The position numbers and the translations under genes are program-made. Below the pieces are notes generated by a model. It was not told the DNA's origin. It did not search any database and worked only from the letters and a program-made list of their open reading frames with translations. Shown piece after piece: positions 1 through 64,000 of a stretch of 64,000 nt of DNA (within the stretch, counting starts at the first letter, position 1; each line of letters starts with the position of its first letter). The DNA is from Chondrosia reniformis. Taxonomy: Eukaryota; Porifera; Demospongiae; Chondrillida; Chondrillidae. The stretch spans positions 6,634,001 to 6,698,000 of the forward strand of contig OX359190.1 in NCBI GenBank assembly GCA_947172415.1. The letters are read 5' to 3'.

Positions 1-76
1 CATCTCATAAAACTTACTTAAATATTAAATAATTATTAATTAAAAGAAAATTACATACATACACACATAAACATAC

Positions 77-3000
77 CTTCCCATGTCAATAAAAATATTG
101 TCTGGCTTGAGGTCTCCATGAATGATGTCCATTCTGTGAAGTGCACTGACAGCGTTCAACAATTGAATTGCAAACACAGCAATAACACCCTCACGACATA
201 AAGCTAAGAATTTATTGAACACATCCAATAGAGTGTGTTCATATAAGGGCATCACCAACACAGCTTGGTTTGCAAAAACAATACCCTTCACAATATCCAC
301 AAAGAGATCCTACAAATATGATTAAAATATTATTGTCTTTGTCATGGCAATGGTTTGATCAATGGTTTGATAATTAACTACTGTATACAGTAACATGATA
401 TAACGTAAAGTTACAATTGTATGCGTGAGGTTTATGTATTTATGTGAATTATGTGAGGCAATACCTGGGTGCATAAATTTCTATCGAACTATATTAGTAC
501 TGCATAAAATTTGACCACACCTATGGCCACTTCAAGCACATTACAATGAATTCCTTCTTCAAGCGTTGATGCAGAGTGTACTTGAACAGCAAATGCATCC
601 GCAGAAAAATCGATACTGGCAGTAAACATAGAAGCGGCCAATTTTAAATAAATCGATATTGTCACTTTCGAAAATTGTTTTGAAATAGACACCATTTAAA
701 AGATAGGTTTGCGGCAGTTAAAAGAAATCTTGATAGATGAAGACGCATAAAAAGTGCATAAATTTGTTTTAAGGCCAAATATTCTAAATTGCATAAATTT
801 CTCACAAGTATACAATTATATACTGTTGTTACGGTATATTGTGTGGATTGCTGAACAGGAAAGGAACTAATTAAGACAGCCAGTTACTGTAAATTGCCCA
901 ATATTATAGCAATTTTGAAACCAAAGATATTTAAGGTCCCTCTAAGTTAGTAAAAAACAAAACACTCAGAATTAAAATTTGTAAACTTTCACATACCAAG
1001 TTATATATACATTGGTCATAACAGATTAATTTTCAATACAAGATTTCTTAAATTCCTTTTTAAAAAAATCTGGAGGGTAAGGTATTTTAGAAAAGTGCTA
1101 GAAAACCATTCATCTTCATAATCACATGATAGGGATAAACCTGCATCTGCTAGTAAATAACCTTCTGCTTTAGACAACATTTTATTCATATGACCCTAAC
1201 TTTAGTACTATATTTTAGTATTTTCAGAATGAAAAGAAAATTGGATTTACAGTATTAGCAATTATTGATATCGATACCTATAAAACCATTATATTTAGTG
1301 GCCATAAATGTTAGCGAATGATGTATTTCACTAACATTAAGTTTTAAAAAGGTTAAATTACTTCAAACCATTTAGCAATAGCAAATTAGTGCATTTGATT
1401 GAAACTTGGTATTCTAATGATATGCAATGGAAACTCACTATTCTGGTTCTCTCAACACCTCGCTATAGTGGCCACTCTGTGTGTCACGGATTATTACCTC
1501 GATTTCAAAGGTGATCAAACGTCCCTGAATTTTGGCAACCTCACTACCGTATAGCGGAAAATTTGGCGAGGACTTAAATTTGGAGATTTGGCAAGTAGTT
1601 TGAAGCTCGCCAAATTTAATTCTTTGCCAAATTCGCAAATGTAGCTATCAATCTCGAACGTATCAATTCACATCAATAAATTTCAAGGGGCAATATGCCA
1701 AATATAAAACTTGCCAAATGCAAAAATCGGGCATTTTGCCGAATAAATTGCCGCCATACGGAATTCTATTAAGCGGTAAGCTTTTGAAAGCCCTGATTTC
1801 ATTTTAATACTCCATGTAACAGCCATACATATTTCTGGTTGTGGTTTTTACGGTTAGACTTACGTAGACCTTCCTCAGCTGAATTTAATACTAAATAAGT
1901 TGCATCTCTTACATAAACACACTGATTGGTGAGGTAATGGTTGTTCGTGTAGTCTGTTTAGTGCTGAGAGAATGGTCTACAAACTGAAATGACAATCGCT
2001 TACAAGAGCTGCAACAGTGTAGCATGAATCTTGATTTTATGATGAATATACTTAACTATCACATTTAATTATTACAACACTGCTTGAAGAATAAAATAAT
2101 AAAGGAGCTATGTTACGTGGCATATGGCCTACTATTTGTCCATTTTTCTTGATAGAAATTACAAGCATGTCTTTTTCATTAGTTGGTTCTCTCTTTTTAA
2201 AACCAAGATCTCACCCACAACTGGCTTCCAAATAGCTCTGTATTGGTGGAAACTACGAGCAAACGGAGCAATTTTAGTGCTAGCACTCCCACTTGTGGCT
2301 TAGTCTTGCATAGCCCAGACCACTATTTCGCCTCCATATTTATGTACTTGATGACGTCACATGGTCAGTGAAATAGGGTCTGGTGAAGAGCCTATACTGT
2401 TTTTGTTCTGAGCCACTTGAATTTAGTGGCTCATAAATATTCAGTTACCATGGTAATAATGATATTCATAGATTATTATGCATTGTAACCGAGAAAGGCT
2501 TCGCGAATTGGAACTTGCCAGCTATAGACAGCAGCTGATGGAGCTTTGTTGCTTGTGCAGGAAGGATCTCAGCAGCTTTATTCAAAAGAAGAAGAGAAAA
2601 CTCCCGTATAGGGATTTCTGCACTTTAGCCACACGACTACAGCAGCATACAGGAAAGGATATTAAGGACTTGGAAGAATTGAAAGGTTTGTAATTATGAG
2701 ACAATTTAACCAGCAAAGATATTACCTTAAAGAATTAACAAAATCACGACATTTGCAAGTTAAGTCACTACTCTTTGATATCAGTCTACTGCTGTCAAGT
2801 CACGACAAACATTTACTGGAATTTGAACATTAGATTGTTTTCTGTAATGCTATGTTGCATGAAAAAATAATTAAGGATATTATTTTAATCCATGAAATCC
2901 CTGGAATGTCGTCACCTCACTAATCCAGCCAATTTGCACCAAATAATCGCCAATCACACATATGTAGCTATGTTATAAGTATTACTGAACAAACTATATC

Positions 3001-6000
3001 AATTCAAGCTTAAAATTAACTTTATATTATGTGATAAAGTTGGCATAATGTCAGCAAAATTACATTACTGTTATACAATAGTGCTTAGAAAATATTCTGC
3101 CTATATACAACCTCACTCCAATACAACAAACCCACTAATCCACCATATTTTCCCCTAACTGATTAGTGAGGAGACACTGTATACAGTCAAATTTCGTTAT
3201 AACAAACCTTGTTTATAACGATTGCCCTACTTATAATGATCCAATGGCTGAAGTGCAAAGAAAGCCAATTGCTTTAGACAAGCTATCGAATGTGAATGAT
3301 CTAGAGACAGGTAAGAAGACACAGGCATCGATCCAAAGAAAAATCAATCAAAGAGTACTCCTAAGCTAAGGAACTCCGTTGAAGATGGAGCGTGTTCTTT
3401 ACAGAAAAAGCAAGCACGGTGCAAAGCACGATGACCTTGTTACAGTAAACACCCTGATATAGTGAACTTTTATTGCATTCCCAAGAAGGATCGTTATAAC
3501 AAAGTTTGACTGTATAATGATTACTATACATTTTATGAACAACATTATGTACGTACATACGTACAGTGGACTCTCCATTAACGGACTCTCCGAGGAACGA
3601 CCCGTCGCTTTACAATGTCCATCAGTCAGTCACAGAATAGCCGTCCTATGCTAGTAATACATTAGCAATCTCCCAATAGCGGACACTCTGAATTCCGTCC
3701 AACGGACATTAAATATTCCCCAAATACGAACGTACGCACTGAAATTCTCTCTATAAGCGGACACATGCACAGCAGCAGTCAATATAGCATTGTCAAATAA
3801 CTACGTATACTACGAAATACAAACCAATAATAGAATAAGGATTTCTTCTAACTGCGTCGAACTTATCTTTAAGATGGTACATCTTGTTCGACTATTTGAG
3901 CGTCTAAAAACGCAGTTTGGCTTTAGAAATCTTTTGGTCAAAAGTTTTGACCCTGAGGGTCTTCATTAGCGACTCTCAGGGTCGAAACGTTCGACCAAAA
4001 GATTTCTAAAGCCAAACTGCGTTTTTAGACGCACAAAGAGTTGAAAGATGTACCATCTTAAAGACAATAAGTAAAAAAAGTGATATTCGATCGTATTTTA
4101 GGCCTGTTTGATGTGATGCAGTAATTTTATCTGTAATAAAACATTTGTAATTAATTATTATAACATTATAGCCTTAATTATTATGATGTTGTTGATGGCA
4201 ATTAATGTGAAATTCATGGTTGTGGTGACATTGTGGTGAAACTTTCCGAGTTAAGGACACCTCCATTCAAAGGACAAATACTGGTGTCCCAGCCCGTCCC
4301 TTGGATGGTGAGTCCACTGTATATGTTTTGTAGGAATTTCTTTTTGCTACTCTTGGCATTTTACAAAAACACAGTCCACACTTAGAAAATAACCCAAAAA
4401 GATTACACTTAAGCATCCTCAATCATTAAGATCATGAATATATATAAATATATATAAAAGCCCAACGATGCAGCCAAGTAGTTCAAGCGCAGGGGGCAGA
4501 TGTTTAAACTCGAAAGACATGTTCACCTATTTTCACATTGGTTAAAAATGCTAAATTAAGGTGAAGAAAAGTATACAACTTACCCTATATATTTCATCTG
4601 AAGAGTTGCTTAAACGTTCATGCACTTCTCGCACAATAAAATATTCAACATGAGAAACATCTTTGAAAACCTAAAAGCATACAACAATAAAGTAGACTTC
4701 TATAAAGATATTCAAGTGATTCTTTCATACGTACCTTAAGAGCAAGCTTCTCTTTATTTTCATTACAGGCAGAGTATACACTGGCATAAGCTCCAACACC
4801 TAGTTTTGTTACAATAGTAAATGTTCCTGAGTTTGACTGATCTATATAAGATAAGAAAATCACCGGTAAATTTTAATACAATTGGCAAATGAACGTAGCA
4901 GATACACTCATGATGACAACACACTTGCCCAAAAATACATGTATACGTACATTATCACTCATTAAATGGTCTAGCCAAAAACATGCTTTCCTATCAATTT
5001 GGGAATAATTATAAAATATTTATTTATACGTATATCTACATATAATAAACCAAATTCTGATGATTTGCATTCGTAGTGAAACAGTTCATGGTTTCCTAAC
5101 TCACTGTCTCTCATACATCATCTCAATCTCTATTTATACAGTACATTTGTACATAAAATGTACATACATAATTCGGTGTTTTTCTTCTTTCAGGGAGGTG
5201 CTAATATTGATTGACAACATTTAAGCTTGGTATTATATATATATATATAGATATATTAAACATTTTCTACAAAAATAGTCAAGATGTAGGGATGGCACAA
5301 AAAGTACAGAAACAAGAAAGGTATGCTACACAGTGAAGCATTAGCTTATGCATGAATCATACAACACCCTTGCTTGTAGGATTCATGAATAGCTAATGCT
5401 TCACTGTGTAACATCCCTTTCTTGTTTCTGTACTTTTTGTGCCATCCCTTCATCTTGACTATTTTTATAGAAAATTTTTATATTTCTAGTTTCTGTACAT
5501 TTTATGGAGCATGAGCTAGGAATTAGATTTGTATAATTAAAACCATTTTGGTTTCGTAATATTCGACTGATTATAACGTCAAATGTATGGGGAAAACGAA
5601 ACAACCAGTACCATCCCTACATAGAGAGTACTACTGTATTCTCTGATTAAAATGGCGAATTTATTGAAGCCTTGATTCTTGGGCCACGAAAACCGTCATG
5701 CTCAATAATAAAGTAATCGCTCTCGCTTCTACAAAAGAATACAGCGCGGAAAATTTAGAGTATTTTCGCTTAAGAAGCAGTCCGAAAGCTTGTTTCCTTT
5801 TTTAGTTATAGCGAGCGAAGATGAAGAAAACGAAAACGGGCAATTTCAAAGTTGGTTCATTTGCGTTCAAGGCCAGCTTATAGCGTGGTTGTTCTATAGT
5901 TAACCGTACGTAGTCTTGTTTCAGCTATTTTCAGCCTATTTCGGAATTTCGCTCCTATACCAATGTATTGGGAAAATGAAAAAGCCGTGCCATCCCTACA

Positions 6001-9000
6001 TAGGGAATACTACTGAACGTACTTCCTGATAGAATTGAAATGCTATTCTTTCGTAATATCTGTAAAAAAAATGGCGGACGCTCAGCTGAGATGAAATACT
6101 TTAGATACATAAGAAGCAACCTTGGGCTGAAAAGGGGATACGATTTTAGGATTTTCAGCCATCCTCACGGCTAACGATAAGAGAGCATTGAGACAGCAGG
6201 CCGAGAAATTCGATGAACGAAACGGTGTTCTATTTCGAAAAACCATGAAGAATGACACGGGAGAGGTGGTGATGCAGCGAGTGATCACAAGCTTATTATT
6301 ATTAATAATAAACATTCATGTATACTAAATGATTAGGATAAATTATCCTAGTATATTTCATCCCCCAGATAAAATATCCTAGGATATACTATCCTAGAGT
6401 AGGATATAATTTCCTAGGGTAGGATAAATTTTCCTAGGATAAAGTATCCCAGGGGGATTTTTTCCTAGGAAAATTTATCTAGGGGGATAAAATTTAGGGG
6501 AGATAGAATATACTGTGACACCGGTACCATCCCAACATAGAGAGTACTCTCGTACTCTCTGATATAATACAAGAGCAAAGGATCCAGCTATTAAGAAAAT
6601 ACACATACATCGTATTGAGACCTAAGCAGCAAACTTGATCTCAGTATATGTCTCATATGTTGTAGAATTTAAATTTCACTAGATTTGAAGGTAAACAATC
6701 AAATAGAAATGCCATCAATGTTACAGCTCAAGATTCTGATGTCACATCCAGTTAACAATGGCCAGGTAGGCTGCTGCTCAGTCTTATTTAAGAAGCCAGT
6801 TAATGTAAATTTTGAGATTTGAATACCGCCAAGGTTATCCACAACATCTTGAAAACCGTCTTATTGAAACCCCCACCAAATTTTCCAGATATACCTTATG
6901 TAGCAACTAATAATGCTCAGTCTTGCACTCACTGGCTTCTAAATACGTAAAAGTGAACTTCTATTTCAGAATGGCTATGCATTTAGGCTCACCAAAAGTA
7001 ATGACACTGCCTGCCTTCAAAGGCGGCAGATTTTCGGATTTCTCATACATCAACTTATCAGGGTTAACTCCTTGCAGCATGAAATCTACAAATGTTTCAG
7101 AAAATGGGTGATGTATGAGTTTCTTTGAAGTGATTTGAGAAGCAAAACTCTTGGCTCCACCAGAAACAGTGAAACATGTCGTACTGGCTCCACTACTACT
7201 ACTAGAATTCTCGATTGCTTCCTCAATGGTTGATAAATTTCTGTGATTCATTGTAAATTCAGTAACTCCTAATCTAGATTGAGGCGCCTTGTATTTCTCA
7301 GGCACAACATGTGACTGAAAATCAACTGAATGGAGGAAGTCCACAGTTACATTTGAAATGTCAAAGCTTGGCAAATCTAGAAAAAGGTATAGAAACACAG
7401 AAATACGTAAGTAACTACCGGAAGCAAGTGCACACTAATTTATACATTTTTAAAATGAGGCACTAACTATGCTATAATTGAACTCAGTCTCTCTTTACAA
7501 TTACAGTAACCACTTTGCTAGCATTATAGAACATCAAAATAAATCTTGGTATCTAGAACAACATACATATATGAACGACTGCAAATAGTCAAATATTACC
7601 AAACATTGAATTGTTTTTGTCTTAATTGATGACTGAATAAGCCAGTCATGTATTTTTGGCCAAACGTAGCTACTTCACCTATTGCTACACACACTACAGC
7701 TACTAGTAGTGTGCTTAGTAGCTGTAGTATGTGTAGTAGCTGTAACGTTTAGGGTCACTGTAGTGTGAGTACTACTGTACTCCTGATAAGAATGAACATA
7801 CATACAAAAATAAGCAAGTACACCCAAACCCAATTAATTAGACCAATTTTCAGATTAATTGTCAGCTAATCAAGACATACATATGTACAATGGAACCTTT
7901 TTAATTAGTCGATTACCACATCAATGAAAATACACACGGATAGCCAGACCATAGTTAATCTGTGTACAGCTGATCTTCCTTACTACTGTGTGTGGAGTAA
8001 GGTCAGCTACACCTATGACTGTGAACACGTTTGTATAATGTTATGGCAGGCTACTATGATAATTAGACGGAGTGGGAGTGTACATGGCCAATGCTGACTG
8101 AAACTGCAACACAGTCACCAGTTTGAAGTCAAACTGTCAAATATAAATGCTGACAGGTTTTAAGGCCATACATTATGTAGGTACTTTTTAATACAAACAA
8201 GTTTCTGTTAGTTCCTTACCTAAAGCACTTTTTTCAGAAGGATTTGGAGTTGATTTGCACTTCATTAAGTGCTGCTGTAAACCAACAGTGTTCACAGTCT
8301 CTTCAAGCAGGGTGTCAGCAGTACAGGTATTAAATGTGGGGACCTCAACAGCATGCTTCACACCGCCTGGCACAACTGGAATTATTACATTCTCCTTAGC
8401 TACAGCTGTTATAGAGCACAAATCAACACAAATAAATTCCGTTGGTGAATATTTAAATATAAAATGTTAACAATTGGATTGACTTAGTATCTCTTCAGTG
8501 GCTCAATGTTCATTTGCTAATAACACTAATGAGCCTTATTGAATAGCATGTACGTATGTAGTATACTTTGTATGTAAGGTTTGATAGCAAAAAACTGAAA
8601 GATTCTAACCATTTGGAATAACCAGTAATAATGGGAACACCTAATCAGTAGTTAATTAATCTTTGAAGTAAAAATTTAATGTGTACATAAATATACGTAC
8701 ATACGTAAGAGTTGTACTTCTGGTTCACTAGGAATAAAATAACATGGATATATAACTTAACTACTTTCGTTTGCCACTTTATCCTTATGAGTAGAAATGT
8801 CGCTTCTCAGAGAAGTTTGTGAGTCCTCATAAACTTGAAAACTGTTGACTGCAGAGTCTCCCAAGATCGATGACACAGCCTTACCACCGATAACTGCCAA
8901 AGGTTTTCTCATGACATTTAAGGAATTATGAACTTCATCAGATTGACTATCTTCATACACCTGTGAAATATATTCATACTCTTATAAAAGTTTGCTAACT

Positions 9001-11192
9001 AAAACTTATGATAACAGCAACGAATAGACATAAGGGAATCACTATAGAAAATTGTCTGATCAGCATGGCATTATGTTGCTGTGCTTAGGTGATTGATACA
9101 CACACACACACACTCATTAAGTAATAATTTACAGCAAAGGTCCCTGTAACTGTTGAATTGTTCGTACTAAATCCAGTTAGTGCACTGTAACTTTGACTGT
9201 CGTTAAAGCTTAACACCTTTTGAGGACTGCAAAGAAACAAAGTTTGCAGAATGAACTCTACTTGTGATAAATCATGTCAGTAAACATTCAACTCAACCAA
9301 ACCAGCAATTAAAACTGTAAAATTCTTATGTGCAAATTTATATCACAAGTTAAAACTGAAGCTTACTATAATTCAGACTCATTTGGAGTCCAGACCTCTG
9401 ACTGATCTGGAGTAAAAGTATATCCCTTCTTAAGTTGTACTTCTTTTGAGGCCAAAAGTCTTTCCAGCTCATCATCTAGGTCATCTGTGACTGGAAATGA
9501 ATCTTTAGGTTTGTGATCACTAAATACTGCCTGTAAGGAAGGAAGACAGCGACAGTAATAGTAGTAGAGTAAAGAACAAAATACGTATAGTAAAACACAT
9601 TTCAATTGCAAATACAATTAAACTACAAAAGTTAAGGAAACAAACAAGGTTTCCAATACGAATTGGGGCCAACTTAACTTAATAAATTAAAGTATTGTAC
9701 ACAGTACATATCCCTATACTATAAGGTAGAACAAATGTATATAATTAGGAAAACACATTAGCTATAGCTTGGTAATATTTCATTAAAATCTCAGTGAAAA
9801 CAGACTAATGCAGCTTGTTTTCCCCTACTACGTAGGTACGTACATATATGCAGGAAAAGTAATTCCTCAAAACGTCATGCTTACTTGAGAATTAAGAGAC
9901 AGAAGTAGTTCCCATCTATTAGACTTAGTATGTTAAAAGTCTTTAAACTTATTTCTAGTACTGAGACAAGTTCAACTACGTATATTTTGGATTTTATGTT
10001 TAGCTACCTTTGTTAAAGTAAAATAATAAATTAAGGCCAAATGCATGAACATGACCAAATCCAAAAGCATTCACTTACGTACTCTTTGAAAAAGCAAGAA
10101 ATAAATTATGTACGTACCTTAACTAAATTTGATAATAAAATGATCCCATATCAAGAACATTAGGAAACTCAATTCAAAAACATTACACTGTGTTACACAG
10201 ATGATTACAAAAAACTATATAATATACAGTACAAGTTACAATATACTAAGGTATATATAATATATATATTGTAACTTGTACTGTATATATACGTACAACA
10301 AAACCTATTGTAAAACAATTTAAGTACAATTTATAATATACATACATAGGTAAAATATACCATAGCTGTTCAGGGCTGCATGCAACACTTGGGGCTGGAG
10401 CAGACAACACGAAAAATCTCAAAATTTAGTGGGGGGCAATGGTATGAGGGTGTTGAAGCAGTTTAGGGGGTTCCCAAACGTCTAGAGGGCAAAATCAATC
10501 CTAGGTAGGTGAATGCCCCCCCTCTCTATGCAGCCCTGCAGTTGAACAATGTGCTAAAAAGTATATTAAAAGTTTAACGCCTTCAATACCTTAGGAAGAC
10601 ATGTAAAATCCATAGTTTGTTCCACTGGTTCTGGTATAAACTGGTAGCGTTTCATTTTGGCACGTATCTCCTCTAAACTGTATTCTCCACCTTCAGGGGG
10701 GTACACCAACTCCTTAGGATACATGACTTGAACTTTGGGCTTATGATAAAACTCCCAGTTCCTCTCCTAAAAATGGAAACACAGACAGTACAGTAAACAG
10801 ACAACGCAGGAAATGATACTAGATGAACACATAGGCTAGCTGTATATACTAACACTGCATCAAGATGCTGACTACTGAGCGCCGCCAAATTTAGACGTAA
10901 CTTTACTACTGATGCACCGAGTTACGGTTAGGCTATAAAATCTTAACGTGGTTAGTAATATTTAGGCAAAAACTGCTGAAAAGACTGCCTCGTTTATAGA
11001 AGTATGTAGTGGAAACTCAATTGAAAAACAATGGACAACAACTCTTGAAAATTGACAGTTCATCAATCTGTGCTTCATAATAATGATTCTGACGAATGAA
11101 GAATTGGTAATTACCTGATGGTCTCCTTCCAAATTAGGGTCGAGGTAATAAAAATCTTCGCGAACTTGAAAGCCGGTTGCCACTATATGCAC
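77..11192 (-). CDS. BUB1: BUB1/BUBR1-family spindle checkpoint kinase, 3' end outside window
   Basis: Exons on the minus strand: 11115-11192 (or 11182), 10590-10766, 9367-9530, 9133-9226, 8765-8960, 8220-8405, 6993-7376, 4735-4841, 4584-4670, 77-309, then off the left edge. All ten join in phase with GT-AG borders, giving about 568 residues. Residues 41-62 look like the Bub3-binding GLEBS motif (EYSLEEIRA). The kinase domain starts near residue 430: glycine loop GVGAYASV, ATP lysine in LALK (about 461), and catalytic loop HGDLKPDN (about 555), where HGD instead of HRD is typical of the family. BUB1 acts at kinetochores with Bub3 to delay anaphase. The intact glycine loop, lysine and HGD favour an active BUB1-like kinase over a BUBR1-like pseudokinase, but the DFG segment lies outside the window. 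The start is uncertain: an ATG in frame at 11192 runs into the first exon, but an acceptor-like TATAG at 11183-11187 allows an upstream exon. No TPR domain was found. Confidence 0.88.
310..1437. other. Intron sequence, no gene seen
   Basis: First part of the 4.3-kb BUB1 intron (310-4583). It is AT-rich with stop codons in all frames. I see no exon, RNA gene or clear repeat here. Confidence 0.6.
1440..1765. repeat. Cluster of TTTGGCAA / TTGCCAAA motifs, MITE-like
   Basis: TTTGGCRA and its complement TYGCCAAA recur about eight times. One pair (ATTTGGCGAG near 1560 and CTCGCCAAAT near 1607) can fold into a stem. The stretch begins near a TACCGTATAGCGGAAAATTT-like sequence resembling the terminal repeats of short DNA transposons. 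Exact ends are not defined. It lies in a BUB1 intron. Confidence 0.4.
2478..2693 (+). CDS. Small unrecognised ORF nested in a BUB1 intron
   Basis: A 71-codon ORF on the strand opposite BUB1, rich in Arg, Lys, Leu and Gln, with a CXXC (CCLC) near residue 24, a KKKRK cluster near 38 and a likely helical character. A donor-like sequence (AAAG|GTTTGTA) lies just before its stop, so it could be a first exon or an exon remnant of a transposon protein. I do not recognise the family. A TGACGTCA box lies about 125 bp upstream, which may be chance. It could equally be a chance ORF. Confidence 0.2.
   Translation: MHCNRERLRELELASYRQQLMELCCLCRKDLSSFIQKKKRKLPYRDFCTLATRLQQHTGKDIKDLEELKGL
3184..3512. mobile_element. 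MITE with TA target duplication (Tc1/pogo-like ends)
   Basis: The ends are inverted repeats: CAGTCAAATTTCGTTATAAC on the left and the complement of GTTATAACAAAGTTTGACTG on the right. Both are flanked by TA. The 329-bp interior has no transposase. Related TTATAACAAA and TTCATTATAAC pieces occur at 24.0-24.2 kb and 61.7 kb. It lies in a BUB1 intron. Confidence 0.75.
3564..4319. mobile_element. Pogo/Tigger-like MITE carrying a nested hairpin element
   Basis: The ends are inverted (CAGTGGACTCTCC... and ...GGTGAGTCCACTG), each flanked by TA. The 756-bp body codes for nothing recognisable and repeats the words GGACA and CGGAC. A separate inverted-repeat element sits inside (3869-4063), so a shorter MITE of about 560 bp was probably hit later. 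The ends resemble those of the element at 62432-62940 (CAGTGGAACCTCAC). Confidence 0.75.
3869..4063. repeat. Long hairpin with a hammerhead-like motif at its centre
   Basis: Two arms of about 88 bp are near-perfect inverse copies (AAGATGGTACATCTT... on the left, its complement ending near 4062). At the centre, the minus strand reads TAATGAAGACCCTCAGGGTC followed by AAAAC, and the plus strand arm reads GGGTCGAAACG. Diverged relatives of the arms lie at 14036-14160 and 20100-20300. It is nested inside the MITE at 3564-4319. Confidence 0.75.
4420..4510 (+). repeat. Partial copy of the CACTTAAGTG interspersed repeat (copy A)
   Basis: The words CATCCTCAATCATTAAGATC, ATGAATATATATA, CCAAGTAGTTCAAG, GGGGGCAG and TTTAAACTCGAA follow in the same order as in the fuller copies at 54663-54835 (minus), 58536-58810 and 62945-63272. 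Only the distal part is present. It lies in a BUB1 intron. Confidence 0.55.
5264..5475. mobile_element. Palindromic MITE, arms about 90 bp
   Basis: The left arm (AGTCAAGATGTAGGGATGGC... then GAAGCATTAGCT) is mirrored by the right arm with about nine in ten bases matching, around a loop near 5371-5390. One RNA strand would fold into a long hairpin. A one-armed relative is at 12943-13055 (ACTGTGTAACATC, TTTCTTGTTTCTGTAC, CATCCCTACATC). It lies in a BUB1 intron. Confidence 0.75.
5590..6555. repeat. Fragments of a repeat ending CATCCCTACATAGAGAGTAC
   Basis: CATCCCTACATAGAGAGTAC occurs near 5613, a close variant near 5992 (CATCCCTACATAGGGAATAC) and another near 6528 (CATCCCAACATAGAGAGTAC). Relatives are at 25055-25075 and 51478-51500. 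A GGAAAACGAAAC / GGGAAAATGAAA word precedes two of them. It looks like several truncated copies of one short DNA transposon family. Confidence 0.5.
6325..6500. repeat. Array of TATCCTAGGATA palindromes
   Basis: ATCCTAG, CCTAGGATA and TTTCCTAGG variants recur about ten times in 175 bp, so almost every unit is self-complementary and can pair with any other. There is no coding capacity. It lies in the BUB1 intron between exons 4735-4841 and 6993-7376. Confidence 0.7.
7685..7737. repeat. Short inverted repeat
   Basis: ACACACTACAGCTACTAG is followed by its near complement GTAGCTGTAGTATGTGT, giving a stem of about 15 bp. No further copy was noticed. It lies in a BUB1 intron. Confidence 0.45.
10221..10288. 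repeat. Hairpin with 21-bp perfect arms
   Basis: ATACAGTACAAGTTACAATAT is matched by its exact complement about 20 bp later, around an AT-only loop. ACAGTRCAAGTTACAA recurs in the repeats at 61770-61935. It lies in the BUB1 intron between exons 9367-9530 and 10590-10766. Confidence 0.65.
10371..10538. mobile_element. hAT-like MITE, 168 bp
   Basis: It has 11-bp terminal inverted repeats CAGGGCTGCAT and ATGCAGCCCTG; the CAGGG start is common in hAT elements. The interior is G-rich and non-coding. No clear 8-bp target duplication is visible, so the family call is tentative. Confidence 0.55.
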
Positions 11193-11603
11193 ACAAACGG
11201 GTTAAGGAAATCAGATAGGTTTTATATTTATAATGTTCATTTCAAAGTTAATCATCTCTTACTTTATAAGCTACGACTTGATAATTCAAACAACCACACA
11301 ATTTTGCTTTTTACTTTTAAGACAGATTTCCCGCCCAATTCGCCTTATGACATCATTATCTAAATATATAGTCCAATGGAACATCAATTTTATTCCACAA
11401 TTACGCACACACATGCACATCACTTGGCGCATTACCCCTACTTCATGATCAGTTAACATGACGTTCCTAAACGGACATGGTTTAAATGATGAAGCTACAG
11501 CTATTTAAATTTCAGCAGCTATATTGTATTACCATTTTCTTTTGCAGAAGTCTATTGACTTCTAATTAACTTACAATGGATACATAATTTTAGTTGTTGT
11601 TGC

Positions 11604-12790
11604 ATGTATATTATATGTTATATAATGGGAATGAAAATTGGGAATGATAAAAGAAGGGAAAGAAGCCTTGGGGGGGTCTGGAGGGAACACTTTGCTGAGG
11701 TACTAAATGGTGAGATCAATCAAAGTAATAGTGACACGGTAGGGACACAGGGGACAGAAGGGGACAGGGAGGACAAATCAAGGGGCAGAGTGGTTGAACC
11801 AGGAGATATCCATGGAAGAAATTGTATGGGCTTTCAACAACTTGAAGAGAAAAGCAGCTACTGGGAAAGATGGTTTGTCTGCTGAGATGACAAATAGGAA
11901 TACTAGTTCTATGGAAGTTGTGGCATGGGCTGCTGAATACTTGTTGGAAGACGGGGATGGTTCCCACTATCTGGAGAGAATCCATTCTGGTCCCTGTCCC
12001 AAAGAAGAAAGGGAAATGTCCATGCGTGGCAGATAACTTTAGGGGAATCTCTTTGCATGCTCTCAGTGGTGCACAAGGCAATGTGCCTGATCATTCAGGA
12101 GAGGCTGAGGCTGCTATGTGAAGGTTACAACCTTATTGCAGAGGAGCAGGGGGGATTTAGGAAGGGGAGAGGATGCCGGGACCAAATCTTGTCTTTGTAC
12201 CTTCTAGGCCAGTTGAAGGTGGCAGAACAAAGTAGGGGCATGTTTGGAGCGTTCATTGATTTTAGCTAGGCCTATGACAGGATTGATCAACAGTAACTCT
12301 GGAGGGTCTTAGAGTTGAAGGGCATATCAGCCAGGACTGTATCTCTCCTTAAGGCAACCTATGAGGAGGTGACTTGTCAAGTTAGGGTGGGGGAGGAGTT
12401 GAGCAGTCCATTCAGGGTCGTGAGGGGTTTGAGGCAAGGATGTGTCCTATCACCAACCCTGTTCTCGTTATACATCAACAGTTTGACTGAGGAATTAAGG
12501 AGCAAGGGGGTGGGGGTGACCTGTGGGGAAAGGCCTGTACCAGCTCTGCTCTATGCTGATGACATGGTGATTCTGGCAGATGATGAGGCAGCTTTAAGTA
12601 AAGGCCTGGAAACTCTGGGAGGAGTGGTGTAGCCTATGGGCAGTGAAAGTAAATGTCTCAGCAAAATGTGGGATCATGCATTTCAGAAGGGGAAGAGTCC
12701 CAAGATCAGACACAGTCTTTAAAGTGGGGAGTGAGGAAATTGGTATGGTTGAACATTACAAGTACCTAGGCTGTATGCTGAACGAGACAC
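11604..12790 (+). mobile_element. Degenerate LINE, reverse transcriptase part
   Basis: Reverse-transcriptase blocks appear in order in two or three frames: NLKRKAATGKDGL, DNFRGISLHAL, EEQGGFRKGRGCRDQ, FIDFS followed by a stop where the AYD block begins, GLRQGCVLSPTLFSLYIN and the catalytic LLYADDMVILAD (12550-12585), then EHYKYLGCML. Stops and frame changes show it is dead. No endonuclease, 3' tail or target duplication was identified. It lies between the divergent BUB1 and SLC22 genes. Confidence 0.85.
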
Positions 12791-12942
12791 TATGCCACCA
12801 TACAGGAAGCCTTCGTCTATGTCCTACTTTCCTGCAGCCTTTACACTTATTTCACTGCAAGCCATTGTACATGCGTGGAATATACATGTTAGGGGGACTG
12901 CAGCTTCATCTGCCCCAGTTCCTATGCCAATGTTGCCAGATG

Positions 12943-13055
12943 TAGGGATATATTGTTACACCCCTGGTTGTATGATGCATGCACAGCTAATGCGTTACTG
13001 TGTAACATCATTTCTTGTTTCTGTACCATCCCTACATCTTTACTATTTTTAAAAA
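12943..13055. repeat. One arm of the palindromic MITE family at 5264-5475
   Basis: It contains TGTAGGGATATATTGTTACA, CTAATGCGTTACTGTGTAAC and TTTCTTGTTTCTGTACCATC, matching the 5264-5475 element. It ends about 100 bp upstream of the SLC22 start codon, so it may form part of that promoter or 5' leader. Confidence 0.5.
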
Positions 13056-13159
13056 AAAATATTTTGTTGGTCTCGAGCGGAAGAATGTGACGCAATAACC
13101 ATAGCCATTGTTAATGACCTAATTTTATTATCTGCCGGGGTCGAGGTGAGTTTTTTAAC

Positions 13160-16100
13160 ATGGATGCATTCATGACAGTAGATCAGGTTATCTCGAAGAC
13201 TGGAGAGTTCGGAAGAGCACAGAAGAAGATTTTCTTGATAATGGGTATGTTGTCAGCGCTTAGTGGAATAGTTACCTTAGGTAACGTGTTCGCGGAGTTT
13301 TCCACACCCTGGCAATGTATCGACAACGAGAACCATTATCGACCAGTAAAGAATAATGTATGTGAATCGTACTCCAAGGGAATGTGCTTCGCAAAATTTG
13401 ACAAATTTCATGAAACCATTGTGTCAGAGGTAGGTCTTAGTGATATGCGATATTTTATGATTATTGTCATCTTTAAGTTTATTGACCACGAGTGCTATAC
13501 TACGGAAATAACTGACTGGTTAGGAATAATAGTAAGTATGTACGGATATTCGCATGACCATAATTGTTTATGATTAAAGTGGGTTGAATTTTTTCTACTC
13601 AAAGGAAGCCATGTGGTATGTACACAATCATAGTGTAGTACCATGCAGTTCTGTCTATACGTATAATTAATGTGTAACAAGAATGTTAATGTACAAATAC
13701 AAATATCTAGTAATAAATAGTGCATAGGACAAGAACATGGTCATGGTCTCTTTAGTTACTTTTCAGTAGATGGTATGTGTGCATCAGCCCTAGCTATTTG
13801 GGCAAAGTTGGAATCCAAAAAGCCCGATGATATGTTGAATGGCTTGCCTGATGTCTATTCATATTCGAATACTTATAACTAGTCAATTCCCACTGACTAC
13901 ATAATCTTTTACTTTTGTGTTTGTTTAAACATCCATAATAATACCAGAAGTGGTAGTAATAATATAAGGATCATTATTAGGTATTCTCAATTCAATTTGT
14001 TCAACCAATTCCTCCAGTATTAAAATGAACCACTAATCATTTGGATGGTATATCTTTTGACACTTTGAGCAGCTGAAAGCACAGTTTGGGTTTATTTAGG
14101 TTAAATATTTTAACGCCAAGGATCCTCATCAGCCACTGATGGATTGGGTGTTAAGTAGTCTTTTGACAGACACCATATCCTGCCTTGAAGAGCAAATAAT
14201 AGGAAGCAGAAAAAAGTGCATATTGTTGTTTAAACAGATTGTAGACAGTAATTGAAAATACCTAGCTATGATACATAATAGCCAGCCACAAGTCCTCCTC
14301 TGCAAACATTACAATAATATTTGCATGTATGTAAGAGAAATGACGAGCTTTCCCATGCTTTTGCACCTAGCATTTGCATAATTAGAAGTATTTATAAAAT
14401 CCTTTCCCTGTAGAACACTAGAGTAGCTAGTCAAAACATTGGTAGTATTTTAGAAAGCATTCCAATAGCTTCTTGTATTAAGCTTTACTTAAGTCGTATT
14501 GCCTTTATATACCTAGTTTGCGTTTCATGTACGTAATAGTTTGGGCACATAACGGTTGATTATACCATCCAGATATTCTGGAAGTCATGTTATAGACAGA
14601 AAAGTAGCAGACCATGTCTTCCAATCCCAGAATAGCTATCGTCTATCCATAAGCTTACAGGTGGCAGGCCTAATGATACACGCATATAATCTGGAAGAGA
14701 TGGCTATATATTACTTACTACCTGTCTTTTTGCTTAATACGGGTTAATGGGTAAATGACTGATGATGGAGATTGTGTGAGTGTTAACTCTTATTGCAGTA
14801 TAAAGTATATCTTATATGATATGTATTAGTACTAGTTAGTTTCACAGCGTAAGAATGTAGAAGTCAGTCATAATTTTTCCTAAATGTTAGTATTACAATA
14901 GGTCAATTATGCAAGGCTGCAGTGCCTGCTACTCTGTTTGTATGTGTTTTCTAGTTTTGTGCTTCATGTGCTTTGAATAATATCAAACAGTTAATGGACT
15001 AACTCCACTGACTGGAATTTCTTTGGTGGAAGTTCCTTCAACAGCTACTCAGCTGGTTTATATTTAAGCAGATATTTAGTGAGTCAGAAGTGCTTACTTC
15101 ACCAATAAACATCATTAGTTTCACCAGAACATTTTGTGTATAGCTATATTATTTTTTCATTATTTCTAACTATGTATGTACGTACATGTAATTTGGTTAG
15201 CATTTTAATATTTGGTTTTACAGTATCCTATCACAGATGCAAATTTGTTAACTTTTCAAATTGTTTGCTTGGGTATAAGCTGATAGACATAGTTTGTCAC
15301 AGATTTCTACTGTGATGTTGGATAACATCTAGGCTGGCTCGCTAAACCATCCTGAATGACATCCAAAGGCATGGGAGGGGAGGGATGGTATAGTGCACTA
15401 TAGACGTTTTAGACCAATCAGATACATTTACCCAAAATCCCTTAGCGAAAGATTCATTGTAGCTGTAATGTCTTAATGCAAAGGTGGTATTTAGCCTATA
15501 GTTCAGCCATACACAGTCCCTTCCCTTCCACGCCTTTGGGCACTTATTTGGGAGGGTTTACCAAGCCAAACAATGTTTAACCATGTCCCTTTAACTGTGC
15601 TACCACATTTATGTACATATATGTAATGTTTGACATTTTTCTCCTTTCTAGTGGAGTCTCGTTTGTGATGATGCTTACCTATCCAAATTACCACAGAGTG
15701 CATATTTTCTTGGAACAACATTTGGTAACTTTGTTGCTGGACCACTTGGTGATGGATTAGGTCGTAAATTCTTGCTTGTGTCATCTACTGTGCTGCTGGG
15801 AGTTTTTTCATTGGTCAATACATTTTCATTACATATTATTATGTACATCATTTTAAAGCTTCTCCTTGGAGTTGTCATGCAAGGAAACATATTAGTAATT
15901 GCTCTTATATTATTTGAGTTGATTGGCCCAAAGCATCGCAATACAAGTATGTTGTTTAGTGGTGTGGCCTTTGCTATGGGAGGTGTTTCATTAGCAGCAA
16001 TTGCCTATTATTTAATGGACTGGAGGCATCTAAGCTTTGTTGGATCAGTGCTATATCTTGTATCCTTAGTGTTGTTAAGGTGAGATATTTTAATATACAC

Positions 16101-18009
16101 ATATATAATGTAACCAGGAAGTTTTGGGTAAATAGTTATGATGTTGTACATCTACTTGCTTGTTGTACTACATTTATCTGTATATCATATTATATGTAAA
16201 ATTCGGATGTTATTACCCTTTCTGAATTTACTCGTATGTATAACTACATTATTTTTTCTGATTTCTAGGTATGTTCCAGAATCTCCTAGTTGGCTGTTGG
16301 TAAGTGGCGAGAGAGAGAAAGCCAAGGATGTGTTGCAGTATATTGCTAGGGAAAATGGAGAATCTCTGCCCTCCTTTGAACTAGAAGAGCTTAAAAGTGG
16401 AAATGAAAGCAAACCAACCATATTTTCTGTATTTAGCTTTCCAAAAATTGCAAAGCAGACACTTTTACTGATACTATGTTGGTAAGTAGTTAGTATTGTA
16501 ACAGTAATCCTGTGTAGCCTGACCGCTATCTCTCCGCCGTGTTTACTTCATGATGTAATTCAATGAGTGACATTGGGTCGTGCAATTTGCTTAACCAGAT
16601 TTAGTGGGGTTTCTTTATATACGTAACTGTCACATAATGTTATAATATAATCTTTATTGTTCCAAGCTATGTACATCTTAGCATCAATTGATACACAATG
16701 GTTACATGGAATGTTAAATTTTTGCTTGTGCAAAGCCAGGTATATACATAGGTACAAATTGCTGGATCTTATCTCACAACATTACAACATCAAGTGAAAT
16801 GATTGGGAGAATTTGTTGCAATCATTAGCATAAAGAAAATTTGGCTAAATTTCTTCAAACCAAGGGTTAAGATGCTTCAACCCATAGGTTTTATCAGTTA
16901 GAAATGTTGATGATTGTTCAAAATTTTCTGTATCATTGAAAAAAGAATGTGGAGATGAGATAACAGTCGGGCAATGGGAAACTAGTTTAATATATCAAGT
17001 GATTACCAGAGGCTTTGTTAATGAATATCCTGTTAGGTTTACTTGTTGTCTGACATACTATGGTGTATCCTTTGCCCTTGGAGATAACATTGGTGGAAAC
17101 AGATACATCAACTTTGTAATGGCTCTACTTGTTGAAGTACCAGCAATTTTTCTAGCTGATTTTTTCTCTAAAAGGTTTGCCCTGCATGCCACCGAGCAAT
17201 CATCTTTGAAATTTCACGTAATGGCTACGCATTTCTCAATTTTTAGATATGGTTGTAAGTACTGCTTTAGTCGATCTTTGATAATTGCTGGAATATGCCT
17301 TTTAGGCTCTCTAGTGGCTTCAGAAACACTTGCCTCTGTAAGCCCACCACTCTCTTTATTCTCCAAAATTGGCTTAGCTGTACTTGGAAAATTCAGTATA
17401 TCAGCTGCTTTTATGATTGCTTATGTTTTTACATCTGAACTGTATCCAACTGAAGTTAGGTGAGGTAACTGTGTGAAAACATACAAGAAATTATATTTAC
17501 TGAAAAACTAAGTAGTGTGTCTAGTTGTTTTAAGTGTACACTCTTAGAAATGTATAATACTTTAGGCATACCTCAAGGTACCTCAGCCTTAAACTGAAGG
17601 GACATTTAATGGCCACATTGTATACATGCAATCAATGTATGTTGTTTTTCTAAGGATGGCTACAAATTCATTTTCACCGAGGCTTTAACAATTATAAATA
17701 TTATTATTGTACACGGAAACATATACCTTTGTTTGTAGGAACATTGGTTTAGGTGTTGTATCTGTGGCAGCAAGGCTGGGAGGTATTTTATCTCCCTTGA
17801 TTTTGGTAAGTTGCAATTTGTCAAAATTGGTAGCATACCTGTGATACTGTTTTTTTTCTCTTTTCAAGATGACTGATAATGTTTTATTGCCTATTTGTGG
17901 AATGGGTGTCTTAGCTATAATCAGTGGGTTATGTGCTGTAAGCCTTCCAAACACTAAAGGGAAGCCAACACCGCAAACCCTACTTGAATTGAAGAATAAC
18001 TCCTTTTAA
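13160..18009 (+). CDS. SLC22-family organic ion transporter, 489 aa
   Basis: Exons 13160-13429, 15652-16079, 16269-16481, 17037-17174, 17247-17459, 17739-17805 and 17869-18009 join in phase to 490 codons with stop TAA. The N-terminus (EFGRAQKKIFLIMG) and first membrane segment (about 23-45) follow the SLC22 pattern. WSLVCD (91-96), the major-facilitator motif GPLGDGLGRK (120-129), RYVPESPSWLL (233-243), SELYPTEVRN and GLGVVSVAARLG (about 424-435), and the LPNTKGKPTPQT tail are all family signatures. Twelve membrane helices are expected in the plasma membrane; substrates are small organic anions, cations or zwitterions, and which one cannot be told. The loop after helix 1 is short compared with vertebrate members. 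Intron 4 is only 72 nt with a weak donor (GTTTGC) and no stop in frame, so unspliced RNA would add 24 residues. Confidence 0.9.
13430..15651 (+). other. First SLC22 intron; no gene seen
   Basis: This 2.2-kb intron has no exon-like or RNA-gene-like signal. It carries a diverged copy of the hairpin family at 14036-14160. Open stretches inside it are short and show no similarity I recognise. Confidence 0.6.
14036..14160 (-). repeat. Diverged copy of the 3869-4063 hairpin family
   Basis: The words TGGTATATCTTTTGACACTT, TTGAGCAGCTGAAAGCACAG and TTTGGGTTTATTTAGG parallel the left arm at 3875-3950. On the minus strand the centre reads GGCTGATGAGGATCCTTGGC followed by GTTAAAAT, a decayed form of the hammerhead-like motif. 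Confidence 0.45.
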
Positions 18010-18481
18010 AAAGTTACAAATAATTATCTTAGAGCAATATTCTTTTGAAATTTTAATTTTCAGTATTATTTTATGATCATATTGATATTTTTCATTGATT
18101 TATTATTTTTGGAAAATGACTTGACAGTTAATGCAAAAGCTAATTGCCATTTTTATGTATATACGTCCAGTACATTCAAATAAGTGGTATACTCCAGTGT
18201 CAGAAAGTCCAACAAGAAGCTCAAACCAAAAACTACATCTTTAAACCCGAAAGAGATCAAAAGATGAATTCTTACAAAGAACCAGGTTAATGAAATTAGT
18301 ATAATGTAACTACTGTGGCAAAAATTACCTTCACAAATGCACACTTTACATTGGGAATTAGAGGACCCAGATTAACATATTATTCTGCTACCTGGTGAGA
18401 GCCTACATGAAGACTCTAAAATAGAGAACTACATACATGTAACTTGAAAACACTCGAGTGGCTAGGTGCTATACCTTAAAC

Positions 18482-18602
18482 TACTCTAGCCGAACCCTGA
18501 AAAAATCAAATCAAACATTTCGACCCCAATCCAGAGATGATGAGGACCTCCGGATTGGGGTCGAAACGTTTGATTTGATTTTTTCAGTGTTCAGCTAGAG
18601 TG
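18482..18602. repeat. Hairpin element with hammerhead-like centre
   Basis: The arms of about 50 bp (CTCTAGCCGAACCCTGAAAA, ATCAAATCAAAC, TTTCGACCCCAATCC) are inverted at 18552-18602. The centre reads GATGATGAGGACCTCC, then GGATTGGGGTCGAAACGTTT. It lies between the SLC22 and glycosyltransferase genes. Confidence 0.75.
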
Positions 18603-18649
18603 GTTTCAGGAAACTGTCTTTATAAGCTTTCCTAAACAGCAGCAGCAGG

Positions 18650-18692
18650 GAGAGTGGGTGAGTGGGTGGGTGAGTGAGTGAGTGAGTGGGTG
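18650..18692. repeat. GAGT/GGGT microsatellite
   Basis: About ten tetranucleotide units (GAGT with GGGT variants) lie roughly 270 bp upstream of the next start codon. Confidence 0.85.
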
Positions 18693-18955
18693 CAAAGTTA
18701 CATACATGTAGGACAAAAAACAGCTATGGTTTGTTCATCAGTGCATGGGGACTCTGGGTCTGTAAGCATAGTGCGTTTCTGATTGGCATAGCATTTTTAA
18801 ATATCAACTTCAGCGTGTTGGTTGGCTCAAAGGCTTCTAATTTTTGCCATTCTTTTATTTTCTCCAGGACTTTACCTTTAACCATGGATAATTTATTCAT
18901 AGTTAAGGCAATATGAATAAATTATCCATGCTTTAAACAGATCACTCCCACAAAA

Positions 18956-21148
18956 ATGGCGATAAGGAAGAAAACTCTATTACTTGTTCTCTTTGGATAC
19001 CTGATTGGAAATATTATACCGTTGTTGAAAGTTCAAACTTTAATTCAGACTACTGATGATTCTAGGGCTAGACAAACCGACTGTGATTGCTCAAGAACTA
19101 GGTGTACAGGAAAAGTGGACATCACAGAGTCTGGTATTGAAAAGGCTACAGACAGACAGGCAATATTTAACTCGAAAAAACGACCAAGGTTACTTTCTCA
19201 AGAGCTATCCTTTCGGCAGCCACTCTTTATAGGAGTTGTTACAGCACGTAATCTACTAAGCACCAGAGCTAATGCTATATACAAGACGTGGGGTAAACTT
19301 GCACCGAAGCTCTACTTCTTTTCCTCCCCTTCACTTGAAAAAAGTCATAATCTCCCGATTATAAGCCTTCCTGGGGTGGATGATACTTACCCACCTCAGA
19401 AAAAAGTATGCCATCATATACGCATCAGAAATGCTTTTGTTATATGGTATAATATTTTCTGTGATTGTGTATACTGTTTAGTAGTTATTTGTATTCAATG
19501 CACTTCGCTTGTATATAACCTGGATCAACTCGCTCTTGCGTGCCCCTTTACTCTGACTCTGTATTAACTTTAGCTGCTGCTATTTTTGCTGATGTACCAT
19601 ACAGCTCTATGTTGTTAATCAGTATATCGCAATTGTTTCTCAAGTTTTTCCTATATACTTACACCTGCTAATGAAATCAGCTTAGGATTCATTTCTCTGC
19701 AGGTATTTCGCATGCTGGAGTACATGTATACTCATCACTTGAATGATTATAATTGGTTTATGAGATGTGATGATGATGTTTACATCAGAATTGATAAATT
19801 AATGAAATTTATATCAGAGTTAGATCCAAGCATTCCTTTATACATTGGATCACCTGGGATTGGTAAACCTGAGGACAGGGAACGTTTGCAGCTCCTACCG
19901 CATGAGGTATACTGTATGGGTGGGCCTGGAGTTATTTTCAGTAGAGCACTACTTGAAAGAATTGGACCTTATATAGAAGAGTGTCTACAGGTAACTAATT
20001 AAAAAAATTGCCTATCTCTTTTAATGCTCTGTTATTTTACTATCATGTATGTATGTATGTACGTATGTATGCATGTATGAGGTATAGCTGACTTAATAGG
20101 GATTTCTTCTAACTGGGCCAAATTTGTCTTTAAGATGGTTCATCTTTAAGTCTTTTGAGCATCTAAAGTCTACATATGATTTCTTGAGAAGTTGGATATC
20201 AGTCACTGAAGAAGACCCCAAGGACTAAACATCCAACTTCTCAAGAACCAAACTCATCTTCACTCGCTCAAGCCTTTATCCAAGCATGCAAAGCCTCTTT
20301 CAACTCCTGCAATTATAGTGTGAAATAAATGGTATACCAATAATAGTGCCAATTATATTAATTGTTTTACAACTGGACTATTAGAAACTTGCCATTATTT
20401 GACAACATATGTAAATTTACCTTCTGAGATTGTTTTTATTGTGAGTGTTATAAATGTCTGCAGAACTATGTCACCTTCTTATCCTCTTTTCCTATACACT
20501 TTTCACTTTTGCATATGTACGTACATAGATATAATGTAGTGCATAGAAAGATCAAGATTTTTCCCTAAATATAATCCAGTTACTAGTTTAAAGAAGATTT
20601 GATCCTTTGTATGTATTTTTAATAATGAGTATTATCTAAACGTAAAGTACTAGTGTGCAACACAGGGTTTTACTATTTGTTTTTGCCTGGCCTTGTGTTA
20701 TGTATATGCATAATGTTTAATTTTATCTGTGCTATATGTATGTAGGAAGTTGTTGTGTCTTACAATGAAGATGTTGAAGTTGGAAGATGCATTAGTAGAA
20801 TTCTGGGAGTTCAGTGTACTTGGTCCTATCAAGTAAGAGAAATACCTCATTGGATGAATATTATCAAGCTTTTTCAATGGGTGTTTCCTTCTATAGGCTG
20901 CAAAAATCTTCTATACGGATTATAGTAAAGGAGAAGTATTTTTATCTCCAGAGGTGTACCATCATAAGGATATTCTCAATGCAATCTCCATTCATCCTTT
21001 TAAACAACCTAATCAGATGGAGAGTATTCATCAATTCTACTTGGAAGTAAAGAATACTGAATATTCAAGAGAAAGTATAGAATTACAAAATGAACTGAAG
21101 ACATGGCAATCCATTACTCGGAAAAATAGAATATTTGCTGAATCATAG
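18956..21148 (+). CDS. Chondroitin-synthase-like beta-1,3-glycosyltransferase, N-terminal half only, 358 aa
   Basis: Exons 18956-19405, 19703-19990, 20746-20832 and 20897-21148, all phase 0. Residues 7-24 (LLLVLFGYLIG) form a signal anchor, so a Golgi type II protein is expected. The catalytic region matches the N-terminal domain of CHSY/CHPF proteins: FIGVVTARNLLSTRA, PGVDDTYPPQKK (139-150), WFMRCDDDVYI with the DDD metal site at 173-175, CMGGPGVIFSR (from 221) and NEDVEVGRC (253-261). In chondroitin synthases this half adds glucuronic acid to the growing chain, and a second GalNAc-transferase half follows. Here a stop at 21146-21148 ends the protein and no second half is seen before the convergent neighbour, so it is a one-domain form. 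A GTAAAT follows the stop, so a 3' UTR intron is possible. Substrate is inferred only. Confidence 0.85.
20100..20300 (+). repeat. Copy of the 3869-4063 hairpin family
   Basis: GATTTCTTCTAACTGGGCC, TCTTTAAGATGGTTCATCTT and TTTTGAGCATCTAAA match 3840-3910. A 17-bp perfect inverted repeat, TTCTTGAGAAGTTGGAT (20181-20197) with its complement at 20231-20247, encloses CTGAAGAAGACCCC and GGACTAAAC. It lies in the intron between exons 2 and 3 of the glycosyltransferase gene. Confidence 0.6.
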
Positions 21149-21962
21149 CTAGGGTAAATTTTAATCATCTCTTTATATTATATACCTATATATGTCAGTA
21201 CATACGTATATAATACAATTATATATTTTTTATCATGTACGTTTTCTTTAGGATGTTTTAATATTTTTAGATGGCTGTATATTGTTCATTAATTTATACC
21301 ACAATAAGTTTATACGTACACGTACATATTTGTCTAATCACCGGTGCATTCATATATTCCCTTTGCTACGTATGTTGCTATATAGCATGTTTATGGATGT
21401 ACAGTATACGTATAAATGTACATATAGATAGAAAGCATTAATTACACCTTTGTCGGGGCAACACTGAGATGTTAAATTCTTTATAACTACAATAAGAGGC
21501 CCACTCCAGTGTATACAGTACATACATAACTATAATACGATATCCAGCCTCTTATATCACATAGCCAAATATACCGAAGGTGTTATTCAATAACAATGAA
21601 CTAAGGACAGCTATAAAAACTGCATGGGTAGGCCCGCCAAAAGTGTATAAAAGCTTGACAGCATATGTTGTATGTCTATTACACATATACGTATATGGTA
21701 TAGCTTTTGCTTCACATAAATAGCTATACACCATTAATATAGCCAGACTATTAAGCATTTATAAAAAATAAGTGGTCACTACCCACGGGCACATGGAGAT
21801 ATCTGGTCCAGTGGTTTTTATAGTAACATATATTCACTTTACAAATTCACACTGCACTAGGTTACGCATATATGCAGATGTCCAGTACAAAAGTCAAACA
21901 AAGTTACACAAATTAGGTTTTGGCTTGTAAAGAACTACAGACATTTTAAAATTTATGTAGTA
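21149..21962. other. Gap between convergent genes; nothing seen
   Basis: AT-rich sequence between the 3' end of the glycosyltransferase gene and the 3' end of the amphiphysin gene. It should hold both 3' UTRs. No repeat or ORF of interest. Confidence 0.55.
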
Positions 21963-24900
21963 TTAAGGAATTCGCCTAGTGAAATTTTCTGGAAACACTC
22001 CTTTCAGTTCAGTTCTCTCTTGAATGCCCATTTGCCAGCCTTCATCCTAGTAAGAAAAAAAGACACATACCTTGAATTGCTTCACAAATACAAATACAAA
22101 TACATGTAAGAGTTGTATTTAATCCATACTCCCAATAACAGTGAAAACAATTTCAAGCTCAAAAAGTAGCAAAATCACATCATGTTTCACTTAAGACATA
22201 ATTTGGTCTTGACAGCTGAAAAAACATTTGTTTGGATAGGCCATGTTGTCTTGTTAATCAACTGATAGATGACTGAATTGTAGAAAAGGACCACTTTGCA
22301 AGTCAAAGGAAATATTTATCCTTATTCTCTACCTTTTCACCAAATTTGAACCCAAAACACATTCTTTTGCTGAGAACAAGACTGATTTATTCTTCTCCAT
22401 GTGATAACAAATGAAATTGTAAGTAAACTCTATTTTTAAGACAACATATGTTACAAAAATATCCTGCAAATCAACAACATTAAAATACTATATTTCTATC
22501 ATCTGACCAAATGACCTTTCCCCAAATCCAGTCAGACATACAATATCTAGTTAGGCAACCCCTAAATGGTCTACATGAAAACAGCCAAGTATACAATAAG
22601 CAAAGTGGAATGGCCACAAACCTGTTCTTCAGGGTCATCAAAAGGTATTACATAGACAATGTCCCCCTTTTGCAGGACTAATTCGTCGTCATCACCTTGT
22701 TCATTGTATGGATGGATAACCTCAACCTGTGTATATCCAGAAAAAAAACATTTTACATGAAAGTGTAAATGTACTACCCTAATTACATTATACGTTCTTT
22801 ATGTGACTGTGCTCATTACTTTTATTTTCAGGAAAAAAATGAAAAAACTATACATTTACTATTTGGCATGAAGTGTCAGTTGTACAGCACAAATGTCAAA
22901 TTTCCCTAGAAACTACAAATGTCATCATGCATTCAGGCACTCTGTATATTTATGTCAGCACTTAAGATCTTGTACTCCTTAACACTAACCTTAAAGAGAA
23001 TCTTGACCCCAAATTTTTCCATAAAATAATTCTCCTTTGATTTAGATGCAGTCACAGTAGGTGGATCACTTGATAGGGTAGGAGGATCAGCTTGCCTATC
23101 CTGGTCAGAGGGTTTTGGCTCTTCAGCCGGTTCCACCTCTTTACCTTCAGGTAGTTTTTGGCTGGCGTTTTCATTGGCTTTTAAAATTTCTTCTTCTTGT
23201 ACTTTTTTTTCTTCAGTATTTGCCTTTACATCATCAGAGCTCTGTGGTTGCAGTTCAGTGGGTGCTTCAGCAGGCTCTTCTTGTTGGTCAATGTCTGATG
23301 GTTCTTCCTGCACCTTTTGACCAGTCTCTGCCTCCATGGTGTCTCCAGATGCTGAAACTTCCTGTAATGTTTCTTCCGGATCAGAGAGTGTTTTATTTTC
23401 TTCCACAACAGATTCCACTTCAGGCTTCTTTTCCTCATCAGTGGGAACAGATAGAGGTACTTCATCTTCAGTAGGTGTAATAACAATGTCTGGAGGAGGG
23501 GATCCTGTTTCTTTCTTCTCAGTCACAATCTCCTTTTCTTCTTCCTTTGGTGCCTCTGTTGTTATATCCTCTTCACCTTCATCTTCATCTATAACTTCTA
23601 CCTTTTCTGTACTATTTGACTGCTCCACACTGCTGGGGACAGTGTCCTTCCTCCCACTAGGAGGAGTCTTGGGTGGTTTTATGTTATCTGAAGATAAATA
23701 TTGTCAAAAACTAATTAAAGATGCACAGTTAAGATCAAGTGTCTAAAGGTACCAAACCAATGTATTCACTATGGCAGGATGTGTCCTAAGTTCTTTATGA
23801 TGGTGGAATCCAGTGTACGAGTAACAGTCACTAACAAAGTTTCCCTGCCAACTCTTTAGCTATACATGCAGTATGTATATTTATGTATTATTTAAGCTGA
23901 ATACTTTACTTTGAGATATGGAAAATGGCCTTAATTATACAGAAAATGACTTGTTAAATAGACATCCTATAACAAACACAAGCCTACAGTAGCATAAACA
24001 ATGGATTTTCATTATAACAAAATGGCTTATAGTGAATGTCTCAGTATAGTGAAGTACGTATGTACTTTGCTAGCCCCACTAAAATTGCATGCTTTTGTAT
24101 ACAATAAACTTTAATTATAACAAATTCGTTTATAACGCATTTCTCAATATAAGGAGGTATTTCTAAATCCCCACTGATTTGTTTAGAGATTTATAACAGA
24201 TTTACTCTACAACAATAACTGAAGGAGTACTAAATTTACCTAACTAACACTGTGTATCAGGTGAAGCAGCTGCCCCACAGAACATATACAGTCAGCAAAA
24301 AACAATAAAAAAGTACCAAATTGTGATACAGCTAGCCATTCAGAGGTGATATACTGAATTTTAATTTACTTATCCATACATATTGCTTCTGTGTTTGGGC
24401 ACACCATGGGTAACTGAAGTAGGTATGGTGCACCCAAACAGAACTGATGTGTATGGATAAGAAGTATGCCACTTCTCTATGGTTAGCTATATCTTTTATG
24501 TTCACTGATATTTTTTCCAGATGTGCTATTCATTGTTGCAACACTGGTCATCCCTACTTCTAACTTCATTATTTACGTATTTATATTTTACTTGTATTTC
24601 CCATTTTTCCTGTTAATATTTGTATGAATTTGTTTTGAAAGGTTCTTGGTGATAAGTCAAAGTAAATGACCTAGTCAAAGAAAAAAGAGCCCACAACCAA
24701 AATCAGAAATGGCGGCCAAGAAGACAACAATTTGATTTCTTAAAAAAAATGCTTCATGTAGAGGGCTTTCAAATTTAGGGAAGCCTATTCCCTAGTTCGG
24801 ACCATTAATGCTGATTTAGAACTTACGCACATCTGCGGCATAAGTTTGCATGTTAGCGCTAGTTCATTTAAAAAAATTAAAAAATAAAAATTCCGAATTG

Positions 24901-27900
24901 GGCTGATTGCGGGTTAACCAATTTGCTATAGCGTTGTAGAACAGTGAAACATGTTAGGACATTTAGACCAGCTTACGTAAACAACTATAACTAGATAAAA
25001 CAAAAATCAAATCATTGATTAATTAGGTGTTAGGGGAGCCATTTTTTCCTGCCAACCCTACTTAGAGAGTACGCTAGAACATACTGACCAACAATATCTG
25101 TCAAACTAGGAGGCTTTCTGAGAGATTCAGAAGTTGGTGCAGAGCCTTCAGGTCTTGTTGGTTTCTTTGGTGGAGTTTTCTTCAGGCTCCTATATAATTA
25201 TATACGTACAGTACACAGTAAAATTGCACGATTAGAAAGTTATATTGCTGTGAATATGATACTTTAGGAGAATGAAGTGTGCACAACATTCATTGTGAGC
25301 CTACCCAGTGTCATCAGCTGCTAAAGTAACTCCTGGTGTAGCAATTGTTGCATTTTCATCTTTAGGCTGTTCATCTTCATTAAGGGTTACTTCAGTCTCC
25401 TCAGAAGGGGTAACCTCTGCAGGTACCTCATGGGCTGATGTTCCTTTGTCTGAAATACTTCCAGATTCTGATTCATTGCTGTTAGAAATAGAAACCGTTT
25501 CTGGTCTACAAATATATATAGAAAACCAAACTAAGTCATCAATCTACAACTTGAATTTTGCATGTATGCAAATAAATTTCTAGACAGAAATATATATACC
25601 CTACATAGAAAAAGAAAGACTAATAGTAAAAGTTTTCCTCCAGATAGAGGCAGCCTATTAAGATGGATTGGCTTAACAAGTTGTGACTGTACCCTTACAT
25701 TTAATCAATCAATTTGAAGAATATTTCACATTCCTAATTCATAAACCAGGCCCGTAGGCCAGGGGGGGGGGGGGGGGTTCGGACGAACCGCCCCAAAATA
25801 TCCTGGTCCAGATTTTTACATACACATAGTAGCTAGCTAGCCATTTCCTGCAGTTGTCATAGGAAACCAACCTTCTCTATAACACATGCTACTGCTGCTA
25901 TTGCAGTTTCGACGCATGGGCCATTTTAATACTGTCACGTGCGAGTGCGTAAAATGGTGTAAGGGAAACCTGATTGACGCTATCCTCGCGTAGCAGAAGC
26001 CCGCGAGGCTAACCGGACTTGGATACCTTTTGAAGCACCAGTTTTAAACGTGGTGAACAGTATAGATCATGGGTCGTCGATCGCAAAAAGAGTGCGAGAG
26101 GAAGAGAGCAGCAAGCACCTGCCAAAGCATTGAGACGTTTCTGCCTCCTAAGAGGAAAGCAACAACAACAAGTGACAGTGAGTCAGGCCACTCCACTGTT
26201 AGCGTAGATCCGAATCAGTCTGTAGGCACCTCTACAGCAGATAATCAGACTGATCTGGTACAGCTACTAGAGCCTTCCTGCTCTGCGGATGCTACAGGTG
26301 GAGAAGACCGTGTCACCGCCACTACTTTTCAGGAAGCAGAATGCAGCTGCCACAGTGTGGACAGTGGCTCTGAGCCTGTTTCAGGTGCAGCTGCAATCCA
26401 CGATATTGGTGATATCTTTGTGCAAGCCAAGTCGCCTAGTGACTTTTGTAGAGAACTGCAGTCTCTGTTGCCATCCCAGAAGTATCAGCTCTTGAAGAAT
26501 CCCCAAGTGCCTCATAAGGATCATGTGTTCCCCACACAATACCTTGGTGGCTGCAACCGTAGCTTCAGGCAAGTGTGGCTCTCAGACCACCCTTGGATGG
26601 TCTATAGTGAGAGGGTAGATGGTGTGCTTTGCACAGCCTGTGCATTTTTTTGTGCTGGTCCATCAAAGGGTGTCTTCGTAAGTGAGCCATTCCGTGTATG
26701 GAATAAGAAGAGTGAGAAGGCCAAGGAACATGAGAGCTGCCAGTATCACCAAAGAGCAATGGAGCAAGCAGACCAATAGAAGAGGTCCATCGAGCACCCC
26801 TCCACTACCATCAGTGCTTTGGTGGACAAACGTAAGGCCATCAACATTGAGCGGAATCGCGCAGTTCTAAAGTCCATTGCCAGGGCTGTGTTGTATTGTG
26901 GCAGGCAAGGTATTGCTCTGAGGGGAGATGCAGAAAGTGTTGACACATCTGCAAACCCTGGGAATTTCCTTGCTCTGCTCAAGCTGTTGGCCGTTCATGA
27001 CCAAGTCCTACGCAATCATTTGGAGGCTCCTGCAATGCGGTCTGCAATACAAATGTCTCTGTCTGAGTCAACATTAGTCGGCCTGATGCTGCAGCTGCTA
27101 TATATTTTCCAGACGGAGATACAAAAATAGTCCACTGCTCCATAAAAGAACCCCCCCCTGCTAATTGTCTGCCTACAGGCTTGTAACCTGTTCTATTCTT
27201 TACTATGTGTCTATGCTTATATATACATATGTTATTTGGCTTACCTAAGTATTGAATGCTTAGATGCCTCTGATTGTAGCTTCTGCATCATCTCACTAAC
27301 AATGCCAACTAACTGTGAAACAAAAAGCAAATGTCCAGCTTAGGCATATGTATAGTCGCAATAAAAGTTACATAACAAGAATTTCAATAATTGAGCTAAA
27401 ACTAACAGAGTGAAGCTGCATATCTGCACTTTCCTCCTACTGTTATTTTAAAATTGATTATCTCATCATGCAAGGCCAGAGCTAACTTATTAATAAAGAC
27501 CTAGCCAACATAGACTGAAAGTCTGAATTATCTTTCTACAAAGCTAGCAATTATCATTTTGCTTTTCTTTAAATCATTCAACTAATATGTGTGTAGATGC
27601 AAGGATAAAGGATTCAAATTAAAATGAAGATCAACATTAAGTATGAATAAAGAGTTCATAAAATATGTCCATAGGTACAAGGTGCAGGTATTCTTAGATC
27701 AAATTTCAATTATTGTCTACACAATCTCTTCAACACACCTTAATCGACTCCTCAAAAAATCTTGAATGAGCCTGTGAGAAGTTCTGTAGTGCTGATGTAT
27801 ACACATTTATTCGACTATATATAAATAAAAGGAATTTGCAGTTATAAGTTCATTCAACCACAAGTATTTCCACACTTCAGGGTGATATCATAGCAATAAA

Positions 27901-30900
27901 CCACAAGTATTTGCATAGAGGTAATACATAAACTGCCTTACAAACATCTACTTTTCATCAGTAGGATTTAATCCTGACCTGTTCCCCTCTATGTGAGGGG
28001 TTCAGAGTGAGTGAGAGGAGGAAAGGGAGAGAATGATGTATGAATTACAAATCTCCGACCACTGAGGCTTGCAACACCTCATGTGGTCACTGTCTGATCA
28101 CTCACATGCATGCACATTTTTAGTGATGTTTCAAAATTGATTTTTAATTAAATCCTCCATGGTTCGTGACCACAGAAAACTCAACAATTGTTTACATGTT
28201 TAACACACACAAAGCTTCTGTAAAGTGATGATGAGCTTGCCTATCATAAAATGCCGGTAAGTCCTCTCGCAACTTTGCATCAACATCTTCAAAATTCTTT
28301 TTTGTAAATTCATGCTGTTCTTCAGCCTGGCAGTTAGAGAAATGTACCTCTTTAAAATAAAGTTCCTACATACTGCCTCAACTGATACTCCCATTACAAG
28401 GAATCAAATTTATTACAAGGATTACCGGTCAAAGGATGACTTAATTATGAAGATGACCTTTAAATATATGGAAGAGATGTCCAGACACCTACTTAAATGC
28501 ATTGATAAACTACAGTATAAGGGATCAGTTCATTTCATTTTTACAATGACATATGTATTAGCCATATAAAATTAAATTGACATTCAATGGTCCTGTCTAA
28601 TATTACTTTAGCGGAATCCAAAAGAGAATAAAACATGCTTTTAAGGATAAATTATTAAACAAAAGGGTAGACAAATTACACCTCAGCAGATATCATCCCC
28701 ACTTTTAAATTTAGTGACATTTTTCTCCCTTCAGGATTTACGTACATTATGAGTCTAATTTACCACAAATACCTTTTGAAGTTTCAAATCATTCAATTTC
28801 TCTTTAGATTTTAAAGCCTAAAAAGATGGATGACACACATAAAATGAAAAATGGCTAATATCAGACGATTACATACACATTAAGTATAATTAATCATGCA
28901 GACCTCTACAACTGAATAGGTTTACAAAAACTAGTTATAGTTATTATTATTATTTATGATGTGAAAATAAGTTATCATGTCTACAGACACACATGTGTAT
29001 GTAAATACATTTCAATACATTCAACACTGTCCTCATACAACAAACTAATACAACAGTTCATGACACACTATACAAAACAGCTGAGGGCCTAATAGAAACA
29101 TTTGCTGTTTCATACATACTTCTAGCTCCCTTCTGGCTCTGTCATAGTCAAGCAGCTTTCTTTCCCTCTTCCCAATAAGAGTCTATTTAGAAAAAAAAAC
29201 AAATACAAGGAAATACACCTAATAACAATGAAAATGTTCATACTTACACATAAGCAGACATGTACAACATGGAACTACAGTGGAACCTGCATTATCCGAA
29301 TATTGCATAAACCGGAATTCTTAGGAAACTGACACAAAATCAACTGACGGATAGTTTTCTCCTACAAAAGGCCCAGAATAAACCGTTCCGGAACCTCTTT
29401 AATCCGCAATTCAACAGCTTCACTAAATATGCGCGCTTTAATAAATCCAACCTTTACAAATTGACCCATATGTATGTAAATATGCAAGTATCAATCAAAT
29501 TAAATGATGGGGAAATTTCGTAGCTGTATGTATTGATACCTAAATTGACAATTGCATACTTCTTCTCTGGTATCATGAGGGTTTTCAGCATTATTGTAAT
29601 CATTTATAATGTCAGTAGAAGTTTTTTTTTCATATAGTGTTTGTTCTCTAAAAATTAACAACCTCCATAATCCAATAATTTGGGTGGCCCCATCAGGATA
29701 TATGTGACAGAATGTTTTAATAAAGCAAATAACAAATAAGGTATGATTTCTTCATATACCTACGTACTTTCATGTCAGCAAATCTGATAAGGTAATGGTC
29801 AAGCTGTTCAGCAACTTGTACCCTGATTGTATCTTGAAGGTCTTCTCCTAGCAAGGCTGATTGCTATAAAAGAGGGATAAATCCTTTAGAAATGTACTGT
29901 ATCCTAAAACAAAGTAAAGATTCACCTATTGGCTGAAAGTAGTAGATTAGTCTTAGCTGTTCGTAAAAGAAAAAATAGCTACTCCATCATTGATTGAACA
30001 AAACACTAAAATACAAAATTCTAGTGACCCACACACTTCTTCAATTTGTTCAAATTTCTCCTTTTCGCCCCACTCTTGTTCATAGCATTCACCAGCAACC
30101 TTGAAAAGGGATCTACTAGCAGCAAGCCATGCTAAAAAATAAGAAAAAAAGGAAAGGTATTAGTTTAGTATATGAGCATGGATGTTGAGTGATGAATTTA
30201 ATTGACATCACTCAATGACAGGACAGCTACTCAGATATGTTGTGTCAGTCTACCCTTAGACCACTATATGTGCATTTGCAGTTTTATATAATAAATACAG
30301 GACTCCATGATTTAGTGTTGATTTGAATATCAATATCCACAGTCTAATGGCTATACAATAGTTTTGCATTAGCTAAAAAATTTATTGTTACTGTTTACAA
30401 CATTGCATGCCTGTTTAAAATAAAACACAGAGTACATATATTAAAAACAACCTGACTGAAAGGATAGGATACCTACACAATCTACTATGCATAACAGTAA
30501 TATACTGCTACATACGTACATCTCTCAAGTAATTCAAAATTCAAAACTATTACTTAAAATTACTGAGTATTTTACTAGTAACATCATCTACGTATAAAAA
30601 GGGGAATAGATACTATCAAAAGACAAATTTGTACATATAAAGAGAATGTATTTCATATACACTATATTTATGTATCCACATACATATGTACAATGGGTAT
30701 AGCCAAACATATTACAAATCTTCTTTTGGGTAGATTTTAATCCAAACGGCACCTTGTATCAACAAACACCTTTACAGCTGTAACAAAATAAAACTAGTAA
30801 TACTAAATTAGCTACTTCTACTTTAAAAAGCCTACTAGCCTTATCCATATGACATTAAGTTCAGAAATTTTAATAACTATAAATGCATGGTGGCTAGCCA

Positions 30901-33900
30901 GAAGCCTCTACCTACTGACCAAACAATGGTAACAGACTTAGAAGTGTACGTACCAACATAGAAGATATGCAAATCAATGCTTTAGAATTATTAAAGCACA
31001 ATACTATTCACACTGAAAAGCAGTAAAGAAATGTCACTATCATTGCAAAAGATTCCCTTGTTTTCTTTAAATGGATATGAAGGCCTTCAGGCATTACAAC
31101 ATGTATCCCTACAAGGAAAGGTTAAAGTATTTATGCAGGCTATATGTGCACACATGCCAACTTATTGTTCTAAATATACGGTACACTTCCAGAAATTCAT
31201 TTGTTTTGCATTCTATTTTGCAACAAGGGCTTCTGTGAATGGGAAACAATTAGTAAAAAGTATTTAGCTAATATAATTGTAGCAAAGTATAGGCATCTTA
31301 AGCCACACAAATAGGCCAGTTTTTGTAATAACTTCCTTTACTGCGTATGTGAGGTGTTCAAAATGGATGAGTAGTTACAAATAGTGACTAAAGAGGGGTC
31401 TAAAAAGGAGAGAGAAGTCTTACAACATTTTGATTGCTTGGCCCTTTTGGCTCAGACAAGTTTGGTGATACACCCTTTTGTACACATTTCAAAGTGTTTA
31501 TTTTTCTATGGATAAACTGCTATAGCTATTACATAGCTTGGGCAACCCTTTAGTGTCTGATAGACGTTCCCATTATAGAGTAAACATGAACATATTTTGA
31601 AAACATCAATTGTAAAACAAAGCACTGTACGTTGCTATTTCTTGTGACAGTTAATATACAGTATGTGACACTTAAAGGGACTGAAAAAAACAATGCTTAC
31701 CTAAGACGGTCTCTTTAACGATGTCACAAAACCTATGTGCTATAAGGCCTTTTCGTGGAATACCACCACTCGTCAGTAGCACTGGGTTGCCGTTAACTTT
31801 AGACATTACTAGGCAACCTCACCATTACTGGATTGGCTGGCCAAGCAAAATCTGAAAGTAAGATGTTTAAAATTTCATCATACATGTGTAGGCTAAGTCA
31901 TTGTAGAGTTAGGAAAATGACAGGAATAGTGGAAGCTATCAGCAATTCCTGTCACTTAAAGAGACTATTAATGATCAAATAATCAGTAAACGTCTACTAA
32001 TACAGATTAGTAACCCTCATATGTATTTAGACCTCTATTGACAATAAAACTGCTTTCCTGTGTGCATCTCATATTTTGTTATTTTGTTTATTATATTCAT
32101 GCACAATCCACAGACACTGAATATTTGACAGCAAATTCATCAGTTTAGGATTACGAATCAATATGTTTATGTATAGATTTAAATAACATGACAGCTGCAG
32201 AGCAGTGTAGTTTTAGGCCTTCTAGGAGCAGTGCTGACCACAGATTTACACTTATTAGTACTTATAGAGTAGAGCAAGGTGTCAAAATGGGAGTGACCCC
32301 TATTGTCTAATACATTTATTATTAATTTAGTACTAGATCTAAGGAAATCAGGTGTGAGTTTAAGAATCAAGAAAGATCTACGTACTACGCAGTTTAATAT
32401 ATGCAGATGATGTGGCCTTCTCTGCCAAAAAGTGCTGCTCACCTATTTTTAAACATACTACAGCAATGGTGTAATAAGTTTGACCTGGATATTAATCAAA
32501 ATAAGACAAAGGCAATACATTTTAGGCCAATAGCATATAAGCAATCTAAGCAAATATTCTCTATAGGCAACTTTTAATCAATGCTTGATATAGAAAATCA
32601 GTTGATATTATTGTTAAGAAAGCCTCTAAATCAGCACATTACCTATTTCCCAAATCTTGGGTTGCAGGAATGCTTCATGTACTGTTGTTACTCATTCATG
32701 CGAATCCCTAATTATGAGTATCATTGAATATAGCTCTCATATACAGGGCCTACAAAAATAGGTGTAGAGAGTTAGCCCAAAAGAATATCTTCAGAGAACA
32801 GGGTTTGCAAGCTGTGCAACCTTCATAAAATGAGGATGCCACCCATTTTTTGATCATTTTTCCCATTTTTCATCCCCTTAGAGGTATGCTGTTCAATGAA
32901 TGCTCCAAATTTAAATCCTCTCTCATTTCCACCTACATTATTAATAAGCTTCCGAAAAACTATGTATATTCATAATCCTACCCCAACAAACAAGATACTG
33001 ACCTCAGCTATTAGAAGTCAGTATACCATATGTCACTTGTTTACATCAATTGGTATAAGACACACACCACTACCCCTCACTCACCCCCTCAAGCCGCAGA
33101 AGTGTGATGACTTTACTTATAACCCTGGTTGGGCCATTTTCTTACTGATACAAGTTCCATGTCACATTAATAAACAGCTATTATTACTATTATGTACATG
33201 TACGCACTACTATGTACATGTTCAGCATATTCTTCTTGAGAACCGTTTTGAATATATATTCAATTCTTTTCAATAAATAGAACATTTATAGTACTTTTAG
33301 TACGTATATTACTCTTATTCTTACTTCCTGTGGTTACATTAGGTGATCTTTAATGTAGGTTGATCTACAATTATTACTAAAACACTTTATTTATAGTAAT
33401 ATGCAAATGGCAGCAATCTGAAAGCTTGCTTAACTGATGATAAGAGGGGTCCAGAATCATTAAGATACAACTATTCATAAGTAATCTGAATGCAGGGCCG
33501 GCAGCCACATGCCTTTTTAACTCCACTTATCTCTTAGCTAATTATAGACAGCAATTACATCATAGATTTTACATCCTCATTGTGGTATCATTGGAATAAC
33601 ATTGGGCTGGATACTAATAGGACTCAGGACCCAGACTCACAGGCAGACCACCCATCTGAGTTGATGGGAACATCCTTTCTTAAATAGTTACATACCTAAC
33701 CTAACCTAATTGAATTAAACCAATTTCCTACCAAGGAAAGCTCTAGGCTTCATCAAGCAACTTACATATGTGCCCATACTCTGTAAGATGAAATAGAATA
33801 AAATATAAATTCATGGAAATTAGATAAGACTTAACTTGGCAATTTGTGCAAGGTACAATAACTTCCTGATAATAATATTTGTATAAATATTTTGTTCTAA

Positions 33901-36900
33901 CTAGGTGATCACATATGCAGACAAATTTAAGAATTGTAAAGTCAAGGCTTCCATTTGCCCTGAAGTGTTATGCATGGCTAACTATAACAGTTGTTAAAAG
34001 AGGTTAAACAGCATCAAAAAACAATAGCTAAAGGTACATAGTTTGAATACAAAGGTATTCCTTCCAAGTGTGCTTCACAATGATGGTGTCTATGGCTGTC
34101 AAACTAATACTAATACAGGCATGAAAATCCATTTAGCTGAAGCCCTTAATCAGCTTAACACCTATTCAACTAAGATCACTAATGAAAAGTAAAATTACAC
34201 ATTAGTAAAAGATGTAACAATAAGTCATGGCCTCAAATAGAGTCTGCCAAGTATAATGCTCTCCATTAACAGTACATACTCTCTCCACATGCATGGCTTC
34301 TTCAGTGCCATTAGTATGGGACTGACAACTGCAACTACATTATGATGTAACTGCTAAACATTTTCTCCAAATGTTAGTTCTTTGATCATGCACACAAAAC
34401 CTTTTACTGTACATTATCCACCCCACCCTGCCAAACACTACTATAACCCAGCTCTGAAGTTAACACTTAAACCAATTAACAAATTCTCAATAATATTAGA
34501 ACACATGTTTAAGATACTCAGAAAAATATTATCATCCAAATGTCCATTTCTGTTACGCTTTGAATGGTTTCCTAATGAGGGGGGGCCAATTTACATAATG
34601 ACAAATTTAATACTGTAAATACTGCAAAATTACAAATAAACAACTTTCAGAGAATCTAACAACTTTAAGTCATTACAACTAGAGTAAAAGAAGTAATTCA
34701 CAGAATAAACTTGCCTTGATAAGTTTTGACTTTTTACAATATTTTACACAACTACAACACAATGTTATAAATTTTAAGATATAACAATGACTATTTTTAA
34801 CCATAAAATAATAACTTGGGGTGCAAGCATACGTAATTACCACACTTTCAATTTCATTTGCTACTGTATTTTAAAATGTTAAATAACACACAAAGGTTCA
34901 CAACATATAAAATTTAAGGAAATGGTAAACACCTCCTTAAAGAACTGTATATATGTGTACCCATCCATATCTATATGTATACGAAGTGTACACTCACAGT
35001 TCTCATAGGGGGAGATTCAGTTAGTTAACCACCGAGTGGCTAGTAGTAAAGGTGTCTAAGGTTTATTTAAAAATATTATTATTACATCATTCATTGTACT
35101 GTTTCAAACAACATTCATGCAAACATACACAAATTAATTCAATTCCTACCATGTACCTCCCCCTATAGCCCACATATATAAGCCATCGTCCTCTGCAGCT
35201 TAAATAACTAATTGAATTGATGAAGACACTGGATTAATTTTTGGTATTTTCTATTGAAAATTCTCTTAGACTCCTGGGCAAACAAAGTTTCCAGCAAATA
35301 TTCATACAGGTCAATTGTATTAATACAGGGAAATTCTTATGAATACATCATTTAATGAAGTAAGTATTTATCATTTCAAAGATAAAGAGTTGCAAATTTC
35401 ACCTTGTTCAGTAACAATGATTTCGAATATACTTGAAAATATTTGTCTCAATTCCCACTAATAAGAACAATGTAACCCAAGATACTAACTAACCTTTGGT
35501 CTTGTCAAAATAAATGTGAGTTTCTTTGTGTAGTTTTACAGCAGTTGTCTAAAGATAATGCAGAGAGAGTATCAATTAAGACAAGATTGTGTTTCTTAGA
35601 AATTAGAAAAACAGTTGGCATTCAGCTAGTATTGCTGAAAAGGGGCCTCTCCTAATTTACTATGTAAACACAATTGAAAGAAAGCCACTACCTTTAAATA
35701 AGAAGGTAGACCAATGTTCAACCCTGTAGAACAACTATTGCCTTGCATGTGCAATTATTTATCTGATTGGGAATATACCTTTGGACATTAATGCATATCA
35801 AATAGGTGTATAATTGATCTTGTCAGTGCATAGCCTTGTGGTATAGGGTTATGTTTATGTATGTATAAACGCAGGTGTATCAGGTACTACCACATCCAAT
35901 TACTTTAATGTGTGATAGAAAGTGAAACACATACATCTAAACTTTCAAAGTGAAAAAAATTCAAGTGCCAATTTTCACTATTTTGAGAGAAGTAGTATTA
36001 GCATTCATTTTTACCATTGCTGCAATACATAAACACAAAACTGATAAATACTTTAATTCTAAAAAAAGAGATAATAATACAGCGATTCACACAATAATCA
36101 GAAAAAATTCACATCAGTTTCGAAACACGTACGTATATAAAAAGTGTCTATGGTTAAGAATACTGAAAAACATAAAGGCTCATTATGCCCCATTAGCTGG
36201 CAACACTACACAACAAAAAAGAAACAAATACTCTCTAAATACAAATTTGACATGACTAAAAACAGAGTTGATTTCAAAATCTTCATACATGTACACCCAC
36301 TCTCCTTGGATTGCTAATGGGGTAAAAGGATCATCAACTACATTTTAAAATGGCTAAAACATTTCAGTGTCCTTTGCAAAGTAGGAAAAAACAAGGATGA
36401 ATAAAAGCAGTAAAATGTTGCATGTGAAAGAGAATTGAAGGTATCTACAGGCCAGTAAATATCTACAAACATTATTATCTGCTCACCTCAAGTACTGGGT
36501 AACAATTGTAAAATTTTTGAAAGTTTCCTATCAATTCTTTACCCTGATTTCTAGGTTAGGTGTTCAAAGGCTCTAAAATGTCCAATGACTTGTAGTCTTA
36601 TTTAGTAGGTATACAGTTCACTAAATATTTTAGTGCATTTCTACTATTACTCTATCTCAATTACGGCACACTATAAATAAAGTGTATCCAGAAAATTAGT
36701 TTTTTTCACTTTCACTGCTATTTAAAATATTACTTGAGTGTACCATAAACATGATTTATGGTTATCTGGTGGTAACTGTATATCATGAGTACGTATATCG
36801 TGAGTAAAATGTTATATAAAAGAGAATTGAAGGTATGTACAGGCCAGGAAATATCTACCATAGTTGTTACCTATTCTCCTTAAGTAAGTACTATGCATCA

Positions 36901-37871
36901 TTTGTAAAATTATGGAAACTTTTCTATCTCATTCTAGGATGTGCTATAGTTAATCTTAGTGGCATGATTCAGCCATCCATCAGATCTACTGATGATATGC
37001 ATAATGATGCAACCTTGCAGCACCACATACACTTGATTCTATAAATAAACATAACTCTATACTAAGAGAGCTATCTATAAACAGTTGCACAGGAAGGAAG
37101 GAGAAACACAATTGCAGCATATACACTAATAAAGACTCTGACATTTGGTTTAACAATATCAGAATACTATAACACATTACAGGGGCAGATCTATAGAATA
37201 TATACTGAATTGTGTGTTTCCTGGGCCTCTTATTTTCTTATGATTATTGATCTAAAATACTTCAGAGTTATAACTTGAAACATTCAGTCACCAGGCAACT
37301 ATCTATCAGATTACAAAACCAACAGAAATGTAAAAGAAAAATGCTACAAGAACAATCCCATAAAAGGTTATCAAACATAGACTATTAGAGTAAAAGCTAA
37401 AGTAGGGTAAAAGTAAAACTAAAGGGTGTCATTAATAACGAACCTAAACTGTGTACGGTAAGGCATCACCAGATGGGCACAAAAGATGAGGTTTCGTCGC
37501 AACAGGATTACGATGATTAGTGAGGCCGAATCTAAAATTATTGTACTATTCATCTAATCGTTCGAGACTTACATGTTGCATATTCAAATTGGTCGAATAC
37601 TGCTGAAAGAGATCGTCTTTTGTTCCCTCGGCTTTACCCATCTTCTGCAACATCTATAAAATAAGAGTTAAAAGAAGTTGAGTGTCCAGGCCAAAGTGAT
37701 CACTCGGACCTCGAAACGAAAGGAATTCAATAACTTCGTAAATATACAAAAGGAAACATTATCTTAGGATACTTTCGCTACCTTTTCATGGGCCCTTCCT
37801 GCATATTTAGAGGTGATTTTCCCTGCTTTGTGCAGAAAACCCTTTGCTGAACCGTCTCTCGTGGCAGCCAT
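21963..37871 (-). CDS. BIN1: Amphiphysin/BIN protein (N-BAR plus SH3), 647 aa
   Basis: Fifteen exons on the minus strand: 37782-37871, 37573-37653, 35494-35548, 30037-30131, 29768-29863, 29120-29182, 28773-28817, 28241-28326, 27739-27814, 27245-27312, 25305-25505, 25089-25189, 22990-23687, 22622-22726, 21963-22046. They total 1944 nt in one phase. Residues 1-30 form the amphipathic helix 0; the BAR domain runs to about 250 (LQKMGKAEGTKDDLFQQY, GKRERKLLDYDRAR, EDLPAFYDSRINVY). Residues 250-570 are a Glu/Pro-rich acidic linker with a PPKKPTRPEG basic-proline patch. The SH3 domain fills about 572-647 (DDDELVLQKGDIVYVIPF, GWQMGIQERTE, GVFPENFT). The family bends membranes and recruits dynamin or synaptojanin in endocytosis or T-tubule-like folds. 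The 28241 donor is GC (AG|GCAAGC). Whether it is closer to amphiphysin or BIN1 cannot be decided by eye. Confidence 0.92.
24000..24215. repeat. Diverged MITE remnant rich in TTATAACAAA
   Basis: TTTTCATTATAACAAAATGG, AACTTTAATTATAACAAATT and GTTTATAACGCATTTCTCAA resemble the terminal parts of the 3184-3512 element. Ends are not clear. It lies in an amphiphysin intron. Confidence 0.4.
24755..25076. mobile_element. Non-autonomous DNA element ending CCCTACTTAGAGAGTAC
   Basis: The series TAGCGCTAGTTCATTT, GGTTAACCAATTTGC, GTGAAACATGTT, TTAGGTGTTAGG and CCCTACTTAGAGAGTACG runs parallel to 51160-51500, with similar spacing. No ORF. The element ends just inside the intron before the amphiphysin exon at 25089-25189. 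Confidence 0.5.
25747..27183 (+). mobile_element. hAT element, internally deleted, in an amphiphysin intron
   Basis: The imperfect terminal inverted repeats are CAGGCCCGTAGGCCAGG, then a run of about 17 G and GGTTCGGACGAACC on the left, and GAACCCCCCCCTGC...GCCTACAGGCTTG on the right. The only gene is the front of a hAT transposase. No clean 8-bp target duplication is visible. The insertion lies between the amphiphysin exons at 25305-25505 and 27245-27312 and leaves their splice sites intact. Confidence 0.75.
26069..27130 (+). pseudogene. hAT transposase, N-terminal part (TTF zinc finger and DUF4371-like start)
   Basis: The ORF opens MGRRSQKECERKRA and has QSIETFLPPKRK, then a TTF-type region (RSFRQVWLSDHPWMVYSE, DGVLCTACAFFCAG, WNKKSEKAKEHESCQYHQRA), then the DUF4371-like GRQGIALRGDAESVD (from about 26905). 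An in-frame TAG at 26777-26779 splits it. The rest of the transposase, including the DDE and dimerisation parts, is absent: about 350 of the usual 700-800 residues remain. This family is common in marine invertebrates. Confidence 0.8.
29278..29420 (+). mobile_element. Left end of a pogo/Tigger-like element
   Basis: CAGTGGAACCTGCATTATCC after a TA, then ATAAACCGG, is a typical pogo/Tigger-like terminal repeat. The matching right end was not found; a weak candidate region with CCATAATCCAATAATTTGGG lies near 29660-29690. It lies in an amphiphysin intron. Confidence 0.5.
31701..31806 (-). CDS. Possible alternative first exon of the amphiphysin/BIN gene
   Basis: ATG at 31806 opens 35 codons plus one base, ending TTAG|GTAAGC. 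This is the phase needed to join the exon at 30037-30131, the same phase in which exon 3 (35494-35548) joins it. The peptide starts MSKVNGNPVLL and ends CDIVKETVL before AWLAASRSL. An isoform starting here would lack helix 0 and most of BAR helix 1. Supported by ORF, donor and phase only; there is no conserved-domain match, so it may be chance. Confidence 0.4.
32240..32570 (+). mobile_element. LINE reverse-transcriptase remnant
   Basis: In shifting frames: RVEQGVKMGVTP in place of the GxRQGxxLSP block, YMQMMWPSL-type remains of the YADD block (DNA GCAGATGATGTGGCC at 32402-32416), then QQWCNKFDLDINQNKTKAIH in one frame at 32461-32520. This order is typical of non-LTR elements of the Jockey/CR1 type. 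Very old. It lies in the amphiphysin intron upstream of the alternative exon. Confidence 0.65.
32571..35493. other. Amphiphysin intron sequence; nothing recognised
   Basis: Long AT-rich intron stretch. Open stretches at 32896-33276 and 34382-34618 have no recognisable domain and no exon borders. No RNA gene seen. Confidence 0.55.
35549..37572. other. Amphiphysin intron sequence; nothing recognised
   Basis: Second long intron stretch. A phrase (AAAGAGAATTGAAGGTAT, ACAGGCCAG) is repeated near 36425 and 36822, a small local duplication of about 60 bp. Otherwise nothing. Confidence 0.5.
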
Positions 37872-38345
37872 TTCGGGGAAGTCTTTGATAAACGTTAGAA
37901 TATACGGATGTGTTGTCTTCCGTATAATCGGGAAAGAACAATGACATCATCAACTGGTCACCTGGAGTAGGTGGTGCTTACGGATTTGATAAAATGGCTG
38001 AAGCTTTTAGAAGAAAATTATACCCCCTATTGATTTAAGGGAAAGAGGAGGATGTTTGCCCAGAGAATGTCAAATACCTATTGTCTAATTGATTTTCAAA
38101 AACCCAGGTGGCAGAAATTGTCGGAGTATGTTGCCACACGGCTGTTTCAAACCCGTACTTTTTGGAATTTAAGTTTGGAATGGGAATCGAAACGGACAAA
38201 CACACATGGCGTCTGGCGGTTAGGTGACTAGTCTGGCAAGCCATACCTTACATCTGCTTCGCGTTGAAAGTAAAGTCTGGTCTAACTCGTATTCAAGTTT
38301 TGTACATAGTGGGCAGAGTTGACGCATACTAGTTAAAGGATTGAC
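37872..38345. promoter_or_regulatory. Presumed amphiphysin promoter region
   Basis: Sequence upstream of the amphiphysin start codon at 37871. An ATGACATCAT word (AP-1/CRE-like) lies at about 37942. No TATA box stands out. Position is the main argument. Confidence 0.3.
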
Positions 38346-39197
38346 TGCCGTAAATGGCTGACTTAAATCTTGTCAGTTTTCAAGCTTCTTTAAACCGATT
38401 TGCTGAAGATCTTCCAGTCTTTAACCTTAACTATCTTGCTGCAAAGTTTGCAAAACTCTAACTGCAGCGTAGCTGACATACGTAATTATAATAACTATAT
38501 ACATATTCCGTATTACATAATGTACGTAATGCAAAGAGTTATGCATCATCATTGCGGTTTACGCGCGTTCAGCGATCTGATTGGAAGCAAATTGTCTCCC
38601 TTCTAGAAGAGGAAACTGCCAACTATGTCTCAATGACCCCGAGCTCCCCTGACGAACCTTCTTGTGCTTCTGCTGAAATGTCTGACCACCGTACCATTCA
38701 TCCAACTGCCTCTAACAGAAACAATGAGGCTGATTTACAAACGACAGCCGCAGACTATCACTATCCCCATCCCCCGCTAAATCCATCTCTGAACCTAATT
38801 TTACCTGGGATAAATTGGATGGTGGAGCGTTTTGCCGAATTGTCAATAATGCCTATCAAGAAGTGGTGAAATGGAGAACAAACCTGTTCAAACTACCATT
38901 GGGAAAAAACGCAAAGCGTTTTATTAGAGAATCCACCCAACTAATCACAGAATTTGTAGAAGGCTCTGCAATCGAATCCATTGCTTTGAAAGCTTTAATG
39001 TTGATGCCCTCACTACTTCTGCAGCGTCCTTTCCGGAAGTATAAAACAAAAGACCATCATCAATATCTCGAGCGGAGGCTGACTTTATGGGCAGCTGGCG
39101 ACATCAAAGATATACTTTGTGAAGGTCACGCGATTCAGGAAAGAATATCTCATTTCCATCATAAACAGGAGGCTGACACAGCTAGAGTGTTTGCTAA
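38346..39197 (+). mobile_element. Reverse-transcriptase element of unclear class, left part (fossil)
   Basis: The protein pieces LFKLPLGKNAKRFIRE, LMLMPSLLLQRPFRKYKTKD and ERRLTLWAAGDI resemble the front of a large reverse-transcriptase protein I recall from cnidarian and sponge genomes. A start-like MADLNLVSFQASLNRF at 38352 may belong to it. The element is interrupted here by the DIRS-like element and resumes at 45167. Broken, with several breaks. Class (LINE-like or other) not decided. Confidence 0.6.
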
Positions 39198-42100
39198 ATG
39201 GAGTTTATATTTATATAAACAGAGTTAGCGTGACCAGGGGGGGCGGCGCTTATTGGATTACGCAAAGCTAGGTCATTGACACGAATGGATTACGATATCG
39301 ATATACAATTAATTTAGTTACTTCTCCTAAGCGGGAGGTATACATATCACTACATAATAGAGATAAGAGCTTTAGGGGTGCGGCGCAGCAGCAGGAGGTC
39401 TGACGTAGGTGCGGCAAGCAAACTACCTCGTGCTTGTTAGAGCAATCCGCCCACAGTAAAGATCCAGCTAACCGGCATAAAACTCGACGATGGCTACATC
39501 AGATTCCCCAAACGCTTCACAACCCTCTCAAGGCGAACAACAGCAACTTCCACAGTTACCCGACCTGGCCGAGCTCACTCCGACACAGGCTCAACGAGTT
39601 TTGGAATCGGCGCTCCATCACTTCCGTCGGATCAATGCGGAGACTCAGCCGTCAGGCACGCGAATACCCACAGCATCGCTACTCAACGGCGGTATTCTAC
39701 CTTCTGAATCAGGTAAGCCCTTATATTTGTACACATTGTCACTGCCAGCCCACACATCGCCAGCATGATACAGATATAACGGCCACAGCTACCATTCCTT
39801 GCTAGTCCAGCGACGATCACGTAAATAACTACTTTATGCGACGATCGTCGCACATGTTGGGTAAATATCCGCCCCCGCCCCCTTAATTCCCAACTCTCAG
39901 GCTGCATACTGAGTAGGGAACCTTAGTAATCCGGCTCACGGGCAGCGGCAGCAGCAGCCAAGTATATACACTTGTCAATACGGAAGGCACCACCTATAGC
40001 ATATCGGTTGGCTCAATCATGACTTCATGTCTATAGCTCCTTCTTAATATCACCAAGGCATCAGACTACCAATGACAGCTACAGGTTAACAAGGGCAATC
40101 ATTGATGTCCATAGTGACAAGCTAGCAGCACCACCGCAGCCGCAGCAGCCTTTGGGCCAGTCTGCATGCATAGCGTCCACACACAGGCACATATACTCAT
40201 TCACCATATTACCACTGCACCAGCCGACCCTGACACTTATACATGAAATATACCATAGCCAGTCACTTGAACTCGACCAGGCCACCGTCACAACCATTCC
40301 TATATTCTTTACACTAGATAACGGAGTCTAAAGATAAGTCATTCAGGCACACCCCGACGCATATAACAGACCGCACACACGTATACAGACACACTTTGTA
40401 GCACTATACAGGCCAGTTGACTAAGCATATAGGCTGGAAACGAGAGCTTCCAGCGACCCCCACCCCCCCTTTTTCCACTAAGCATTGAGACTTGTTTCAC
40501 TGGCCCCCTCGTCTTTCTATCCATACAGACCAGCCACTTGCCTTCATTCAGCCTGGTCAAATTCCTGCAGCGGCGCAGCTAGCCCACTTGGCTCTCCAAC
40601 CATCAACGGACACTACAACTCCCACGCTACCCTCCGCGCAGGCTGATGCCATTGGTACTACACTCATGGCCTCACTCGGCAACCCTGCAAAGGAGTCTAC
40701 GGCAGCATCTCATATACCTCAGCAAGCAGTGTGTGACACGGGAGAGCCCCTACCCCTGAAGCTTGTACAATCCTTGAGAGAGATGTCTTTTGTGCAGCTC
40801 CATTGGTTCTTGCCAGCTCCATTGCTGCAAGCCACTTTTCCGACTGAAGAATGTCCTCACAGCCACTGTCACTGTGCACCCAATTCCACCTCGAAGCGCA
40901 GCATGAAGACAGTGGATGATATTTTCACGTGGGTGCTGTGTTTTAACAGGTACATAGCAGCACTATGCTCCTTCCACCCAATGATGTTACCACAAATGAC
41001 AGCATACGCCAACACAATACTGCAGGCTTACCTGCAGTTTCAAGGCAATGGCTGGCGAGTATATGATCGCGCCTTCAGGATTGAAGCGGCCTCCAGGAAA
41101 AATACTAATTGGAAAGCAGTGGATCCCAGCCTTTATGCACGCTTTGTGGCCTGTCAGAGCCGCCGTACATCAACCTGCCAATTTTGCTGCAGCTCTAGCC
41201 ATAAATCATCAGCTTGTCCTTGGGGTGTGGACGAGCCTTCTCAACAGAACGGGCCCACTACAACCCCCTGGCCGCCAGTTCACAGTATTTCAGTTGGCAA
41301 CCGCTCCACATCACCCATATGCCTCTTGTGGAATGGAGGTGCATGTAGATTCCCAGAATCTTGTCGATATCGCCATGCATGTGCCATCTGTCTAACCACT
41401 GGCCATCGCTCAATAGAATGCCAGCGCATATCATTCAGACAACGTGGTCCCCTTGCCTTACTCCCACCCCCCAATAAACGGGCAGCCCCATAGGCAGGCT
41501 GCCGCTATGGAGGAACGCATGCAGGTGATTTAACGTATAGTTTGCCGCTACATGGGCAAGTATTGTTAGATAGAGATGTACGATATTAGTTGCATAATTG
41601 ATTTCGGGCACAGCATGCAGGTCAATTAAGATTTGTTTATTGTTATATATAATAAATATTCATTTGTGACGACATCTGTGGCACTGCATTTAATTTATCT
41701 CTTAAAGCATTCCATAAGTTGGGCAGCAGGACGTATATATAGACAATGTCTTCTTGGCAACCATAGGCAATTGCAGGACATACAGTATTACCGCATATAA
41801 ACTCTCCCGGCACGGCAGCAGGCAGTTATGTATAGAGGCTTGCACTGTATTATACAATAATATTTAATAATAAATGTGTGGTTTGCACCAGACCATATAT
41901 ACAACAGTTGCTCACATTATATCTAGCTACACCTACAACTTGCTGATTGCATATATATAGCACATACCCCTTCCCATTTAATTCAGGTCACGGATGTTAT
42001 GCCTATACAAAGGATCTTCAAGCATTTACTAATGCCTCTACCCGCCCTTCCCCTCATTGGCGCATGCCTAGGGCACCTCAACCAGCACCATCCCCCCTAG

Positions 42101-45100
42101 TGGTGCCGCTCTGGCAGGATGCCTTGCAAGCCTACCCCGATAGGCCTTTGGTTCAATGGATACTGGAAGGACTACAGAAAGGTTTTCGCTTAGGCTGCAG
42201 CCACGCATGACACCAACTAAGACCAGCAAAGCGTAATATTCCTTCAGCATATGAGCACCCAGAAGTGGTGGAGGCTTATCTGCTGGCAGAAGGCCAAAAA
42301 GGTCGTATATTGGGCCCTTTTCCACTCCCACCTCTCGTACCTCTTCAAATCAGCCGATTTGGGGTCATTCCTAAAAAGTCACAGCCTGGCAAGTGGCGTC
42401 TTATTTTAGATCTGTCATTCCCAGAGGGCCACAGCGTTAACGATGGGGTCTCTCCAGAGTTGAGTTCTCTTCGCTACCCATCAATAGATCTGGCAGTCAC
42501 ACAAATACTACAAGTAGGCAGGGATGCCCAACTCTCAAAATTGGACATCAAAGATGCCTATCGCATCATTCCAGTGCACCCTGACGACTGGGGCCTTCTG
42601 GGCATGCTGTGGAAGGGGCAGTATTATGTTGACACCCGTCTCCCATTTGGTCTTCGATCAGCACCAAAACTATTTACAGCATTGGCAGATGCCATCCAGT
42701 GGCTCATCAAGGAAAGAGGCACTGAATGCTGCATCCACTATTTGGATGATTACCTCTTCGTGGAAAAACCCACAGCCACAGCACAGGCTCTCCATATGGC
42801 CTGTGCTACCCTTAGTGACCTAGGGGTCCCCTTGGATGCAGAAAAGGTAGAGGACCCCAGACGTGCTTAGTATTTCTAGGCATCGAACTGGACACCCACA
42901 CCTTGACAGCACGCCTGCCACAAGAGAAACTCCAGCGGCTGTCAGCTCTCGTGGATGCATGGCAAGACAGGAAGGCCTGTACAAAGAGGGAACTGTTATC
43001 GCTCTTGGGAGTTCTGCAACATGCAGCAATGGTGGTTCGTTTTGGCAGGGTGTTTATTCGCCGCATGATCGAACTATCAAAGGTGGCAAAGGAAGACCAT
43101 CACTTTGTCAGACTGAACAAAGAGTTTCGCTCAGACCTACTATGGTGGAAGACATTTCTCCCCAGGTGGAATGGCTGCAGCTTCTTACTGTCAGCGGTAC
43201 TAGCAGCCCCTGACATACAAGTTCTATCAGATGCCTCAGGCCCATGGGGTTTTGGAGCCTGGTGCCCGTCTTCATCCGCATGGTTTCAGGGCTGTTGGCC
43301 CCTGACATGGAGTCAGAAGAATATAACCGTTAAGGAACTGCTACCTATCGTGCTGGCAGCAGCAGTTTGGGGTCCTCAATGGCAGCGAAAATCAATACGC
43401 TTCAGATGTGACAACATCGCCATGGTCCATGCCATCACTTCGGGCAAAAGTACAGAAGCACTGGTCATGCACCTACTAAGGGGGCTACATCTGTTCGCAA
43501 TGGAATATGGTTTTTGCATTTCGGCAGAACACATCCCAGGGAAAGAAAATGGCCCAGCCGATGCTCTCTCTCGTAACAAAATTTCCTCTTTTCTTCTGCA
43601 GGTACCAGCAGCTGCCACACTACCAACAACCCTATCTCAGGATCTCCTCCAGCTATTTTTGGCAGAACCGCAACCGGACTGGCTATCGAGCGATTGGAGA
43701 AAGCGGTTGATTTCTATATTCAGGAAGGTATAGCCAGCTCGACAGCTCGGACTTATGCCTCTGGCCAAAAACATTACCTGACCTTCTGTCAGCTGGTGGC
43801 TCTACCCCCTCTTCCTGCCTCAGAACAGCAATTGCTACTATTTAGTGCGTTCCTCGCCTTAAAAGGACTCAAGTGGCAGACCATCAAAACATATCTAGCA
43901 GCGGTTAGACATCTCCACATTACCAATGGTCCCAGCACTCCTTTCCCAGATGGCAACCGCCCCCGCTTGGAATTACTGTTGAAAGGAATAAGGAAGGCAA
44001 CTTCAATCATACCAAAGAAACCTCGCCTTCCCATTACACCAGTGATGCTCTGCAAAGTCTGGGACATCATAAGGACTCCCCCTACTACCCCAGATAAATT
44101 AATGATATGGGCCGCAATGAATGTCTGTTTCTTTGGTTTTCTTCGAGCAGGTGAAGTATGCATGCCCTCTGCCACGTCCTACGACCCAATTTGGCATCTA
44201 TGTCTAAGAGACGTATCAGTCGACTCTCACGCTTCCCCTACTAAAGCCTTTATCAATATCAAGGCTTCCAAGACTGACCCCTTCAGGCAGGGTGTCACAA
44301 TCACACTAGGCAAGACAGACCAACAACTTTGCCCGCTGACTGCTTTATTGCCTTTCATAGCACTGCGCAACACACAGCCAGGGCCATTATTTCAATTTAC
44401 AGATGGCTCTTTTCTGACCAGGGAGAAGTTTGTGCAAGAAGTCAGGCGACTGCTTCAATCAGCAGGCATAGACCCCACACCATACTCTGGTCATAGTTTT
44501 CGTATTGGAGCAGCAACTACAGCGGCACGAGTAGGCATGGACGCGGCTTTAGGTGGAGGAGCTCTGCTTATCAGCTGTATATAAAGATCCCCAGAGAATC
44601 TCTAGCCTCAGTGTCCAAGGCTATGGCAACCAGCAACTCATAACCAGCCTTTAGCAAATATATACGTACATGTGCATGTGCTTATCATATCTTATTCTTT
44701 TGGTATATGCATGAGGGAGGCAGAACTAATTAGTGTGTATTAATAATCACAATCTCAGACTGATATATAAAGTACTATCTTCAGTGTTTAATTCGAAAGG
44801 TTATATTGGGTGGAGAAACTCCTTGGGCCATAACAGCCTTGCCCGATAGGTCTGTTATGATATTCCACCCAAGCCATCAAAACCAATAAGTGCGGTTATA
44901 TATAGAAACAGAATAGGACTGCTTGGTATATATATAAGGAGTAACCAAACCAATTAAATTTAGGCGCATGCATGCATTAAGCAAATTATAGTAGGAAATA
45001 TTTAGCAGGAAATTGTAATTGGTAGCCCCTCCTGGTCCTGTACCACGCTCCAAATATTAACCTGGCACTTGCATGCCTGGTGACCTCTTGAAAATATGTA

Positions 45101-45161
45101 TTATATATTATATATTAAATAAGGGCATGGCAGACCTCGTTGTTTATGCCACCTGGGCCAG
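39198..45161 (+). mobile_element. DIRS-like tyrosine-recombinase retroelement (fossil), about 6 kb
   Basis: The parts in order are a leader ORF (39490-39768), a gag-like ORF with Cys/His knuckles (40492-41493), reverse transcriptase (about 42265-42870, catalytic HYLDDYLF), RNase H (about 43220-43580) and a tyrosine recombinase (43694-44540, with the HSFRIGAATTA box). No integrase and no long terminal repeats are seen, as expected for DIRS-order elements, which insert through the recombinase. It sits inside another retroelement; GCTAA occurs at both edges (39193-39197 and 45162-45166). It is broken but long stretches stay open, so it is fairly young, with perhaps a handful of breaks. Confidence 0.85.
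44804..44870. repeat. Compound stem-loop near the 3' end of the DIRS-like element
   Basis: ATTGGGTGGAGAA pairs with ATTCCACCCAA, and inside it CATAACAG pairs with CTGTTATG. The loop contains CCTTGCCCGATAGGT. DIRS-order elements carry inverted or split terminal repeats used in circular intermediates, so this could be part of that; inference only. Confidence 0.55.
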
Positions 45162-45166
45162 GCTAA

Positions 45167-45660
45167 CCTCATGTTTGAAGGTAAAGTGAAAGCAGCACTG
45201 AGGATATTCACAACCAATGGGCAAAGTAGCTTTCTTAGTCCTAATCAACTAGTTGAGGGCGGGGATAAAACAGTACTAGACGTGCTCAGGGAAAAGCATC
45301 CAGAAGACCAACCCCTAGTGCCATCTTGTATCGTTGATCCTGCTAATGCAGAGTCTTTTCACCCTGTGTTCTTTAGCCAAATTGATGGAGCACAAATAAG
45401 ATCAACTGTTCTCAAAACTCAGGGAGCCGCATGACCTTCAGGGCTAGATGCCGCCTACTGGAGGCGTCTCTGCACATCCTTCAAAAAGAATATGAACTAC
45501 TTTGTGATGCAATTGCAAAGTTTACCATTTGTGTTTCTTCCTCTCACATTGATCCACAATGCTTATCAGCCTTCACTGCAGGCAGACTGATAGCTCTTGA
45601 CAAAAGTCCAGGAGTACGTCCAATTGGCATTGGAGAAATCCTCAGGAGAATTGTCTGTAA
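45167..45660 (+). mobile_element. Reverse-transcriptase element, middle part (fossil)
   Basis: The pieces GKVKAALRIFTTNGQSS, TVLDVLREKHPEDQPL, SQIDGAQIRSTVLKTQGAA and DKSPGVRPIGIGEILRRIV belong to the same family as the part at 38346-39197 and follow it in the order expected. The DIRS-like element separates them. Broken. Confidence 0.65.
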
Positions 45661-45987
45661 GTCCACCCACCCCTTGACCCATCCAGTCACACACTTTCAC
45701 TATTTATTCCTTACTTACTGCACTGTTTGTTTTATCTTACTGCATAAAATATACCTCACGTGACCACCCACACTCCCAGCTTCCCGCCCATTATTTTCCC
45801 GCCCGCAGCCATCTCACCTGCCCCTCCCCCTACCGATATATAAGTCACCATGCCCTGTAATCTCACTACCACTGATGAAGACCCGAGATTGGGTCGAAAC
45901 GTTTGGTTATCATTGACAAGCGACATCTGTCCCAATCCCTTGGCTAGTGCAGTTCCAGATTCTGAAGCATGAATACACCTAGCCACA
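45661..45987 (+). mobile_element. Small insert with TATA box and hammerhead-like hairpin
   Basis: About 330 bp interrupts the reverse-transcriptase element. It begins with GTAAGT-like sequence, has a C-rich stretch, CGATATATAAG (TATA-like, about 45833-45843), then CTGATGAAGACCCGAGATTG and GGTCGAAACGTTTGG. It could be a terminal repeat of a Penelope-like element, a SINE, or (less likely) an intron. Ends are approximate. Confidence 0.45.
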
Positions 45988-46108
45988 CAGAGATCTTCAA
46001 AGTGATCTTGAGTACCATCAGACAAGACATACAATCTACAATCGGTGCCCTTCAGCTTTGTGTTGGCCACGAAGCTGGCTGTGAAGCAGCAGTACATGCC
46101 CTGAACCA
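45988..46108 (+). mobile_element. Reverse-transcriptase element, right fragment (fossil)
   Basis: A short stretch reads IRQDIQSTIGALQLCVGHEA then GCEAAVHAL, the next block of the same reverse-transcriptase family (LQLCxGxxAGxEAAVHA). The rest is missing; the Gypsy element follows at once. Confidence 0.55.
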
Positions 46109-46109
46109 G

Positions 46110-49100
46110 CCACTTTGACTTCCACTATGGTGATAGTTGAGTGGAAGACCCACATACCACCGAACAGTGAGATGGAGAAACTAGGACAAGTGAAGGGGAT
46201 CCCACCTGCTGAGATTTACTTGTTGGAGAGTGCCCACTGGTATCCATGGCTGGAGGTGGCTAGGGCCTTAGTGAGGCCCATGAAAGGAGTGTCCCAGGGA
46301 GAGTCTTGAACACTGGAGTAGATCCCATCACCTTATTCAGGGGACAGGTTCTAGGCACCCTTGAGCAAACAGATCCACTGGAGCAATCAATAGCTTCTGT
46401 CCAGGAAACCAACCGGGAGCCAGTCCTCCCTGAAGCAAAGGAAGCTGTACTCTGGGAGATGATCGACCAAGCCAGGACTTGCCTGGACCAGACCCAGAAG
46501 AACCAATTCTTTTATCTCCTTACAGGTTTCTCGGATGTCTTTGCAGGTAGCCAGGATGACTTTGCCGATGACCCATGAGATAGCGACTGGAGAAGCCCAG
46601 CCCAGACAACAGCATGTCAAAAGAATCTCCCCTCTCAGAGGCAGGAAGTGAGAAGACTGCTGCGGAGAATGTTGGACCAACAGGTCATCCAGAATTCCAG
46701 CAGCCCGTGCACATCACCAATCGTCCTGGTGAAGAAAGAGGATGGCAACTGTAGATTTTGTGTGGATTACCGCAAGGTTAACTCTATCACTCGCAAGGAT
46801 GCCTACCCTCTTCCCCGTGTCGATGACATCCTGGATGCATTAGCTGGATCAAAGGTGTTTTCCACCCTGGACCTCATCAGTGGCTACTGGCAGGTAGAGG
46901 TAGCTCCGCAAGACTGTCCAAAAACAGCATTCTGCACAACAGAGGGTTTATTTGAATTCAATGTGATGCCATTTGGATTGTGCAATGCTCCTGCCACCTT
47001 TCCAGCGCTTGATGGACCTGGTCCTTGCTTGTCTTCAATGGACATCCTGCTTAGTTTACATCGACGACATTGTGGTCTTTGGTAAGTCCTTTGTGGAACA
47101 CCTTGCTAACCTATCCATAGTTCTGCAGAGACTTTGCGAGGTTAACCTGCAGTTGCAACCTAGGAAGTGCCAACTCTGTCAGGAACAAGTCAGCTTTCTA
47201 GGACCTATTGTCTCCAGCAAGGGAGTTTCCACGGATCCAGCTAACACAGACAAGGTGAAGAGGTGGCCAGTACCCACAACCACCAAGGAGGTACAGCAAT
47301 GTCTAGGCTTGGCCAGTTATTACCGCCTTTTTGTCAAAGACTTTGCCACCATTGCAAGCCCCTCCACCATCTTACTACTAGAGGGACTTTTTTCGCTTGG
47401 ACTGAGGCTTGTCAGGACTCCTTTCATACTCTGAAACAGAGGTTAGTTTCTGCTGCTGTACTGGTTTTCCCAGACTTTGCAGCCCAGTTCATTCTGGACA
47501 CGAATGGATTGGTTCTGTGCTGTCTCAGGTACAGGATGGAGCAGAGAGACTCATCCCTATGCAAGCATGGTCCTGACAAAGCAAGAACACAACTACTGTT
47601 TGATCAGAAAGTAGCTGCTAGCTGTCGTAGTTTTCCTGAAGCATTTTTGACCGTATCTTTTGGGGATGAAGTTCACACTCCTAACAGACCATGGCTCCCT
47701 GAATTGGCTCTGCAACTTCAAGGAACCAGAAGGACAATTAGCACATTGGCTGGAGAAGCTACAGGAGTATGACTTCACTGTGGTATATCGTTAAGGCAAG
47801 AAGCACCAGAATGCGGATGCCATGTCCAGGATCCCATGTAGGCAGTGTGGAAGGCCAGTGTCTGGTAAGCCGGTAGGTGTGCCCATTTAAGCCATCTCCA
47901 TGCCTCACAACTCCTCCAAGTCCAATGTTAGAGAGGCACAGATGCAAGATGACATCGTGGGGCCGATCCTTCAAGGAAAGAGAGGAAGGTCAAGCCATCG
48001 AAGGAGGAGGCCAAATCAAAGCCACCCATGTACCGCAGACTGTTGCAGCTCTGGGACCAGCTAGTCTTGGTAGAAGGAGTCCTGTAGAGACAGTACCAGT
48101 CAAGAAATGGACAGTCCTCTCTTCTACAACTAGTGGAACCCACAAGCATGAGAGAGCTGGTGTTGCAGGAGCTACATGGTGGAGTGGCAACAGGACATCT
48201 CAGGGAGGACAAGACCCTTGAAAGACTCAAGGCTCGTTTTTACTGGCCAGGCTATAACAAGGATGTGAAGCTACGGTGTCAGCGATGCCAGGAATACCTC
48301 AAGAGGAAGTCACCACCACGGAAACGTAAGGCCCCCATGCAAACCCTGACTGCAGGTTCTCCAATGCAGATCGTTGCTCTTGACATCCTTGGGCCTCTTC
48401 CCAAGTCAACAAATGGTAACCAGTATATCCTAGTCATAGCTGACTATTTTACCAAATGGATGGAAGCTTATCCCATCCCAAACCAGGAAGCTTCTACTGT
48501 AGCCCAGACATTAGTAGACCACTTTTTCCTCAGATACTCTCCCCCAGAGCAGTTACACTTCAGCCAAGGCCGACAGTTTGAAAGTCAACTAATGCAGGAA
48601 GTTTGTAAATTGCTTGGCATTGAGAAGACTAGGACAACACCCTACCACCCACAGAGTTATGATCTTGTGGAAAGATTCAACTGCACCCTGCTGTCATTGT
48701 TGTCCAGAGCCTTCAATGGCAAGGAACATGAGTGGGAGTGCCATCTGAGATCCACCTGCATGGCTTATAACACCAGTGTGCAGGCAAGCACGCTCATCCA
48801 GCTCATGCACTGAGTATGTGACCACCTTACAGGACAAACTATGTACAGCATATTCAACTCTCCGTACGAAGTTGAAGGCTTCCTTTGACAGACAACGACA
48901 ATACTACAACCGGAATATCCATGGCAAACCGTACAAAGATGGTGATCTCGTGTTTCTCTACTCCACTGTCATTCCTAAAGGTAAGTCCAGGAAATTCTAC
49001 CAACCTAGGACAGGACCATACAAGATAGTGAAACAGTTATCTGATGCAGCCTACCGCATTCAACACACCAGGAATAGGAAATACTTGGTAGTTCACTTTG

Positions 49101-49694
49101 ATTGCCTCAGGCCTTGCCCTCTCAGTGCAACTACTACCCATACCTCTCCCAGAAGATCATCCTCTATAAACCAAGAGACTGTTATGCCTACTAGATGTCA
49201 CTTTGAGCCACAGATAGTTGACTCTGATGCTGAGAACATCACTGGAGCAGCTGATGTTCACTCAGGTGGCTCTACAGACCGTTACCCCTGTCACAGCAGG
49301 AGACCACAAGATCGATTGGTACTGGAATTACTCATTAGTACCTGGACGGAACGTCCTCTTCAAAAGAGGGGGCAGATGTAACAGAGTCACTAACACTGTA
49401 ATTGTTTAGGTTATCAAATTTAAATTAATAGTCCAACTCAGAATAGGTCAGTGTGTGTTATCAGTCTTATATGTATTCTGTTTGTTATACCACTTCCTTA
49501 TGATTTATCTCACCCCAGTTCATGATCTCTTTGTAATTAAGTTAAATATCCACCCTCATCATCTATAAATACCCTCACCTAGTTTTACCATGAGGCTTGA
49601 TTATATACAGAGTGTGTATAGCTCTAATAATCTAATTGGTCATCCAATCTAAGTTCATTGCACCCCCTTGAGTTGTTATCTTCATGCGATTACA
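46110..49694 (+). mobile_element. Ty3/Gypsy LTR retrotransposon, 5'-truncated (fossil)
   Basis: The parts are reverse transcriptase (46648-47330, VYIDDIVVFG), RNase H (about 47400-47850), integrase with an HHCC-like zinc region and catalytic core (48160-48780), a chromodomain-proximal tail (to about 49130) and a 3' LTR at 49377-49694. Gag and the 5' LTR are missing, so LTR divergence cannot date it. It is broken, with roughly half a dozen breaks; moderate age. Confidence 0.88.
49377..49694 (+). repeat. 3' LTR of the Gypsy element
   Basis: It begins TGTAACAG after a purine tract (AAAAGAGGGGGCAGA, about 49361-49376) and ends GATTACA. A TATA-like CTATAAATACC lies near 49562. It is 318 bp long. 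No second copy was found in the window. Confidence 0.7.
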
Positions 49695-49769
49695 TTATAT
49701 TTTAAAATGGTGTTTATTTTTAAATGGAAGAATCACATGACATCACAATTCTCAGGTATGGGGAAGTTA

Positions 49770-50075
49770 AAAGCACGCTGCACACTCATGGCCTCAATAG
49801 GCAACCCTGCAAAAGAGTCTACTGCAGTGTCTCCCATACCTCAGCAAGCAGTGTGCAATTAAGAGACGTATCCATTGACTCTCACACTTCCCCTACTAAA
49901 GCCTTTATCAAGGTTTGCCAGTCAGATCCCTTCAGGCAGAGTGTCACAATTACACTAGGCAAGACAGACCAACAGCTTTGCCCGCTGATTGCTTTATTAC
50001 CTTATATAGCACTACAGAAGACACATCCAGGGCCATTATTTCATAGCAACACCAACTGGGCCTCAAGATACTCAT
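49770..50075 (+). mobile_element. Internally deleted DIRS-like fragment (fossil)
   Basis: A gag-region piece (GNPAKESTA, IPQQAVCN) is followed directly by a recombinase-region piece (LRDVSIDSHTSPTKAF, TITLGKTDQQLCPL). In the element at 39198-45161 these lie about 3.4 kb apart. It is a second, short, broken relative of that element. Confidence 0.75.
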
Positions 50076-50194
50076 AAAAGGCTAGATGATACTACACAAT
50101 AAGTGATTCTTACCCTCGTAAGAAGAAACAGTTGCAACACCTACCTCAATATATTTACACCAAATTGCTTATCAGAGAGTACAGGAGTGCCCTC

Positions 50195-50285
50195 TATGTA
50201 GGGATGACACCGGTTGTTTCGTTTTCCCTATACATATGTATAGGAACAAAAGTCCGAAATAGGCTGAAACCAGCAAGGCTATGTT
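50195..50285. repeat. Fragment of the CATCCCTAC repeat family
   Basis: GTAGGGATGACACCGGTTGT, TCGTTTTCCCTATACA and TCCGAAATAGGCTGAAAC are the complement of words at 5590-5625 and 5925-5970. Confidence 0.45.
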
Positions 50286-50501
50286 TAATTAAAAATACAC
50301 CAGCCATGCTAATATAGTCTGAGCTGCCACAAATAAATGATATCCACTGTTGAAATCACATCTTGCAGGATGTCAGTAGTGGCTAAGGGGCCATGGTGCT
50401 ACCAGTGATGACATTATCATATACATGCAGCACACAAGACAGCTATTATGTCAACCTAAACAGGAGAAATGTTAAACTGAGCTGGTAATGCACAAAAGGC
50501 A

Positions 50502-50855
50502 TTGTGGAATAACACTTCCTACAATTACTGGATGCAGACTTTCCACAGGTTGGTTTCAAAAAACCTTGGGAGAAGGCTTTGGGAGGAGTTGAGCATATAC
50601 ATTCCATATAGTGGAGTCACCACTAACCAGTCCGAGACAATGAATAGGGTGAATAAGGACCCCCAGGAATTGAAAGAAGCTCTGGCAAATGCTTTGTTCC
50701 TTTCACTCTTTCGCCTCCAAGCATACTACTACAATGAAATTCAACGTGTAATATGTGGTTTGGGTGAATACAGGTTGAAAACCACGTATGACTTCCTTTC
50801 AAAGAAACCTGGAGAAGTGGAATATTTAAGTCACATAGCCAAGATAAAATTGTGA
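50502..50855 (+). pseudogene. Transposase fragment, possibly MULE-like
   Basis: A 117-codon ORF contains TTNQSETMNRVNKD, EALANALFLSLFRLQAYYYN and EIQRVICGLGEYRL. A helix of the type SNNAE/TNQSE followed by a tryptophan- or lysine-rich helix and an LQxFYxNEIQR block is what I recall from MULE-type transposase relatives in cnidarians. No catalytic triad is seen in this piece. Low certainty on family. Confidence 0.35.
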
Positions 50856-51159
50856 AGATATATCACCATCAATGGTGGTTTCAGAACCTGACAATCTCAG
50901 CACCCACATAGATGAATCAAGAGAAGGTAATGGTAATCAAAATCAAGGAAAGAGCAATTAAATGTATGGCATGCATGTATTTCCCAACTTACTATATATA
51001 TAGGTTCAGTGGCATTCTTCATAGCCTAACTTTAGAATTGACTGAATTAGAGAACAATAGACAAAGTGCTTAAAATTTCACATCAACATGGATATATAAT
51101 GTTTATGTACTAGTGTTTAAAAAGGAATCACATGCATGGTTTTAATGTTGCCAAGAACT

Positions 51160-51502
51160 AGGGGCATATGTATACTATTAACATAGCACTTCTTCCTTTT
51201 TCCAAAATTAAGGCGCAATAGCTATAGAAACGTGCAAGGGAAAGGAAGACCACAATTAAGATAGCGCTAGCTCAGTTGAAAAAAAGAACAAGAAGTAAAA
51301 TGAGGAATTTCAGAATTTGGCCTATTTTGGTTTAACCACTTTGCGAAGGTTGTAGAGCATCGAAACATGTTTTGGCATTTACCAAAGTATGCAAAACGAG
51401 AGCAAACATTCATTCCATCGTTGTTGATTTATGAGGTGTTAACTGATAATACATTGAATAGGGCGGGAAGGTTTTTTTCGGCCATCCCTACTTAGAGAGT
51501 AC
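51160..51502. mobile_element. Non-autonomous DNA element ending CCCTACTTAGAGAGTAC
   Basis: It is parallel to 24755-25076: TAGCGCTAGCTCAGTT, GGTTTAACCACTTTGC, TCGAAACATGTT, ATGAGGTGTTAAC and CATCCCTACTTAGAGAGTAC in the same order. No ORF. Confidence 0.5.
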
Positions 51503-51844
51503 GACAATCTGCCCAAGTCAATATTCCGCCAAAAAGGTGCCTGAATGAATTGTGGTGGATTATCCGGGTTACACTGTATATAAATTATAATTATACAGGT
51601 TATATATAAATAAGGGATAATGAAACCATGTTATACATGCAGTTTCCATTTCCCGTACTGTACACTGGAATGTATAGGCAGGTATAAGATGCTGACAATT
51701 GCCCGGTATGGCTGATTTCCTTCTATGCAAGCAGCTGTAATATCAACCTCATGACACTTTGCCCAATTACTGATCAAATCAGATTTTCACAGTTCACCAT
51801 AGCTTCTAACTCTTCTTGAAATGGCAGCACTGGTGAAGCAACAT

Positions 51845-51975
51845 GGGGAACATAATTGATTGGGGGACTTGTCAAAGGCTGTGGTGAAGTCAACTGCCAC
51901 TAGATAGATGGGTCGACTGAACTCAGTGGCCCGCTCCATGAGCTGTTTGACCGCACAGATATTATTCTTTCACTT
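51845..51975 (-). mobile_element. LINE reverse-transcriptase scrap
   Basis: The minus strand reads AVKQLMERATEFSRPIYLVA then VDFTTAFDK, the A block of a non-LTR reverse transcriptase (FxxAFD). Only about 40 codons are recognisable. Confidence 0.65.
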
Positions 51976-52217
51976 CATTCACCAGGCGACTTACTATAGA
52001 TTGATTAGATGTACTCTTGAAAGTCACTCTACAATAATACGTATAACACTCTAGAATTTCTGAGTAATATAAATACATTTTGTAACTATATCCTAGAGCA
52101 ACCAGCCATCCATCGAAATCCTCCTCTTCAGTCAGAATGCGGTATACTCTTCTAGTTTCTCTCTACAATAGTGGCTATATTCATGCATGGATGCACCTTA
52201 TTCAAATTAAAATACTT

Positions 52218-52436
52218 ACCCTGACTTCCAGTGGAACACTCATTGAACAAGGTGCTTTTGAATGACAAACATTACTACCACTACTAGTACCACTACTGCT
52301 ACTAAAACTACTGTTGGCAATGTACTCTTCTCAGGTATGTACACGATTAATAGTCGCTTGTAATGCCTCTGTTAAAGTCAGCAACAGTTGGTTAGCCTTG
52401 GAAAGCTCCTTATGCAACTGTGTCTCACTTTGTGCT
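52218..52436 (-). other. Exon-like coiled-coil segment, unassigned
   Basis: On the minus strand, an acceptor (TTTGCAG) is followed by QSETQLHKELSKANQLLLTL then TEALQATI, a heptad-like helix. The frame meets TGA near 52336, then stays open through a Ser/Gly-rich stretch to AGG|GTAAGT at 52218. It could be two exons, a broken host gene or chance. No partner exon was found nearby. Confidence 0.25.
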
Positions 52437-52881
52437 GCAAAAGTATAAAATTGAATATAGAATTTTATTATATCTTTCTCTAAGAACAGCTATAGGTCTA
52501 TAGGATTATCTGCTGGCCTGTTGGATGATAGTCCGGAGGTATAGCGCATTTCAGTCAAAGCTTCCACTTTTTAAAACCTGTATAAATATTGTACAGTAAT
52601 GAACCGCTATGAAATAAATACGTACCAATAGGTTTTTCATACCGTAGATTCTGAATGTGACATTAGTTTTTTTAAAACAATTGTTCTAAAGCACAGTTTC
52701 AATATAAGCCAATCACATGGCTTGTTAGCTGTGACATCAGGATGCGGTACGATGGTTTCCTATTGCGTTTAACCACAGAATCTGTATAAGTCCGTCCTAT
52801 TAATAGATAACAACGCCCATCACTGCAAAGAGGTTCATGCTATTCCTTTGTTCTTTCAGTGGACTATTCTAAGTCTTAATC

Positions 52882-54273
52882 ATGCCTAAAAGGAAATCAA
52901 GAGTTAGTATTATGAAGAATAAAATGGATAAGTTGCACAATCTGAAAAGATTCAATCCCAATAAGGTAGTCCATGAAAATGTTCAGTCTTCTACACGACA
53001 GCTTGCCAAAGAGCCTTTATTAGTTGTTAATTCGCCACAAGCCAGCGTCAGTGAAAGCCTAAGTAATAAATACTCTATCAACGAAGAGTCAGAATCACAA
53101 GAAGAAATGATAGAAGCGATCACAGGAACAAATCAGTCGGAAGCTGAAAATCCTAGTGAAGATGAAGACGGTGATGTTTGGTATGTTTTTGCATTGATTA
53201 CTGGGATAGAGAAATGTATTATGCTTCAACTAGAGCATTTATTTATGTGAACATACATCCTTTTTTACCTCAATCACTCGTAAAAGTATCCAAACATTGC
53301 CTATACTTCATGTGCAAATTTTGTTAAGTTTACTTCAAGACTTAGTAACTTTTCACAACAGAAATTGTAATGCTAAATTTGACCACCACTTTACTTTAAC
53401 TCTGCCTTGGAACCAATTGTGTGCCAAATACAAGCCTCAGATTTAAAGCCTGATCACTAACAGTATTTGGATTTATCACTGCTTTCAGTTTTCGAAGAGG
53501 TACATCATTACTTGGTGCTCCTAATTGAAGTTAAAATGGGTTTGAAGGAAGATGTTGATTCCATTATAAATGCACCCCTACCAGATAGGATGCATTTGGA
53601 CAGCTGCTGCAGTCGGCTGTACAGGCCTTTCGAAATAACTGCTTTAATTCAGACAGAAGAGTGATCCTAGTCCTTGCCAGTAACAAAATTTGGCATTGCT
53701 TCAGAGCTTGCTTCGATCGGGATTGTCTTAATCTGCAGGGTTACATTGTTTTCACTCCAAATTCCAGCATAGCAAGTTATTGTAGCATCATTGAATACCT
53801 GAAGAGGTGGATAAACAATACCTTTATTCCTAAGTCAAGCATGCCATCGAACTACCCAAAAGAAATTCTAGAGTCACTGCCTGGAGACGGATGTACTCAC
53901 TAGGCTTTTGCTATGCTAAGTATACCAAGGGATATGTAGATGGTCATGAAAAGGAGGATGTAGTTAAGGATAGGAGATTATTTCTACAGAAGATGAAAAT
54001 ACTAGAAGCAACACATGTGCCACCACCACCTTGCTTAGAGGGTGTTCATACATACACCATAGGATGCACAGGCATCTAGTTACAATTTATCACGATGAGT
54101 CAACATTTCATGCAAATGAAGGGAGAACTAGTGGGTGGACAGTGAAGGGAAAGCAGCCTTTATTGCCTAAGGGAAAGGGAAGGGGTTTAATGGTTAGTGA
54201 CTTTATTGAAGAATATGGAGGCTTTTTAAAATTAAAAAATGAAGAGGTAGAAGATGCTAAAACAAATTTATAG
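52882..54273 (+). pseudogene. DDE-superfamily transposase, decayed
   Basis: It starts MPKRKSRVSIMKNKMDKLHN with a basic, then an acidic region (NPSEDEDGD). After interruptions, GYVDGHEKEDVVKDRRLFLQ (from 53928) and IYHDESTFHANEGRTSGW, then KGKGRGLMVSDFIEEYGG (to about 54215) appear. The VDGHE...HDEST...MVSDF series matches a transposase group I recall from fungal and sponge genomes; its superfamily name I cannot give. Frames change several times and the C-terminal part is missing. Confidence 0.5.
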
Positions 54274-54662
54274 TAATTCTATTTTCCCACAGTATGGTAA
54301 AGAAATCTTGTATATAGAAGCAGAGAATATAACATTATAAATGCTGGCAAACTTTTGTACATGCCTGTCAATTGCCATATAGAAGCTCAATAGTCCAGTC
54401 AAATGTTGAAGGAGCACATTTTTTAATCCTCTAACTTGTGGTCTCTAGCTCCCTTTTTCGTTAGCCTTTGGCATTGTAGTAAAGGAGAAATAAAATTTAA
54501 CAATAGAACCAGTTTCACGAAGAGACAATGATTGCTAAAGGGTTTTCAAACACTGAGAACACAAGTAGCTATATTCTCATCATAGTTGCTGGATAATAAT
54601 TAACCAATAAAATATCAAAAGTACAATACAATAAGGCTTTAATGCATTTTTAATTTCTTACT
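54274..54662. other. No gene seen
   Basis: AT-rich spacer between the transposase remnant and repeat copy B. Nothing recognised. Confidence 0.5.
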
Positions 54663-54835
54663 ATTAATGAACAAGTAGTTCAAGTTTAAAAACTTGTGGG
54701 GTTGCTGCCCCCTGAAGTAACTCACACTACTTGGCCACTTCATTGGAATTTAATATAAATATTCATAATCTGAATGATAGAGGACGCTTAAGTGTCCTGA
54801 AATTCATAAATAATGATGGAAAAGAAAATACTTAG
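54663..54835 (-). repeat. CACTTAAGTG interspersed repeat, copy B
   Basis: Read on the minus strand: AGGACACTTAAGCGTCCT, ATTATGAATATTTATATTAA, GTGGCCAAGTAGTGTGAGTT, GGGGGCAGCAACCCCACAAG and ACTACTTGTTC, in the same order as copies C and D. Confidence 0.7.
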
Positions 54836-55259
54836 TAACTCAGTGGACAGCCATTTTACACCAATTAAATGGCTGACTGTCACTCTCAAACTATTGCAAT
54901 TTATTATGCCCCAGTTTGCCTCTGACCCAAACATTTTTTATACGTGCTGTGATAAACACACTTGATTACATGGTAGAAAATTGAAATATCAGTGACTTTT
55001 AAGTAAAACTAAAGCTGTAATGGAAACTACTTAACTGTTTGCAGTTAGCATTTTTACTTTCAATAGCTTCTTGTGGTTTTTAGGCCAACTCAAATGTCAA
55101 CATTAAAGAAAAACTGCTTTCTTTCATACAGTGACACTTTATATTTTAAATATTTTCATTTATATCAATACAATGAAGGCAACATTAAGTGTCCCAACTG
55201 TAACACTACGATTAAAAACCAAACATTAAGAATGTATTTAGTCTTATTCATTATATATA

Positions 55260-55690
55260 TGTAGAGTTGGAACAAATGGTAGATGGTCAAAGGATCCTTG
55301 CAGTGAAGTAGGAAGAGTGGTGTTGCAGAATCGTCCAGTATAGAAGGGAGCAAATATTCTTGTTCTGGAAATGTTGCCCAAACTGGAAAGGGGTTGAAAT
55401 TGGTGGATAATGGGCTCAACAACCTCTTTATCTATATATATAAGCGATTTCTTGAATCTCTATAAGGTCCTATAGTGATATCAATTTCACCAACTCTAGC
55501 AGATTCCAAGATATCATCCTCAAATAAAGCCCAATCACCATCTGTAAACCTAAAGACATTGGCATCTTAAGAAACACCCTTTTCCCAGTGGTAAACTTCA
55601 CTGGCCTGGCAGATCGATCATGCTGTTCCTTCTGGTGACGTTGTGCTCTAGTGATCCTCTTCCCAGCCAAGTCCCATGTCTCATACATCC
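55260..55690 (-). mobile_element. Gypsy-type pol tail remnant (fossil)
   Basis: The minus strand piece MYETWDLAGKRITRAQRHQK then EQHDRSARPVKFTTGKRVFL is typical of the integrase C-terminal region of Gypsy elements. It is short, broken and older than the element at 46.1-49.7 kb; no LTR found. Confidence 0.6.
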
Positions 55691-55921
55691 TTTGTACAAA
55701 CTGGCTCTATATGTACATCACTCCTTACTTCTATTGTCTTTAATTTGAGCACCTAAAAGGACCATCCTCCCTGCCCTGCATCCTCCCTCCAAAATCTTAT
55801 TCCTATAGAACTCCCTAATTGCTAACTTAGCATATGTATTCTATTGTTTTCATTTGCCGATTACGTTATACAGTTTCGTGTTATGGAAAGATATATATAT
55901 AATACAGGTTAGTACGCAACT

Positions 55922-58535
55922 GGCAATATAATCGCAATGGTGTGAAAAGATGGCGGCGGCGTAACCCTCTTCGCGTCGGGAATTCTGTCTGATTTGACAA
56001 CCCACCGAAGCCTTGCATGATGCCACAGTCATCACAGATTAAGAGTATTATTTATAGGATAGGGACTTGGAATATTAGAACAAGCAGAAACAGAGAGATT
56101 GAGTTGATTTGAGAAATGGAACGCTACGATCTGGACGTCCTCGGTATTAGTGAGACGAAGGCCAGAGGAAATGGTATGAAGGAGATGGATGGAGCCAAAT
56201 ACATCTTCGCAGGAGTAGTAGAAGGCAGAGCTAAAGGTGGAGTTGGAATAGTTGTAAGGAACAGAGTAGCAAACTGCATTAAAAGTTGGAGATGTGTAAG
56301 CGAAAGGTGTATTGCTGCTAGATTGCGAATTGAGGGGAAGTGGCTAACGATTGTCCAGGTGTATGCCCCAACGGATGATAGGGACCCTAGCATTAAGGAC
56401 GATTTCTATGGTGATCTACAAATGGCGATAAATAGGACTCCGACAGGTGACAAATTGATTGTTTTAGGCGATTTCAATACTCGAGTCGGAAACAACGTAG
56501 AACTGTGGAATGGCATTATTGGAAGACATGGAGTAGGTGTAGAAAACAATAGTGGCCGAAGACTGCTAAGGTTTAGTGCGGAGAATGATTTCAAAGTAAT
56601 GAATACCCACTTTGAACACAAGGACATCCACAAGTTCACCTGGAAGTGCCCAGGAAGGGGCCTCCAGTCAATTATCGACTACATCCTGGTGAGAGGAAAT
56701 CAGAGGAAAGATGTAAACGATGTGAGGGTAATCCGTGGAGCTGAAATTGGAAGTGACCATTATTTAGTGCTAATGAAAGTTAAACTGGTAGGAAAGGGAC
56801 AGATATATAAGGAAATACCTAGCAGTCAGCTGAGGATTGAAAGACTGAGAAAAGAGGAAGGGGTAATGAAATACCGTAACTTGCTGATGCGTAGGTTCAG
56901 GAGAGCATGGTACTCTGTGGAAAACGATGTTGAATTGGCATGGAATGTATTAAAGAAAGCTATCACTGAGTCTGTTGAGGAAGTGTGTGGTAGAAGGAAG
57001 TGTAGGAAAAAGAAGAGAACTAGGTGGTGGAACAGAGAGGTTGAAGGTGCAGCGAAAAGGAAGAAGGAGGCATACAGTAGATGGCTTCAGGTAAAGTCAA
57101 TAGGAGCAAAGGAAGAATACCGTAAAGCCAAAAGGGAAGCCAGCCACGTAATAAGGACAGCAAAAAATGATGAATGGAGGAGACTTGGTGAGGAACTTGA
57201 GGAGGATTATCAAAGGGGACAAGGAAGGTTCTGGATGAGAATTAGATCAGCAACAAAGAGGAGCCAACAAATGGGGACAGTGTGTAGTGAGAGCGGACAA
57301 ATGGTGTGCGGGAAGGAAGAAGTCATAAATCGGTGGAAAGAATATTTTGAATCACTACTAAAAGGAGACACAAGTGTGGTACAAGCAGTAAAGAGAGTGG
57401 AACACAGTAAGGTAGTGCATAATGATGAGGAGATAAGTTTGGAAGAAGTATATGCTAGTATAAGGGAACTAAAGAATAGGAAATCACCCGGAGTATGCAG
57501 TATAACTGGTGAGATGCTGAAGTTAGGAGGTTTTGGTGTAGTGAAATGGATGCATCAGATTATAAATCTGGCTTGGAAGAATGGAAGTGTGCCAGCAGAC
57601 TGGAGGAGGGCCCTGATAATCCCCATACACAAGAAAGGGAGTAGATTGCAATATAGAAATTACCGAGGCATTAGCCTGTTAAGCATACCAGGAAAGGTGT
57701 ACGCTAGCATACTAGACAGAAGGGTGAGAGCCATCACTGAGGACAAATTATCAGTCTGTGAGGAGGAAGAGGATGCACAGACTAATCTTAGGGTGATAAA
57801 TGAAGTAATGCAAAAATGGAGACTCAAAATCAACCAGAAAAAGACAAATGTGATGGCTGTCTGTAGGGGTGGCAGTACAGTGGATATGTCTGTGAATAAT
57901 GAACCAATTGAGGTAGTGAGAGTGACAAAATATCTAGGAGCAATGTTTAATGAGGAAGGGACCTGTGATGATGAAATTGAGAACAGAATCGGTACAGCTT
58001 CAAAGGCAATTGGGGCACTTAGGAAGGAAGTACTAGAGAGGAGAGAGCTATCCAAGGACACCAAGATGAGAGTCTTTAATGCAGTCATTATACCAACACT
58101 GACATATGGGTGTGAGACATGGACGCTACAGAAGAGGCACAGGAGCAATATACAAGCACTGGAGATGAGATATTTGAGAAGAGTTGAAGGAGTCACTAGA
58201 GCAGACAGAGTGAGGAATGAAGACATTAGAAGGGAGCTGGATCAAGAAGCTGTACTCTCTGTAGTGGATAGGAAGAAGAAGGAATGGTACAAGAAAGTAA
58301 CAGAAATGCAAGAGGACAGACTGGTAAAGAGAGTGTTCCTAGATGAAGTACCAGGAAGGAGACCTAGAGGACGGCCTAGAAAGCGGTGGAGTGATGATCT
58401 CTGATGTATCTTGACTATTATTACTATTTTTCTTTAATTTTTTTTTTCTCTTTATCCAAAATATGTTAATACTGTATACTAGTGGCTACCTCCTGTATAG
58501 GAGATATGGCTGTATGGATTTGATTGATTGATTGA
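55922..58535 (+). mobile_element. RTE-clade LINE with perfect 12-bp target duplication
   Basis: The element is flanked by TAGTACGCAACT at 55910-55921 and again at 58536-58547. It has a short 5' leader, one ORF carrying endonuclease and reverse-transcriptase parts, and a 3' tail of TTGATTGATTGATTGA, typical of RTE elements. At 2.6 kb it is shorter than the usual 3.2-3.5 kb because part of the reverse transcriptase is missing. The perfect duplication and long open frame indicate a young insertion. It landed in a copy of the CACTTAAGTG repeat (copy C). Confidence 0.9.
56116..58404 (+). CDS. RTE LINE protein, APE endonuclease plus RT lacking its catalytic core, 762 aa
   Basis: The endonuclease begins upstream in the same frame (GTWNIRTS at about 56066), but TGA at 56110-56112 precedes the first ATG of the open part. 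Visible parts are LDVLGISETKARG, IVQVYAPTDDRD, VLGDFNTRVG, SIIDYILVR and GSDHYLVL (endonuclease, residues 4-230); then ELKNRKSPGVCSITGEML and IIPIHKKGSRLQYRNYRGIS (RT front, about 455-525). After KLSVCEEEEDAQTNL (about 550) the frame jumps straight to KWRLKINQKKTNVM and VTKYLGAMF (thumb), ending GRRPRGRPRKRWSDDL. The AFD, GxRQG and YADD blocks, roughly 200 residues by family length, are gone with the frame kept. The RT is therefore inactive. Confidence 0.88.
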   Translation: MERYDLDVLGISETKARGNGMKEMDGAKYIFAGVVEGRAKGGVGIVVRNRVANCIKSWRCVSERCIAARLRIEGKWLTIVQVYAPTDDRDPSIKDDFYGDLQMAINRTPTGDKLIVLGDFNTRVGNNVELWNGIIGRHGVGVENNSGRRLLRFSAENDFKVMNTHFEHKDIHKFTWKCPGRGLQSIIDYILVRGNQRKDVNDVRVIRGAEIGSDHYLVLMKVKLVGKGQIYKEIPSSQLRIERLRKEEGVMKYRNLLMRRFRRAWYSVENDVELAWNVLKKAITESVEEVCGRRKCRKKKRTRWWNREVEGAAKRKKEAYSRWLQVKSIGAKEEYRKAKREASHVIRTAKNDEWRRLGEELEEDYQRGQGRFWMRIRSATKRSQQMGTVCSESGQMVCGKEEVINRWKEYFESLLKGDTSVVQAVKRVEHSKVVHNDEEISLEEVYASIRELKNRKSPGVCSITGEMLKLGGFGVVKWMHQIINLAWKNGSVPADWRRALIIPIHKKGSRLQYRNYRGISLLSIPGKVYASILDRRVRAITEDKLSVCEEEEDAQTNLRVINEVMQKWRLKINQKKTNVMAVCRGGSTVDMSVNNEPIEVVRVTKYLGAMFNEEGTCDDEIENRIGTASKAIGALRKEVLERRELSKDTKMRVFNAVIIPTLTYGCETWTLQKRHRSNIQALEMRYLRRVEGVTRADRVRNEDIRRELDQEAVLSVVDRKKKEWYKKVTEMQEDRLVKRVFLDEVPGRRPRGRPRKRWSDDL

Positions 58536-58810
58536 TAGTACGCAACTATTATAACACTTATTTTATACGTCGATATATATATATTACGAGTTCATACGCA
58601 ACTATTGTAACACTTAATTTATACATCAATTATCATTTTTGCAAAGGGCGGCGTTCAGGAAACTTTAGTTAACCAAGATTTTCCATCGTTATTTATAAAC
58701 TTTAGGACACTTAAGCGTCCTAAATCCTAACAATGTGGCCAAATAGTGAGTTAATTCGGGGGGCGATAGCCCCACGAGTGTTAAAACTCTAAATACTTGT
58801 TTGTGTCTAA
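58536..58810 (+). repeat. CACTTAAGTG interspersed repeat, copy C (split by the LINE)
   Basis: A tandem pair ACGCAACTATTRTAACACTT, TTTATACRTCRAT is followed by GGACACTTAAGCGTCC, GGCCAAATAGTGAGTTAATT, GGGGGGCGATAGCCCCACGA and AAATACTTGTTTG. Its first about 30 bp (ATATATATAATACAGGTT) lie on the other side of the LINE at 55885-55921. Confidence 0.75.
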
Positions 58811-59079
58811 TTCTATTCCTAATTCCTCTACCTTATCCCTAATTTCATGTACTGCCCTATCTTCTAGATTTTTCAATTCACTTATACCGTTTTCACATGG
58901 GTAATCGAAAGTGGGTCGAACCCGGGTTAGTTTAAGCCAGGTCGAACTCGGTTGCCTTTCACATGACGATTTTGTTAGTAGTATTTATTCGTGTAGCGTA
59001 TTAGATCAAGATGGCCAACGAAAATTTTCGGCTTGCTTTTATCGTTGTATTCGTTCTATTGTGTCTATGAAGAAGATGT

Positions 59080-60285
59080 ATGGAACGTAAACGTTCACTG
59101 ATGGCAAGGAATATCGCTAGAAGAGCACGTATTCTATGTTTTAATGCTGTTCAAGAAGAAAAGAGAGCATTTTTTTATCGCTTTTTACTGCATTGTGTTT
59201 CATCTTCATGCGTGAGCGGAAGAATGCATTGGAGTAAAAGAAGGAATCAATCATTTGTGGAGAACATTGCTGGAAACTGGAGTGAAAAAGAATGGAAGCA
59301 AAATTTCGAATATCTAGGAGTACATTGCAAATCCTTTGCCAACAACTTTAATCTTACCTCCAAAGACAACATTTTGTTAGGAAACCCCTTACCGTTGAAC
59401 AAAGGCTTGCCATTTGCTTATGGAGACTAGTAACAAATATAGAATATCGTACCATTAGCCACTTATTTGGAGTTGGTATTTCAACAGTATGTCATGTTGT
59501 ACATGATGTATGTGGTGTTATTGTTCAATATATGGCACCAATGTATATTGATATCCCAACAGGGGAAGGGTTGAGAAATATAGTTGATGGTCTCTTCAAC
59601 AAATGAGGATGCCCCTGCACAATGCATTGGTGCCATAAACAGAAGTCATATACCTATCATTGCTCCAAAGGAAAATCCATTGGATTAATATAAACGGAAA
59701 GGTTATCATTCAACGATACTTCAAGCTTTAGTATCCCATGATTACAGATTTTTGGATATTTATGTTGGTTGGCCAGGTAGTGTGCATGATGCCAGGGTGT
59801 TGGCTAACTCTAGACTTTACAGAAAATATGAAAGTGAAAATTTCTTAGCTAACTGGACAAAAACATAATGTGGCCAGCACCATTCCTTTGGTTATTTTGG
59901 GTGACCCTACCTACCACTTAAAAGTTGGCTTCTTAAGCCTTTCTATGATACAGGCTTAATAGGAAAGCAGAGAAAATTTAACTACCATTTAAGTCGTTAA
60001 CGTGTGGTAGTAGAAAATGTTTTTGGGTGACTGAAGGGGAGATGGAGGTCACTCATGAAACAAAATGATAATGATAATAAGTCAGTACCCACTCTAGTGA
60101 CTGCATGTTGTGTATTGCACAATCTGTGTGAAATGCAAGGTGATATATGTGAAGAAGAGTGGATACAGAGAATATCTAATATAGAAAGAGAAGAAATAAC
60201 GCATGTATCAACATCTTCTGCTGCGACTGGCAGAACATCAGGGAAGCCCTTTGTGACTACTTTGACACTGTTTAGTAAGGATTAA
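59080..60285 (+). pseudogene. Harbinger transposase (HARBI1-like, DDE_Tnp_4)
   Basis: The N-terminal part is intact (MERKRSLMARNIARRARI to KGLPFAYGD, 59080-59427). Then, over several frames, come HLFGVGISTVCHVVHDVCGV, IVDGLF, CIGAINRSHIPI (first Asp region decayed), KGYHSTILQALVSHDYRFLD then IYVGWPGSVHDARVL, and VENVFG*LKGRWRSL with NDNKSVPTLVTACCVLHNLC. The order matches Harbinger transposases. At least three stops or frame changes make it inactive. Confidence 0.8.
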
Positions 60286-60360
60286 TATAAACCAATATAA
60301 GGCAAAGTATTGTAAATTAAACTAGTCTAGTCACAATTTTACCACTACTCTTCATCTTCA

Positions 60361-61261
60361 TCATTCGTCTTCATAGGACCTGGTGGATAATCCTGCAGTT
60401 GCCAGGGCACACCAGGCACTGGATGTGCCACTAGCAAAGGTGGCATAACTGGTGGGGGTGCTGGCAGTAGCATTGTTAGCATGTCCTTCCCATTTCATCC
60501 TGTCTTGCTCCAACTTTATCATTTCCTGCCGGCTTCTTTTATGCGCAGCAACAAATGTCTCCATCATAACTTTGTTAGACTTCTCCACCCTGTTTAACTT
60601 TGTAAGCTTGCGTTTGTTGGATGGTCTTTGTTGTGTGGATGGCCCCGGTTGCGTGGATGGCCCCGACAGCATGGATGGGCCCGATTGCGTGGATGGCCCC
60701 GATTGCATGGATGATTCAGGCTGCTGAGTGGCTGTGGGACTGGCTGCTGGAGTCTGCAATGTGGATGTGTCATTTGTTCCATCAAATGAACTTCCCCCTG
60801 GTGACAGATGGCTGGAAAATTGGAGGTATCCAACAATGCAAGGAGATTCACCACTGCTCTACTCCTCATTACAAAGTGCAGCTCCCAAAGCCACTTAAAA
60901 TTCACATAAATGCTGTGATCTTCAAGGTCATCATCTGTTTCAACACCAATACTAATTCGATGGCTATCAATGGCCTTGGTTTTCTCATGGTTTTCTTTCA
61001 TGGTTTTCTTTACCACTTTTATTTTATCACAGCGTTGCTTAAAATCGCGATGAAATCCTTTCCTTTCCAGCTCTTCAGCTATCTGCCGAAAAGGTACAAC
61101 ATTCCTAACAGCACCTGAGAGCTGCTGCTGTATCCATTCTTTGCATTATGATGTTTTTGTATTGCGTCAACGACACCCTTGTATGTTGCTCTGTACATGC
61201 ACATGCTTGTGAATCTGTGACGTTGCATAAACGTCACCTCATCCTTGCAAAAGGTGATCAT
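60361..61261 (-). pseudogene. Harbinger Myb/SANT-like DNA-binding protein
   Basis: The minus strand carries YRATYKGVVDAIQKHHNAKN, then in other frames PFRQIAEELERKGFHRDFKQ then RCDKIKVVKK (Myb/SANT helix, RxxQxxDKIKxLK pattern), a Pro/Ser/Gln stretch built of six-residue units (GPSTQS), and a C-terminal coiled part MMETFVAAHKRSRQEMIKLE. The partner protein in this superfamily binds the terminal repeats and helps carry the transposase into the nucleus. Broken by frame changes. Confidence 0.65.
60622..60722. repeat. 18-bp minisatellite inside the Myb-like ORF
   Basis: Units of the form GTGGATGGCCCCGATTGC repeat about five and a half times with small changes. They code on the minus strand for the GPSTQS units. 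Confidence 0.8.
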
Positions 61262-61510
61262 CCTTTTTTGAACAGCTATGACAAGTTGATGCTCTTCTAC
61301 GAGAAGGAGCTACCGAACAGGCGAGTTGTAACGAAGGTTAGATAAACCGTTTTTGTATACGTTCCCATCAAGTTTGAGGCAGAGTTGTCCCTATATTGAT
61401 GCAAAAGGCTGAATTCGTTTGGTCGACCATATTACTTTGGTGATTTAAGCTCTCTCTTCTCTCCTTACGTTATCTGTTAATATTTTTACTTATGCATGCG
61501 TATCATTTTG

Positions 61511-61660
61511 AGAATAAAGCCTTGTTGTGTCAGCTACATGATTTCCAATTCATACTGACCTGTATTCCCATTCCTCGTGTTTTGCTGATGAAGACCTCTG
61601 GTTTGAAATGTTCAGAATTAGTAAATTCATGTTGCTGACGTTCAACAAGGCTTTATTCTT
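61511..61660. repeat. Hairpin element with hammerhead-like centre
   Basis: The arms AGAATAAAGCCTTGTTG... and ...CAACAAGGCTTTATTCTT are inverted, with CAGCTACATG matched by CATGTTGCTG. The centre reads GCTGATGAAGACCTCTGG then TTTGAAATG (61584-61610). Its arms differ from those of the 3869-4063 and 18482-18602 elements. Confidence 0.7.
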
Positions 61661-61693
61661 ATCCATGTGTGTACGATTTCCATTTGTACATAC

Positions 61694-61760
61694 AGTAGAA
61701 TCTCATAACGAAATTGCTCATAGCGAATGTATATAAGTATAGTAAAATACTTTGCTAGCT
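61694..61760 (+). repeat. MITE end fragment
   Basis: TACAGTAGAATCTCATAACG then GCTCATAGCGAATG resembles the ends of the 3184-3512 type and the 24.0-kb remnant. No right end seen. Confidence 0.4.
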
Positions 61761-61769
61761 AATTACACT

Positions 61770-61935
61770 CAAGTACACTACACAGTGCAAGTTACTGGCA
61801 AATATATGGAATTTCAATCAAGGACTACACAGTACAAGTTACAAATTTAAGACATCCAAGTGACTATGTAATATTAAAATTACAATCAAGTACTAGCTAC
61901 ACAGTGCAAGTTACAAATTTACAAAGATCCAAGTG
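61770..61935 (+). repeat. Three imperfect tandem repeats
   Basis: CACAGTRCAAGTTACAAATT with AATCAAG before it and ATCCAAGTGAC after it appears three times at irregular spacing of about 50 and 73 bp. The core ACAGTACAAGTTACAA also forms the arms of the hairpin at 10221-10288. Confidence 0.55.
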
Positions 61936-62151
61936 ACCCCTAGGATAATCAGTATTTTAAATAGTACATATAGTTGCAGGCTTTAAAATCCTCAACTACT
62001 GCGGAGTAGTAGTTGATACAGATCATCCAATTGCAAGGTAGAACACATGGCCTACCAATTACCTTTTCACACCTTAGTATAGACTGAAGATGATGCATCT
62101 GCATGCCATATATCAACAAAGGTTCAAGTCTTAAAGGGATCTCAGCTAATA

Positions 62152-62416
62152 ACCACAGCAGATTTGATTTGCCTTGTGAGGGAGCTAAGAATAGCGACAG
62201 TTGATTGCATGTATTTGCATAATCAACAGGGTTAGAGACCATTTTGTAACTTGTACACAAGGACATAAAGGCCAAGGCCTTTACATACGTATGTCATATG
62301 ATATCCCTTGTGTACAAGTTACAAAATGGTCTCTAACCCTGTTGATTATGTGAATGCATGCAACCAACCGTCGATATTCTTAGCTCCCTTACAAGGCAAA
62401 TCAATTCTGCTGTGAT
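62152..62416. mobile_element. Palindromic MITE, arms about 110-120 bp
   Basis: GATTTGCCTTGTGAGGGAGC, AATCAACAGGGTTAGAGACC and TGTAACTTGTACACAAGG are mirrored at 62307-62416 with few mismatches. The loop is about 30 bp (AAGGCCAAGGCCTT region). No ORF. Confidence 0.75.
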
Positions 62417-62431
62417 CTATATATATAAAAA

Positions 62432-62940
62432 CAGTGGAACCTCACTTAACGACCACCTCAGTATTAAGACAACCTCAAAATTGCTACACATTTTTTTGGT
62501 CCGGAGTAATTCTTGTGTCTCGCACTGTACTTTAGGTCTTTAGAAAAGCGACCACCTCGGAATTCACTTTTACGACCACTATATTTGGACCGACCAATAT
62601 TATTAAAATAACTGGCAAATAACCTCGGTATAACGACAAGGTGTGAAAACAAAGTTTTAGTTCCAGTTGTCGCGAATGCCATATCTCATAGAAAACGTTT
62701 GTGCAAGCTTTACCATAGTAAAAGTGCTTTCTAAATCCCTTTCACTGGTTCAATGCTCGACGTTAAGGAAGAAAAAGCTTATTTTTAAGGTAAAAACGAA
62801 AACCAGCCGAGCGTCCGCCATTTTGTTTACAGATATTTCCTACGTATACATGTATGTAACAATTTCAGAATTAAGACCACCTCAAAATTTACACCAAATA
62901 ATGTTGTCCAAAAGGTGGTCTCATTTGTGAGGTTCCACTG
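62432..62940. mobile_element. Pogo-like MITE, 509 bp
   Basis: The inverted ends are CAGTGGAACCTCACTTAACG and the complement of TTTGTGAGGTTCCACTG. Internal GACCACCTC and ACGACAAGG words look like multiple subterminal repeats. The right flank is TATATA; the left flank is AA, so the TA duplication is not perfect. Similar ends are at 3564 and 29278. Confidence 0.75.
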
Positions 62941-62944
62941 TATA

Positions 62945-63272
62945 TATATAATGCGAGTTCATACACAACTATTATAACACTTTTTTTATACGTCGATATA
63001 TGTTTGATACGAGTTCATACGCAACTGTTGTAACAATTAATTTATACTTCAATACATCATTTTTGTAAATGGCAGTGGCGTTCAGAAAGCTTTAGTTAAC
63101 GAAGCTTTTCTGTCCCTATTTATAATGTTCAGGACACTTAAGTGTCCTCAATCGTTAGGATTAAGAATATATATATTAAAGCAACGATTCGGCCAAGTAG
63201 TTTGAGTTAATTCGGGGGCGGCAGCCCCACGAATGTTTAAACTCGAAATACTTGTTTAGGTTAATAGATTGG
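62945..63272 (+). repeat. CACTTAAGTG interspersed repeat, copy D (fullest)
   Basis: A tandem pair of ACRCAACTATTRTAACACTT / TTTATACGTCGAT units, then GGACACTTAAGTGTCC (a perfect 16-bp palindrome, about 63132-63147), ATATATATATTAAAGC, CGGCCAAGTAGTTTGAGTTA, GGGGGCGGCAGCCCCACGAA and CGAAATACTTGTTTAGG. Confidence 0.75.
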
Positions 63273-63610
63273 TAGCCCGAAGCAGGCTCCCCATATCCAA
63301 AGCTACGTTATTTTTAGGTTATTAAACTGCTACAGCCCAAAGCAGGTTACTATGTCCAAGCTAAGTTATTTTTTGGCTATTAGATCGCTGCTGCCCGAAG
63401 CAGGCTGCCCATGTTCTCAGTGTAGCTTGATTTTTAGGTTATTAGATTTGTACAGCCCGAAGCAGGCTCCCCATGTTTTAGATTGGTTACAGCCTGAAGC
63501 AGGCTCACCATGTTCTAAGTGTAGTTTGTTTTTTGGTTATTAGATAGGTACAACCCCAAACAGGCTCTCCACATTCCCATAGTCATTGTTTTATTAATCA
63601 AATAGGTACA
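63258..63610 (+). repeat. Minisatellite with hairpin-forming unit
   Basis: Six or seven units of about 55-62 bp, each with TTATTAGAT, GGTACAGCCCGAAGCAGG, CTCCCCATGTT and GTTTGTTTTT. In one unit the core is AGCCTGAAGCAGGCT, an exact 6-bp stem with a 3-nt loop. It begins at the edge of repeat copy D. Confidence 0.8.
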
Positions 63611-64000
63611 ATGTACATAATTGACAGGTCCAATCTGAAACATCAATATAATGTATTCTTATTGGTCTGGTCCATTGCAATCTATGCAATATCTGTATTC
63701 ATATTTTATTGCCGACTAATATTTCATGTGTGCATGTGTATATATTTAAGAGTCAAACTGTTAACTTACATCTTGATATACAGGTAGACATCAAGATTAG
63801 TCAAATACTGTTAAAGTATAAAGCAGTTAATACCTGGGTTATTACAGGAACAGAACAACCTCAGGTGTATTAAGGCCTGTCACAGATCTTTGGGGTGGCT
63901 TCCTGTTTAGTGGTTTAGTATTGTTTATTTTGTGGTTACTTAAAATAAACTGTTGTGCAAGTTCAGCAAGATCATGTGATTTCAGGTGATCATGTGCTCA
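63611..64000. other. Nothing recognised
   Basis: AT-rich sequence to the right edge with no ORF, repeat or RNA gene that I can support. Confidence 0.5.

Follow-up and report, generated by a model that had tools for sequence, protein, structure and literature searches.

Hammerhead-like cores in the window

The window, that is the whole stretch of 64,000 nucleotides that was analysed, contains near 18482-18602 an inverted repeat with arms at 18474-18536 and 18548-18610 (63 nt, 90% complementary), and the layout ATGATGA-G-GACC...GGTC-GAAACG that a preliminary description of this DNA had placed there is borne out at 18537-18569. Five further loci had been named, near 3966, 14135, 20206, 45873 and 61585, and in all six the layout can be recognised, decayed in some of them. 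The features concerned are the following.

3831..4067, minus strand: putative Penelope-like element (PLE) insertion of family C (copy L061), palindromic
3934-3975, minus strand: hammerhead-like core of the 3966 locus, stem I GTCG/TGAC, stem II GACCC/GGGTC
14097..14138, minus strand: decayed hammerhead-like core
18440..18613, plus strand: putative PLE insertion of family B, two head-to-head copies, the left with the long (tailed) end and the right with the short end
18537-18569, plus strand: hammerhead-like core of the 18482 locus, in the palindrome loop, with A in place of C3 and stem I lost
20181..20247, plus strand: palindromic remnant with a decayed hammerhead-like core at 20200-20240, G12 changed
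45663..46006, plus strand: fragment of a putative PLE family A 3' region (pLTR), 5'-truncated, with a TATATAA box
45866-45910, plus strand: hammerhead ribozyme motif of the 45873 locus, stem I ACCA/TGGT, extra A, stem II GACCC/GGGTC, GAAAC-GTT
61511..61659, plus strand: putative PLE insertion with an inverted short arm (61511-61544 / 61624-61659)
61579-61619, plus strand: hammerhead ribozyme motif of the 61585 locus, stem I TTTTG/CAGAA, stem II GACC/GGTT

The 3' end points of the 18440..18613 insertion were set by comparison with family B copies (L031), and the left flank of 20181..20247 is by eye similar to the family C 3' end. Read in parts, the 45873 motif runs ACCA, CTGATGA, A, GACCC, GAGATT, GGGTC, GAAAC, GTT and TGGT. 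Its core is intact, as is that at 61585; the 3966 copy reads CTAATGA and AAAAC, and in the 18538, 14135 and 20206 copies stem I or the core has decayed. The core had been described as the centre of an inverted repeat, and this stands for 18482, 3966 and 20206 and falls for 61585 and 45873, since at 61585 it lies off centre and at 45873 no inverted partner was found in a self-comparison of 44500-47200.

A covariance model was built from 14 related copies, picked from 51 script matches partly for good pairing. Five of the six loci score at E < 0.01, namely 45866-45910 (E 1.5e-11) and 61579-61619 (E 3.4e-10), both scores being partly circular as the training set held the 61585 copy and a near-identical relative of 45873, together with 3934-3975 on the minus strand (E 3.7e-9), 18538-18570 (E 6.5e-5) and 14097-14138 on the minus strand (E 0.0033), the sixth, 20200-20240, being weak (E 0.42); these last four copies were outside the training set, with relatives of some inside it. 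The Rfam hammerhead models had no match up to E 10 within the window or in copy L083, so that annotation by Rfam only would miss such copies.

TGATGA is also the C box of C/D-box snoRNAs. That reading was dropped, as Rfam placed a U8 snoRNA elsewhere in the window (27955-28098, plus strand, 61.5 bits, the gathering threshold being 41) and the palindrome gave only microRNA-like matches below the gathering scores.

The window holds several other repeats. What we take by eye to be a DIRS-like retrotransposon, with RT and tyrosine-recombinase-like frames, spans 40492-46300; the PLE fragment at 45663-46006 appears by eye to be inserted into it, and a Pfam search found no family for 43694-44584. An LTR retrotransposon remnant with Integrase_H2C2 and rve domains lies at 48133-48813, and a LINE-like element at 56116-58404 has a 762-aa frame with an endonuclease/exonuclease domain and a weak RT match. 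Long inverted repeats that have no hammerhead core occur at 62154-62414 (arms of 109 nt at 93%) and 5257-5480 (90 nt at 94%), and a small GAGTGGGT-type minisatellite (18652-18692) adjoins the 18482 insertion.

The core and its extra purine across the genome

The genome searched comprised 117,379,552 bases in 15 contigs, in keeping with the 117.37 Mb, 14 pseudomolecules and mitochondrial genome given for odChoReni1.1 of Chondrosia reniformis (PMC12181767). The pattern CTGATGARN{10,24}GAAACRTY has 1,217 exact matches (609+608), versus six (2+4) for the reversed-pattern control. Each contains the hammerhead core CUGANGA...GAAA, with core bases fixed by the search pattern, so that their constancy among the matches is no evidence. 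A pattern scan of IMG/VR, run without a control, gave 14 matches, for which chance was considered likely.

The additional base that had been seen between CTGATGA and the stem is real and kept. Patterns with a GACC/GGTY stem II matched 700 times with an extra A (365+335) and twice without it (1+1), a comparison that covers A only, family B having G there. Stem II, which in the hammerhead definition begins directly at A9, is thus set off from it by one base in 700 of the 702 matches of this type, and the extra base is not decay.

Stems I, II and III

In hammerhead numbering the motif would presumably run from C3 to A9, followed by the additional purine and stem II, then by G12-A15.1, a loopless pairing of C15.2 with G16.2, U16.1 and U17, and lastly by stem I, which closes on the bases ahead of C3. 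GUU or GUC follows GAAAC, RTY being imposed by the search pattern. Stem III consists of AC facing GT and is loopless; it can form only between two motifs. The missing stem III loop, with the stem I partner directly after the core, is probably why stem I had been overlooked.

Stem I was assessed in 100 of the 1,217 copies, all on contig C1 and fetched by the core alone, 97 of them distinct. Paired cells numbered 284 of 388; 500 shuffles, which leave relatedness among the copies in place, averaged 250.3 and never exceeded 271. Moving the partner out of register by 1 to 3 positions left 13-49% paired, versus 73% in register. The first pair was GC in 59 copies, AT in 13, GT in nine, CG in four and TA in one (rest 11), the second TA in 51, CG in 13, AT in five, TG in three and GC in one (rest 24), and the third TA in 45, TG in 22, CG in nine and AT in three (rest 18), with the fourth paired in 46 of 97. 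Stem I is weak, with 0-1 contiguous pairs, in 33 of the 97. The four positions of stem II were paired in 73, 72, 68 and 65 of 75 rows.

Changes on both sides were found in eight of ten pairs of the 14-copy model alignment. They also appear in single copies, such as L013 (TTCAG/CTGAA with stem II GGTC/GACC) and L105 (TTACAA/TTGTAA), which is what a kept stem would give. Unconstrained RNAalifold on the 75 rows found three stem II pairs, paired the core GAUG with CGUU and left stem I unpaired. In family A, loop II could form a pseudoknot with the bases ahead of stem I (AATCTC/GAGATT), but this idea was rejected because native family B copies lack it; in palindromes this complementarity exists because the second arm supplies it.

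The hammerhead reading of the core is supported, in that stem I partners are present at 45873, 61585 and 3966 and stems I and II covary in the genome, stem I with the weakness noted. Among the options that had been left side by side, namely inactive relatives, a variant fold or a different hairpin, the stem I covariation and the 700 matches versus two favour a variant hammerhead.

The probable host element

Copies of family A, that of the 45873 locus, run upstream into an open reading frame. In copy L010 positions 2-1312 are open for 437 aa, with a match to RVT_1 (E 0.023) followed by one to GIY-YIG (E 0.0039), both below the Pfam cut-offs; an NCBIfam scan yielded nothing near its cut-off, only matches of RT type and one due to chance, and a PDB search found no relative. 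About 220 nt separate the end of the frame from C3 of the ribozyme. Since RT followed by GIY-YIG is the order of PLEs (PMC11167929), the family A host would be a Penelope-like element, and the link to such elements that had been suggested from the motif is upheld. Families B (18482) and C (3966) are provisionally filed with PLEs by their common core, end structure and insertion pattern, the link to a frame having been traced for family A.

The differing arms had been read as a sign that the centre is the conserved functional part, and half of this holds. The arms do differ, because the loci belong to distinct PLE families, and they are themselves PLE 3' ends.

Inverted repeats as probable insertions

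Within 3.5 kb of each other, and among the matches listed for family A (42, with 40 of 75 candidates scored), all 12 opposite-strand pairs have the minus copy on the left and the plus copy on the right, so that their 3' ends point outward; another pair has the direct arrangement. Among the first 100 listed copies of contig C1, neighbours within the same distance comprise six minus/plus (head-to-head) pairs, one plus/minus (tail-to-tail) and one direct, the plus/minus pair and one of the minus/plus pairs combining unlike cores. Outer flanks have at least seven bases in common at 18 of 23 loci (mean 10.0), versus 43 of 506 mismatched pairs (mean 4.8), in windows that extend four bases into the element and with L033 and L034 as duplicates of one insertion. 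The 18482 locus has no visible flank duplication (four bases); the flanks of the 3966 locus have CAATAA, six bases, in common. The outward 3' ends and the flank sharing argue that, as a rule, an inverted pair is one insertion, and what marks PLE insertions, that is inverted head-to-head pLTR copies, short target duplications, AT-rich targets and an optional tail, was found here.

Twin arms have 24 variants in common, of 43 and 42, versus 4.6% between insertions, a single insertion (L019) supplying 12 of the 24. Either a single template or two RNAs from the same locus would be compatible with this. Copies L061-L067 of the family C palindrome have similar flanks and a loop in opposite orientations (L062 versus L065), as if the centre had flipped.

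One tail per insertion

In 23 of 26 double-ended insertions, a count made after merging loci of the same insertion by eye, one end only carries a tail of roughly 30-45 bases, and none has two long ends. Measured from C3, the 3' end points lie at 98-111 or 129-135 in family A, 78-92 or 123 in family B and 104-107 or 137 in family C, where 135, 123 and 137 are the ends of the queries and the long ends may extend slightly farther. One short and one long end were found in 12 of 13 family A insertions (the exception, L006, has an end at 69), six of seven of family B (L053 ends at 100 and 53, in neither class) and five of six of family C (L081 is apparently short at both ends). The family C locus of the window and its segmental copies, among them L068 with a short end at 90, were counted once, and ten family A, seven family B and three family C loci with a single end in the stretch examined were left out.

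The tail has been described as an extension of 30-40 bp that may or may not be present; it corresponds to what lies between two RT start sites, and in vitro the strands did not differ in their start sites (PMC11167929). The near-obligate split of tailed and untailed ends is what this genome adds; in literature with partial coverage, key subscription papers lying outside it, no title on inverted PLE ends promised such a tail count.

The probable start site and the palindrome junctions

Of 100 copies, 17-18 have a TATAWA box that begins 25-45 nt ahead of C3, 14 have one from -25 to -5 and 5-6 have one farther out, so that the position of the box is not specific; by eye, TATTTAAA recurs at about -38 in some ten copies. 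By eye, the beginning of several insertions (L083, L084, L093, L104, L137 and L153) lies about 3-8 nt ahead of C3. We infer this to be where the RNA starts, and take palindromes that have the core at their centre to be twins of short RNAs of nearly full length. Among the arms inspected by eye, two (L004 and L094) have their start 3-5 nt ahead of the predicted hammerhead cleavage site and none exactly at it.

In most family C palindromes, as at 18482, the start of one arm falls slightly within the ribozyme and that of the other slightly ahead of or within it, which makes the core the palindrome loop. Family A arms are truncated at many places. At family C junctions the short arm starts at the 5' strand of stem II and GAC(C/T) faces GGTC at the join, as if a cDNA end had folded back or two ends had been joined via a 4-base homology. 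By eye this model fits six of the eight junctions taken as independent, namely the window locus with its copies (which differ at the join), L071, L077, L080, L085 and L184, and does not fit L183 and L081.

Proposed explanation and alternatives

Taken together, the motif is very probably a minimal (stem III-poor) type I hammerhead of endonuclease-bearing PLEs, with one purine between A9 and stem II, and the inverted repeats are very probably insertions of these elements. As the family A hammerhead lies close behind a TATA box, the 5' end of the element RNA is probably located at stem I or immediately ahead of it, and the RNA would carry the ribozyme at that end. Given the loopless AC/GT stem III, published relatives suggest that cleavage, 3' of GUH, would require a dimer or the help of a protein. 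On insertion, orientation and flank duplications show that both cut ends of the target become joined to element 3' ends and that the copies meet head to head, both ends presumably being primed by the target DNA. Where both copies reach approximately the RNA 5' end, the ribozyme would end up in the middle of the palindrome, which is its position in the 18482 and 3966 loci.

The core might alternatively be kept as a PLE signal, be it initiator DNA or a protein-bound RNA hairpin, that is hammerhead-like by descent and no longer a ribozyme. Cleavage by the anole PLE hammerhead, which occurs only with its protein added, is dispensable for insertion in vitro (PMC11167929); the core also sits at the expected position of the start site and stem I is weak in one third of the copies, all of which would suit such a signal. 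However, stems I and II change on both sides around a constant C3-A9 and GAAA (a constancy imposed by the pattern), and a plain DNA signal needs no pairing, so this reading is unlikely. It is highly improbable that we are dealing with animal retrozymes, which are short units without autonomy that multiply via RNA circles formed by paired hammerheads. Many copies are short and have no ORF in the stretch fetched, as retrozymes would, but according to the literature a retrozyme consists of repeats some 150-300 bp long with hammerheads at their limits (PMC7761336), and the neighbours among the 100 listed copies of contig C1, mainly head-to-head with one direct pair, do not form short direct repeats of that kind. 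The PLE frame of family A, with its matches below the Pfam cut-offs, speaks against them as well.

Within the preferred reading of PLE hammerheads there is a further proposal, quite unlikely as it stands, that the lasting job of the hammerhead is to pair two template RNAs via the self-complementary ACGT of the loopless stem III, one protein dimer then priming one RNA per cut strand and each end using a different RT start site. If true, it would account for the head-to-head twins, the variants that twin arms have in common and the one-tail rule, and would explain why the motif is retained despite cleavage being dispensable in vitro.

Comparison with known systems

Minimal type I hammerheads of Penelope-like elements were reportedly described by Cervera & De la Pena in 2014 and by Lunse, Weinberg & Breaker in 2017, and strings similar to the core with the extra purine may occur in vertebrate PLEs. 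A viroid hammerhead with one extra core nucleotide, reported to adjoin A9 and to be tolerated, goes back to De la Pena & Flores (2001); the likeness is that single nucleotide, and the difference is its near universality in this genome.

The PLE hammerheads in print share with the present ones the type I form, the almost absent stem III, the location in PLE pLTRs and the dimers as which they are thought to act (PMC6155905, PMC7761336, PMC6466107), and the difference is the sponge host; a search on PLE hammerheads and sponges, of partial coverage with key subscription papers outside it, surfaced no sponge study. Poseidon from Anolis (PAc) is likewise a PLE with its hammerhead at the pLTR-ORF boundary, AT-rich targets and two RT start sites that define the tail (PMC11167929), but the in vitro equality of its strands differs from the split of end types between insertion ends seen here. 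Penelope of the rotifer Adineta vaga has head-to-head inverted pLTRs, junction palindromes, which were explained by self-priming, a 31-bp tail that is optional on one inverted pLTR, 8-10 bp TSDs, and a TATA box with a TCACT initiator; it differs in its few copies, versus more than 1,000 cores here, and the passages compared do not treat the hammerhead (PMC3846280).

The kind of system is therefore already known, and what is unusually clear in this genome is its rules for the extra purine and the tail, which merit a second look as a nearly fixed base and a one-tail rule. A compact, chromosome-level genome with more than 1,000 putative minimal PLE hammerheads in several families, their extra core purine almost fixed, also offers double-ended insertions numerous enough to count how PLEs integrate.
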